From: Ianthella basta
Lineage: Eukaryota; Porifera; Demospongiae; Verongiida; Ianthellidae
DNA length: 64,000 nt
Reading direction: 5' to 3'
Assembly: GCA_964019415.1 (NCBI GenBank)
Contig: OZ025881.1
Coordinates: 6,195,524-6,259,523, forward strand
Each line of letters opens with the position of its first letter. The stretch's first letter is position 1. The notes beneath the pieces are model-generated. The model worked only from the letters and a program-made list of their open reading frames with translations, did not search any database and was not told the DNA's origin. The position numbers were made by a program, and so were the translations under genes. Positions 1-64,000 of this stretch are shown here, one piece after another.

Positions 1-1150
1 GCCAAGGAGCCATACGGTGGATTGGGCTTAATTGTCTGACCGCTTTCACGATTTAGTTTTGCAAGTTATTGCAGCGTTTCTTGAGGATTGCTAGCTCGCT
101 TAAGCCATTTCTAGCATCCCTGCTATCGAATGTGACAAATCGTGTACAGAACCAAGACGATTGCAAGGACGTGGCTGGCGATTGCACTCCCATTGCAGAA
201 GCAGTCAACCTATCAGTCTTGCAATCCTGAAGTGATCAATGAGGACTCGCTACCAGCTTCTAAGGAGTCACTTCCACAGGAGCACTTGCTCAGTACTCCA
301 GATTAGGCCCCATCTGCCTCGTAGCCAGCATCAGCGAACACTCGTACACCGGTGTTGGAAAATGCTCGCAAAACCTACCTAGATGCTGGGGAAGGGCGGG
401 GAAGGGTCCATTTTCTGATAGCCCTTGTCCAACTGTGTGTTCAGAAGCAAAGAAACAAGCGATGCGACGTGTTTCTCGAAGTATGTCTGCTCTTAGCTAG
501 TATAGGTAAAATACACAGTAAAGAGCAGCCACGTCGGCCATTTTGCGGACACACGTGACCTTGACCGACCCCCCCTGATCGTGCCTCGTGAAATAAAAAG
601 CATGTAGGCCGGCTTAGTGTACTATAATTGGCCGTTGCTAGGTGGTTGCTATGTTTATTGGTTGCCTATATATCTGCTACTTGTTGTGCCAAGGTGACTA
701 TATCTAATTCTTAGTGTGAATATCTGATTTTTGGTGTGAATATCTAATTTTGGCATATATATCTAATTGCGCACTGCTGACTTCACACCTTATTCTCAAG
801 CTGTGGGTAGCTGTTACCTGTACAAAACTATGACATCACACAGTCCATATCCTAATGACTACCCAAGTTTGGGAACAGAGAGTTATATGAATGCACTGTG
901 TATGCATGTCTTGTTGGATTGATAGCAGCTATATATCATGTCTTGAGATGCACAATACATTCAGATCAACATTTCACTATTCAACCGTTATGGTTAGGTA
1001 GTGTAGTGTGGATATTGCAGGTAATGAAGCAACATAGAGATTATCGTCAACTCAGCAAATTGAGCGTCAAAAGTGGCCGATTGTTCAGCGAGAGAACATA
1101 CCAATAGACATCTCAGTTAGCTAGCTAGCTACAGAAAGAACAAAACGACT
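1..1150. other. No supported gene
   Basis: I see no convincing exon, RNA gene or ordered repeat here. Short open frames exist on both strands but show no recognisable domain and no matching splice-site context. The stretch may be an intron or the flank of the copy A receptor locus, which lies on the minus strand and would continue leftwards. Confidence 0.4.
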
Positions 1151-1154
1151 CAGA

Positions 1155-1551
1155 TTAGGGCCCATTCTGCTGCAGCTGATTACCGATCCATCGTGCCGTA
1201 CCACGGTCAGATTCCTCTGAGCCGACTTGGCTCCCACCACCTTCAATGTGGTTGGGCACATCTTCCGTCAAGGCATGATTCACCATCCAAGTTTTGGTCA
1301 CAGTTGGCGCCTCCGATTGCATTGCAGGAGATGGGTAAGACGTCTCCTTTGTAAAGGAAGAGGTTTCCAAGGGGTAGCATACGGAAATTTCTGCCTGCCG
1401 GTTTGTCTCCTTCGCAGCGGAAGAGGTTTCCAAGGAGTAGTGTACAAATGTTTCTGCCTGCCGGTTCGTCTCCTTCGCAGCGGAAGAGGTTTCCAAGGAG
1501 TAGCGTACGTATGTTTCTGCCTGCCGGTTCGCTGCCTCTGCACTAGCTCTC
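1155..1551 (-). CDS. Candidate terminal exon with three 22-residue repeats (possible tail of SRCR receptor copy A)
   Basis: The frame is open for 132 codons to a stop at 1155 and is preceded by a good acceptor (pyrimidine-rich, ending TGCAG at 1552). It contains three imperfect 22-residue repeats (66 bp each, about 1345-1545), each with the core ANRQAE followed by a tyrosine and LETSS. The acceptor phase (2) is the same as that of the tail exon of receptor copy B, and the order on the strand fits a terminal tail exon of copy A. Against this, no FN3 or transmembrane exon is visible between 1551 and the SRCR exon at 2595. The link to that gene is therefore inference and the exon could be orphaned. 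Confidence 0.35.
1345..1545 (-). repeat. 66-bp tandem repeat, three copies, in an open frame
   Basis: The plus strand shows three tandem copies of a unit containing TTTCTGCCTGCCGGTT, then CTCCTTCGCAGCGGAAG and GTTTCCAAGG. The period of 66 bp is a multiple of three and the minus-strand frame stays open through all copies, so the repeat may be coding. Confidence 0.7.
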
Positions 1552-1678
1552 CTGCATAAACAATAATAAATAATGCTGCAGTGGATTCTCCCGCATTTCC
1601 CTAGCACTTACCTAATTTGGCAAGAAACCAATTAACATTCACCCACGCTTCCCTTTGTTCGGCAAATTAATATATCAC

Positions 1679-1794
1679 TTATAACACCTCCTTTTTGGGA
1701 TGTCGCTGACTTATAAGCACTCCTCCCTTGGGTGCGAAGCGCCCGAGGGAGGAGTGCTTTTAATTTAATGACATCCCTCAAGGAGGTGTTATAA
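1679..1794. repeat. Palindromic hairpin element with GCGAAGCGCCCGAG loop region
   Basis: TTATAACACCTCC at the left is the reverse complement of GGAGGTGTTATAA at the right. The inner arms (GCACTCCTCCC and GGGAGGAGTGC) also pair around a GTGCGAAGCGCCC core. It looks like a small foldback element. A second hairpin with a very similar core lies at 25295-25407. Confidence 0.6.
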
Positions 1795-1854
1795 CTAATA
1801 CTTATATAACATTCCCTATAACTGTCATTTGTCATCAATTGATGTTACTGTGTA

Positions 1855-2070
1855 GCTACATGCTGATGTTTATAGCTATAGTACTTCTCTATAAACAACA
1901 TTCCTGGTCTCACCACCAGGTGCATAAATAAAAAGGTTGTTAGGACAGCCAACTCTTGAGCAACCCACGTAGAATTGACCATGAGCAAAGCAGGGTGGTT
2001 CAAGTTATAGCCCAGCAACTTTCAAACTTTGGTCTCGGGCTTTGTTGATTGACATGGCAAAATAACGTGA
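1855..2070 (-). pseudogene. Helitron PIF1-type helicase C-terminal fragment, decayed
   Basis: Read on the minus strand, this stretch contains INKARDQSLKVAGL followed, after an in-frame stop, by CFAHGQFYVGCSRVG and then YAPGGETRNVVYREVL. This is the typical C-terminal end of PIF1-like helicases of Helitron transposons, where KxQGQS(L)...L..PCF.HGQLYVA.SRV is the conserved block. Only about 70 residues remain, and the stop within the block shows that the copy is dead. I could not define Helitron ends. Confidence 0.6.
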
Positions 2071-2094
2071 ACGCCTAGGGTACGGCATACTTTC

Positions 2095-2520
2095 TTCCAA
2101 GATCCAAGATGGCGGACGGTCGGTTCATCCTGGGTGTTCGCCGCGCGCTCCTTGGCAGCAGCTTATTTCGCCACGTCTACCACCTTATATTGAGATGGGG
2201 TACAGAGTGCGACAGATAGGAACGTTTGGGCGCTATTCGTCGACGCTCGCGAGAGGAGTTCGCGGACAATGGTTGGGGCTCTTCTTTTGTATTGGCAGCA
2301 TAGAAGCATGCCCGGAAAACCGTATATTTTCTCCGTAGATCCAAGATGGCGGACAGTCAATTCGAGGTTTTTCGCCGTGCGCTCCTTGGCAGGGGATTCT
2401 TCGCGCAAGTCGCCCCCCATAGATCGAGACCGGGTGTGGCGTCCATAATCTGGGAAAGTTTAGTCTCAATTGGTGGCCGCTCGCAGGAGAACTTCGCGGA
2501 CAACCGATTTGCACTTCTCT
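2095..2520. repeat. Diverged tandem duplication of about 235 bp
   Basis: Two direct copies begin at AGATCCAAGATGGCGGAC (near 2101 and 2338). They share the blocks CGCTCCTTGGCAG, CTCGC..GAG.A..TTCGCGGACAA and a similar end. A short (TA)n run follows at about 2521-2539. No coding function is supported. Confidence 0.65.
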
Positions 2521-2569
2521 TTATATATATATATATATATGGGGCATTAATTGCTAGTGGCAATGTCAC

Positions 2570-4366
2570 ACTGCATGCAGGTTTAACATAATACCTTCAC
2601 ACCTGACTTTAGCCACGTATTTTCCAGAGCAGGTTTGACTTATTTTCCACAAATTGTCTTCAAGACTGCAATCTTTCAGGAAATCTTCTTTCCCACTGCA
2701 GTCTGTCTTTGTCAACAAAAAGTTTGGAATTATAGAATAGTTGGAAAATGATGTAGAGTGCCATTTGACATTCCCCAGTCCAAGTTGGTTACACACAACT
2801 GTGGCACTCTGCAGGTTCCATCCCTCATCACAGAGAACACTCCAGCTTCCATTGTAGTAGTAATGTACTGTTCCTTGAAATGATTTAACATTATGGTACA
2901 CCAGTTTCAACTGCCAGCATGCTACATGGGATAAAGAATACATCAATGTACAACAGTGCTAAATAGTTGCAACACAATGAATACTGCATAATACAGAATG
3001 TATACACTATACATCTAGAGATCTAAGCATGGAAATCATTGGCAGAATGGCCGAGACACCAATACTAGTGTAGTTGGTAGGTTTGTCATGATATCCAATG
3101 TCTTCAGTAGTTTGCATCTGACTGGCTGACCCAAGCATGTGACCACCCAGGTCCGCAGCCAGGTTGGTGCATGCAGCTACGTTTGCATGGGAGTTCACAG
3201 CTGCATATGCATGCTTGCCAGAGTATCAGGGCTGGCCCGTCTGCATCTGCTGTGGCTACTCAACAATGTCAGGGTACTATACACATGCATGTAGATAAGG
3301 AGTACCAGTGAGACCCAACCAGAGCCCCAGCGCATTGCTGGAGAGAGCTAAATATGACTCAGAGGGCTGTGGCCATGCAGAGCTTGAACCCCAGCTTGGT
3401 TGGCTTTCAGAGTCATCTGAACCCTCAAGCTCTCAGCTGAGAAGCTCACACGGATGCCTACAGGGCAGTGTTACCTTGCATGCCCTATAGGAGAAGATAG
3501 TTTCTTCTGCAACAGGAATGTTTAATGGATGTTTCCACTGCATAAAGCATCACATTCTCTTGCAGCTTATTCATGTGTTGCATATTAATTGATGGCTATT
3601 GCCATTTGCAAACAATCTTCAGCCATTCCTCTATTTTTTTCCTTTGGCTGTGCATAACACACAATCAGAATAAATATGATTATTATAATTATTAGCTACA
3701 CTTCTTTCATTCATTGCATGCTGTTGAAAGCTTGTGTAAACATCATGCAGTGTTTGATCCATCGGCTGTCCTATGTAAACAATGTGGACAGCCGATGTTT
3801 TACCATCGGATGTTTGCTTATATCTCCTGCAAATTCCGTTGGATTGGAGTCAGACAAGAATCAGAAGAAAGAATGGACTCAGCTCTCTAATTCTGCATCT
3901 CTCTAAAACAATACCTGACAACAACGCCTTGCTACACTGAACAACGCCACCACTAATGAAGCCATCTATTTAAAGAGAAATATCTTTCTGGCTGTCAGAG
4001 GAACAGCTGAAAGGAAAACGAATAAAATAGCCTTATTCACACACATATGCTCTAAGTTTTGCATGCATGCATTGCTGTTAAACCAATCCTATCCAAGTTA
4101 CAACAAGATCGACAACTAACTTTCGTTTCTCTCTCACCATTTTTCGCGCCTTGTAACTCCTCGCAGGAACCAAGAACCAATAATGCATGCATGAAAAGCC
4201 TAGATAATTTCCTTAGCATGCGAAAGGAGCCATCGACGCTCCTCTACCTGCCAACACCGAAAGCCAGGATATTCTTTTGAGAACCACTCGTGGCCAACCT
4301 TCCCTCAGGGGCCTGGTCTTGTGATGTCCTTGTGACATTCCCCAAAAATGGCTGTCGGTGTTACAT
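2570..4366. repeat. Copy A arm of a segmental duplication (partner 26590-28790)
   Basis: From the GGGGCATTAATTGCTAGTGG block to the CCCCAAAAATGGCTGTCGGTG block, this region is collinear and nearly identical to 26590-28790. It includes one SRCR exon and its intron sequence. The main differences are small indels and a longer insertion in copy B near 27820-28165. Similarity stops at about 4366, where Penelope-like sequence starts. Confidence 0.85.
2595..2921 (-). CDS. SRCR-domain exon, receptor copy A (intact)
   Basis: This exon encodes about 109 residues of a scavenger receptor cysteine-rich domain. Visible hallmarks are the Y-x-G-S-W-S-V-L-C-D-E-G-W start, VVCNQLGLG, a C-S-G-K-E-D-F-L-K-D-C block and the terminal V-R-C-E-G. 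Acceptor TGTAG at 2922 and donor GTATT below 2595 give intron phases 1-1, which suits exon shuffling. It is nearly identical to the exon at 26638-26964 and the frame is intact. SRCR domains are extracellular ligand-binding modules stabilised by disulphides. Because its upstream partner exon is broken, expression of copy A is uncertain. Confidence 0.8.
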
Positions 4367-4456
4367 CATGCTAGAATGAAAAGAAACCTTTGTGGCTAGG
4401 GGTAGACATGCTTGATCTATTACCGGACTTCACTAGCCAAGAGTTGAAGGATAATT

Positions 4457-4498
4457 GCCAAACGTTTCGACGACCATGCGGTCGTCTTCATCAGTGGC
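4457..4498 (-). ncRNA. Candidate hammerhead ribozyme of the Penelope-like element
   Basis: On the minus strand the core reads GCCA, then CTGATGA (4494-4488). A perfect 7-bp stem II follows (GACGACC and GGTCGTC closed by GCAT), then GAAAC, GTT and TGGC. CUGANGA plus GAAA around stem II is the conserved hammerhead core. GCCA and TGGC can form stem I. Stem III would be very short, as reported for hammerheads of Penelope-like elements, which are thought to act as dimers. Activity is not demonstrated, and the H17 cleavage position (U here) is less usual than C. Confidence 0.55.
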
Positions 4499-4642
4499 GG
4501 TACAAAACAGAAAGTGACTCGCTTTATATAGGCTAAGATGGCGCTAATGTGAGTGACAGCAAGTGAGATGACAGGTGATGAATAAACTTAAGGGGCAGGG
4601 TGGGCGGAAATCAGGGAAGCATGCAGGGTACAGAGGTGGTGT

Positions 4643-6277
4643 CTAACAGGAAAATAAGGAGTTGTACACTAGGGGCAATGTTCCATCATTTCTGTTTAAT
4701 GTGTTGGGGTGAGATCTAATGTGAATTGACTCTAATGTAAGTCTATGGTAGAGATGGGGTTGCTGCTCCAGTACTCTGACGTTATTCCAGTCCACAGGGT
4801 GGTGGTGGCTCCATGCGTGCTCAGCCAGTGCTGAGTTTGCACAGTCCCCTGACTCCACCGCCTTCCGGTGCTCCTTCATCCACTTACTCAGGCATCTGCC
4901 TGTCTGGCCTACATAAGTGGCTGGGCAACCTGCACATGGGATCTGGTATAAGACTCCAGCCAGCTCTTCTGTCGGGACACGATCTTTGGGTTTTACCAGG
5001 AGCTGTCTGAGGGTGGTGTTAGGGCGAAATGAGACCCTCACTCCTAGTGGAGTGAGGACTCGGCGTACTGCCTCGGACAGACCACGCACATAGGGGAGGG
5101 TGACCACTGGGCCCCGGGACTGGTCGTCCGTGTGCTTGGTGCGGGTAGGTGTGGAGTGGGATTGAATAACCCCTTTGGGGTACCCATTGTTGATGAGGGC
5201 CTGTCTGATGTGTCTGGTTTCCTGATCCTTCGCAGTGACATCTGAGCAGATTGCCCCTGCCCTGCTGTGCAGCGTCTTGACCACCGCAAGTTTGTGGGCC
5301 AGTGGATGGTGGGACATAAAGTCCAGGTAACAGTCTGTGCGGGAAGCTTTCCTGTACACAGTCGTTGAGATGGAGCCATCCGGATCCCGCTGGAGAAGGA
5401 CATCCAAGAATGGAAAATTGCCTTCTGATTCCACCTCGACTGTGAACTGGATGCTTGGTTCCACACCATTGAGGTGGTCCAGGAATTGTTGTACTCTTGA
5501 GGCCAGGAGAGCTGCACAGGTGTCATCTACGTAACGTTTCCAAAACCTCAGGGGGATGTCTGTGGTTGCCAACACCCTCTCCTCCACGTCTTCCATAACT
5601 AGGTTGGCGATGGTTACCGAGACCTGGGATCCCATTGCCGTCCCAAAAGTCTGCTGGTAGATCTCTCCACGGAAGGCAAGGTAGGTGGCACCCAAGCAGA
5701 ACTCCAAAAGCTTAATCACCTCATTCACACTGAGGCCAGTACGATCCTTCAGCCCCACGTCATCCTTGAGTCTGCGTTGCGCTACTTCTGTGGCGAGATG
5801 CACAGGGACATTCGTGAACAGTGACATGACGTCAAAGGAGACAAGGAGTTCATCTCTTGGCAGGACTTGTGGCTTGATGAACTCAGTGAAGGCCTTGGAG
5901 TTCCGGACGTGTGCTGGCGAGTTGCCTACAAGGGGGGCTAGGATTGCTGCAAGATGTTTTGACAGCTGGTAGGTGGGGGACCGCAGGAATGACACAATTG
6001 GGCGCAATGGTACCTCAGGTTTGTGTACCTTCGGTAGTCCGTATAGCAGTGGAAGACGTCCTGCAGAAGACCTGAGCTTGTCGTAAAGACTGTCGGTGAT
6101 GGAGCCTGACTTCTTCAGCTTCAGCAACATCTCGTTCATCTTCCGTTCTAGGTTAGAGGTGGGGGTTTTGGTCAGCTTCTTGTACGTGGTTGAGTCAGCT
6201 AGGAGGCTGTTCATCTTCCTGTCATACTCCACCACGTCCATCACTACTATGGCTCGTCCCTTGTCCGCTGGTAGCAC
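4643..6277 (-). CDS. Penelope-like reverse transcriptase with GIY-YIG endonuclease
   Basis: This is an uninterrupted frame of 544 codons. The N-terminal part starts inside the RT (LPADKGRAIVVMD, motif 1 region), followed by YGLPKVHKP and RPIVS, then SFDVMSLFTNVP (first catalytic Asp), GTAMGS..S and RYVDDT (catalytic YVDD). The C-terminal part has a CxxC followed by TYVGQTGR and EHRKAV, a GIY-YIG endonuclease of the Penelope type. Such enzymes prime on nicked DNA and copy element RNA. The natural protein would begin further upstream. Here the 5' end is lost at about 6285, so the first Met at 6277 is only the first one available. The body is free of stops, which indicates recent insertion. Confidence 0.85.
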   Translation of the reverse strand: MLPADKGRAIVVMDVVEYDRKMNSLLADSTTYKKLTKTPTSNLERKMNEMLLKLKKSGSITDSLYDKLRSSAGRLPLLYGLPKVHKPEVPLRPIVSFLRSPTYQLSKHLAAILAPLVGNSPAHVRNSKAFTEFIKPQVLPRDELLVSFDVMSLFTNVPVHLATEVAQRRLKDDVGLKDRTGLSVNEVIKLLEFCLGATYLAFRGEIYQQTFGTAMGSQVSVTIANLVMEDVEERVLATTDIPLRFWKRYVDDTCAALLASRVQQFLDHLNGVEPSIQFTVEVESEGNFPFLDVLLQRDPDGSISTTVYRKASRTDCYLDFMSHHPLAHKLAVVKTLHSRAGAICSDVTAKDQETRHIRQALINNGYPKGVIQSHSTPTRTKHTDDQSRGPVVTLPYVRGLSEAVRRVLTPLGVRVSFRPNTTLRQLLVKPKDRVPTEELAGVLYQIPCAGCPATYVGQTGRCLSKWMKEHRKAVESGDCANSALAEHAWSHHHPVDWNNVRVLEQQPHLYHRLTLESIHIRSHPNTLNRNDGTLPLVYNSLFSC

Positions 6278-6288
6278 AAAAAGGTGGT

Positions 6289-6617
6289 GATGATGAAGCT
6301 TTTGGAGTTCTGCTTGGGTGCCACCTACCTTGCCTTCCGTGGAGAGAACTACCAGCAGACTTTTGGGACGGCAATGGGATCCCAGGTCTCGGTAACCATC
6401 GCCAACCTGGTTATGGAAGACGTGGAGGAGAGGGCGTTGGCAACCACAGACATCCCCCTGAGGTTTTGGAAACGTTACGTAGATGACACCTGTGCAGCTC
6501 TCCCGGCCTCAAGAGTACAGCAATTCCTGGACCACCTTAATGGTGTGGAACCAAGCATCCAGTTCACAGTCGAGGTGGAATCAGAAGGCAATTTTCCATT
6601 CTTGGATGTCCTTCTCC
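6289..6617 (+). pseudogene. Inverted fragment of the Penelope-like RT
   Basis: The plus strand encodes KLLEFCLGATYLAFRGE through RYVDDT to NFPFLDVLL. It is almost identical to the central part of the minus-strand RT at about 5415-5715. It lies head-to-head with the main copy and is cut off at about 6617, where Ginger-like coding sequence begins. It has no start or end of its own and cannot make an enzyme. Confidence 0.85.
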
Positions 6618-9589
6618 CGCAAACGAGCGATCAGAAGGAAAGCCACTAAGTTCGTGATCCACGATGGCGAGCTATTCTTCCAGAAGAAAAAGAAGAAAGC
6701 AAGGGATGGCAGGAAGGTATGGAAATTTATTAATATTTAGCAGTATTCTAGCGCAATTGCTTACTATAGCTAATCTATAGCTGTATTATAGCTGTATTAT
6801 CTTTTCTTATTATGCATTGTATGCCGCATACACCGTGTTCTGTGCAGTACAACTTCCCTTACTATAGCTAATGGATATGTTACGCGATATACGTATAATG
6901 CATGTACGTATTCTTTTATAATATTATATGTATTTATATTCTATTGTAATATTACGTACTCTCTCTTCCCTTAGGTCATTGAATTACGATACATTCAGAC
7001 GAGAGAGGAGCAGGTGAAAATTGTGAAAGCCTGCTATGTTGATCCAACTGCTGGCCACATGGGCATCAAGAAGACCATCAACCGAATTACAGAGCGTTTC
7101 ATGTGGCCTGGAATAGTGAAAGATGTCAAGGCAATGGTATGTGTAGTATCACTCACAGCCAGATGATTGAACTATATTACTGCTGTTAGCTAAATCATGT
7201 CACATGCATTCTATGTACCCATGCACAGATCACAACATGTGATGCTTGTCAGCGGACAAATCGTCGAATAACTACTGCCACTCCAGAGCTTCATCTAGTG
7301 CCAGTCAAGATACCTTGGTATCATGTGGGCATCGACTTTGTAGGGCCGCTCACAACATCAGACAGTGGCAATCGCTACATCTTGACGTTGAGTGACTATT
7401 GTTTGAAGTGGGTCGAAGCTGTTCCTTTGCCAACCAAACATGCTAGTGGAGTTGCACATGCTCTGTTCAAGGTAAATATAATATTTATATCACAACCTTG
7501 CAATGGCATGCAATAACAGTTATGTACAATGACATCTATGCACACCATGAAACGTAGTGAAATGTTTTTGCTTGACTGCATGCTTATTCTTAGATCTTTA
7601 TGCGTATGGGGTTGCCACAAGTGTTGACCAGTGACAATGGAGGGGAGTTCGTGAACAAACTGAACGATGAGCTGATGAAAGTTCTCGGCATAAGGCATCA
7701 TCTGACAACAGCTTATCACCCACAGGTACGTAGGTGCCACAATGCAATATTTGGTGTAGCCATGTATTTATAAGTAGCATCTTGCAACACACTATACTTG
7801 ATATGCACTAATTGATTTTGCTATATTAGTATTGTATTGTAATACTATGTACAATTTCCAATTGCAGGCTAATGGCCTTGACGAGAGGTTTAATCAAACC
7901 CTCCAAAGCATGCTGGTGAAGTTTGTCGCAGAGAAGCAGAAGCATTGGGATGACTTCCTCGACACGTGCACTTTTGCGTACAACACATCGGTACATGAGT
8001 CGGCGCTCTTCTCACCTTTTGATATCATGTTTGGTCGTAAGGCAACCTTGCCAATAGACCTTGTGATGGCCAAGCAAGACAGTGAAGGGAAGCTACAGAA
8101 GTGCCTCGAGACTGGTGGAGAACTCTCTGTGTCAGAAGTGGAGAAGTTAGCAAGTCACCGGCAAGGTATCATCGAAGAAGCTAAGCAGAACATCAAACAG
8201 GCGCAGGAAAAGCAGGAGGTGTATGATCTCAAACATGCCCACCCAGATGCGTTCAAGGTTGGCTGTCAAGTCCTGAAGAAGGACTTTCGACGAAAGAAGC
8301 AAGCCAATGGAAAGCTGAACATGCGATACCTTGGGCCATATGAGATCACAGAGAAACTTGGCAAGGGACTATATGCTCTTGAGCTGGTTGCTGACCCAAC
8401 TCAAGTGGTCAGCAGAGTTCATGGAGCTCATCTCAAGCCCTACCACTTGCCTCCATCTACTGATCACAGTGACACAACCACAGATGCAAGTTCAGCCTCA
8501 GATGTTTCACTGGAGCAACCATCAACGGAGCCCTCAGTCCCTTCAGTGGTATACACTCCCAAGTGTGAAGACAGCATTCCACCACTGCCATCACCACTGC
8601 GCACGCCATGTAACACGACCTTCAGTGTCAACCCCACACCATCTGAGTCTGTAGACCAGCCCATTCTCACCAGCTCTCCTGTGCCTGGAAAAAGTAGGAA
8701 ACCCCATTCCAGTATAAACCTTGCTGCACGTGACCTCATGGTCAAGGTTAGGCAAAGTAAGGCCAAACAAGAGTCCAACCCAGAGGTCATTTGCATTGAC
8801 AGCTACAAGCCAAAGAAGATATCAAGCAAAGCAGTGCAATCCAAGAAGAAGCAGCCTTGGATTGACAGTGGCATTGTGAAGCTTTCAACAGCTGTCAAAG
8901 CAGTCATCAAATCCCCAACTGGCTGGCTTACTGACGAAATCATCGATGCTGCACAGAACACCTTGCATGAACAGTTTGGGGTTCCTGGGTTCCAGTCAGT
9001 TCTCCGTGGGCAAAGTTGTAGCTTCAATGTAGAGTCTGAATAATTCATTCAAATTCTTCACAATGGCAAGCATCATTGGATGACCATAAGCACAATCGGA
9101 GCAAAACACCCTGAAGTTTTTGCTTACGACAGCCTTTTGTGCACAGCTCCAGACCATCTCCAGCAGCAGATAGCTGCACTACTGAAGACAGGGGAGAAAG
9201 CCATCGATGTGAAGTTCTGCAAAGTTGCCATGCAGACAAATGGCAGCGACTGTGGTGTGTATGCCATAGCTTATGCAACAGCACTTTGCTTAGGAGTATC
9301 ACCCGCAAAGCTGCAGTTCGACGAGAATGCAATGCGACCTCATCTCATCAAGTGTCTGCAGGATGGCCGATTCACTATGTTTCCAGTGAGGAAAGCTTGC
9401 AGGAAGGCTATAGTGAAGGCGACACAGTGCATCCCCATTCACTGCATCTGTCGAATGCCTAGTATGGATGGTGCTACCATGATCGAGTGCAGTGGTTGTG
9501 GAGAATGGTTCCATACTAACTGTGTATCACCAAGTCCTGCAGCACTCAATAACACAGAACAACCATGGTACTGTGTTGACTGTATGTAG
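6618..9589 (+). mobile_element. Ginger-like DNA transposon: integrase-type transposase, Ulp1 protease, PHD finger; one in-frame stop
   Basis: Coding exons are about 6618-6716, 6975-7136, 7229-7471, 7594-7725 and 7868-9589, with good GT-AG borders. Domains in order are a basic N-terminal segment, an H2C2-type zinc region (GHMGIKK...CDACQ), a DDE integrase core (GIDFVGPL, LTSDNGGEF and the Glu in LDERFNQTL), a chromo/GPY-like region (MRYLGPYEI), a Ser/Pro-rich linker, a C48/Ulp1-type protease (HHW, YDS, QTNGSDCGVYA) and a PHD finger (CICR...CSGCGEWFHTNC...WYCVDC). Introns, a gypsy-like integrase and Ulp1/PHD modules without an RT fit Ginger elements. A TAA at 9041-9043 interrupts an otherwise continuous frame between linker and Ulp1. 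The first His of the zinc region appears to be Tyr. The 5' end is cut off by Penelope sequence. Confidence 0.75.
9080..9589 (+). CDS. Ulp1-like cysteine protease plus PHD finger (C-terminal part of the Ginger-like protein)
   Basis: This frame is the same as that of the integrase exon but lies beyond the TAA at 9041-9043. Catalytic-type residues of the Ulp1/SENP fold are visible: His in HHW just upstream of the first Met, Asp in YDS, Gln in QTNG and Cys in DCGVYA. The C-terminal PHD finger shows the Cys4-His-Cys3 pattern. It could only be made by read-through or from a second start, so it is listed as a part of the decayed transposon rather than a host gene. Confidence 0.6.
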   Translation: MTISTIGAKHPEVFAYDSLLCTAPDHLQQQIAALLKTGEKAIDVKFCKVAMQTNGSDCGVYAIAYATALCLGVSPAKLQFDENAMRPHLIKCLQDGRFTMFPVRKACRKAIVKATQCIPIHCICRMPSMDGATMIECSGCGEWFHTNCVSPSPAALNNTEQPWYCVDCM

Positions 9590-9724
9590 GAAAACATTCT
9601 TATTATGTTTGTAGTATTGAATTCCCATGGTTTTATATTATATGTAAGTTATGTTATGTACTCTTGCACATGTCGTGATGATAGCTACCTGTACAGACAC
9701 CAAATTGCTGGTTATATAAAGGGT

Positions 9725-10050
9725 AGACAGGTATTGGCAGCCAAAAGTGGTCCTGGGACAGGCTTTGGCAGTCAAAAGTGGTCCTGGGACAGACTTTGGC
9801 AGTCAAAAGTGGTCCTGGGACAGATTTTGGCAGCCATAAGTGGTCCTGGGACAGGCTTTGGCAGCCAAAAGTGGTCCTGGGACAGACTTTGGCAGCCAAA
9901 AGTGGTCAGGGGACAGACTTTGGCAGCCAAAAGTGGTCCGTGCGCCCTCAGACCACTTTTGGCAGGGTAGGACCACTTTTGGCTGCCAAAATTGGCCCTG
10001 GGTGGACCACTTTTGGTTGCCAAAAGTGGTCCGGGGGACCGGTTTTGGTC
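9725..10050. repeat. Minisatellite of about 31 bp, partly inverted at the right end
   Basis: At least seven direct copies of AAAAGTGGTCCTGGGACAG plus TTTGGCAGCC occur from 9725 to 9940. After 9945 the unit continues in opposite orientation (GGACCACTTTTGGC). Open frames in all three readings are a by-product of the repeat and are not called as genes. Confidence 0.85.
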
Positions 10051-10387
10051 TAGTCTGGCCTGCTGCGACCGTCCCAACAAGCACCCGGGGGGGGGGGGGG
10101 GCGAGTTAAGGGAGGGACGGTCTAGCAGCAATAGCGATTAGTTAACACCAAGAGTAGACATCTCTTATCTACTCTTGTTAACACCTGTTCGACCAATCAG
10201 ATGCGAGTACCGCGAATCGCGGCAATGATATTCATGACCTTAGCCGTTGCTGCTACGGGTGGGAACTGTATAATTGGAGGTGTGACATAGATAACCGAAA
10301 GGTGTGAACTAATCGCTATCCCCGCTAGACCGTCCCTTCCCTTCTGCGCACCTGGCGCTTATTGGGACGGTCTAGCTAGCCAGACTA
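10051..10387. mobile_element. MITE with TAGTCTGGC ends and 9-bp target duplication
   Basis: The element begins TAGTCTGGCC, ends GCCAGACTA and has sub-terminal GACCGTCCC/GGGACGGTC. It is flanked by GTTTTGGTC on both sides (10042-10050 and 10388-10396). It is non-coding. The 9-bp duplication points to a Mutator-like source. It shares its end design with 46538-47292. Confidence 0.75.
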
Positions 10388-10442
10388 GTTTTGGTCAGGA
10401 CCACTTTTCGCATGACAGGCCTACACAATCCTTCACAGCTAC

Positions 10443-11151
10443 CATATAGTCACCTTCGCAACTGATTCCAACGGCAAAGTGCTTACGGTCACAGTAATAA
10501 CAAGGATGGTCACTTGTGCACCAGTTATATCTGCACTGGTCCAGTCTAGTCTCGCTTCCTGTGCAATTTACATTCCTCATCCAGGAGGCTCTACCTGGTC
10601 CAAAATGCTCCTTCCGAAACCACGTCAGCGCCCCAGCGAATCCCAGTTGAAAGCAAGCCACAGATGCTGAAACATTGCTAAAATCAAGTTCACTCTTAGT
10701 CTCGTTCCCAGACCCACCTCCGCCGTTCCGCCAATTTTATTTAGATAGGGGGGCGGAGGAAGGGTCTGGTAACATTGCCATACCGTTTCTGTACCTGCGC
10801 CTGAATCCTGGCGCGACCAATCAGATCACAGAACGTTATTGTATTTCGCAACTTCATATGCGTTTATGCACGTGATTAACTACGTTTATTCATCGGTGAC
10901 TCCGCCTCCTCGGTACAGAAACGGTATGGCAATGTTACCAGACCCTTCCTCCGCCCCCCTATCTAAATAAAATAGGCGGAACGGCGGAGGTGGGTCTGGG
11001 AACGAGACTAGTTCACTCTGGGTTGTGTCTTGATAGCAGACAGTGCCCCACACTTGATTCCGGCATATATTAAGCCGACCTTCCGTACGATTAGAACCGT
11101 TGACAAAGCGCAGTCTTCCCATCGATTGGACTTCGCATTCAGTGGCACTAC
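10443..11151 (-). pseudogene. SRCR exon of receptor copy A split by a MITE
   Basis: The two halves (11151-11011 and 10696-10443) together match the 384-bp SRCR exon of copy B (30580-30197), including RLRFVNGS, WGTVCYQD, CFQLGFAGA and the Cys-rich end with ISCEGD. A 314-bp MITE (10697-11010) with target duplication GTTCACTCT lies inside the exon. In addition, a 2-bp insertion (TA) just before the donor changes the exit phase relative to copy B. A normal product is therefore not expected unless the MITE is spliced out in frame. Confidence 0.8.
10697..11010. mobile_element. Foldback MITE inserted in an SRCR exon
   Basis: The ends are TAGTCTCGTTCCC and GGGAACGAGACTA. The long arms pair almost to the centre (CAGACCC.CCTCCGCC...GGCGGAGG). 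GTTCACTCT occurs on both sides (10688-10696 and 11011-11019). The empty site is preserved in copy B near 30440, which proves insertion after duplication. Confidence 0.9.
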
Positions 11152-11224
11152 CTGCAAAATCAGTGGGATTGTTAGCATTCTATAGCTGCACCCTTCGTAT
11201 ACACAATCTATTTATGACAGCTAC

Positions 11225-11282
11225 CTTCTGCCACTGTCAGTAGAAGAACGGCTAGAACGCCGCATGATCCCTTTAATGCCAT
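11225..11282 (-). CDS. Signal-peptide exon, receptor copy A
   Basis: This exon is ATG plus 19 residues (MALKGSCGVLAVLLLTVAE), a basic-hydrophobic signal peptide, ending AAG before donor GTAGC in phase 1. It corresponds to the exon at 30654-30711. It would feed into the SRCR exon starting at 11151, which is disrupted. Confidence 0.7.
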
Positions 11283-12136
11283 CCCGGCCCACCGCAGCGG
11301 CCCCAGATCTAGAGTCGTCGTAAAAATATGGGTTACTGTGGGCTCTGCTGGGCCTGGGTGACAGATGTTGTGGTAGATAATGTACCTGTGTGTGTGTGTG
11401 AAGCCCGCCGCCCCCCCGCAAGGGGTCAGCAGGTTCATGCATATACGAGGCAGACGCATGCGCCATGTGTAATGGAACCGACCAGCACGGCTAGGCAATG
11501 GCAAAAGGGCAGAGAAGAGTACAGCCATGACCACCAGCCCCATTCCTGGGGGCAAGCCCCCAGCCCCCAAGGATGTGCTGGTGGTACAGCAGCAGTCCGT
11601 GAGTAGCTGTGCACTTACAGATGTTTTTGACCAGTCTTCCTATATGCAGTAGTTCTGTGTGACCCCGCTGATGTACTCTTAGGTAGGGTGTAATGTTAGT
11701 TCGCAAAGGGTGACGAATTAGTGGCCAAGGCAAGGTTCGTGTGGTCTACAGGCGCTATGGATTTTAGGTGGCTGGTACAGTGGTACACAGTGCTGGCTAT
11801 ATTGTGAAGAAAGTGCATGGAACAAGAGTGCGTGTGGGCCAGTAGGACCCTTCAGTGTGAGGTGCATGAGGTCTTAGCTGAGGATGAATAGTGCCACTGT
11901 GCCTTTCAAGGAGGCATGTTGACCGCCTCAAGGAAGGACCTTAAGGCAGCGTGAAGGGTCCTGTGGCGTTCACTAACAGCCCAGTGAGGGTAAAATACCA
12001 TCACCTTCCAGCAGAGGCCAAAGATTGGTGCCACTACCTATGTATAATGGACAAGCAGGGTGCTTGCCAGCGTAGCTACAGCACTCGAGCCTGGGGGCAC
12101 GCCCCCAGCCCCCACACAGGCCGTGTACGTACATAG

Positions 12137-12169
12137 GTGTGTGTGTGTGTGTGTGTGTGTGCGCGTGTG

Positions 12170-12236
<67 letters not shown>

Positions 12237-12681
12237 ATGTGTGTGTGGCCATGCTTGTGTGGTATGTGCAGTGCAAGTATGAGTATGCAGTGGGTGGCAG
12301 ACAGCTCATGCGCGCACGCCTGACGTGCATGCTTGTATATAGTGAATGTATGTAGTTGCCAATCTGTGTGCAGATGTGTGCATGTTATCCTGTACCGGTG
12401 TGCTGGTGGTGAAGTCATTAGGCATTCAGCCACTGAGAGGGGGAGGGGGAAGCTGGACCGGACAAGTATTGTGAGTGTGTATGTATGTGCGTCTAGGTGC
12501 ATAAGTAAGTGCATCGGCTTGGCCACTAACACAACTGGAGTCACTAAATGGTGCCATTGTATCCTAGGTTATGCTGCATGTAATCGCATCTCTCATAGTG
12601 AGAGCAGTAGCCCAGAATGTAACGAGTTGTGCTCTTAGTACGCATTTGGAAATGGTACTGCTATTGTAACAATTACCCCTG

Positions 12682-12760
<79 letters not shown>
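12137..12760. repeat. Two (TG)n microsatellites (12137-12248 and 12684-12760)
   Basis: These are long, nearly pure TG tracts. The Cys-Val and Thr-His open frames across them are repeat artefacts. No gene is evident from 11290 to 14500 apart from these and the GC-rich repeat at 13200-14075. Confidence 0.9.
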
Positions 12761-12761
<1 letters not shown>

Positions 12762-13199
12762 ACTGTGTACAAGTAGATGTCTTCCATCTGAAGGCTAGGT
12801 CACCGAGGGCAGCCTTCTCTCGGAGTGCATGCTGTAGCAGGCCCAGTCAGTGTGTATGTGCATGGGCTGTGCCAGACACCTGTCACGTGCAACCGATAAA
12901 GATGTCAGTGTGTATCATGGGTGCTGTGCAGACATATTGCTAGGCCTATGTCTAGATGGATGTGTCTGTGCTTGTATGCATGGGTGTGGGTGTGCCTGTG
13001 CAGGGGTGTGTGCAGCATGGGTATATGCTTGGGAAGGCTTCTCTGTGTTGGGGGATTGGTGTGTGGGTGCCACCTTGTTGCAGTGGCCCAGCTTCCATCA
13101 GGCGCCCAGCCATTGCATGCTCCACTGTGTGCCCAGACACTCTTCTTCGCGTGTGCAAGCTTCCACATGTGCCCATGAATGCTTCCTGGGAGGGGGGGG

Positions 13200-14075
13200 G
13201 GGGGGGGGGGTTAGACCATGCATGCTGTAGTGTGTCCCTGCTACAATCCCCGCCCCCTATAGCTAGCCCCACCTCCACCCACATGGGAATGTCCCCAATG
13301 TGCAAGCATCTGCAAATGCCCATTCTGACACTCTGCAGCATGCAGCATATTCCCATTACTGCCCCTGCCCCTCACAGCTATAGCTCCTCCTCCGCCCATA
13401 TGTACATGGGTATGTCCCCAATGTGCAAGTGTCTGGTTGTGTTCATTCTTCGATCCTCGAATGGAAGGGGGGGGGGGGGGGGGGTAGACAATGCACACTG
13501 TAGTGTGTGCCCACTACTGTCCCCACCCCTATAGCTAGCCCCATCACCACCCACATGGGAATGTCCCCATGTGCAAGCGCTGGCTTGTGTCCATTCTTTC
13601 TGGGATGGGGGCAGGGAGTTAGAAGCTAGCCCCGCCTCCACCCAAATGGGAATATCCCCAATGTGCAAGCGTGCGCTTGTGTCCATTCTTCCTTGGATGG
13701 GGGGGTAGACCATGCACACTATACAGTGTCACCACTACTGTCCCCGCCCCCTATGGCTAGCCCTTCCTCCACCCAAATGGGAATACCCCCAATGTGCAAG
13801 CGTCTGCTTGTGTCCATTCTTCCTGCATGAGGGGGGGTTAGACCATGCACACTGTAGAGTGTCCCCACTACTGTCCCCACCCTCTATGGCTAGCCCCTCC
13901 TCCACCCAAATGGGAATATCCCTGCACACTGCAGAGTCTCCCCATGACACGTCCCCTATCCCTATGGCTAGCCCCTTGCACTTTGGGGGTATTCCCATTT
14001 GGGTGGAGGAGGGGCTAGGCATAGGGGGTGGGGACAGCAGTGGGGACACTCTACAGTGTGCATGGTCTAGTGGTA
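13200..14075. repeat. Irregular tandem repeat of about 115-150 bp, last unit inverted
   Basis: Units carry TAGACCATGCACACTGTAG, CCCCACTACTGTCCCC, GCTAGCCCC.CCTCCACCCA, ATGGGAAT.TCCCCAATGTGCAAGCG and TGTGTCCATTCTT, often with a poly-G run. About six units run in direct orientation. The last one (about 13980-14075) is in reverse orientation. It lies upstream of NDUFS3 and no coding is supported. Confidence 0.8.
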
Positions 14076-14537
14076 CTGCAGTAGCAGAAGTTGCACATTT
14101 AGGTGTAAATTTAGCCCAAGGGAAAAATCAGGAAAATGACAGTTGTCAGGTTTAGCAAAGAGCCCGTACCTACTATGAGTCTAAAAGCCCGTGTAAAATG
14201 CCTCTATTTTCAAAATTTCTCTGAGAGTGGATGCCCCCGGCCCCCTACAGGCTGCCCCCCTTTATGAATTCCTAGATCCACCACTGCTGAGCTATCGTTC
14301 GCGGGAGAAGCTGGTTAGGAGACCATATAGCAACTCGTCTGAGGCATTGCCAGCTCCTGCAGTTGAGGTGCACTGCCATGCAATGCCAAATTACCAAGCT
14401 AATTAATACAGCAGCCTCTTCATTGTACCACATACATATGTACATACGTTTGGTCACACTTTTAACAGTTACCTCTACTCTGGTGTGCATTGGGCCGGGG
14501 GGGGGGGGTAACATGTACTCAATACCCCACTATACTT

Positions 14538-16519
<1,982 letters not shown>

Positions 16520-16880
16520 TGTTTAGTTAACAGCAATGCTAAGATATGTAGCTATGTGGTTGTATGTGGGTGCACTATATCTATATTATACATATGTTAT
16601 GGTACACATGTTTGTGTTTAATTAGTACTGTATACACTAGAGCATGTGCTCATACTAATTGGGGAGGGGGGTACATTTGCCAATGTATTGCAGTGGAACA
16701 AACTAGCGGTATTACTGGCCTCTCAGATATTACAATCTCAGAGGGTCCATAATTCAAACTTTCTTTGCAGACATGATCCCAATTGCCTGAACAAACCACT
16801 ATCATGTATGCATGACTGCATGCTCTCAGAATCAAGCATGGGAGCACACAATTGCAAATAGTATACTTGTAGCTACTGCA

Positions 16881-17185
16881 TACCGTATGGCGGGAAATTT
16901 CGCGAGGTTTAATGTTCGCGATTTGACCAAATTTGCGAAATTTTCCATCGCGAATTTTCTCCACCTATGATTATAATTGTATACAAACGTCATAATAAGA
17001 TGGCCGCCACGAAGCGCAGAAGTGGATTTAGCCATTTAAGTGCTATGTTACTGCTCTGTGCCCAAAAATTCCTTTCAACTATGTAATTTGCCTGCCAAGA
17101 TCTTTTGGAGGTTGGAAATCGCGAAATTAAAACCGCGAAATGTTTGGTTTTGAACAAAATCGCGAAATTTTCCCGCTATACGGTA
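16881..17185. mobile_element. MITE with TACCGTATAGCGGGAAA-type ends
   Basis: The left end TACCGTATGGCGGGAAATTT and right end AAATTTTCCCGCTATACGGTA are inverted repeats. Inner arms rich in TTCGCGA also pair. It is non-coding, just downstream of NDUFS3. Related ends occur at 20421-20520 and 21940-22016. Confidence 0.75.
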
Positions 17186-17319
17186 TATAAATATATAGTT
17201 GGTTGCAATTGCTCCATGCATATAGAATTCTTCAACTACTCTATATATAATAATGGATTTATACTTGATCGTCTTCATACCTACAGATATACCCTTTTGC
17301 AGACATTAATATTATTCTT

Positions 17320-17475
17320 TACGGAGTGGCTATTGGTCCGGCAGCCAGCTCAGCAAAGTTATATAAAACAACAGCGTAGGTTGCGATATTATATCCTGTA
17401 TAAATTATTTAGTATTAGGGTTAGGGTTGATTTTATATAATTTTGCTGAGCTGGCTGCCGGACCAATAGACACGG
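17320..17475. repeat. Foldback element
   Basis: ATTGGTCCGGCAGCCAGCTC near 17332 is repeated in reverse complement as GAGCTGGCTGCCGGACCAAT near 17448. The inner TATATAAAA/TTTTATATA also pairs. A short TTAGGGTTAGGGTT inside is only two to three units and is not telomere. Confidence 0.7.
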
Positions 17476-17690
17476 GGTATTTTTTATATGCGCTGTGTCA
17501 TTATACTGTCCATACTGCATGCAGTTACATGCAATAGCAAATGTAATACTGACTCTTGCTCTTAACATTTGAATGAATGACAATAATTATAAAACATACA
17601 TTCATTATAGCACACATCAGGTGTTTGGACTATTACTACTGTGTGCTGTGTGGTAGTTCATGTGTGCAGTTGACACCATAAATTGCCATG

Positions 17691-18429
17691 TTACTGAATC
17701 ATGCATTGCGATCTCCTTTGTTCTCCAATTAGAGGCATCCGTTCATTGACTTGCACATTGCCACGGCCAAGTCCTATGTACCTGACCATTTGTTGCAGAG
17801 GGAGTTCATCATTTCCTGCAAGTGGCTGGCCCGGTGGTTGTTGACCCTCTCCTAGACCCGGTGGTGGTTGACCCTCTCCTGGACCTGGTGGTGGTTGACC
17901 CTCTCCTGGACCCGGTGGTGGTTGACCCTCTCCTGGACCCGGTGGTGGTTGACCCTCTCCTGGACCCGGTGGTGGTTGACCCTCTCCTGGACCCGGTGGT
18001 GGTTGACCCTCTCCTGGACCCGGTGGTGGTTGACCCTCTCCTGAACCCGGTGGTGGTTGACCCTCTCCTGGACCCGGTGGTGGTTGACCCTCTCCTGGAC
18101 CCGGTGGTGGTTGACCCTCTCCTGGACCCGGTGGTGGTTGACCCTCTCCTGGACCCGGTGGTGGTTGACCCTCTCCTGGACCCGGTGGTGGTTGACCCTC
18201 TCCTGGACCCGGTGGTGGTTGACCCTCTCCTGGACCCGGTGGTGGTTGACCCTCTCCTGGACCCGGTGGTGGTTGACCCTCTCCTGGACCCGGTGGTGGT
18301 TGACCCTCTCCTGGACCCGGTGGTGGTTGACCCTCTCCTGGACCCGGTGGTGGTTGTTCTTCTCTAGGACCTGGAGGTTGTTGGTTCTCTCCTACAGGTT
18401 GTTGTTCTATTTGGTGTTGCTGTATATGG
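17691..18429 (-). CDS. Cytoplasmic-tail exon of receptor copy B with coding minisatellite
   Basis: The acceptor TTTCAG at 18430 is in phase 2 with the transmembrane exon. The tail starts with HIQQHQIEQQPVGE, runs through about 19 units of PPPGPGEGQ and ends with a non-repeated segment including QMVRYIGLGRG and NERMPLIGEQ before the stop at 17691. Units vary only at Ser and Leu positions in two copies. Proline-rich PPPGP could bind SH3 or WW domains. The ERMPLI stretch fits the acidic dileucine sorting pattern [DE]xxxL[LI] used by AP adaptors. Both functions are inference from motifs. Confidence 0.75.
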
Positions 18430-21400
18430 CTGAAATTGCATAACACACCAATTACGTATGTAGTTACAATACTATGTATACTATAAATATTCTAAAAAAT
18501 CGAAAATCTAAAGTTCGCAAACTTCCAGTGATGTTGCCTTGACCCACTCTATTTATTGGCTGTCTCCAAATTTCGGGGAAACCTCTAATTTTGGCAATGG
18601 CAAGGTTTCTTGCCGTTAAATTTGTCTCCATGGTTGATGAACATGAACACTTCTCCAATACTGGGATTCTACACCTCCTTGTAGACATGATACCCATGAA
18701 TAATGCATGATACTGTGACAAAGAAAGCACCAGCAGCAGCCATTTTCTACTAGAAATAATAAAAATTTTCTACAAAAATTGTAAGGATGTAGGAATGGCA
18801 TAAAAAGGACAGAAACAAGTAAAAGTTGTTACACAGTGGAGCATTAACCATGGTCCCTACATGCAAGAATGTTGCACCTTATAGTCCTACATGGACCTCC
18901 CTCCCACTTTTACTTGTTTCTGTCCTTTTTATGCCATCCCTACATCCTTACAATTTTTGTAGAAAATGTTTATTATTTCTAGTTTTTGTACTTTTTATAG
19001 TGGGCAGCTGAGCTGAAGCAACACACTTAGTCTCAACCATAGGGCATTGGTGCAGGCATTATACCTCATTTCTGTAATCCTGGAGCTCAAGGTGTGGGCT
19101 AGCACCTAGGTTCCGCGGTAACCCAGCGAGAAACGGCAACCGGAAGCCAACCGTGGCGGGGAAATGCACGCACAACCGCGAAAGTCCTTCAAACGGCGCA
19201 CAAGCTAACTGCTGCAGCTGCTAACAATGGCACCAGTCACTCCGGTTTCAGCCGGTTTAATTACGTAATTTGAAAATGGTGTCCGTCCCACTTGGCCAAA
19301 CAACATGGCAGGAGTCGTGGCAAGTGCTGTCTTCCGCACTAACTCGCGCTGCCTTCTAACCTACAAAGGAATGCAGCCAGCCAAAAATGGTGCAATATGG
19401 TGCGAGAAATAGTTTCCTGGCCCCTCTGGTTCGTGTGCTACGGCTGTCGAAGGAGAAGGAGAAGGAGAAGGAGAAGGAGAAGGAGAAGGAGAAGAAAGAG
19501 AAGGAGAAGGAGAAGGAGAAGGAGAAGGAGAAGGAGAAGGAGAAGGAGAAGAAGAAGAAGAAGAAGAAGAAGAAGAAGAAGAAGACGAAACGTGGGAAAT
19601 GTCGACGGCGCTATCTACGTGTAGGCGCACCTTCGCTGTGAAGTAAGGTTAGTTATGTGCACCGTTCAGTCCCCGCTTCGTCATGGTAAGCTTCGTTTGT
19701 CGGTTTTCGATCCTGTTCAGGAGTAGCGCGACTTTTCGTTTGTATTACAGTATACAAACAACCACTGCCATCCCTACATAGACAGCACTACCGTGCTGTC
19801 TGATACAGAGCCTTCCTAAAAATGGTGACAGTGAACGCTCCAATTTTGCAAGAAGACTCTAATTTTCGTAAGAAGACAGCAAAGAAGATCATATTGCCTC
19901 CTAAATTTCAAAATGTAAGATTTGAAATGCAGATAAAGTTCACAAATTTTTAGAATATTTACAGTAATTGCATTAACGCATGCATGCATGCATTGACACA
20001 TACCGGTGGGCTGCATAAAGAATAATGACTCCAGTGGCCACCCATATGATTGCTATGGCCACAAATAACACTACTCCAAGTCCAATTGCAGCTTCATCAC
20101 CTGGACCCAACCCTATACAAGTACATATAGACATACAAATAATGTGTACTTTTTATTAACATTATTGCTGCATAGGCACAATATAAAATGGTGATGCTAA
20201 ATGGGGTGAGTGAAGCGAAGCCCCTCTCTTCTGGGTGGTGCGAAACCGGAAGACATAGTACGTTGCGGAAGTCATGGTACGTTGCGGAAGTCATGGTACG
20301 TTGCAGAAAGTCATGGTACATCGCTCCATATATGGATGATGCCATGAAAAGCTGGTGATTCCTCATTGTTCAGTGATCATACCCATGGACAAAGCTTGGA
20401 AAGCAAAATACGTACAATTATACCGTATAGCGGGAAATATTGGCTGGGCATTAAATTTGGTGGTTTGCCGGTTTTCAGAAAATCCGCCAAATTAAAACCC
20501 CACCAATATTTCCGGCTATTATATACACACACAATACAGTACAATAAGTATACGTACAAGTACCTTGCAGTTCATTATGCATGTGCACTGGAGTTTATCG
20601 CCAGATGCCGCTGTTGAAGTATGTACAGAAGGAAGGACCTGCGCTCAAGTGTGACACTCTCTCAAGGAATGAGACAAAACACGTGAACGAACGCGTGAGG
20701 CAAGCTCACGTGCCTGGTGAGAAAGTGAAGGTCGGCATGAAGCACAGTGTGACTTGTAGCTCTTACACAGGCTACTCGTCTGAAGAGAGAGCGAAGATAG
20801 GAAGATACAAAGCTGAAAACGGTCCCACTAGTGCTACGCATGTGGGACATGTCCAGTCCGTTTACATAACGTGAACCTTGAGGTATTCACACCTTAAGGT
20901 GTGAAATTCCTGTGTTACCATGACTACGCATTTGCTGCATGTGATGTGCGCGTGATTTGTGAGGATTGAGAGATCGAACGTCATATCCGGCGGTGGCAAG
21001 AAACAACATTTAAGAAGACAAGAAGAAGTTTTGTTAAGAGGGAAACAGAGCTGATGTCTTCGTTGTTCTCAAACTTCGAAGGGATCGATGTTTCAAGCCT
21101 TTATACGAAGGAATCAGGCACTTCGAACTCGGTGCATGTTGAGTGACGTCATCTGCTTGCTTCCGTTTTGTACTCCATATATGGTTTGTCACGAGAACGT
21201 CATGTGATGCGCTTGGTGAAAAGGCTTTACTGCCATTGCTTTCACAAACCACTGTTACAGAAATCGCTGAGACAATGTATGGCCGGATAAACATTGAAAT
21301 GGTTAGTCAAGCGAATTTTCTAACTTTTCCATGAGGGATTAAGCTTTGCACCATTCCTATCTAGTGTTAGGCGACCCGAACTTTTTAGATTAGCACGTAG

Positions 21401-24400
21401 TGGTAGTTTTCTTAGTGTAAGCTCTCAGTAGATTGGTTGATCAACTAATCCCTCATGCAAAAGTTAGATAGTACTGTTGCGCACCCAATGATGCCATTCT
21501 CTACCCGCTATGCCCTTCCATCGATTCTGTTTCACCGTTTTCTGCTTTTTCGGTGGCTTCGTAATTGTCACTGTAACTCGATTTAACAAAGAACTAATAA
21601 CAACGCTTATGCATGGAGTTATAGACGGGTTTCTTGTCTTTACTTTAGTACTTGTCCCGCTCTGATCCAGCTGAGCCGGTAGAAGATATAAGCAAAAATA
21701 CGAAGGTCAAAATCGGCCGCACGAATGCCACATTGTTTACATAATGGACATGTCCCACATGCGTACTAGACACTTTGCAGTGCCCGAAACAATCACGAGA
21801 AGGCTGAAGTGTGAATACCTGCAGACGTTGAAGGCAATGCTGCATGCTGAGAACACAAGCATCGTGGTGAAAGTCGCTGCCCACGAAGCGTCTTCTCCTT
21901 GCCGTTGACAGCCATTTTGTGGTGTCATTAGTCTTGGGGATTGAAATCTGCCAAATGTCTTTCATGACAAATCTGTCAAATTTTATGCCCGCCAATATTT
22001 CCCGCTATACGGTATATGCATGCCGACAAGAGACAAGACTCAAAACAGAAAGCCAACAAGCAGTGCTGCGGATGTGGCAGGATGTTTTGGCTGTTAGCAT
22101 GCAGTTGATGGCCACCAATTGTTGTGGGAATTCATGGTGAGGCATAGCGAGAGTGACATAGCAGTAGAGCCCAAATTAGCTTAAAGTCATTACACCTGAC
22201 TTGTTGCATCCTTTGCAGTCACCATAATATCTACGTAAGTGATAAAGATTGTATATAGATTGTTTGAACATGAGCTCCTCTTTCAGTTTTATACTGATCT
22301 ATGCCAAACATAGCAGCAGTCTTCTTCACACAACCTGGGGAGTGATCCAAGGTGGTTGGCACCTTCGCTATATACTGACCGAAGAAATGAATCAACATAA
22401 GAAGTTTCTGTGCCTTTGGGGTTTTGACAGAGTCACACAGAAATTAGAGTTAGAATAGAGATGGCTATGATTGGTTAAACGTTCAACTTGAGATGACAGG
22501 CTGGGACCCCCCAAAAGGTGGGCTTTCAGCTAGTACATAATTCAGTAGTTACTTATTTGTTTGCTTGTTTTTTTTCACTATCCCTCTCTGAGGCTAAAGT
22601 ACTGGATGAAATGCCACCTACAACATTCAGGGATTATGAAGAAACTTGTAGAATGTGTCCTCTATAGGTAAAGTTACCGGTATAATTGCAGTTCTCTTGC
22701 AGGGAGTTATCCTTTGATTTCCTATTTTGCTGTGCAGCCAACTGCCACTTAATTTTCATATTGTTCCTCCCACATTCAGTTAAAGAGTCAATTTGTTTCA
22801 CCATCATGACATGCTATGTATACAAATGAAACTTTGTGTTGCCATAGCTGTTTTGCTATACAGTGAAACCTGTCTAAGACAGCCACTGAAGGGCTAGTTA
22901 TAATTGACATGCATGCAGGTGGCTACATTACAGGGGTAGGCTGCAATGTGTAGTGCTATATATGTTAGTGCTATTTAGGGCCAGCAGGCTGGATATAGAA
23001 GTGGCGGCCTTATCAGTGAGATGCAGTCTTGGACAGGTTTCATTGTACTTTATATACTGTATACGCTTTAACTTTCATGGGGTTAAAGGTCCACAGTTGC
23101 AGTTTTTTAAATTTTCATGTTGATAGTGCTTTGTGAAACATCTTCAGTGATACCTATTTCAGTGTCCCTTGCCTCATGATGGGGGAGTTATGAGGGCGCA
23201 AAGTTGCAATGAGCATTTCCAATTTTTCGGTCCTAACAATGCTAAAATGATTAGCAAATAAATTAGATGAGCAATACTGCAGCTTCAAGCTGCAGTATTG
23301 CTCATCTAATTATTTGCTAAATCTACAATTGCAGCTATGAGCCTCTACTGAATCAATGCTAAAATGTCGTGACGCCACAGTAGGCTCCAGAATGTTTGCG
23401 CAAGTATGGAGGAGAGTAGGCCAGGCAACGGACTGAACAAGAAATCGTTATCTCCTGCGAGTCTTTCTCTTACAATGAAGGCGAAACATCTTGAGACAAT
23501 GAAGGAGATGCCCCTGCTGATTCTGAAATAGATCTTGGCAAGCGGGTTGCGCAGCCGTACAGCACGACATCTATTTTGCGAAACGACCAATAGGGTGACG
23601 CCCATTCTCAGCCCTACAAATGCCGATTCGCACCATTCTTAGACTGTTACAAGGGCATACGAAGCAGAGATGGTACACCAGCCTAGAGCTGATTTGTCAC
23701 CTCCTACAAGGCGTAACAGCTGAAATATGAAGTGTGCCAAAAACATATTTCAGAGCACTCGGCACGTATTTCAGGTCACTGGCTTGCACATTGTGAGACG
23801 CAAGCATCTCTCCACTCCTACTTGCTAAGTAGTAGGGCACACACAAGCTCTGGTCACAGCAAAAGGTTCAGAGGAAAACTCTATATATGTCTCTACTGAG
23901 CACGGCTGTGCAGAACACCTGTCGGTGGGGGCATCAAAATGGCCTTGGGACACCTTTTTCATCATCCTAAAGCTACTACTCACCCTTTTGTCCTCTGAAA
24001 CGATTTGTCGTCTTCTTGATTGGCTTTCTCTGTGCTAGGAAAGACTCTCCTGTAAGTTGGAGCACCATTGGATTCTAACGGATGTACTAGAGTGAGCAAA
24101 GTGGTTATTGCTAGAATATTTAGACCAAGAAACAGTGAAATGGCATCAGTCGCAACCAGAAAGGCATTCCATCTTACAGGAGAGTCTTACCAAGTACAGA
24201 AAAATACAATGAACCCTGCCAACAGCTGCTGGCCACCACTTCTTCAGACTATCACTCTTCGTGGAATGAAGCAGCGACTGTTGCCTCCACCATAAATCTA
24301 TGCATCCACTGGCTCTACTACATCCTCCAGCAACGCATTTGTGATGCATTGGGGTGAGTTCATCAGCAAGAGACACATGAAAGCCAGTGGGCGATTGTCT

Positions 24401-27400
24401 TCCCACACAGTGTGCGACACATTCAAGCATATTCACAAGTGTACGTCAAGCCTACTGTGACGTCACAGCAATATGGCGGATTTCTTTGGCTGATTTTTTA
24501 GAAGTGAGCCATTATCCCTCCACCAGGAAATTTCGAAGCGCTCTAACTGCAATTTTTGGTGGTTCTAGATGATAATCTATCATATAAAGGCAACTTGTAT
24601 AACCGTGACAGTGGACCTTTAAATTTTCGTGGTTCACAAGTTATCACGTTATTCACATTTTTACTTTTGTGGTTGCAGAGTCTCGAGCAGGAGACATAAA
24701 GCTTTGTGTAAGTTTTTGCGGGGTGAAACTTTAACGGATAGTTGTTGGTCTGCAAAAACTGCAAAAGTTAAAGCGTATACAGTCACTTGTGCATGCATAT
24801 AGGAGCACCAATCTAGTCTGGCCAATTGGAAGTTAAAAAAACGTAATGTAGCTACAACCATTGGCTTATTGTTTCAAAATGCACCATTCCATAAAGTCTA
24901 CTAGTAAATAACTCACCCAATTTTTGTGTGTGATACGTCACATTCCCTGATGGCCATTTGTCATCATCATCATTGACAATCACAGCTCTCACCCAAAAGG
25001 TGTATCTGGTGTCTGGTTTTAGCCCTGGGACAGTAATACTCTTGCCTTTTGTTATGAGGTTATGCAATTTACCATCCATGTGATATTTCACCAAGTACAG
25101 CTCATCCACAGAGTAATAGTTAAAACGGTCATCAGCAGCCGTCCACTTCAATGAGATGGAAGTAGCAGTGGATGATTCTGCTGTAATGTTCAAAATGAGA
25201 CCTGTACACAAATGAAGTGTGTTAATTATTTTGTTAAATGTCAGAGTTGCACAGAGCCCCACATGGTGTACATTGCAAGTAGCTATGTAATAGTTAAATG
25301 CTGACCAAGAGGTGTCTCTGAGATGTAGAGCACGAGGCACGTGGGCGCAAAGCGCCCGAGTGCCGAGTGGTCTAAATCTTCAGAGACACCGTTTGGTCAG
25401 CATTTAAGTGTTAGAGATTCCAAATGATTGGGTGAGGAGCCAGCAGCGAATCAGTTTACCTACTTGCCCCTGCGTCATCATGCATCTTCTGGAAGTAGTT
25501 AGCTACTCCTGACAGTGGTGGAGAAAACGTCGTGTAATTTGGGTCTTAAGTTGGGTTGTTCATCTCGTAGCGGACGTTCCCTACAGGTTGGCAGTGGATG
25601 CGCCACATCAGCTAAGTGTAAGCTTACTCACTGTCAGCCATGTCAGCCACAGCGTTTTCCAGAGCGGTGTCTTTAACCAAAGCTTGTACCCCAGCTTGTA
25701 GCTAGTTCCTTTCTTGGCTATGGTTCGTAGCCGCATTGTTGCGTTGAATTAGAACATGGCTAGACGAAATAGACCACGGCGCGAAACAACACCCGAGGTG
25801 TCTACGATGTTTAGAAACATTGCTTAGACGCACATTACCATGGCAACAGGATCTATAGCATGGTTATAGCATGAGCTAGGGCATAGTCCATATACAAGTG
25901 GCATGCATATATACTTGCATCCGTGGACTTGACCTGAAATTACTTCTTCTGTGTGTCGTTAACATTGCACAATGCTGGAAATGTTGGCAAAAGCTGCACC
26001 AAGGCTATTGCCGCTGTACGATTATTTTAAGCTACTTTAGACCGCTGATGGAGCGCATGCATGTGGTGTGTGTTGAGCTTAGAAACAGTGTTGAAGAGGA
26101 AGGAACTGAGCAGGAGGACAAAAGTGAAAGTTGTGAATGCATCAATCATCTGCACACTATATAATGTATGGTTGCGAGATGCGGTGCCTGACAAAGCAGC
26201 TACAATCCAGGGTACAAGCCACCCCAGATGAATGTCTTGAGGTGGATCAAAGGAGTAAACAGACTGGATAGGGTAAGGAGCATGGACATTAGGGAGAAGC
26301 TATGTCAACTGAGTGTTTTTGACATGGTAAAGACCAGGCAGGAGAAGTGGAAGGCTAGGACGGAAGAGATGAGTAGGGAGACAACAACCAAGAAGATATT
26401 TGAAGGTGAGATGGCAGGGAAAAGGCCTAGAGAAAGACCCAGAATGAGATGGACTGACAATTACAAATAACTATAGACACTTTATATAACATTTCTTATA
26501 ACTGTCATTTAATGTGTATAAGGTATGTAAGGATGACCCCCAGTATTGGATAAATATCTGTACTGATTGATTGATATATATATGGGGCATTAATTGCTAG
26601 TGGCAATATCACACTGCATGCAGGTTTAACACAATACCTTCACACCTGACTTCAGCCACATATTTTCCAGAGCAGGTTTGACTTATTTTCCACAAATTGC
26701 CTTCAAGACTGCAATCTTTCAGGAAATCTTCTTTCCCACTGCAGTTTGTCTTTGTCAACAAAAAGTTTGGAATTATAGAATAGTTGGAAAATGATGTAGA
26801 GTGCCATTTGACATTCCCCAATCCAAGCTGTTTACACACAACTGTGGCACTCTGAAGGTTCCATCCCTCGTCACAGAGAACACCCCAGCTTCCATTGTAG
26901 TAGTGATGTACTGTTCCTCGAAATGATTTAACATCATGGTGCACCAGTTTCAACTGCCAGCATGCTATATGGGATAAAGAACACATCAATGTACAACAGT
27001 GCTAAATAGTTGCAACACAATGAATTCTGCGTAATATATACAGAATATACACTACACATTTAAGATTGCAGAGTTCTGGTAGTCTCTAGAGATCTAAGCA
27101 TGGAAACCATTGGCAGAATGGCCGAGACACCAATACTAGTGTAGTTGGTAGGTTTGTCATGATATCCAATGTCTTCAGTAGTTTGCATCTGACTGGCTGA
27201 CCCAAGCAAGTGACCACCCAGGTCCGCAGCCAGGTTGGTAGCAAGTGCATGCAGCTACGTTTGCATGGGAGTTCACAGCTGCATATGCATGCTCGCCAGA
27301 GTATCAGGGCTGCCCCGTCTGCGTCTGCTGTGGCTACTCAACAATGTCAGGGTACTATACACGTGCATGTAGATGAGGAGTACCAGTGAGGCCCAACCAG

Positions 27401-30400
27401 AGCCCCAACGCATTGCTGGAGAGAGCTAAATATGACTCAGAGGGCTGTGGCATTGCAGAGTTTGAACCCCAGCTTGGTTAGCTTTCAGAGTCATCTGAAC
27501 CCTCAAGATCTCAGCTGAGCTCACAAGGATGCCCACAGGGTGGTGTTACCTTGCATGCCCTACAGGAGAAGATAGTTTCTTCTGCAACAGGAATGTTTAA
27601 TGGATGTTTCCACTGCATAAAGCATCACATTCTCTTGCAGCTTATTCATGTGTTGCATATTAATTGACGGCTATTGCCATTTGCAAACAATCTTCAGCCA
27701 TTGCTCTATTTTTCCTTTGGCTGTGCATAACACACAATCAGAATAAATATGATTATTATAATTATTAGCTACACTTCTTTCATTCATTGCATGCTGTTGA
27801 AAGCTTGTGTAAACATCATGTTTCACAGGCACCATCAACAGGCATTGTGATGTAGAGCAATCTGGCTGGAGGCCTCACTCATAAACCTGCTGCAACCACA
27901 ACGAAAGAACAGCACTAAGTTATCCTCTAGTACAGCTCTACAACATTGGCACTGCTGCCATGCATTCTAACTTCTATATACTGCTGCTGTCAAGGCCTCC
28001 ATTATTTCTGAAAGGGTATTTCCTGAAACCGAACCCCCCTCCATTTGCCCCTATATACACACTAATAAAATTACATCCATGTTGATACAACAGCCATCTA
28101 TAATAAAGAACCTACTAGTCAAGCTTCCCCTTTCATATGGTGCCATTCCCTGTACAATCTGCAGTGTTTGATCCAGGCGCATGTGGGACATGTCCTATGT
28201 AAACAATGTGGTCAGCCGATCTTTTACCATCGGATGTTTGCTTATATCTCCTGCAAATTTTGTTGGATTGGAGTCAGACAAGAATCAGAAGAAAGAATGG
28301 ACTCAGCTCTTTAATTCTGCATCTCTCTAATACAATATCTGACAACAATGCCTTGCTACACTGAACAACGCCACTGCTAATGAAGCCATCTATTTAATGA
28401 GAAATATCTTTCTGGCTGTCAGAGGAACATCTGAAAGGAAAACGAATAAAATAGTCCTATTTACACACACATGCTCAAGTTTTGCATGCATGCATTGCTG
28501 TTAAACCAATCCTATCCAAGTTACAACAAGATCGACAACTAACTTTCGTTTCTCTCTCACCACCTATCGCGCCTTGTAACTCCTCGCAGGAACCAAGAAC
28601 GAATAATGCATGCATGGAAAGCCTAGATAATTTCCTTAGCATGCAAAATGAGTCATTGACGCTCCTCTACCTGCCAACACCGAAAGCCCGGATGCTCTTT
28701 TGAGAACCACTCGTGGCCAACCTTCCCTCAGGGGCCTGGTCTCGTGATGTCCTTGTGACATTCCCCAAAATGGCTGTCAGTGTTACATCGCGCTATTTGG
28801 CATTTCTTCTGAACAATTTGACCACTACTGCATGGTAAGGCTCCTTTCCATCCTTAGGTACGCACCTAGCTGCCAGATACGCTTTAGGATAATTTTGTTC
28901 CTAAGATCCTCTTGGATCATGCATGCGCGCATCACATGACATTGCACATGTAGCCACAGCAACTGAGGAATTCACAACTTTATCTTATGATCAAACCTGG
29001 ACATGTTTCACATGTGGGCTCGCATGTGGGTTATGGCTGTGTAAACAATGCGGGTGCTGCGCACGGCCAATTTTTTTACTTCCATATCTCCTGCAGCTTT
29101 GTTCAATCGACGTCAGACAAGTACCAGAAGAACAGACTCAGCTCTCTAAGTCTGCGTACAATATCTGCTGATGGTGCCTTGCCTCATTGAGCAATGTTGC
29201 CGCTAACAAAGCCATCAAATTAGCGGGAAATATCTTTCTGGCTATTGGAGGATTGTCTAAACGGAACAAAAAGAACATTAATCTGTTCATACACATACGA
29301 TCTAACTTTTACATACATGCATTGTTGTTAAACTAATCCTATCCAAAGTTACAGCAAGAAAACTAACTTTCGTTTCCCTCTGACCAACTTCTGCGCCTTG
29401 TAACTCCTCACAGGAAGCGAGAACAAACAATGCATGCATGGGAAAGTTAGATAATTTCCTTAGCATCCGAAACGAGCCATTAACGGGTCTCTACCTAGCG
29501 GGCAATACTGATAGCCAGAAAGATATTTTTGCGAACAATCAACAGCCCGCCTTCAGGGGCAATGTCACGTGACGTCCTTGTGATATTTCTAAAAAATGGC
29601 TGACGGCATTATAGCACATCGCGCGGTTTGGCACTTTCGCTCGAACAATTAGATCAAGTCTGCTCGGCAAGGCTTGTTTTCATCCTTAGGTACATACCTA
29701 GTTGCCAGATACAACGTTCTAGGACGATTTATCTAAAATAATCGCAGATCATGCGCACATCACATGATATTGCGCGCGTAGCCATGGTAACAGAGGAATT
29801 CACACCTTTATGTTGTCTTGCCTTTTGTAAACAAAAACTGCCATAACCTACAAGCGCTATAGTATGCAAGTGTTGAAAACAGTTTTGCATCGCTTCAGTG
29901 CCATCATCATTACTGAACCCATCATAGCTAATAGCTAGTATACAGTAGTAATGACAGAACTATGGCCTGCTCCCTAGTTGGAGCATTGTAAAGTGGAATA
30001 TTTATACAAATCCAATTTTTGCTACCAATGTAGCCAAACTTTTACTAGTTACCTTTCAAAACAATTGCTGAAATGTGAATTGAGAATTTATATATTAATA
30101 CAGTGCAAGTTTATATAGCTATAAATGTGCTTAAGGCTTTCCCTTTCAGTGATCTCACTCTGCCAAGTGTAGGCCTACACCATCCTTCACAGCTACCATA
30201 GTCACCTTCGCAACTGATTCCAACGTCAAAGTGCTTACGGTCACAGTAATGACAATGATGGTCATTTGTGCACCAGTCATGTCTGCACTGGTCCAGTCTA
30301 GTCTCGCTTCCTGTGCAATTTACATTCCTCATCCAGGAGGCTCTACCTGGTCCAAAATGCTCCTTCCGAAACCACGTCTGCGCCCCAGCGAATCCCAGTT

Positions 30401-30711
30401 GAAAGCAAGCCACAGATGCTGAAACAATGTTAAAATCAAGTTCACTCTGGGTTGTGTCTTGATAGCAGACAGTGCCCCACACTTGATTCCGGCATATATT
30501 AAGCCGACCTTCTGTACGGTTAGAACCGTTGACAAAGCGCAATCTTCCTACAGATTGGACTTCGCATTCGGTGGCACTACCTGCAAAATCAGTGGGATTG
30601 TTAGCATTCTATAGCTGCGCCCTTCGTATACATAATCTATTTATGACAGCTACCTTCTGCCACTGTCAGTAGAAGAAGGGCTAGAACGCCACACGATCCC
30701 CTTAGTGCCAT
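17691..30711 (-). CDS. SRCR-SRCR-FN3 single-pass receptor with Pro/Gly repeat tail (copy B)
   Basis: The exons that I can join in phase are 30711-30654 (signal peptide), 30580-30197 (SRCR), 26964-26638 (SRCR), 25201-24917 (fibronectin III), 20112-20004 (transmembrane) and 18429-17691 (cytoplasmic tail to stop). All extracellular exons are phase 1-1, and the last junction is phase 2. The product would be a type I membrane protein of about 630 residues. SRCR/FN3 combinations are common among sponge surface receptors of the aggregation-factor-receptor type, so a role in recognition or adhesion is likely, but the ligand is unknown. The introns carry several MITEs, a LINE fragment and a long-TIR element. 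Additional exons in the large introns cannot be excluded, and no exact orthologue is named. Confidence 0.75.
17845..18355 (-). repeat. 27-bp coding minisatellite, about 19 copies
   Basis: The plus-strand unit is CCCTCTCCTGGACCCGGTGGTGGTTGA. Copies are almost identical, with single-base changes in the first, the eighth or so and the last units. The period is a multiple of three, and the minus-strand frame reads through without a stop. Confidence 0.95.
18745..18985. repeat. Foldback element with 65-bp arms
   Basis: CAAAAATTGTAAGGATGTAG... followed by ...GACAGAAACAAGTAAAAGT (18770-18832) is repeated in reverse complement as ACTTTTACTTGTTTCTGTC...TTACAATTTTTG (18905-18960). It sits inside the receptor intron and is non-coding. 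Confidence 0.8.
19449..19588. repeat. (GAGAAG)n/(AAG)n microsatellite
   Basis: The tract starts as GAGAAG hexamers and passes into AAG trinucleotides. Lys/Glu, Arg and Ser/Pro-rich open frames across it are repeat artefacts. Confidence 0.95.
20004..20112 (-). CDS. Transmembrane exon of receptor copy B
   Basis: The sequence encodes GLGPGDEAAIGLGVVLFVAI followed by AIIWVATGVIILYAAHR, a single hydrophobic helix of about 23 residues with a basic stop-transfer end. The acceptor (TATAG) takes phase 1 and the donor GTATGT leaves phase 2. These match the FN3 exon before it and the tail exon after it. Confidence 0.8.
20215..20320. repeat. Short tandem repeat of about 21 bp, three to four copies
   Basis: ATAGTACGTTGCGGAAGTC is followed by two more copies with slight changes (ATGGTACGTTGCGGAAGTC, ATGGTACGTTGCAGAAAGTC). 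It lies upstream of the transmembrane exon, within the intron. Confidence 0.75.
20421..20520. mobile_element. Short MITE with ATACCGTATAGCGGGAAATA end
   Basis: Left ATACCGTATAGCGGGAAATATTGG pairs with right CCAATATTTCCGGCTATTATAT. The inner arms (AAATTTGGTGG and CCACCAA region) also pair. The family also occurs at 16881-17185 and 21940-22016. Confidence 0.65.
20600..20874 (+). pseudogene. Fragment of a transposon-encoded HTH-like protein
   Basis: The plus-strand frame contains YSSEERAKIGRYKAENGPTSAT. This resembles the N-terminal helix-turn-helix start found in many invertebrate DNA-transposon proteins (Y.xx.RAxIgxYaxEnGxxxA). It ends after about 95 codons in sequence shared, in inverse orientation, with 21725-21770 (ACATGTCCCACATGCG). 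I regard it as a remnant; the precise family is not identified. Confidence 0.4.
21940..22016. mobile_element. End fragment of the TACCGTATAGCGGG MITE family
   Basis: CCGCCAATATTTCCCGCTATACGGTATA at 21989-22016 is the right end of the same family as 20421-20520. A clear left partner is missing or diverged (AATCTGCCAAATG near 21946). Confidence 0.55.
22856..23050. mobile_element. MITE with ACAGTGAAACCTGTCTAAGAC ends
   Basis: Left TACAGTGAAACCTGTCTAAGACAG pairs with right CTTGGACAGGTTTCATTGTA. Inner GTTATAATTGACATGC and GGCGGCC blocks match the second copy at 43149-43340. It is non-coding. Confidence 0.75.
23051..24782. mobile_element. Non-autonomous TIR element of about 1.7 kb
   Basis: TATACGCTTTAACTTT at about 23058 is matched by AAAGTTAAAGCGTATA at about 24764-24779. 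Nearby, AAAGGTCCAC and GTGGACCTTTAAATTTTC form further inverse matches. No transposase frame is visible inside, but a perfect palindrome lies at 23251-23320. It lies in the intron before the transmembrane exon. Confidence 0.6.
23251..23320. repeat. Near-perfect palindrome
   Basis: Arms of about 35 bp (TTAGCAAATAAATTAGATGA..., GCAATACTGCAGCTT) mirror around 23286. It would form a strong hairpin. Confidence 0.85.
24917..25201 (-). CDS. Fibronectin type III exon of receptor copy B
   Basis: About 95 residues with FN3 hallmarks: a Trp in SISLKWTAADD, the YLVKYHMDG strand, VPGLKPDTRYTFWVRAV (the L-x-P-x-T-x-Y pattern) and the closing VTYHTQK. Acceptor TACAG and donor GTGAGT give phase 1-1. FN3 domains serve as spacer or ligand-binding modules. 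Confidence 0.88.
25295..25407. repeat. Hairpin element with GCGCAAAGCGCCCGAG loop
   Basis: AAATGCTGACCAA...GGTGTCTCTG is repeated in reverse complement as CAGAGACACC...TTGGTCAGCATTT. The core GGGCGCAAAGCGCCC is itself a small hairpin and resembles the core of 1679-1794. Confidence 0.8.
26165..26470 (+). pseudogene. LINE reverse-transcriptase C-terminal fragment
   Basis: Across one frame change the plus strand reads YGCEMRC and then NVLRWIKGVNRLDRVRSMDI, ending with GKRPRERPRMRWTDN. This is the typical C-terminal region of RTE/Jockey-type non-LTR element polyproteins (LRWI.GV.R.DRIRN.DI ... GKR.RGRP..RW.D). It is truncated on the left and frameshifted, hence dead. Confidence 0.7.
26590..28790. 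repeat. Copy B arm of the segmental duplication (partner 2570-4366)
   Basis: This arm is collinear with 2570-4366 at high identity. It carries the intact SRCR exon 26638-26964. An extra stretch (about 27820-28165) is absent from copy A. Beyond 28790 copy B continues into unique sequence, where copy A is occupied by mobile elements. Confidence 0.85.
26638..26964 (-). CDS. Second SRCR exon of receptor copy B
   Basis: 109 residues from ACWQLKLV to RCEG with the SRCR pattern (GSWGVLCDEGW, VVCKQLGLG, CSGKEDFLKDC, C-x-V-R-C). Acceptor TATAG and donor GTATT, phases 1-1. It is paralogous to 2595-2921, with few amino-acid changes (for example Lys for Asn in VVCKQ). Confidence 0.85.
28165..29815. repeat. 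Diverged tandem duplication of about 800 bp
   Basis: Blocks recur in the same order with an offset of about 800 bp: ATGTAAACAATG/TGTAAACAATG, TCAGACAAG..CAGAAGAA, AAACTAATCCTATCCAA, TGCGCCTTGTAACTCCTC, TAGATAATTTCCTTAGCAT, CATCCTTAGGTAC..ACCTAG and CACATGATATTG. Copy A (3757-4366) retains only the first unit. Short open frames inside are not supported as genes. Confidence 0.75.
30197..30580 (-). CDS. First SRCR exon of receptor copy B
   Basis: 128 residues, opening SATECEVQSVGRLRFVNGS and continuing with RLNICRNQVWGTVCYQD, ACFQLGFAGA, NCTGSETRLDQCRHDWC and ISCEGDY. Phases are 1-1 between acceptor TGCAG and donor GTAGC. It is the intact counterpart of the broken exon at 10443-11151. Several N-x-S/T sites are present (NGSN, NCTG). 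Confidence 0.88.
30654..30711 (-). CDS. Signal-peptide exon of receptor copy B
   Basis: ATG at 30711 starts MALRGSCGVLALLLLTVAE, a short basic N region followed by a Leu-rich core. The exon ends in phase 1 before donor GTAGC and joins the SRCR exon at 30580 in phase. Confidence 0.75.
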
Positions 30712-31065
30712 CCCGTCCCGCCAGATCGACCGCGGGATATTCGTATCTAGGCCTAGATACGGTATGTACTAAATTCTCCGCAAAAATGCATATTTTTATC
30801 AAAATTTTGAAAATTCTCCCACCCAGGCCCAAATAAAGTGTGGCCACCTATCACGGCTGTTTCGCACCATATAAATTGTGGCATCTTAGTTTTGGTTTGG
30901 AAACCGGGAACACGCAGCGAGACTGAGCTCGAGGTTTAAACGGCAAAAGGGAATAGGCTTTTACTCCACGGAAACTCTACCAATGCAGAAGTAACGTCGG
31001 TAAGCAGCAGAAATTACAGGTTTCCAGTGAGTCCTAGCCTTTAAAGCGTACTTTCTACTGCTGCA

Positions 31066-31233
31066 ATGGCGAAATTACAGCCGACCCTGGCATCCTTTAA
31101 TCTTCTCCTAGCGCTCTTCTGCCAGTTTTCACGCTATCGTGCTATACCTTGTATGAAAGCCCAAGGTGTCTATAACATGGCGGTGAAGTGCCTGTTCTAC
31201 GGCGCATCGCAGATTTTAGGTTACAAGTGCTAA
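31066..31233 (+). CDS. Small 55-codon frame in the left TIR arm (identical in the right arm)
   Basis: The frame begins MAKLQPTLASFNLLLALFCQ and ends with a stop after LGYKC. The right arm encodes the same peptide on the minus strand (32772-32939). The identity could simply reflect the young inverted repeat. No known domain is recognised, so coding status is unproven. Confidence 0.25.
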   Translation: MAKLQPTLASFNLLLALFCQFSRYRAIPCMKAQGVYNMAVKCLFYGASQILGYKC

Positions 31234-32771
31234 TACACGGAGCATCGTATTTCACGGCCGTCACAGACATTAGCCTACGCGAATAATTAGAACGTCAGTG
31301 ATTATAATCGGTATCTAGCTAGTACTACCAATAATTATTATTATAAGCTAGTGCTGATGACAGTGGTTCTCAATGACATACATTTAGCATAGAGGTAAAC
31401 AAATGCCAGGTGCTCAGCTGGGTGTACGTACACACATGTTCTTGTACCTATACCTATAGGTACTGATCATGAGGTACCTTACAGGCAGATGTTTGTTATA
31501 TGCATGCATGCTCTTTGTTCAATGAGCTTCTTATTCATGACAACTAAACGTGTAAATATGTATCATGTCTTAATCTGTATACAACATTTCTGAAAATAAA
31601 GTACAGAAAGATAATGGAAACAAGTAATGTCAAGGGTTAGACTTCTTGCATAAAATTATCTATTAGCTGCATGATAATGACTTGGTGAGTGCCATTTCAA
31701 TGCAGTTCAATACTCTGATCCCAAGATGATATCCTGCCCGATCCCAAGATGGCCTGCAGCACAAATGAATCTGTGCAGGAAGAGTGCAGGCACATAACAA
31801 TAGTAAAACAGCAACCACAGGTATCACGCGTGCATGAACAACAGACTGTGAAAATTATGGAGGTCAGCAGTAGTGGTCAGTGCTCCCACACAAGCAATTG
31901 AAATGGTTTTGAAATTACATGATGCAGTGCATACTAGCTACATATCTGAACTGCTCCTTGGGATATCTTTTTGTGACAATAAACTTAGCACTGAGCATTC
32001 CTTGAAAGTACCATGCACCAGTGGGTGGTGGACATGTGTGCATTAACACTTACATATGCACTTTCCTAAGTATAACATAAAGAAGAATTCACTTGACCAT
32101 TAGTGTAGTGAGGAGTGATCAGTGGGTGATTGGGCATGGGAGGGGTGTCATCTTCCAATGCAGCGCACAGTAGTTTAGTGCATGTAATGAAGGCAAGCCT
32201 TATGAGATGCACTGCATGTACAAGTACACACGTGTATACATGTAGTACTACACATAAGCGTCACATGAATTCTCTAATTATATCTGTTGAGAGAGGAAAG
32301 CAAAAACAAGAACCCAACAAATTGATCTCTCAAGAGAATGCAGGACTAACAAGTGTTTTTGAAAGCACAATTGCAGTAAGGTGTCATGCATGTGGTGTCA
32401 CCTGACTTTTACTAGACAAATGGTACAATGCACTATGCCCCATACAGCAACCAAAGTGGAACTCTGACAAGGCCTTGGCCAAGCAATGAAACAAGAATTA
32501 CTTAGGAACTTGAACAGTTAACTAGCAATTATAAGTATGAAACTGGCATGATGGAAGCCCGATCTTGTAGCCAGCTATATATAGCTACGTACATGGCACA
32601 AACATTGAACAATGTGTAGCTAAATGGTCTTTACTTCACATATGCACACAGTACCATGGCACTGTTGGGAGTAAGAGGCAGATTGCATCACATGGTGACT
32701 GCAGTAGGCATTGTGCACTCATTGTAGCTCTACAGCTACGCAGCTAGCCGTGAAATACGATGCTCCGTGTA

Positions 32772-32939
32772 TTAGCACTTGTAACCTAAAATCTGCGATG
32801 CGCCGTAGAACAGGCACTTCACCGCCATGTTATAGATACCTTGGGCTTTCATACAAGGTATAGCACGATAGCGTGAAAACTGGCAGAAGAGCGCTAGGAG
32901 AAGATTAAAGGATGCCAGGGTCGGCTGTAATTTCGCCAT
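32772..32939 (-). CDS. Small 55-codon frame in the right TIR arm
   Basis: This is the mirror copy of the frame at 31066-31233 with the same predicted peptide, including the hydrophobic stretch FNLLLALFC. Coding is not established. Confidence 0.25.
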   Translation of the reverse strand: MAKLQPTLASFNLLLALFCQFSRYRAIPCMKAQGIYNMAVKCLFYGASQILGYKC

Positions 32940-33144
32940 TGTAATAGTAAAAATTACGCTTAAAAGACTAGGAATCACTGGAAACCTGTAATTTCTGCTG
33001 CGTGCCGACGTTAATCCTGCATTTCTCCAGTTTTCGTGGAGAAAAAGGAAGCTGAATTTGTGTCTTCTTGGATGGACAGGATCCCAGTTCCAATTCCCAA
33101 TTGGCGGCTATAAATCTAAGTTGCCACTGCGAAACAGCCGTGCC

Positions 33145-33211
33145 CTGATACCAGACCACCTTTTTCGCGGCCATTTTGTTAGCGGAAGTGGTGGGCTGGG
33201 AACGAGACTAG
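33145..33211. mobile_element. Solo right end of a MITE
   Basis: The sequence ATACCAGACCACC...GCTGGGAACGAGACTA matches the right end of the complete MITE at 33221-33689. It stands just before that element's left target duplication. Confidence 0.6.
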
Positions 33212-33220
33212 GCCACCTAC

Positions 33221-33689
33221 TAGTCTCGTTCCCGGCCCACCACTTCCGCTAACAAAATGGCCGCGAAAAAAGGTGGTCTGGTATCTTTGGGCCGATTCCT
33301 TGGTTCTCGCCATCACAAATAATTCTGACCAATCAGATGGCTGCTTGGTCACGTGTCTTCCGAAAACCACGCACGAACCTCGTACGTGAAGCTGAATAGG
33401 GAGGAGTCTCAAGGTGTAAGCGTTCTTTCTTGGATTATGAATAGTCCAGGATTGAGATCCAGTTCTGTGGCATATGCAGGATTCATAAAAGAACGTTTGA
33501 GAGTCATCTCCTATATCCTCGCGTACGAGGCTCACGCGTGGTTTCGTAAGCACGTGATCAAGCGGCGATCTGATTGGCCAAAAGTATTCGAGATGCGTCG
33601 AGGCGAGCCAAGGAATGGGCCCAAAGATACCAGACCACCTTTTTCGCGGCCATTTTGTTAGCGGAAATGGTGGGCTGGGAACGAGACTA
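33221..33689. mobile_element. MITE with TAGTCTCGTTCCC ends and 9-bp target duplication
   Basis: TIRs of about 80 bp begin TAGTCTCGTTCCC and end GGGAACGAGACTA. GCCACCTAC flanks both sides (33212-33220 and 33690-33698). It shares its termini with the MITE at 10697-11010. It is non-coding despite short open frames. Confidence 0.85.
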
Positions 33690-33760
33690 GCCACCTACAC
33701 TACTAGGATCCTGTTTCCGATTCAAATTTGGAACGAGTACCTGGATGAGTCAGCAGAAGG

Positions 33761-34981
33761 ATGCCAATCAGGAAGACGGTTCGCGATGGTCAGCAGCTCC
33801 TTACCGTGGACAGGCACGGCGTGGTCGAGCTACACAACGGACCCACGAGGGTGGTCGTACTGCGTAAGCAGTACCAGTACCTCCATCGCTACAGCGCCAG
33901 TCAGCAGCAGTACTTGAAGGTGGTGTACCGCGACGGCACCGTGGCCATCAAGCCCGGTCCCTGCTACTTGTTCCACAACCCATACGAAGTGGACTCGGTC
34001 AGAGTCAACGACGCCGTTTCCCTGGACGCCAGTGAGGTGTTGGTGGTGTATAGTCGAAATAAGGAGGGCACAGTCGCTCGACGCCTCATCCACGGGCCCA
34101 CACTGTACGTACCCCAGCCAAGCGAATGGGTGCACGAGTTTGTGTGGCACGGTACGGACCGTAACAACAAGACCACGAAGAAGCCCGGCGCATTGACATT
34201 CACCAAGCTTCGGGTGATCCCGGATCAGTTCTACTATAACGTAACAGATGTGCGCACCAAGGACGACGCCTTGCTCACCGTCAAGCTCATGACGTTCTTT
34301 GAACTGACTGACATCGAGCGAATGTTGAATGGCACAGTGGACCCCATTGGAGACTTCATCAACGCGCTCACTGCAGACGTGGTTGCCTTTGCTGCCACCA
34401 TGACCTATGAAGACTTCATGGAGAACACTAGCATGCTTAACATCCTGGACAACTACAAGCAGCTGAATGAGAGGAGTAAGCACATTGGTTATCAGGTGAC
34501 CAAGGTCGTGTTCAGGGGCTACCATGCCTCTGACAAACTGCAGGAGCTGCACGATCGTGCAGTGCAGCGGAGGACACAGATGAAGGTGAGTCTCGAGAAA
34601 GAGACCAAGGAGCAGGACCTGACTGACTTTAAGCTGCGTAACGAGCACCAGCGGGAGGCTCTGGAGCAGAATATGAAGCTGGAGAAGGGGCAGCACGAGC
34701 GTCAGCTGGAGAAAGAGAAGCGCTTGCATGAGCTGAAGCTAGAAGAGAAGCAGCATGAGGAGATGTTGCGATTGCAGAAGGAGAAAGCCTTGGTGGAGTT
34801 GAGTGCCAAGCAGCAACAACAGGAGGAGAAGTTGGTCTTCCTTCGCAAACTGCATACCCTCGGTGTGGATTTGACGCAGTACCTGACCGGGGAGAAGCCC
34901 CGTCCAGACAAGCTCCTCCGTGTGGTCACAACAGGCAAGGGGGGCAGCACAGCCGTGCACATCCATCCTGAGTATAAGTGA
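33761..34981 (+). CDS. SPFH/band-7 or vault-shoulder-like coiled-coil protein, function unknown
   Basis: One uninterrupted frame of 406 codons. The ATG at 33761 is the first Met after an in-frame TGA 15 bp upstream. Residues 1-130 are beta-rich with repeated Gly-Pro turns (HNGPTRVVVL, KPGPCYLFHNP, HGPTLYVPQPSEWVHEF), reminiscent of major vault protein repeats. Residues 140-265 look like an SPFH/shoulder fold (TKDDALLTVKLMTFFELTDI, GDFINALTADVVAFAATMTY, GYQVTKVVFRGY). Residues 270-375 form a strong Glu/Lys/Gln-rich coiled coil (KETKEQDL, KEKRLHELKLEEKQHEE). There is no signal peptide or membrane helix. Family-level resemblance suggests a self-assembling scaffold, but I do not recognise a named orthologue. 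The uninterrupted body is unusual beside intron-rich neighbours; a spliced 5' exon cannot be excluded. Confidence 0.7.
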   Translation: MPIRKTVRDGQQLLTVDRHGVVELHNGPTRVVVLRKQYQYLHRYSASQQQYLKVVYRDGTVAIKPGPCYLFHNPYEVDSVRVNDAVSLDASEVLVVYSRNKEGTVARRLIHGPTLYVPQPSEWVHEFVWHGTDRNNKTTKKPGALTFTKLRVIPDQFYYNVTDVRTKDDALLTVKLMTFFELTDIERMLNGTVDPIGDFINALTADVVAFAATMTYEDFMENTSMLNILDNYKQLNERSKHIGYQVTKVVFRGYHASDKLQELHDRAVQRRTQMKVSLEKETKEQDLTDFKLRNEHQREALEQNMKLEKGQHERQLEKEKRLHELKLEEKQHEEMLRLQKEKALVELSAKQQQQEEKLVFLRKLHTLGVDLTQYLTGEKPRPDKLLRVVTTGKGGSTAVHIHPEYK

Positions 34982-35251
34982 AGTTTTGGCAGTAGCAGTG
35001 CGTGACACATTGCCACAATGGGTATTATTAAATACGTACATATGCTGTGTGAACAGTATGTAGATTATATTGTTAGAGACTTTTGGCATTAGTACTCTGC
35101 AGTTCCTGTACATACATCTATGCTCATTTGCTTACTATTCTGAAACATGTAGTTGCTTCATTTAATACATGACATTATGTACATATTGTGGACACATATT
35201 ACAGGCAGTGTATAGGTGAAATGCATGATGCATTATGGAGGGTATACCCTC

Positions 35252-35325
35252 GTACCCAGTCCCTATTTTCCATTCTGAATTTAACTTCCACCTGAGTGGA
35301 ATTTGAAATGGAAATAGGGTACGAT
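35252..35325. repeat. Short inverted repeat
   Basis: CGTACCCAGTCCCTATTTTCCATT pairs with AAATGGAAATAGGGTACG. It lies in the intergenic space between the SPFH-like gene and TSNAXIP1. Confidence 0.7.
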
Positions 35326-35639
35326 GCACTAGGCTACATATTAGAAAGATTCCTTAAATACATTCACAACATTTATACATAGTAGTCTAGTCTGCTAGAC
35401 CCTCTCGCAGAGAACTAGGGCTTGGCACAATCATAGTACAGCCTCCTGTTCGTCTGTAGTGAAGTGACACACCCATATACCATACAGTACTTATTATTAG
35501 CATTGACTCCACTGACAGTATATTATGCATAGTCATATGACACACACCACTGACAGGCTGTATAGTCCACCATGTTATTCTCATGCTTGCTATAACAGTT
35601 TGATTGGTGCATGTGACAGCAAATATTGCACTGCTGTAG

Positions 35640-41816
<6,177 letters not shown>

Positions 41817-42099
41817 TGTGAAAGAATGACTGGGCGCGTCCGCCGTCACGCAAACTGGAGATGCACTATGTGAAGCCCATTAGCAAACTGTACACACGCT
41901 TGGCCAAGGTAAACGCGCTCCATACGTGCACAGAAGAACTTACCTGATTTTCGGCAAACTGACAACTCCAAGTTCAGCCATTTTGTCTTGTTCCGATCAC
42001 CATAGCAAACCTATGAATATCATTTCATGTATATAATATACTCGTATAATTTATCGAGTGTTTTATTCACAGCTACAGTGTAAATTTCTTGGGCTAGTT

Positions 42100-42318
42100 T
42101 CATATCTGCAACTTCTCCACAACCTTGGTCACCAACTGCTGTAGGTCCTTGGCCCTCCTGTCAGCAGTCTCCATGACTTCCTCATGGGTAGGTGCATCGG
42201 CATCATCCTTGTCTACCTCCATGATGACCATGTTTGTGATGAGGGACACACCTACAGGCAAATACATGCACACATGAAACCTACAAACACACACACACAC
42301 GTGCACACGCACACACAC

Positions 42319-42390
<72 letters not shown>

Positions 42391-44436
42391 GTGGTGAGTA
42401 CTCCCCCACCCCACCCACCTAGGACTCTCATTCCACAGTGACGTGCAACCACAGTCTCAGGTGCAGTGCTCATGCCTATTGAGTCAGCACCAACCAGGCG
42501 AGCTAGACAGGACTCAGTGGGTGTCTCGTACGAGGGCCCACTGATGCACATGTAGACACCCATTCGAGTGAATTCCATCATGTTGAGCTCTTCAGCAGTC
42601 TCCCAGGCCAGTTTCCTGAGGTTCTTGTCATAAGCCACAGTCATGGCAGGAAACCGAGGTCCAAACCTGAGTGAAGCACAGATAGAACGAGAAGTTCACA
42701 ATTAGATAACACATACAGAGTATCAAGTTACAAGGCATTGAAGCCAGTTACAGCCACTCTCACCGCAACAATTCTAGTGAACGTTCCAACCCATGGACAA
42801 CAACACTTCGCATTCTTCACGTGTGCTATGTATGTATCCATTATTCTCTGTTGCTAGTTTGATGGATGTGCACCTAACTCTCTCCTAGCCACCAATGTAT
42901 ACTCTCCTTGCCTCACTCTTCTTACACCTTCCTTCCCCTCCCCACCTTGAATCATTGGGCCCAATGAGCGGGTTGAGCCCTGTCATCCCGACAAGGTTGA
43001 TGTGATCCCGGATGATCATGATGTCACCTCTGGAGTAGTCCTGGTTCAGTCCCCCAGCTGCATTGGTGACAACAAGGACTTCCACACCCAACAGGTGCAT
43101 CACACGTATGGGGATGGTGATCTGGAGGGACGGATGAAGGAAACATGGTACAGTGGAACCTGTCTAAGATGGTCACTGTATAAGGCGGCCACCTCACTAA
43201 AACAGCCAGAGACCGTAGCCCCAGCTGGCACTAACATAGCACTTAACATTGCAGCCTACATCTGTAATGCAGCCACCTCTCTATAAAGACCAATTATAAC
43301 TGGCCCATAGGTGGCTGTCTTAGACAGGTTTCGCTGTATCACTGTGCATAGCACACCCTCCACCTTAAACTGTATGTTGAATGTATACCAACTAAGCCCA
43401 ATACCCACTAGCTCACATCTTGGGGTGAGTATCCTTCGTACATGTGTAGTCGCCCCTTCATGCAGACGGCAGTCTTTCCTCCTAAAAGGCCAAACACTAG
43501 CTTCCCAGCATGGCCCTGTACTGAAGGGGCCGACCGCCGGGAAACACAGAGAAGGGAGGGGAGGGAAGACATAGCATATCTGTACACATTTTCGTACCAT
43601 TACACACAAGATAGACTATTGTTGGTGACACGTGTTGCTGCATCATGTTAATGAGCACTTGAAGGGTATTGTTAAGCATACAAGCATTCTGTAATGCCTG
43701 CTAGACAATGCTGTGTGCAGTGAACTTGCTCAATTTACCCATGGCCTTTCTCACCCGTGCTCTCCTTGAAGCCAGGAATGTCTTTGTATTCCACGACTGT
43801 TGCTTGGTCCAGTTTGTCTGCCAGCCCACCTAACCCAGAGCCACACACTACCCCAATCTTGGGCACCAGGCTAATCTTGGTGCGGAGGAATTCTGCAATT
43901 GCCTTGACTTCTTCATAGTGATCCATACCACTGCAAACAGCAGCAAATGGAGGGAGGACACAAGAAGATCACGTGCTACCTGCCTACAGTATGGCCATCA
44001 GCCAATGAGGAGAAACTTGTCCAGCGCTAAGTAGTCTACTACTGTAAGGAACTACTGACACTGCAGAGAAGTGGGCTGGGTGCCATCGGATAAGAACGCA
44101 GTTCACATTCCATTGCATGCATGTACGGAACCTGCTGCACAAGTACACACATTCACACCTCACTACAGCTAATCAGGGAAATGGTTAACGAAAGTGAATA
44201 CTTTAGTGTGAATAGTGTAGCTAAAGGCTAAGCCTATTCAAACGCCCGCAATTTATCCTCTAAGTTGAAGGCCACTCCAGCGCGAAAAGCAAGCCAAATG
44301 CAAGACTAAAGCATATAATTTTTACTTGCTTCAGCCCTTTCTATGGCCTGTACAACAACAGGTGGTAGTGTAGTAACGCATTCGGCACATACTCTTCTGT
44401 CACTTTAGCTATCTTGAGAGGAGGGGCGGTCGCCAT
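42100..44436 (-). CDS. PNP: Purine nucleoside phosphorylase
   Basis: Six exons (44436-44393, 43930-43755, 43520-43417, 43121-42946, 42666-42419, 42251-42100) join in phase to exactly 299 codons, the usual length of the trimeric animal enzyme. It cleaves inosine and guanosine with phosphate to free base and ribose-1-phosphate in purine salvage. Motifs in order are CGSGLGGL (phosphate loop), [56 protein letters not shown] and [11 protein letters not shown] followed by SLITNMVI with the base-binding Asn. The leader ([14 protein letters not shown]) carries no obvious import signal, so the protein is cytosolic. A (CA)n tract (42285-42389) and a MITE (43149-43340) lie in the introns. It shares its promoter region with FITM. 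Confidence 0.95.
42285..42389. repeat. (CA)n microsatellite in PNP intron
   Basis: Nearly pure CA with a few GC interruptions, located between the last two PNP exons. Confidence 0.95.
43149..43340. mobile_element. MITE with ACAGTGGAACCTGTCTAAGA ends
   Basis: The left end pairs with TCTTAGACAGGTTTCGCTGTA at the right. Inner GGCGGCCACCTCACTAAAACAG and AATTATAACTGG blocks are shared with 22856-23050. It is in a PNP intron and non-coding. Confidence 0.75.
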
Positions 44437-44461
44437 TTTCCTTGTCCAACAGCCTCGAAAA
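44393..44461. promoter_or_regulatory. Compact divergent promoter region between PNP and FITM
   Basis: The start codons of PNP (minus, ATG at 44436) and FITM (plus, ATG at 44462) are separated by 25 bp. Transcription start sites must therefore lie outside this gap or within the opposite gene's first exon. No TATA box is seen. A shared, overlapping core promoter is inferred. Confidence 0.5.
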
Positions 44462-45406
44462 ATGGCTTCCAAAAGGTCTCAGAAGTCTAGCCCGTTGTCT
44501 GCAAGCGAGAACAGTGGGTCGACTGTGCAGGCGAAACAGAGGTCCATACCGTCCGTTGTAGTCGGAGATGTGATGGACTTGGTAGTGCACTCAAGACCGC
44601 ATCTCAAGTTTGCTCTCGCCAGTGGAGCGGTGTTTCTGCTTTCTCTCTTTGCGGGACTGGATTGGGGCATATCCGGGACGCTGAGGATATACGGGCGCGA
44701 TATTTTGGACTTTAGTGCTAGGGAGAACGCAGTCAACCAGTATTTTGTCAAGCTATCCTGGTTCTGGACCCTCGTGTGCGTGGCCCCGCTGTCAATGTGC
44801 AGTGGCTACCTCCTTGGTGGGGTCTCCATCCGAGGGCTATTGGTGTCTGGTGCTAGGATGGCGGTGGCCACCGCAGCTTGGTGGGGCCTCACCACCGTCT
44901 TCCTACAAATAGACGATGCAGTGGGGATCTGCTCCAGTGGGGATGTGACGGACAAGGCTGCTTGCTACCGTGCAGGTCACACCTGGTTCGGTTTTGACAT
45001 ATCCGGTCATGTCTTCCTGCTCACCTACAGTATCCTCCTGCTCACTGAAGAATGTCAAGTCCTGAAAGTGATCAACTCTCTCCAAAACGACCACGGTACC
45101 AGCATTAAAATGATTACAACGGACAAGTCTCGGCAGATGTGGGCTCGCGAAGTCCTCAAGCTCAGCAAGGGTTTTGTCCAGTACTGCCAAATCCTCTGCT
45201 TTGTGTTCATAGTGTGTGCAGGTGTCATGGTATGCGCTACCTGCCTGTTCTTCCACACTTTCAGTGAGAAGGTACTTGGCCTGCTGTTAGCTGGGCTTGT
45301 TTGGTGGCTGACGTACAAAGGAATCTTTTCTAGTAAATTTCTGGATTGGATGCCTGTGACACAGCGCTTTGCTAACAAACTGACTGATTCGGGCTATGTA
45401 TTCTGA
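44462..45406 (+). CDS. FITM2: Fat storage-inducing transmembrane protein (FIT family)
   Basis: A single-exon frame of 314 residues from MASKRSQK. An upstream in-frame ATG at 44414 lies inside the PNP first exon, so the Met at 44462 is preferred. FIT proteins are ER membrane proteins with lipid phosphate phosphatase-like activity that supports lipid-droplet budding. Visible features are about six hydrophobic segments and the signature CYRAGHTWFGFDISGHVFLL with the first catalytic-type His. A second His sits in FFHTFSEKVLG near the end, followed by WWLTYK. The family is usually about 260-290 residues, and the extra length is in the hydrophilic N terminus. Assignment to FITM2 rather than FITM1 rests on FITM2 being the form outside vertebrates. 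Confidence 0.88.
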   Translation: MASKRSQKSSPLSASENSGSTVQAKQRSIPSVVVGDVMDLVVHSRPHLKFALASGAVFLLSLFAGLDWGISGTLRIYGRDILDFSARENAVNQYFVKLSWFWTLVCVAPLSMCSGYLLGGVSIRGLLVSGARMAVATAAWWGLTTVFLQIDDAVGICSSGDVTDKAACYRAGHTWFGFDISGHVFLLTYSILLLTEECQVLKVINSLQNDHGTSIKMITTDKSRQMWAREVLKLSKGFVQYCQILCFVFIVCAGVMVCATCLFFHTFSEKVLGLLLAGLVWWLTYKGIFSSKFLDWMPVTQRFANKLTDSGYVF

Positions 45407-45532
45407 GGTTTAGGGGACACTGCATGGGTTGTGCTGTACTTTGATAGCTACTCTAGTTGGTTTCTTTTTCAGTGTATTTTGCAACGTGCTGCGATATGAC
45501 GTCATAAAATTCCCCGTGCTACGTCCCACAAG

Positions 45533-48500
45533 ATGGCGGACGATGACGACACCGTGTGTACTTTGTGCTTTGAAACTTACTCTGACTGTGACGAAGACAG
45601 AATACCGAGGAACCTCAACTGTGGACACACCTATTGTACAGGTGATTGAATGCATAATTATGTAAAATTCACAAGAATACTCTGCGTGCGTTAAAGCAAG
45701 CCACCAAACAACTGGGTGTGCCTGTTTCTGGTTCGATTGTCTAACGTAGTATACAACTTACGTGGCGATCTGCCCTCGCCATCCTGATGTAATAGTGTAT
45801 AGTTTAACAGCGTCAGTTAAATAGCTGGTCTCTTTTTGTTTAATTCAGAGTGTATGAGAAATCTACGGGACAACAACAATGACGAAGACGAGTTTGTTGA
45901 TTTCAAGTACATCGATGAGTTTCAGTCGAGTATCAAATGCCCTCAATGTAAGAAAATGACTGAAATCAGAGATGGAGAGATAGCAAACCTCCCCAAGAAC
46001 TACGCCTTCCTCAACTTAATGGAGAAGATGAAGAACTTGCAGGTCACGGCTGAGGGGTCCAGGAAGTACAAGTGTGCGCAGCACAGTGGAGAGGATCTGC
46101 GGTATTGGTGCGACATGTCAGAGTGCCAGAAACCTGTCTGTTCTAGCTGTCTTTTGGAGGGCAGTCATCAAGGCCACATGTGAGTGCCCTACTTGGGGGG
46201 ATGTATTGTTAGTAGTGGTCATTTGACACAACAGGCAGGGGTTACCTAGGACTGGAGTGGGGAAGTATTCTTGAGACTGACTCCTGAGGTGCAATTGTCA
46301 AAAGATTTAAAAGGTTTTGGTCCTAAAAGGACCTTCTTCTTTCCAAGACTTCTTCCGCATGTATAGCTTTCATGTTTAGTGCAGTACTCGTATATATTAT
46401 ATGGGTACCCACTATTAAGTAATGTATTAAAAAGGGATTGCCCACCTGTTGGCAAAGATCATTGCAATCTCAAGTTTTCAAGTGTTTGGGATATGATTTT
46501 GCCCATTAAACACAGTTGAATGTGCATGGGTAGAATCTAGTCTGGCTTGCTAGACCGTCCCGTAAGCGCCCGGTAGGCGTGGAAGGGAAGGGACGGTCTA
46601 GCGGCAGTATAGATTAAATAACACCTTTGCATTATCGTGCCAATTATTACGTCGCACCTGTCTAGTACTGGCTGAGGATGGAGGAGTCGTTTGAAGGGGC
46701 TGTATCATTCGCTTTGAGTGTACTGCGCAAGTCAATGTTGGTCCTAACGAGACGTCAGAAGGAAGCTTTGAAGAGCGTCATCAGCCGTAAGGATACGTTC
46801 TTAAGCCTGGTGCCGAGTCACTGGACATGGGAAGTCCATCATATTCGAGTGCTTGCCGCATTGTTGCGAGTACTATGGAGGAATGTTCGGCACTACCTTC
46901 TGTGTTGGTAGTGTACTCTTTAGCCGCATTACCGCGTTGTAACAATCCTTGCAGAGGCACGGAGCTTCATTGTCACTGCCTTCGGCGCTGCAGCTAAATG
47001 CTACGAGCTGCGAGAGAGCCTCACCAGCTGCTGTTAGCGTGCCTCGCTTAACCAAGTAGTACAGTTGTTCTATACAGAGCCGACGGAAAGACAGCAGCAT
47101 CGATCCGCCTCCGAACTAATCGCACATGCTTGCCCGGTCTTCTACTATTGTCAATGAATACTATTACCCGGGATTCTGGGGAAACGGATCTGATTGGTCG
47201 AAAAGGTGGTATTTAATCTATACTGCTGCTAGACTGTCCCTTCCCTTCCATGCCTACTGGGCGCTTTCGGGACGGTCTAGCGGGCCAGACTAGGGTAGAA
47301 TCTTATAGGTGTGTGTTTGTTTTAATTGTCTGCACGAGGAGAGTTTAAGGTATGGTTGCTCACTGCATCTCCTTCAGGTTTCGTCATTTGTCTGAAGTCT
47401 CTGGCACCAAGAGAGAGACTCTCCAGGAAAGACTGGCTGAGGCTGTGGAGGTGACTGCCATGATGGAAAAGGGTTTTGAGAGCGTGGCAACGGAGATAAA
47501 GAACCTTTGTGAACTTGGTGAGAGTGCAAAGGAGAAGATTAAGGAGAAATTCAAAGGAATGAGAACCAGCTTGGACAAGAGGGAGAAGGAGCTACTGGGG
47601 GCTATTGACAGCTACATTGAGGACACCCAAGAGACCTTGGAGACTCAGAAACAGTGAGTAGACAAACACATCATGTCTGTGCTCATATTAGACAGTGAGC
47701 TTGCAGTGATGTCATGGAGGCTACAGTTATGGTGTACATAACTTATGTGACAGTAAAGGGGGAGCGATTCTTGAGTGAAACAGGTAGGTAGCAGTAAAAC
47801 GACATTACAGACTGGAAGATGTTTGACCATGAAGATCGTCGTTGCTGTTTGTAGCAAAGGAAGACCTTCGTGTCGCCGAAATGCTCTGAACTCGAGACTA
47901 TCTGCACATATACTGCAGTTTGAGAGGTCTTTGTACCTGTCTGTATCTGCAGGGTGGGTCTGGGTGTACAATGGTGTGTGGAGTGCTTGGGAGTGTGTTT
48001 ACATAACTGTAGACAAGATAGCCGTATATGACTATAAGAGTTCTCGCCAAGTAGCTAACTTGGTTGGATAACTGGTGCTTGAACAGTCCATGTAGTGAAC
48101 AGCAGACGTCAATGGGCAGTGTGTTCAACCACAAACTCCCTCCTTGTTCACGTTCCAAGCTATAATGACATAATTGGAGGCTCTTCGCTCGCCCCCTTTA
48201 CAAATCACTAGGTAGCTGGACTCAATGCTCTGGGCGGGCCCGGGCTTGTTTTGTCTGTTTGTTTGTGTTGATATGGGCCACGGGGGGAAGTTTTAGCATA
48301 ATGATTTGGGTACACAGGGGGACTGCAACACATTTTGGGCACAAGGGACTGTGAGGTGTCTACACACGGCACACACCCTACCTCTCCTATTTGTGCAGTG
48401 TCTGCTTTCCCTGTGTCTTATGTATGGCAGCAGACTGCCATTTATACCAGTACTCATGCACTGTCAGACATGATTTTATACACAAAGTCAGAATATAAAA

Positions 48501-50583
48501 ATGGAGGCGCCAACGAAAGCGGTCTGGGTACGAGACTAGGGTTCAGGTGGATCGGCGCCTGTGGCTGTCAGACTGACCGGCGAGCAGACCGTTGACCTGG
48601 CCTGATGTTTGCACTGTAAGCCTGTTATTCACATTACTGGTAGCCACCGAAGCCTAGCTTCTTGACTAATGTTCTTTATCTTACAATTTGGCTGGACGAC
48701 ATGGCTGTGCCATGTACAGCTAGGGCTTCAGCCACCTAACCTGCACAAAGTTCACACGGCTTCAGGACAAGCGAGGTCTCCGAGGCAGACACAATTCACC
48801 TATACGTACCTACATTCAGTGAAATCATCCCTCAGGCAAATGTCCAAAACAACCCAGAAGTATGTAGAGGAGTGGCAAAAACAGGGGTACCCTATTGCTC
48901 AAGGGGCTGTACCATTACAGAGCAAACATCTGGACCATCCTCACCCATGGCCACAGGAATGCTGTCTCCTGCTTCCTTCCACCTAGCTACATATCATGCA
49001 TGCAGCCACCTTTACGGCACACATCTAACTACACACACCTTGCATTCATGCATGTGCATGCATGCGCGTTCATGCTCACATACATCATCGCATCTCACAT
49101 ACAGTCACACACATGACTGACTATTGTACTACAACTAATACCCTGATTGCAATTGTACACATGTGTGCATGTATGTTCTTGACAATAATAATAAGACCAT
49201 TCATGACAAAAACAAAAAAAACTTCACACTCACCCCCCCCCCCCCCCCCCCCAATGCCTTGCATTTGACTAGTATACAATTATCAGTGAGAAAATGTAGT
49301 TTTCTAGGAAACAAGTAGAGATGCGGGGATGGCACTGTGTCTAAAGAAGGGCATACGCACCACTTTCACCAGCAAACAGTTCATTGCTCGATGTGCAGTT
49401 GCCAGTGAGAGTGCTGATCTATTCATGTACAGCTTACTTATAGAGCATGCTCCCACACATGTACATATGCAGTATAGACTGAGTATGCCGCAGGTGTGAA
49501 GTAGCACCTTGCTGTGGGTGGGGGCATTGATAGTGGCAATGCACCTCTTCTTCTTGCAGGCACCTGGAGGAGCACTTGAAGCGGGGAAGACAAGTGTGCA
49601 CAGAGGTGAAGACAGTAGCAGATGGTCACGACCTTGAGGTACTCACAAAGTTCAAACAAAGTGGTGGGCAGCTGTGGGAGCTTGTTGAAGCCTCTCAGGG
49701 AGTCGTCACAGAGCCCCTTGTCAGACCAGTGATAAGATTTCGCAGTGAAACCAGGGACACCATCCAGCAGATTGAAAGCTATGGAGAGCTCTGCTTTGAG
49801 GAATTGAAACTGCAGACACAGACTGTGAGGACATTTGAACAAGGACAGCCAATGAGGATGGAAAGAGTACCTCAAGTTTCAGCTTTGGCAAGGCGTCCTC
49901 TTCAGAGAATGCCAGAGAAGCTTGCCGTGGAATCCCTCTCCATTGGTTCCCCACGTGCAGCGCCTTCCATTCGCCATGACCCTAACTGGGTCACAGAAGC
50001 AGAACCAGTCATGGCCTCACACAGAGGCAATTCACCGCCTTCATCGCCTCCTCGCAGGGTCCAGCAAGCACATCCAAGTGCTCCTCCTTCATCGCCTCCT
50101 CGCAGGGTCCAGCAAGCACATCCAAGTTCTCCTCCGACAAGGAGGGATGAAGAGAGACCTCAAATACCTGGCCTGCGCATGAGGTCTCGTGAACCCTCAC
50201 AGATGTCCATCATACACACAGTCACTCCATCTCCATCACAGCCTACACCCAGGACACTCCCTGAAGTGGATTCAAGCCACTCACCACCACACATTCCTTC
50301 TTGGAAGGAGAGAGTGTCATATGTGAACAAAGAGAGCGACTTGGCTGCCAAAGTGGACCCCCCTACTGATAGTTATCGTGTTGGCCGAGTACAATCATTC
50401 ATGCCTGTTGCCCTTCCTCCAGAATCACATTCCTCGGGTGGAGGGAGCAGCTCCAGGGAGCAGGCTGCAGTACAGGGTGAGCCACGCCGGGAGAGGGACT
50501 TGGGGAATGGTGGCAGCGACACTGCTCCCGATGATGACTGTAGCAATGTCGACATCTGGTCCGCTGCTCTGAGGGACCCATAG
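45533..50583 (+). CDS. RING/B-box/coiled-coil (TRIM-like) protein
   Basis: Exons 45533-45641, 45849-46179, 47378-47653 and 49560-50583 join in phase to 579 residues. Residues 10-80 form a C3HC4 RING with a long loop (CTLCFE, NCGHTYC, CMRNL, CPQCKK). Residues about 125-155 form a B-box 2 (KCAQHSGEDLRYWC, CSSCLLEGSHQGH). Residues 155-330 are coiled coil (RERLAEAVE, KIKEKFKGMR). The remainder is a Ser/Pro-rich, probably disordered tail with a duplicated SPPRRVQQAHPS segment near 50041-50130 and no PRY-SPRY domain. RING-B-box proteins are usually E3 ubiquitin ligases; the substrate is unknown. The second intron carries a TIR element (46538-47292). Confidence 0.85.
46538..47292. mobile_element. 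TIR element with TAGTCTGGC ends carrying a helicase fragment
   Basis: The ends are TAGTCTGGC and GCCAGACTA, with inner TAGACCGTCCC/GGGACGGTCTAG and GGAAGGGAAGGGACGG arms. GGGTAGAATC flanks both ends (46528-46537 and 47293-47302). The end design equals that of 10051-10387. Inside lie a RecQ-like fragment and a minus-strand Cys-rich frame. Confidence 0.85.
46678..46905 (+). pseudogene. RecQ-like helicase N-terminal fragment inside the TIR element
   Basis: The plus strand first reads VLTRRQKEALKSVISRKDTFLSL. After a frame change it reads TGHGKSIIFECLPHC, which together resemble motifs 0 and I (Walker A) of RecQ-type helicases. The frameshift between the two and the abrupt end mark a dead, captured or internally deleted fragment. 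Confidence 0.5.
49231..49252. repeat. Poly-C tract
   Basis: An uninterrupted C run in the last intron of the RING/B-box gene. No exon is visible between 47654 and 49559. Confidence 0.9.
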
Positions 50584-51380
50584 CAACAGGTTTTATTGAT
50601 ACCAATTCAAGGAGCTTTGCTAGTGAAAGTGAACAGCATATCTTGTCTGTGTTTGTGTAGTATTTCATTACACTTTACTGTCCCTCATGTGTGTGCCTAG
50701 TATATACATGCAGTGATTAGAAACGCATGGTCACTTGAAACACTTCTGTTCTAGTGTAGGGCATTGTCTAGCAATGTCTGAGCCATTCTTTTGATTGTAT
50801 ACAACTGTACATCTCATGCAAACATTTTTGTTCTCAATGCTGCATACATACGCAATTAAGCATTAAATTTTAATGTGTTTTCTGTACATGAAATTAATGA
50901 GATGATTATATTGCATGGCAAATATCTGCAGTGTATGCACACCATCCATTACATATTGCTTTATACAATGCAAGTTTTATATTTAATACACTGGCAATGT
51001 CACTAGTACTGTGTGGCCAGAGTCAGTAGGGAATTAATGTCTCAATAAGCTAGCTAGCTAGTGCTCTTCATCACGATGGGCACTGTACATGGCACACTAC
51101 ACAAGGATTCAAGTTCATCGTTAAATTAATGAACACCAATTAATAGTTGAGGGTAACGAAATGGAAGGCAAGGGATGGGAGAGAGTAAATACTTGTTCGC
51201 TGTAGTCAAGTGTGTAGTAGGTTTGAGAGCAGAGCAAATTAAACAAATGATGGGCAGTGAGCACAGGGGGGCATACACCAAGGTGAAAGCAAGGAGCAAC
51301 ACTGTGGATGACAATCAACAGTGAAACAAGGATGAATAATTATGAATGTTGACAACAACAATCTCCTCTCCAGAAGAAAT
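50584..51380. other. Intergenic, convergent 3' regions
   Basis: This AT-rich stretch lies between the stop of the RING/B-box gene (plus) and the stop of the ZNRF gene (minus). Several AATAAA-like hexamers are possible polyadenylation sites (for example ATTAAA near 50862). I see no other gene. Confidence 0.5.
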
Positions 51381-54300
51381 TTAATGAGTCTCCATTGATG
51401 CCAGGGTAGCAGCCCCTCCCTCTTCTGTGGTGACCACACCCACACCCCTGTCCTTGCTGATGGCCTTCTCTGGGAGTGGCGGAGCAGATCTGGTACCTGT
51501 CACCAGATCATCGAGGGAGCCTGAGGGCACACTTTCGGGATGGGCGGGGCAGGTCTGACTCTTCTTGTACCACATTTCCAGGCACCTGCATATGTACAAT
51601 GTGTGGGAGGGGGAGGGGGGAGGGGGAGGGGGAGGGGGAGGGGGAGGGCAGGTATACATAGTATATTATTGCTTGGCCTCAGCCTTGTACTATATTCTAG
51701 CTATCTATACTCCTTATCCCTGGGCTATAACTGATACACAATGTACCAAGTGTACTCCACATGCTGGGATGGTATCACTGGTGTGAACATTATGAACCGA
51801 GACAGAAGACAAAAGGATTGCTACATCCGAGGCAGTCACAGTTGTCACAATATGAATGGCTTCGTGCAAGATGTAATGTGTTCAACTCACGTAACATGGT
51901 ACACACAGAGACACGGTAACCGGGCAATGCTGTGACCTACAGTAGGAAAGGAGGACATGATTCATGCAATCTTGTCCTGCGAGTACAAGATGTTCACACT
52001 GCTACGCCACACACTGCTGGCATCATCGCACTGTCAGGCTCTCAGTACGAATACAACCAACACACACTATCACACGACACACTCCACTGCATTCATTACA
52101 ATACAATGCCACACATCACAACAGCACATCTTTTAATATGCAAGTATATCCGTACGTATATACAATGGGGTGTATATATGTGTACCTGTTCTGGAACTGA
52201 ATGTTACAAATGTAATTGTGAACAGTCCTAGTTAACATATAACTAACCTATTTCCAAATCTTCTAAGCAAATAGCACACTCTCCACCCTGACTGGTCATG
52301 AAGTCCACTGGAGAAAGAAAGGTGGAGGGGGAGGAGGAGGTGGGATGAGGGAGGAGGGGGAGGGGGAGGTGGGATGAGGGAGGAGGGGGAGGAGGAACAG
52401 GGAGGGGGGAGGGAGAGGAGAGGAAGAGGAAGATGAGGTCACACATTGAACAGTAACAGACAACACCATTACATGAAGCCACAACCCAATTAGTCTCAAC
52501 ATTAGGCACACACATTAGTGTTCAGAAGCCTCATAGCACACCTTGTCGGATCCCGGGCTCATATTCCATCCATCTTACAGATGCTGACAAAAACCCCTCC
52601 TTCCCCCCCCCTTTCCCCTCCCACACACACTATACCACAACAGATGGCCTTGCATTAGATGGTAACAGTAGAAATTTCACTAACATCGTTAACTTAGCAG
52701 AGGTGCTCCTCAATACACACCTGCACACAAAACTGCAAAAATTCAACAACACATCTTCCACCATCAGGTGAATGTTCACACATAACCAAAACATCCTGCT
52801 CTGCCCAAGGACAGTGCTACAGAGATAAAAGCTGCCCCCAGAGTCATGCATTTCTTCACACACTAAAGCCCGCCGGGTGCCTGCCTACAAGATCTTACCA
52901 TACTTCTGTTCCCTTTGGTAGATACACACATACAAAGACACCACTACCCAATGCAGCAACTACACACGCAAAGACTCGGTGACGTTTCTCAAGGCTGTCA
53001 AGGAAGTAGAATGCATGTTTGCGGCTTCTGCCTCCACATAGATGACACCCTCAGTGACTCACCCTCCCTCTCCCCATCCCCACACACACACACCGAACAA
53101 CCTACAAATGAACATTGTGCACCACCCCTAGGACTACGTACAAGGTGAACAAGATCAGCCACCCTCTCCCCTCCCCCTCCTCCCGTCACACTATGCTGCA
53201 CTCAAATACACAGAACATACATGCTGCATAAAAAGTCAACCTCCTCCCCCCCCCCCCCCTCCCCCAGGAAGCCACTATTCCACTTGGTTGGACTCTGTCA
53301 CAAGCCAGCCAGCCCAGAATACGACATCAACAGGAACACACTAAACAACCAGCTGTGTGAAACCAGTGAAGTCCCTTAAAAATGAATTTCACCCAGCTGC
53401 ATACAAGACAATGGAGTGCTTCATCCGTGAACTTTTAAGGCTTTCAATCTGCCCACAACGGTCACTGAAGCGTACATGCATGAACACAGATGTGTATGGG
53501 GGGGCACAGTGAAAGAGCCCAGGTAATTGGCAAAGAGCACCACACACTACAAATACGGAGGGATGAGTCTCCAATTGCCATAGCAAGGCAGTCAATTGTA
53601 GGCATTCCTTTGGTGCAAAGGCACATGTCTCCGACCACCATCTCCATTAAAAGACATGTGATATCATGAAGGTCATACGCTATCATGTCACTCACAGCTA
53701 TGTAACCAATACTGTAGGAATTCACCATTAAAATGCTAAGGAGTGGAATATCACTTCTCCACACATGCATATATAGTATTATACTATGTTGTGTGTGAGC
53801 TCTATCCTAGGAATTGCTGGGCGACAGAAGATCTAATTTGATTCATGCTTGTTCGCACAGTGTGTGGGTTCCAATTATAAGCTTCCCTTTTGCACAGCCA
53901 GGTGGTGCTATGTCGATATGGTTAATGGTGATGTGGGATAAGGTCAAAGGGGGCGCAGGGCTCACCGTTGTATCTCACTCGTGGCTTGGCAAGGCAGCCT
54001 GCCATATGCCCTTCCAGTTCGTCAATAAATACAAGCTGTGCACACAGGGGACACTTCATCCCTGTGTGTAGGTGGAAGAGAGGGGGAGGCATGAGAATGG
54101 TCCATAGCACTTCAATCAGGAGAGTGTGACGGTGACGGCAGAGGTGTAGAAAATAGACAAGTTAACAACCGTGACAGACAAGAGCACACAAAGAATTAGA
54201 GTAAGACACATCATCCTAAAGTGTTCAGATGCTGACAAGAACTGTGCCAAAGTCACCACTAGTACAGTGACAGCTCTCCAGTGGGAACCACTTCGGGTCA

Positions 54301-54889
54301 GTTTGACAGGGCCAAGTGACCCGATACAATAGAGAAGTGCCCTTCATGGTGATTTCAGGGAAAGTAGTTTGTACACCTCCATCTAGTAGGTGCTCTTTTG
54401 AGAATGACGGGCCACAATTCAGGTTGTTCTAAATTAAAGGGGTCTGATGTACACTGAATGAATACCAGGGCACATAAATAGCACTAACTCACGAGTCAAA
54501 TGGCGTAGAAGTGAGAGCGGGTGAGCAGGCGCCGACATGCTGAGAGTACTGCCTCCACTGCGGCCGAATGTGATGAAGTCGTAGTCCTCATCTAGGTTTA
54601 GACGTCTAAGGCGTTGTATGATGTTTGGTGAAGGCTGCATATCTGGTGAAGAATTGGAGGAGGAAGACTGACTGGAAGAAGAAGCACCGCTGCCTCCTGA
54701 GCGATCTCTTCGCCCGCGGTGCCTTCCCCCCCGCCCTCTTGGCTCTCGGAGGTTTGCTGTCACCCTCATGCTGGTGCTCCTAGGATTGCCCTGGCGGGCG
54801 TCTGCCGAGCTGGGTCTCTGCTGTACTCGAAGGGATGAGGATCTCCTTGGGGTGCTTCCGTTAGAAGTGTGCGACTGCGAAGTGCCCAT
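51381..54889 (-). CDS. ZNRF1/2-like E3 ubiquitin ligase
   Basis: Five exons (54889-54493, 54061-53966, 52307-52248, 51936-51891, 51585-51381) join in phase to 267 residues. Gly-2 in MGTSQS fits N-myristoylation, as in vertebrate ZNRF1/2. A long Ser/Arg-rich disordered region follows. The zinc finger is MKCPLCAQL...GHMAGCLAKPRVRYN. The RING-H2 spreads over three exons: GECAICLEDLE, ARLPCLCVYHVTCLEMWY and CPAHPE. Known ZNRFs end at this point, but here about 45 residues of acidic/Ser-rich tail follow. The family acts at endosomal and plasma membranes on, for example, Na/K-ATPase and AKT. G-rich repeats occupy the introns next to the RING exons. Confidence 0.88.
51604..51652. repeat. (GGGGGA)n tract in a ZNRF intron
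   Basis: GGGAGGGGGAGGG-type repeats directly upstream (on the transcript) of the last exon. The plus strand could form G-quadruplexes; the transcript strand is C/T-rich and doubles as the polypyrimidine tract. Confidence 0.85.
52318..52432. repeat. G-rich purine repeat in a ZNRF intron
   Basis: GGAGGAGG and GGGGGAGG units with the recurring block GTGGGATGAGGGAGGAGGGG (two copies). It lies just upstream of the RING exon 52307-52248, where its complement forms a very long pyrimidine tract. Confidence 0.85.
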
Positions 54890-55277
54890 CGCCGTTGTCC
54901 TCCTATTAAGACTGAAGTTTGGGCATCAACAGGAATAATTTTGTACTACGTAAGAAACCATTTGGACACACAGTGAAACCAACATACCACTAGGAAATGG
55001 CGCTCCTACTATACCCTCAGGCCAGCAGCTGTAACTTTAAAATTTAATGCGCGATAATGACACGCACGTCGGTCGCAGCCATTTTGTTTTGACTTTAAAC
55101 ACAACCGGCCGGAAATTCCGCATATGACGTCATACAGATAGATTGAATTTCTCAGAAACGTACACGAAATGACAATCAAAGAAACATCAAAGTATTAGAA
55201 AAGTTACACGTTCGACACAAAATTATGATACACATAATAGAGTATATGCAGACACTCATCTGGTCATTTAGCATACA

Positions 55278-57795
55278 TCATAACACAGTGTTTGTTTCTG
55301 CTGCTATCCGTGTCCTTGGAGGGACTGGTAATACTCCACTGTTCATGTACACAGGGCCACCAGCATCGGCAGACATGCTGCGCTGTGGCTTTGGGGGGAG
55401 CGGAGGGGGCAGTTCCTCCTCTGCGATTGAAGAGGATACATCTCCCTGCTGTTGGTGTGAGGATTGTGCAGTTTCCGACTCTGATGAGCTAGAATGGTAG
55501 CGGTGCATGAGGTAGCTTGTACTGTTACCAGGAGAAGAGGATGACCGGACATAGGGCAATGTGTGAGAGACAGCAGACCTTGGTGGAAGAGGGAGGGGAT
55601 TGGACGACTCGTAACCCAGCTGAGAACCACCACCTCGGTTGAGACTCTGTCGGTTGTACACACTGTTACCGTGGCTGTTATCAAATGTGCTGCCACCGTG
55701 GTTCCCATCATGTGAGATCATTCCATACGTGTGACCCGCACTGCCTGGAGCACTGACTACACTAGAAGGATGGTGGTTGAGCCTGCTGTACCCTGCAGAG
55801 GGTATGCACGCACTGACACTGGTGAAAGTACTCAAGGTGTCGCTTTCCTTTCTGGGAGAGGAACTCAACTGTAGACGCCAGGGCAGGGAGAGAGAGAGAG
55901 CACAAATGAACTACTTTATTACATCAGTTAGGTGTGAATGTGCCCTGGAGTGGAGTGGAGCCAGTTTGAGATCGATTACTGAGGAGGATAGTGATAAATT
56001 AACCCTCAAAAGAGGATCAAAGTAGGGGGACCCTCACACAATAGGGCTTCAGTCTGCAGTATATACATATCAGGTAGGTATGACCATATAAGGTAGGTAT
56101 GACCATATATGTGAATGTGCACACCCACCCACACCAGGTGTTGGGTACGTAGCTGTGTGCGAACGACTCACCATGGCCCCCTTGGACAGGGCATCTATCC
56201 GCTGTGCAATTCGATGCACTTCGCTGTAAATGACAGAACTGAGGGAAGTGTAGAAGTAGAACTTGCCTTCTCCAGTTGGGCTGTGTCTGCAGATTGGAAG
56301 GAAGTGGGGAGGGGGGGGGGGGGGGTGAGACACACAGCAGTGACAATGCAAAAGCTACTACACACACACATGCCCATACATACACAGGAAAACCTTTTCA
56401 GCAACGGGGAATTGCCTACCTGCCAACATCAATTGTAAAGCAGACCTTGTTCACTCCATAACGCCTTAAAGTGCCAATGTGCCAGGAAGCGACTTGCACA
56501 TCTGTGGTCGGAAGGATGAACCACCACATGATCTAATCCCAGGAAACATGCAGAGTCATTACACACACAGTGAACATGAAAGTGTCAGGACAGGTGTGTA
56601 CCTGTGAAACTACTATCAGCTATTGGAACTATAGACCAACTCCCACTCTAATGCTTTGTAACCCAACTCCACTGGAGTCTGGGCGCCTACACACTTGTAC
56701 AAACGCAAACAGCGCAATTCCAACGTAACAAGATTGTGTTTATCTGCTCCTTAAGCAGGATGAAGCCAGAGGACAGACCATCACTCCATGGATCCCATTC
56801 CTGGTTGGTACATGACTAAACTGCCAAGCATTCTACCAATATCTCTGCTGCACAGTAAACAGCAGCAAAGAGGTTTCTCTCCCATTTCTGTGAGACAGAC
56901 CGCCAACCCAACATCTGCACAATCATCACACACCTCATGCTCCAGGCTTTTACTCAACGGAGCAAGACACACTGATATGTAAAGACAAATAAATTGTAGT
57001 CATTTGGACTATTGGCTCCACTGGACCAAGCAATTGACCCAGAGATAGATATTCATTAGGGCATAAGTTGAAGGCAACAGTCAAAGGGTTAAGTGACACG
57101 GATTGATGGGAATCAGCCTTTGGAGCTCTCCACATGCTGCAGTTGATGCCCCCCCCAAAGAAGGACAATATGAAATAAGTGAAAGTGGAACATTCTTTAC
57201 TTAATGGGCACAGTAACCAAAACGCAAATATACCACTTTCACGTTTCACTGCACTACACCAAACATTTTCTACATGCCTGTCTAAGTAGCAAGCGAGTAA
57301 GGGTCCTAAAAGGGTTGGTTCTCTAATACCAGCTTCACAACAGGGTTGAAAACCTTGCCGACGTTTCGACCAGATGCTCTGGTCTTCTTCAGGGCGAAGA
57401 ATCTTCTCCAGTGGAGTGGTGGATCTTCGCCCCGAAGAAGACCAGAGCATCTGGTCGAAACGTCGGCAAGGTTTTCAACCCTGTTGTGAAGCTGGTATTA
57501 GAGAACCAACCTTTTCTGATGCCTGAGCCAGCTGAGAAGCCCTCACTTCAGTAAGGGTCCTGAAATATGTACAATACTACCAAGATGTGAGATCACTAGT
57601 GATTCAATCATGTCCTCAGCATCAGTCGTGTGTTCTCTATTCAGCAACAATCACAGTTTTATAGAAAACCATACACACTACTACACCACAAATGCACAAA
57701 TGTATGTACACACGCTATGAATATACGTACATGTTGTATGTTTGTATGCATGTATGTACACACATTCACACACTTGAGCACACATGAGCCATGAG

Positions 57796-57881
<86 letters not shown>

Positions 57882-58689
57882 ATCACCACACGCGCACATG
57901 CCACACACTCAACAAACACACATACACCACAAAACACACACACAACACCTGGCTGCAGATGTAGCTCAACAAATACTCCTATTGTGCACCTCACAACTCA
58001 GCATACCCAGTAAACAAGAGATTTGTACTCCTAAAAGTGGCACATTCAAAACACATGTACATACAAACACTTTAAACAGCCAGCTGTACATCAGACAGAG
58101 ACAACAAGCACAGCTGAAGATAAGAGGAAAGGAGTAAACAACCGTCACTCGAGACTCCACCATCCTTGGAATGCAGGCTAGTCTCCAGAGCCCTACCCAT
58201 CACATGAGCACACGTACACGTAATACCATGCAGGTCAGCAAAGCACCTCATCCTGACTCTCACACGAACCATTCAAGGAGCGAGTATACCAGCACATCCT
58301 CTATGGGGATATTCACCATGCGTTCAAGCTGACATTAGCACATACCCATGCTGGCCAGGTGCATGAGTGCAGAGGAAGTGATGGAGTCCAACACGGCAAA
58401 GCAAAGGGCATGGCTGTGAACCTATAATTATGGAGCTTGGAACTAACATAGTCCAAGAAGCAGGGTGAAGGGTACATTGCCAGTGCTCTTTGCCACCTTG
58501 CAGTTGCACCACAGTCAAAGGGCATTTGGGTGAGCACCTATCTATTTGCATGGTAGATGGGTAAGAGATATTGAGGGCAGGAGTACACGGGGACAGGGTG
58601 ACCCCAACTGTAGCCTTACATGCACTGGTAATTGAACTGTATTCCAATGGAAATGGCCCACAGTCTAATTGATATGTAGTTAGCCTGTC

Positions 58690-58737
<48 letters not shown>

Positions 58738-58798
58738 TGTTGTTCTGCAGTTGACACCAACACACCAACACACACACACCAACACCAACACCAACACC

Positions 58799-58850
<52 letters not shown>

Positions 58851-61513
58851 ACTAAGCCACAAAGCTAGAATTGCCCTCACCAGCACATACTGACTCAGTT
58901 GCTGCCAACAACAGAGGGCTCACATACAAGCTGTCAAGTTTATTCATCTACATTATCCCACATTCACACACATCTGCTCAGCGACAACAGGTAAAGAATC
59001 ATTCCATGTTGCCATGGCCACGCTTAGAAAGGTACAACCATTCCGTTCCACGTAAACAACCTTGAACTGTCCCACACTGTCACCAGCTAACATCTGTCTG
59101 TCGTAATGAAGGGTAGTTTAGCTATTTTAGCTACCAATAGGAGCTGTGTACAAATGCTAACAATAAAGGGAAGCCAAGACAGGGAGTGGTCACATCTGTG
59201 GTACACTTTCGACCCACTTCCCATCTTAAGCACCACCTAACGCCCACCAGCCAAGTCCACATTCAACTTCCCTATTTAAAGTCTTCTTATCTTCCAGAGC
59301 AAACATTCATTCTATAAGGCAAGGCAACTGTAATCTGATAGCAATCACACGAGGGAGTGAAGGATCTGATCAGATGCAGACACTCTCTGATGCTTGCATG
59401 GTGTGTGGGTGTGCCGACAGGTGACACCTCACTGATTACTGTTGGTACCATGAACAACACATACACACATACACAGTGCGTCTAGCTCTGCTAGACCAAA
59501 CATAGGCGTAAAGCAGTGTCTAGTGAACATGTCACATGTGAGCACAGTCAATGACGCATTGGCATGTGACATTTTCAAATCCAAGCTCTAACACATATAG
59601 ACAAGATGATATGCACATGTTTCTTTCATCTTTCCTTATAAACTCATCTACTGTATGTACACTGCTGCAAACACAAACACACACACACATCATGAGACAA
59701 GACGGTCAAGCCCTTCCTCTGACATGTGGCACTGTGTGTGGAGGGCTAGTGTTTACATGTCGGTGTGAGGGTGGAGAGGACAGCATGATCTCACATCCTC
59801 TACCTGGCCTTAAATAGGATGCACTGTAAGACTTCAGTGCAGCATTCTGGGACAGTAAGACTGGGCGGGGGTGCAGTGGGGGGTGTGGACACAACCACTA
59901 TTGGTCGATAGGACTCACTCTGTCCTGGTCTGTACAGTGTGATGCAGTCATCCTCCACTGCCAAGTCACACTCTCCAGCAACTGCCAGCTGGTCACAATC
60001 TTTGAGCCGCACTCGATAACGTCCATTAGCCAATCCTAAAGGGTACAAAATCAGTCAACACTCAGTGGCCTATACGAGCTACAATGGGCATGCCCTATTG
60101 CAGGGTGCATGCAAACCAGTGCACATAATGCTTACTCTGCTCTGGAGCTGGCTCAGCAGCCACTAGCGCTGGTCTGTTGTGGCCTTCTACACTGCCAGTG
60201 GAGGCACTGTGCAGCGAGGAGGAGTCAGAGGACGAATTGGGAGAGGGAAAGGGGTTTTGAGCAGCAGCCTCCATTGAAGAAGACAAGGATGTTTGTGGGA
60301 CTGGTCTCCTTTCTGGTGAGACAGGAATGGGAGTGGAGGTGACCGCATTATCGGTAAGAGTAGGAAAACAGTGGTGAGGTTGGGAGTGGACACTGAGCAT
60401 TGGTAGAGTCAGAGAGGTGGGGGAGGAGTGGTGGACATCCTTGCGGTAAACTATTAGGTTCTTCACAGCTGCAACCCAGTCATCAGCTTCGGCCTCTGAG
60501 CTGGCTTGGAAGCGATGAGACACACCAGGACAGAGCAAGTCAAAGGTCTGTTTCTTCTCCGTCGCTCGTTGTGCCTCCACAATACTGGACACACTAAGCG
60601 AATTGCGTGGCTCCTCCCCTCGCGAGGCTGTCTTTTCATCCTTGAAAAAGTCCATACGAGTGTGAATGTGGCCTCTTGAAGCATCCAGGAGCAAAACACA
60701 CCATCTCCTTGAGCTCTGAGGAAGAAGTGACAAGGGAGGATTAAATCCTGGGGAACACCCAGTTTGCACACAACACACATTTGGGAGTGGCCTGAAATTG
60801 GATTAATACCTATGCATTGTTTTTGGAAACAAAATTCATAGTTGATAAGTATAACAATATTCATGGTCATATTCCCAACAGTGAGTGGTCAGGCAAGACA
60901 CACAAACAAACTTTGAAGTGGCTCTGTAAGCAAGCCAGTGCAGGCCTCCACTGTGGGGGCGGTACATAATATATAGAGGGGGAGACAGCTCAATAGAGCA
61001 CCTCTACCTCTTTACCAGTGTTACTACGTATACCTTCACCTGCTTGTACTCGATAACACACAAGTAGTGTAGTTATCATGAATGTACAATCGATACCCTA
61101 GTGAGCTTGCCACTAAAGGTTACATGGAGATTCACATTCAGAGCCCAGCATGTGAAGCCCCCTGGCTACAGGCTGCCAGGGTGTACTGTCACAAACCCAC
61201 AGGTAGGCATGCCATCAACACCAGTACAATGGTTTGTTCCAAAATCACACAGCAGACACTGGTGCATTCCGCTCCCTTGGTGTCCCAAAACAGGCAAGGT
61301 ATGCACAGCAGACAGGATCCCTGGGTCTGCAACATCCTTTAACCTTTATTCTCCCCTACTTGAATTAAGACCATGTAATAAATGGTTTCTTTCATTAGGT
61401 GTAGCCCCTTAACAAAGGTCAGTACAGGGTGTGCCCCCTAAGGGAAATCACCTTACAAGAATCGCACGTACTGGCCAAACAGCTGAAGTAGATTTTTACA
61501 TGCACAGCATTCA

Positions 61514-61586
<73 letters not shown>

Positions 61587-62264
61587 GCACCCACACACTG
61601 CCCATCTCCACCCACCATCCACCCCCACACTGCACCCACACTGCACCCACCCACACTCCCTCACACGCTCCAGGACCACATCACTAGAGCTCCAACCACA
61701 GTGCAGCCAAATGATTTAGCCCAAAACCAGTTCCCTGATAGGAAGTCAATGAAATTGTGTGCGTGTGTGTGTGTGTGCGTGCGTGTGTGTGTGTGTGTGT
61801 GCATGTGTGTGTGTGTGTGTGTACGTACAAGCTCTACAGTAATGTCTGATGCTACATGTGCACAATGACACACTAGGGGCTGGCACACTATGGAGTACTT
61901 TTAGCACCTCATTGAAGGTTTACAAGATCCAGTGGAGACAAAACATTGACACGTGTAAGGTACTCAGTCCCAGTGCCAGCGGAGTGTGTGGCAGTTTCAT
62001 GATGTTCAGCATTCAGGGTGGTGCTAAGAAGGTGTAGCCCACGCACACATGTGTCCTTCCACACCATCTTCAAATGTACACTCGCGCCCTTAGGCCAAAC
62101 AACACAGTAGGAGGAGTTTTGGCGTTCCGATTCATGAGGGTCAACAAAGAACCATTACACAGCCCCTACTAGCCACTCACAAGCATGCTGTCCTTTAAAG
62201 GTCCTCTACAGATAGTGAGGTAGCTTCGCTTCATAACTTGCTGTTGTGGCGCCGGTACCGCCAT
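55278..62264 (-). CDS. PH-PTB docking protein of the DOK/IRS type
   Basis: Exons 62264-62181, 60715-60136, 60035-about 59919, about 56540-56408, 56286-56172 and 55868-55278. The first two encode a PH domain (RGPLKDSML joined to SSRRWCVLLLD, ending ADDWVAAVKNLIVYRK) plus a Ser-rich linker. Exons 3-5 encode an IRS-type PTB domain (YRVRLKDCDQ, LRRYGVNKVCFTIDVGRHSPTGEGKFYFYT, HRIAQRI). The 196-residue tail has tyrosines, including VYMNSG (a GRB2-type YxN site), and PPPLPPKPQR (SH3 ligand). Such adaptors bind phosphorylated receptor tails and recruit SH2/SH3 proteins. The junction between exons 3 and 4 does not fit in phase with the best donor (59919), so either an alternative donor near 59896 or a missed exon is involved. 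Confidence 0.8.
57315..57515. repeat. Long inverted repeat with hammerhead-like arms
   Basis: About 90-bp arms (GGTTGGTTCTCTAATACCAG...GACGTTTCGACC and its reverse complement) flank a short centre at about 57412. It is a foldback element in an intron of the docking-protein gene. The minus-strand arm carries a hammerhead-like core; the plus-strand arm has one core base changed. Confidence 0.85.
57352..57396 (-). ncRNA. Candidate hammerhead-like motif in the inverted repeat
   Basis: The minus strand reads GCC, CTGAAGA, a 7-bp stem II (GACCAGA and TCTGGTC closed by GCA), GAAAC, GTC, GGC. This satisfies CUGANGA, stem II, GAAA and a GUC cleavage triplet, with GCC/GGC as a minimal stem I. Stem III is almost absent, so activity would need dimers or may be lost. 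The mirror arm on the plus strand has CCGAAGA and should be inactive. Confidence 0.45.
57799..58850. repeat. (CA)n/(TG)n microsatellites in docking-protein intron
   Basis: 57799-57878 is (CA)n. 58691-58735 is (TG)n, followed at 58760-58850 by CACCAACA and (CA)n, forming a TG/CA inverted pair. No exon is seen within. Confidence 0.9.
61515..61825. repeat. (CA)n and (TG)n microsatellites in the first docking-protein intron
   Basis: 61515-61585 is (CA)n and 61758-61825 is interrupted (TG)n, again an opposite-orientation pair. Confidence 0.9.
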
Positions 62265-62571
62265 GCTCCCTCTAGCGCCTTCGCTACTGATCTCCGAGAT
62301 AAGTTTACACCTTCGCGCTAGACTCCACCAGGATATGTGTTGCGCACTCGGCTCTTGACAAACAGTGGCGCTCTCCCGTACAGCACAAGCGCGCGCGCCT
62401 TCGTCCTTGCCTCTAGGCGAGGCACTCCTACACTCTTTTGTACTATCGCATACTGACATCCGGAACCATCACGTGATTAGCATATTAACACAAGAATGTA
62501 TACAGGAAGTTGAAATTATGACATTACACATTGTCATTCAGTTCGTATTTATATAGAATAGATTATTGCGT
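62265..62571. promoter_or_regulatory. Short intergenic region upstream of the docking-protein gene
   Basis: Only about 307 bp separate the docking-protein start (62264) from the stop of the SLC38-like gene (62572), both on the minus strand. The promoter of the former must lie here or in the 3' part of the latter. CG dinucleotides are relatively frequent near 62270-62410. Confidence 0.4.
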
Positions 62572-64000
62572 TTATATTAGATGTATATCGGATAGGATTG
62601 AATAAGTCCATGAATTACCAAACACGAAAAATCCCATGCCTATAAGACAGACAGCAAATGTGCCCAAAAGTATGCGCAGTACAATGGCACATCCACGACT
62701 GCGCTTCTCTGTCATAGGATTTTCCAGGACATACTTCAAGAGGCATATCGCTGCAGTAAAGGAGGGGGATATGTATTCATGGGACAATTGTGAACTGTGT
62801 GTGGGGGGGAGGGGGGGGGAGGGGGAGGTAAGTATGAACAGGTGTAGGGAGTGAGTGTGTGAATGTGTGATGAAAGATAGTCTACTGCACTAGACCCACT
62901 TCCCTGGGCACTTGCACTTGTGCCCCGGGGGCAGAGTGGGTCTAGCGTGCTAGACTAGATGAGAGGCAGAGAGAGAGCATGTGCTTATGCATGTGAGTCA
63001 GTGTTTGCCAGAGCATGCATACCTGGGAATACAAGGACAAACATGGCTGCTAGTGCCCCAGCAGGGTTCACCACCACAAGGATGTTCGGAATGAAGATGG
63101 CCAGGGACAGTGTTACAATGAACCAGATCAGTCCCAGTATCCGAAGCCTAGTGCCCTCCCAACGATCCAGTCTCCCCTGCCACAACTCCACCCATGCAGA
63201 ACCCTTCTTCCTCCCAATAGCAGAGACAAATTTCTTCAGCACGCTCTCAATAGCAGTTCTGTATCGAATGTCAACACATGCACAGCAGACACCACCAACA
63301 TGTAAAAATGAACATGTGTGACTACACACGCACTACACTCCTCTACCAATCACACAGTTTTGACAACTTGTGAGAACTCCAAAAGTAGTAGGCAAAAAGA
63401 AATACTCTTTCTTGATGGCTAACACAGTCGTGTCAGCAGAAGACCATGTACATAAGCCTGTCTACTGTCGGCACGATAACCCACTGGGGGCAATGCTATA
63501 TCTACCATAGCCTGTCTATCCCCTCCACCAGTTGGGAATACTACTGCATGTGTACATATATAGGTATGTCCAAATATGGGCAACAATCACTGACGGGCAC
63601 ACAGGCTAAATATCCCGAATCAGCCCACAGTGAAAAGTGAAGGGATACTCAAGCACTCTACCTTCACAAAGGGGTCACGAGGGAGAAGGTCATTGGAGGT
63701 GACTTCATTTTCACATGTGTACAAGGGAGCCCCATTAATGCCAGGTCACACAGGTGACCTCTATATACACAGGATACTACACCTGTAACATGGCAGGACA
63801 ACAGTCCTACTGACCAATTGTCCCAGGAGCTGTAACATGATGCAAGAGATATCACGGCAATGTACTCAACATCCACACACTGCCACAGCTAGATCCAGCA
63901 CAGGACGAGTGCAAGGCAACAAGACACACAAACAGACAGCGTGTGGTTATGTTCAAGTGGGTTTGACATGTTGGGCAGAATACGGCAAACACAACATGTA
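62572..64000 (-). CDS. SLC38-like amino-acid transporter, 3' end
   Basis: Two exons are clear: 63258-63023 and 62750-62572. They join in phase 1 and read ESVLKKFVSAIGRKKG, a basic loop, then LRILGLIWFIVTLSLAIFIP and NILVVVNPAGALAAMFVLVFPAICLLKYV, and finally a last hydrophobic helix ending at 62572. The NI...GA..A..FVFPA..YLK pattern is characteristic of the sodium-coupled neutral amino-acid transporter (Aa_trans/SLC38) C-terminal helices. A further candidate exon, with ENEVTSNDLLPRDPFVK, lies at about 63663-63740 but does not join in phase directly, so an exon in between was missed. The gene continues beyond the window. Confidence 0.7.
62878..62957. mobile_element. 80-bp hairpin MITE
   Basis: TAGTCTACTGCACTAGACCC pairs with GGGTCTAGCGTGCTAGACTA around GGGGCAC/GTGCCCC. 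Flanks GATGAAAGA and GATGAGAGG are similar at seven of nine bases, again suggesting a 9-bp duplication. It lies in an intron of the SLC38-like gene. Confidence 0.6.

Follow-up and report, generated by a model that had tools for sequence, protein, structure and literature searches.

The exon at 17691–18429 of the window, the whole 64,000-nucleotide stretch analysed here (C14:6195524-6259523, in an assembly of 209 Mb and 96 contigs), is predicted to encode the cytoplasmic tail of a type I receptor with two SRCR domains and one FN3 domain, and an in-frame coding minisatellite makes up most of this tail. In our best reading, to which we give a probability of about 0.5, the tail is a disordered tether that holds an endolysosomal sorting signal and whose repeat number shifts by whole units. 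The minisatellite would encode a long, disordered and anionic P/G/Q/E tether, placing a C-terminal acidic-dileucine-type signal ([DE]xxPL[LI]) ~230 residues from the membrane. This signal would pass the receptor to clathrin adaptors, leading to uptake and endolysosomal sorting. Selection would keep the composition and the tip motif, and the unit sequence and tail length would drift or be tuned.

The following features were predicted or identified in the window:

30654–30711, minus strand: predicted signal-peptide exon MALRGSCGVLALLLLTVAE with phase-1 donor AG/GTAGCT (hydrophobic-start scan)
30206–30580, minus strand: SRCR domain exon 1, phase 1-1 (Pfam SRCR 61.3 bits; splice sites)
26638–26964, minus strand: SRCR domain exon 2, phase 1-1 (Pfam SRCR 64.4 bits; splice sites)
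24917–25201, minus strand: FN3 exon, phase 1-1 (Pfam fn3 42 bits; splice sites)
20004–20112, minus strand: predicted transmembrane exon, 109 nt, phase 1 in and phase 2 out (hydropathy and splice scan)
17691–18429, minus strand: predicted tail exon to stop TAA (acceptor and reading frame)
17841–18353, minus strand: array of 27-bp units, 19 in-frame PPPGPGEGQ (TRF and in-frame reading)
17691–17840, minus strand: non-repeat C-terminus QPPGQPLAGNDELPLQQMVRYIGLGRGNVQVNERMPLIGEQRRSQCMIQ and stop, with acidic-dileucine-type ERMPLI (motif scan; alignment with sister tail)
1155–1607, minus strand: coding-looking repeat (63 bp x3) of a dispersed element (genome search)

The minus-strand exons run in the order signal, SRCR, SRCR, FN3, transmembrane (TM) and tail, are bounded by AG/GT sites and have intron phases 1,1,1,1,2. 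Their splicing is predicted to yield a protein of ~630 residues, and the prediction of a type I receptor is supported by the splice sites, the consistent phases and the signal exon. Within 30620-33700, the listed signal exon was the single candidate to pass the thresholds of a search for hydrophobic starts. Both SRCR exons and the FN3 exon exceed the Pfam cut-offs (26.1 bits for SRCR and 25 bits for fn3), in agreement with the initial annotation of an SRCR/FN3 receptor, and the SRCR scores place the predicted protein in the SRCR superfamily. Genome-wide, 150 SRCR matches were scored of 1173 candidates. A signal peptide, a single TM segment and a cytoplasmic tail are predicted by the hydropathy and splice scans. 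The TM exon has the borders TATAG/GG ... ACCG/GTATGT and, besides itself, has one weak genome match (E 0.69). The tail exon is exactly 17691-18429, with the acceptor ATTTCAG/CC at 18430/18429 and TAA at 17693-17691.

A search of the genome with the FN3 domain gave three matches at E up to 1e-6, namely itself and two sister genes with 54% identity, which lie on the same strand to the left of the window. The sisters are arranged in tandem, with units starting at C14:6156878 and 6172135; the region C14:6156878-6188023 contains a 15.3-kb tandem duplication, after which a third, diverged copy begins. Their exon order and phases are those of the window gene. A start similar to the window signal exon, MARWPGG... 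with two possible ends, lies just upstream of the SRCR exon in the sister gene, and the TM exon LSQGGVAAIVLALIVTWMAIGFIVLGTAYCY is followed by the basic residues YREKKR, which fits a C-terminus inside the cell. One sister (6180-6184 kb) shares 73/123 and 69/107 identical residues with the window gene in the two SRCR domains, 49/94 in FN3 and 13/29 in TM. The 353 aligned codons of ectodomain and TM give a dN of 0.33 and a dS of 0.92 (dN/dS ~0.35). The joining of the FN3, TM and tail exons, which had been proposed from intron phases, is supported because the sister genes also have phase 1 ahead of the TM exon, phase 2 behind it and the donor GTATGT.

In the tail exon, TRF reported an array at 17826-18356 with period 27, 19.7 copies, 98% matches and a score of 1027. 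In the minus-strand reading frame, the array comprises 19 complete units between 18353 and 17841. Sixteen of the 19 units are identical in DNA, and each of the other three carries one substitution (one silent, one P>S and one P>L). Only one change was found among 133 fourfold-degenerate codon positions across the units, so their likeness points to recent DNA turnover rather than to peptide selection alone. The repeat noted in the initial annotation is therefore a real array of near-identical units, and it also forms most of the intracellular part as claimed there, accounting for 171 of the 247 residues after the TM segment, a length that depends on our own cut of that segment. When the repeat was searched against its own genome, 83 matches were obtained. 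Four are within the window tail, and the other 79 are weaker P/G-rich sequences elsewhere in the genome, the best of which, on C5, has an E value of 7.9e-5 and 45% identity. A search with 45 residues of the non-repeat C-terminus matched only itself in the assembly, with no further copy.

The sister tail exons are built from a different, 18-bp minisatellite with the unit GPQPGD, in 14 and 15 copies. Alignment of the two 15.3-kb sister units with MAFFT gave 15,148 aligned columns with 16 substitutions and 6 indels, and BLAST gave 14 mismatches and 6 gap openings (99.73%). Twelve of the 16 substitutions lie in the initial 280 bp of the unit, and two others flank the repeat gap. We take the latter two to be an effect of gap placement, because the repeat units common to both sisters match exactly and in the same order. 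One tail unit accounts for the largest indel, which is 18 bp long. The rapid turnover of the repeat expected in the initial annotation thus finds support in near-identical duplicates that differ by a single tail unit, suggesting tail-length turnover among near-identical copies within one assembly. Two haplotypes falsely assembled as a duplication could in principle explain the sister pair; the third copy of the unit start (6187415-6188023, 95.7% alike) favours a real tandem array. Whichever the origin of the pair, tail length differs between near-identical copies, although this one-unit difference may be an assembly error in the repeat.

Tail motifs were scanned by regular expressions with commonly used definitions. 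The acidic dileucine, ERMPLI in the window tail and DQEPLL in the sister tails, is the sole one of the scanned motifs that all three tails share, and in each it lies near the C-terminus. Both sequences match the [DE]xxxL[LI] pattern of acidic-dileucine AP cargo, which occurs once per tail, at residues 265-270 of 281 in the window gene and at 163-168 of 172 and 169-174 of 178 in the sisters, with numbering that begins at the TM exon. The distance from membrane to motif is 230 residues in the window gene and 131 and 137 in the sisters. Both sisters carry one and the same C-terminus, which has two matches in the genome, the two sisters only. When the two distinct non-repeat C-termini were locally aligned, the motifs were in register with a score of 41, equalled by 220 of 20000 shuffles, which is modest evidence for a kept tip motif. 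The shuffling chance of finding the motif in both C-termini is ~1.4e-4 for [DE]..PL[LI] and ~0.007 for [DE]...L[LI], values that assume independence and were computed after the motif had been noticed. Besides this motif, each sister tail has one SP and nothing else, and the window tail has one TRAF2-like PREE, one PPGL and one YxxPhi/ITIM-like VRYIGL.

P, G, Q and acidic residues are abundant in all three tails, whereas the unit sequence is not common to them. Their net charges are -20 (window), -18 and -19 (sisters). A probably disordered tether with a sorting signal at its tip is favoured by the finding of three clustered genes with one exon plan and equal phases, in which different units (27 bp x19; 18 bp x14 and x15) give tails of like make-up. 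A proline ahead of the dileucine is described in the available text of one study as improving AP binding and uptake (PMC2882754). Several points count against this reading. The C-terminal match is short and represents two independent sequences, the sisters counting once. The VRYIGL motif occurs in the window tail and the sisters lack it, and the share of proline plus glycine is 60% in the window tail versus 47% and 48% in the sister tails. Dileucine signals of known cargoes are often much closer to the membrane. In addition, [DE]xxxL[LI] is present in 15% of the proteins of one tail survey, as given in the available part of that source (PMC2882754).

The initial annotation had proposed that the repeat sets an intracellular signalling valency, each unit being an SH3 or WW ligand and copy number setting the number of docking sites, as discussed for DRD4. 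The 19 bare PxxP found in the whole window tail agree with this, and the DRD4 third-loop VNTR offers a precedent in the accessible text of its source (PMC3877354). However, the regular-expression scan of the window tail found no class I SH3, class II SH3, PPxY, PPLP or PPR match, the 19 units contain no basic residue, and neither sister tail has a PxxP. The motif data thus do not bear the valency proposal out, and we consider it improbable. Since the three tails share bulk properties and the tip motif, a tether fits them better than a ladder of docking sites.

A more serious rival is that the array is neutral filler, a minisatellite tolerated in a disordered tail with functionless length and sequence, so that function would reside in the membrane-proximal and C-terminal pieces, if anywhere. 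In favour of neutrality, the window gene and the sisters have units of different sequence and period, two of the three changes among the 19 units alter an amino acid, and one unit has changed between near-identical sister copies. The retention of a P/G/Q/acidic array with closely similar net charge in all three tails speaks against it, the sisters being one independent case. We regard filler as possible, though less probable than a tether that carries a sorting signal. It is very unlikely, on the other hand, that splicing fails to join the TM and tail exons or that the gene is not expressed. The gene model is predicted from DNA, and the first SRCR exon of a partial neighbouring copy in the window is disrupted by an insertion, but this rival is opposed by the sister genes, which match in phases, donor and exon order, and by the dN/dS ratio.

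Extending the tether with its sorting signal to the gene family, the tails might be replaceable tethers, each paralog line having its own minisatellite with similar bulk chemistry and gaining or losing single units, so that the distance between signal and membrane would be an evolvable and probably polymorphic control of uptake. This extension is speculative and we hold it rather doubtful. If effective concentration scales as N^-1.5, as in a simple chain, that of the signal would shift by ~6% per unit. The natural series of 14, 15 and 19 units, with two unit types in one gene family, makes it possible to ask whether uptake depends on how long a disordered receptor tail is, and whether fast-mutating coding repeats vary innate receptors inside the cell as well as outside.

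The VNTR region of DRD4 is proline-rich. According to the available part of one source, exon III of this gene carries a 48-bp VNTR in the third cytoplasmic loop, with SH3 motifs described (PMC3877354). Given the predicted splice, the window gene likewise has an in-frame coding tandem array in a cytoplasmic, probably disordered region of a receptor, and by this analogy such a coding VNTR is already known. The window gene differs in being a predicted single-pass SRCR/FN3 receptor with the array in its C-terminal tail, a 27-bp unit and no SH3 consensus match in the units, and its sister genes use another unit. SCARB2 (LIMP2) belongs to another receptor class and has a short tail. It is described, in the available text, as using DERAPLI via AP-1 and AP-3 (PMC5297682), which the window ERMPLI resembles, a proline preceding the dileucine in both (PMC5297682, PMC2882754). 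The window and sister motifs, in contrast, lie 131-230 residues from the membrane.

Cephalopod rhodopsins reportedly have C-terminal PPQGY repeats and thus also a receptor cytoplasmic tail of P/G/Q tandem repeats, but they are GPCRs and their unit bears a tyrosine. A fibronectin/SRCR/CCP protein of Geodia cydonium, reportedly described by Pahler in 1998, combines SRCR with a fibronectin-type module, as the window gene does. Tandem SRCR families occur in sponge and sea urchin, and 158 of 296 Amphimedon SRCR genes are in tandem arrays, according to the accessible text of one study (PMC10855680). In that text on the sponge SRCR superfamily, 'tandem repeat' refers to genes, 'minisatellite' is absent and the sole 'cytoplasmic tail' passage does not mention repeats (PMC10855680). 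No repeat-built SRCR receptor tail with a different paralog unit was found among titles and opening abstract lines of the open literature, in one search among the best 15 of 65 matches, and the peptide sequence itself retrieved no paper, which weakly suggests that this arrangement is novel.

A candidate third repeat tail at 1155-1571, with a 63-bp unit x3, the same phase and RRASAEAANRQAE resembling the start of the sister tail, was rejected as a dispersed element; for this exon, 150 genome-wide matches were scored of 328 candidates, itself included, many of them with stops. The partial receptor-gene copy is located at 2530-11302 on the minus strand, with a signal-like start MALKGSCGVLAVLLLTVAE and both SRCR exons, and is 93-99% alike to the window gene in ungapped blocks. 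By eye, a 9-bp duplication AGAGTGAAC accompanies the insertion in its first SRCR exon, and the insertion has terminal inverted repeats. No exon for FN3, TM or tail was found for this copy in the readable sequence, and 7.5 kb adjoining the window consists of N. Retrotransposon-type ORFs were observed at 4643-9589, including a minus-strand ORF of 621 aa that matches reverse transcriptase below the cut-off (21.7 against 29.6 bits), one with a Tf2-1-like SH3 domain and one with a Ulp1 protease and a PHD finger. Many long GT/AC microsatellites, several of them >100 bp, are spread over 12137-61822.
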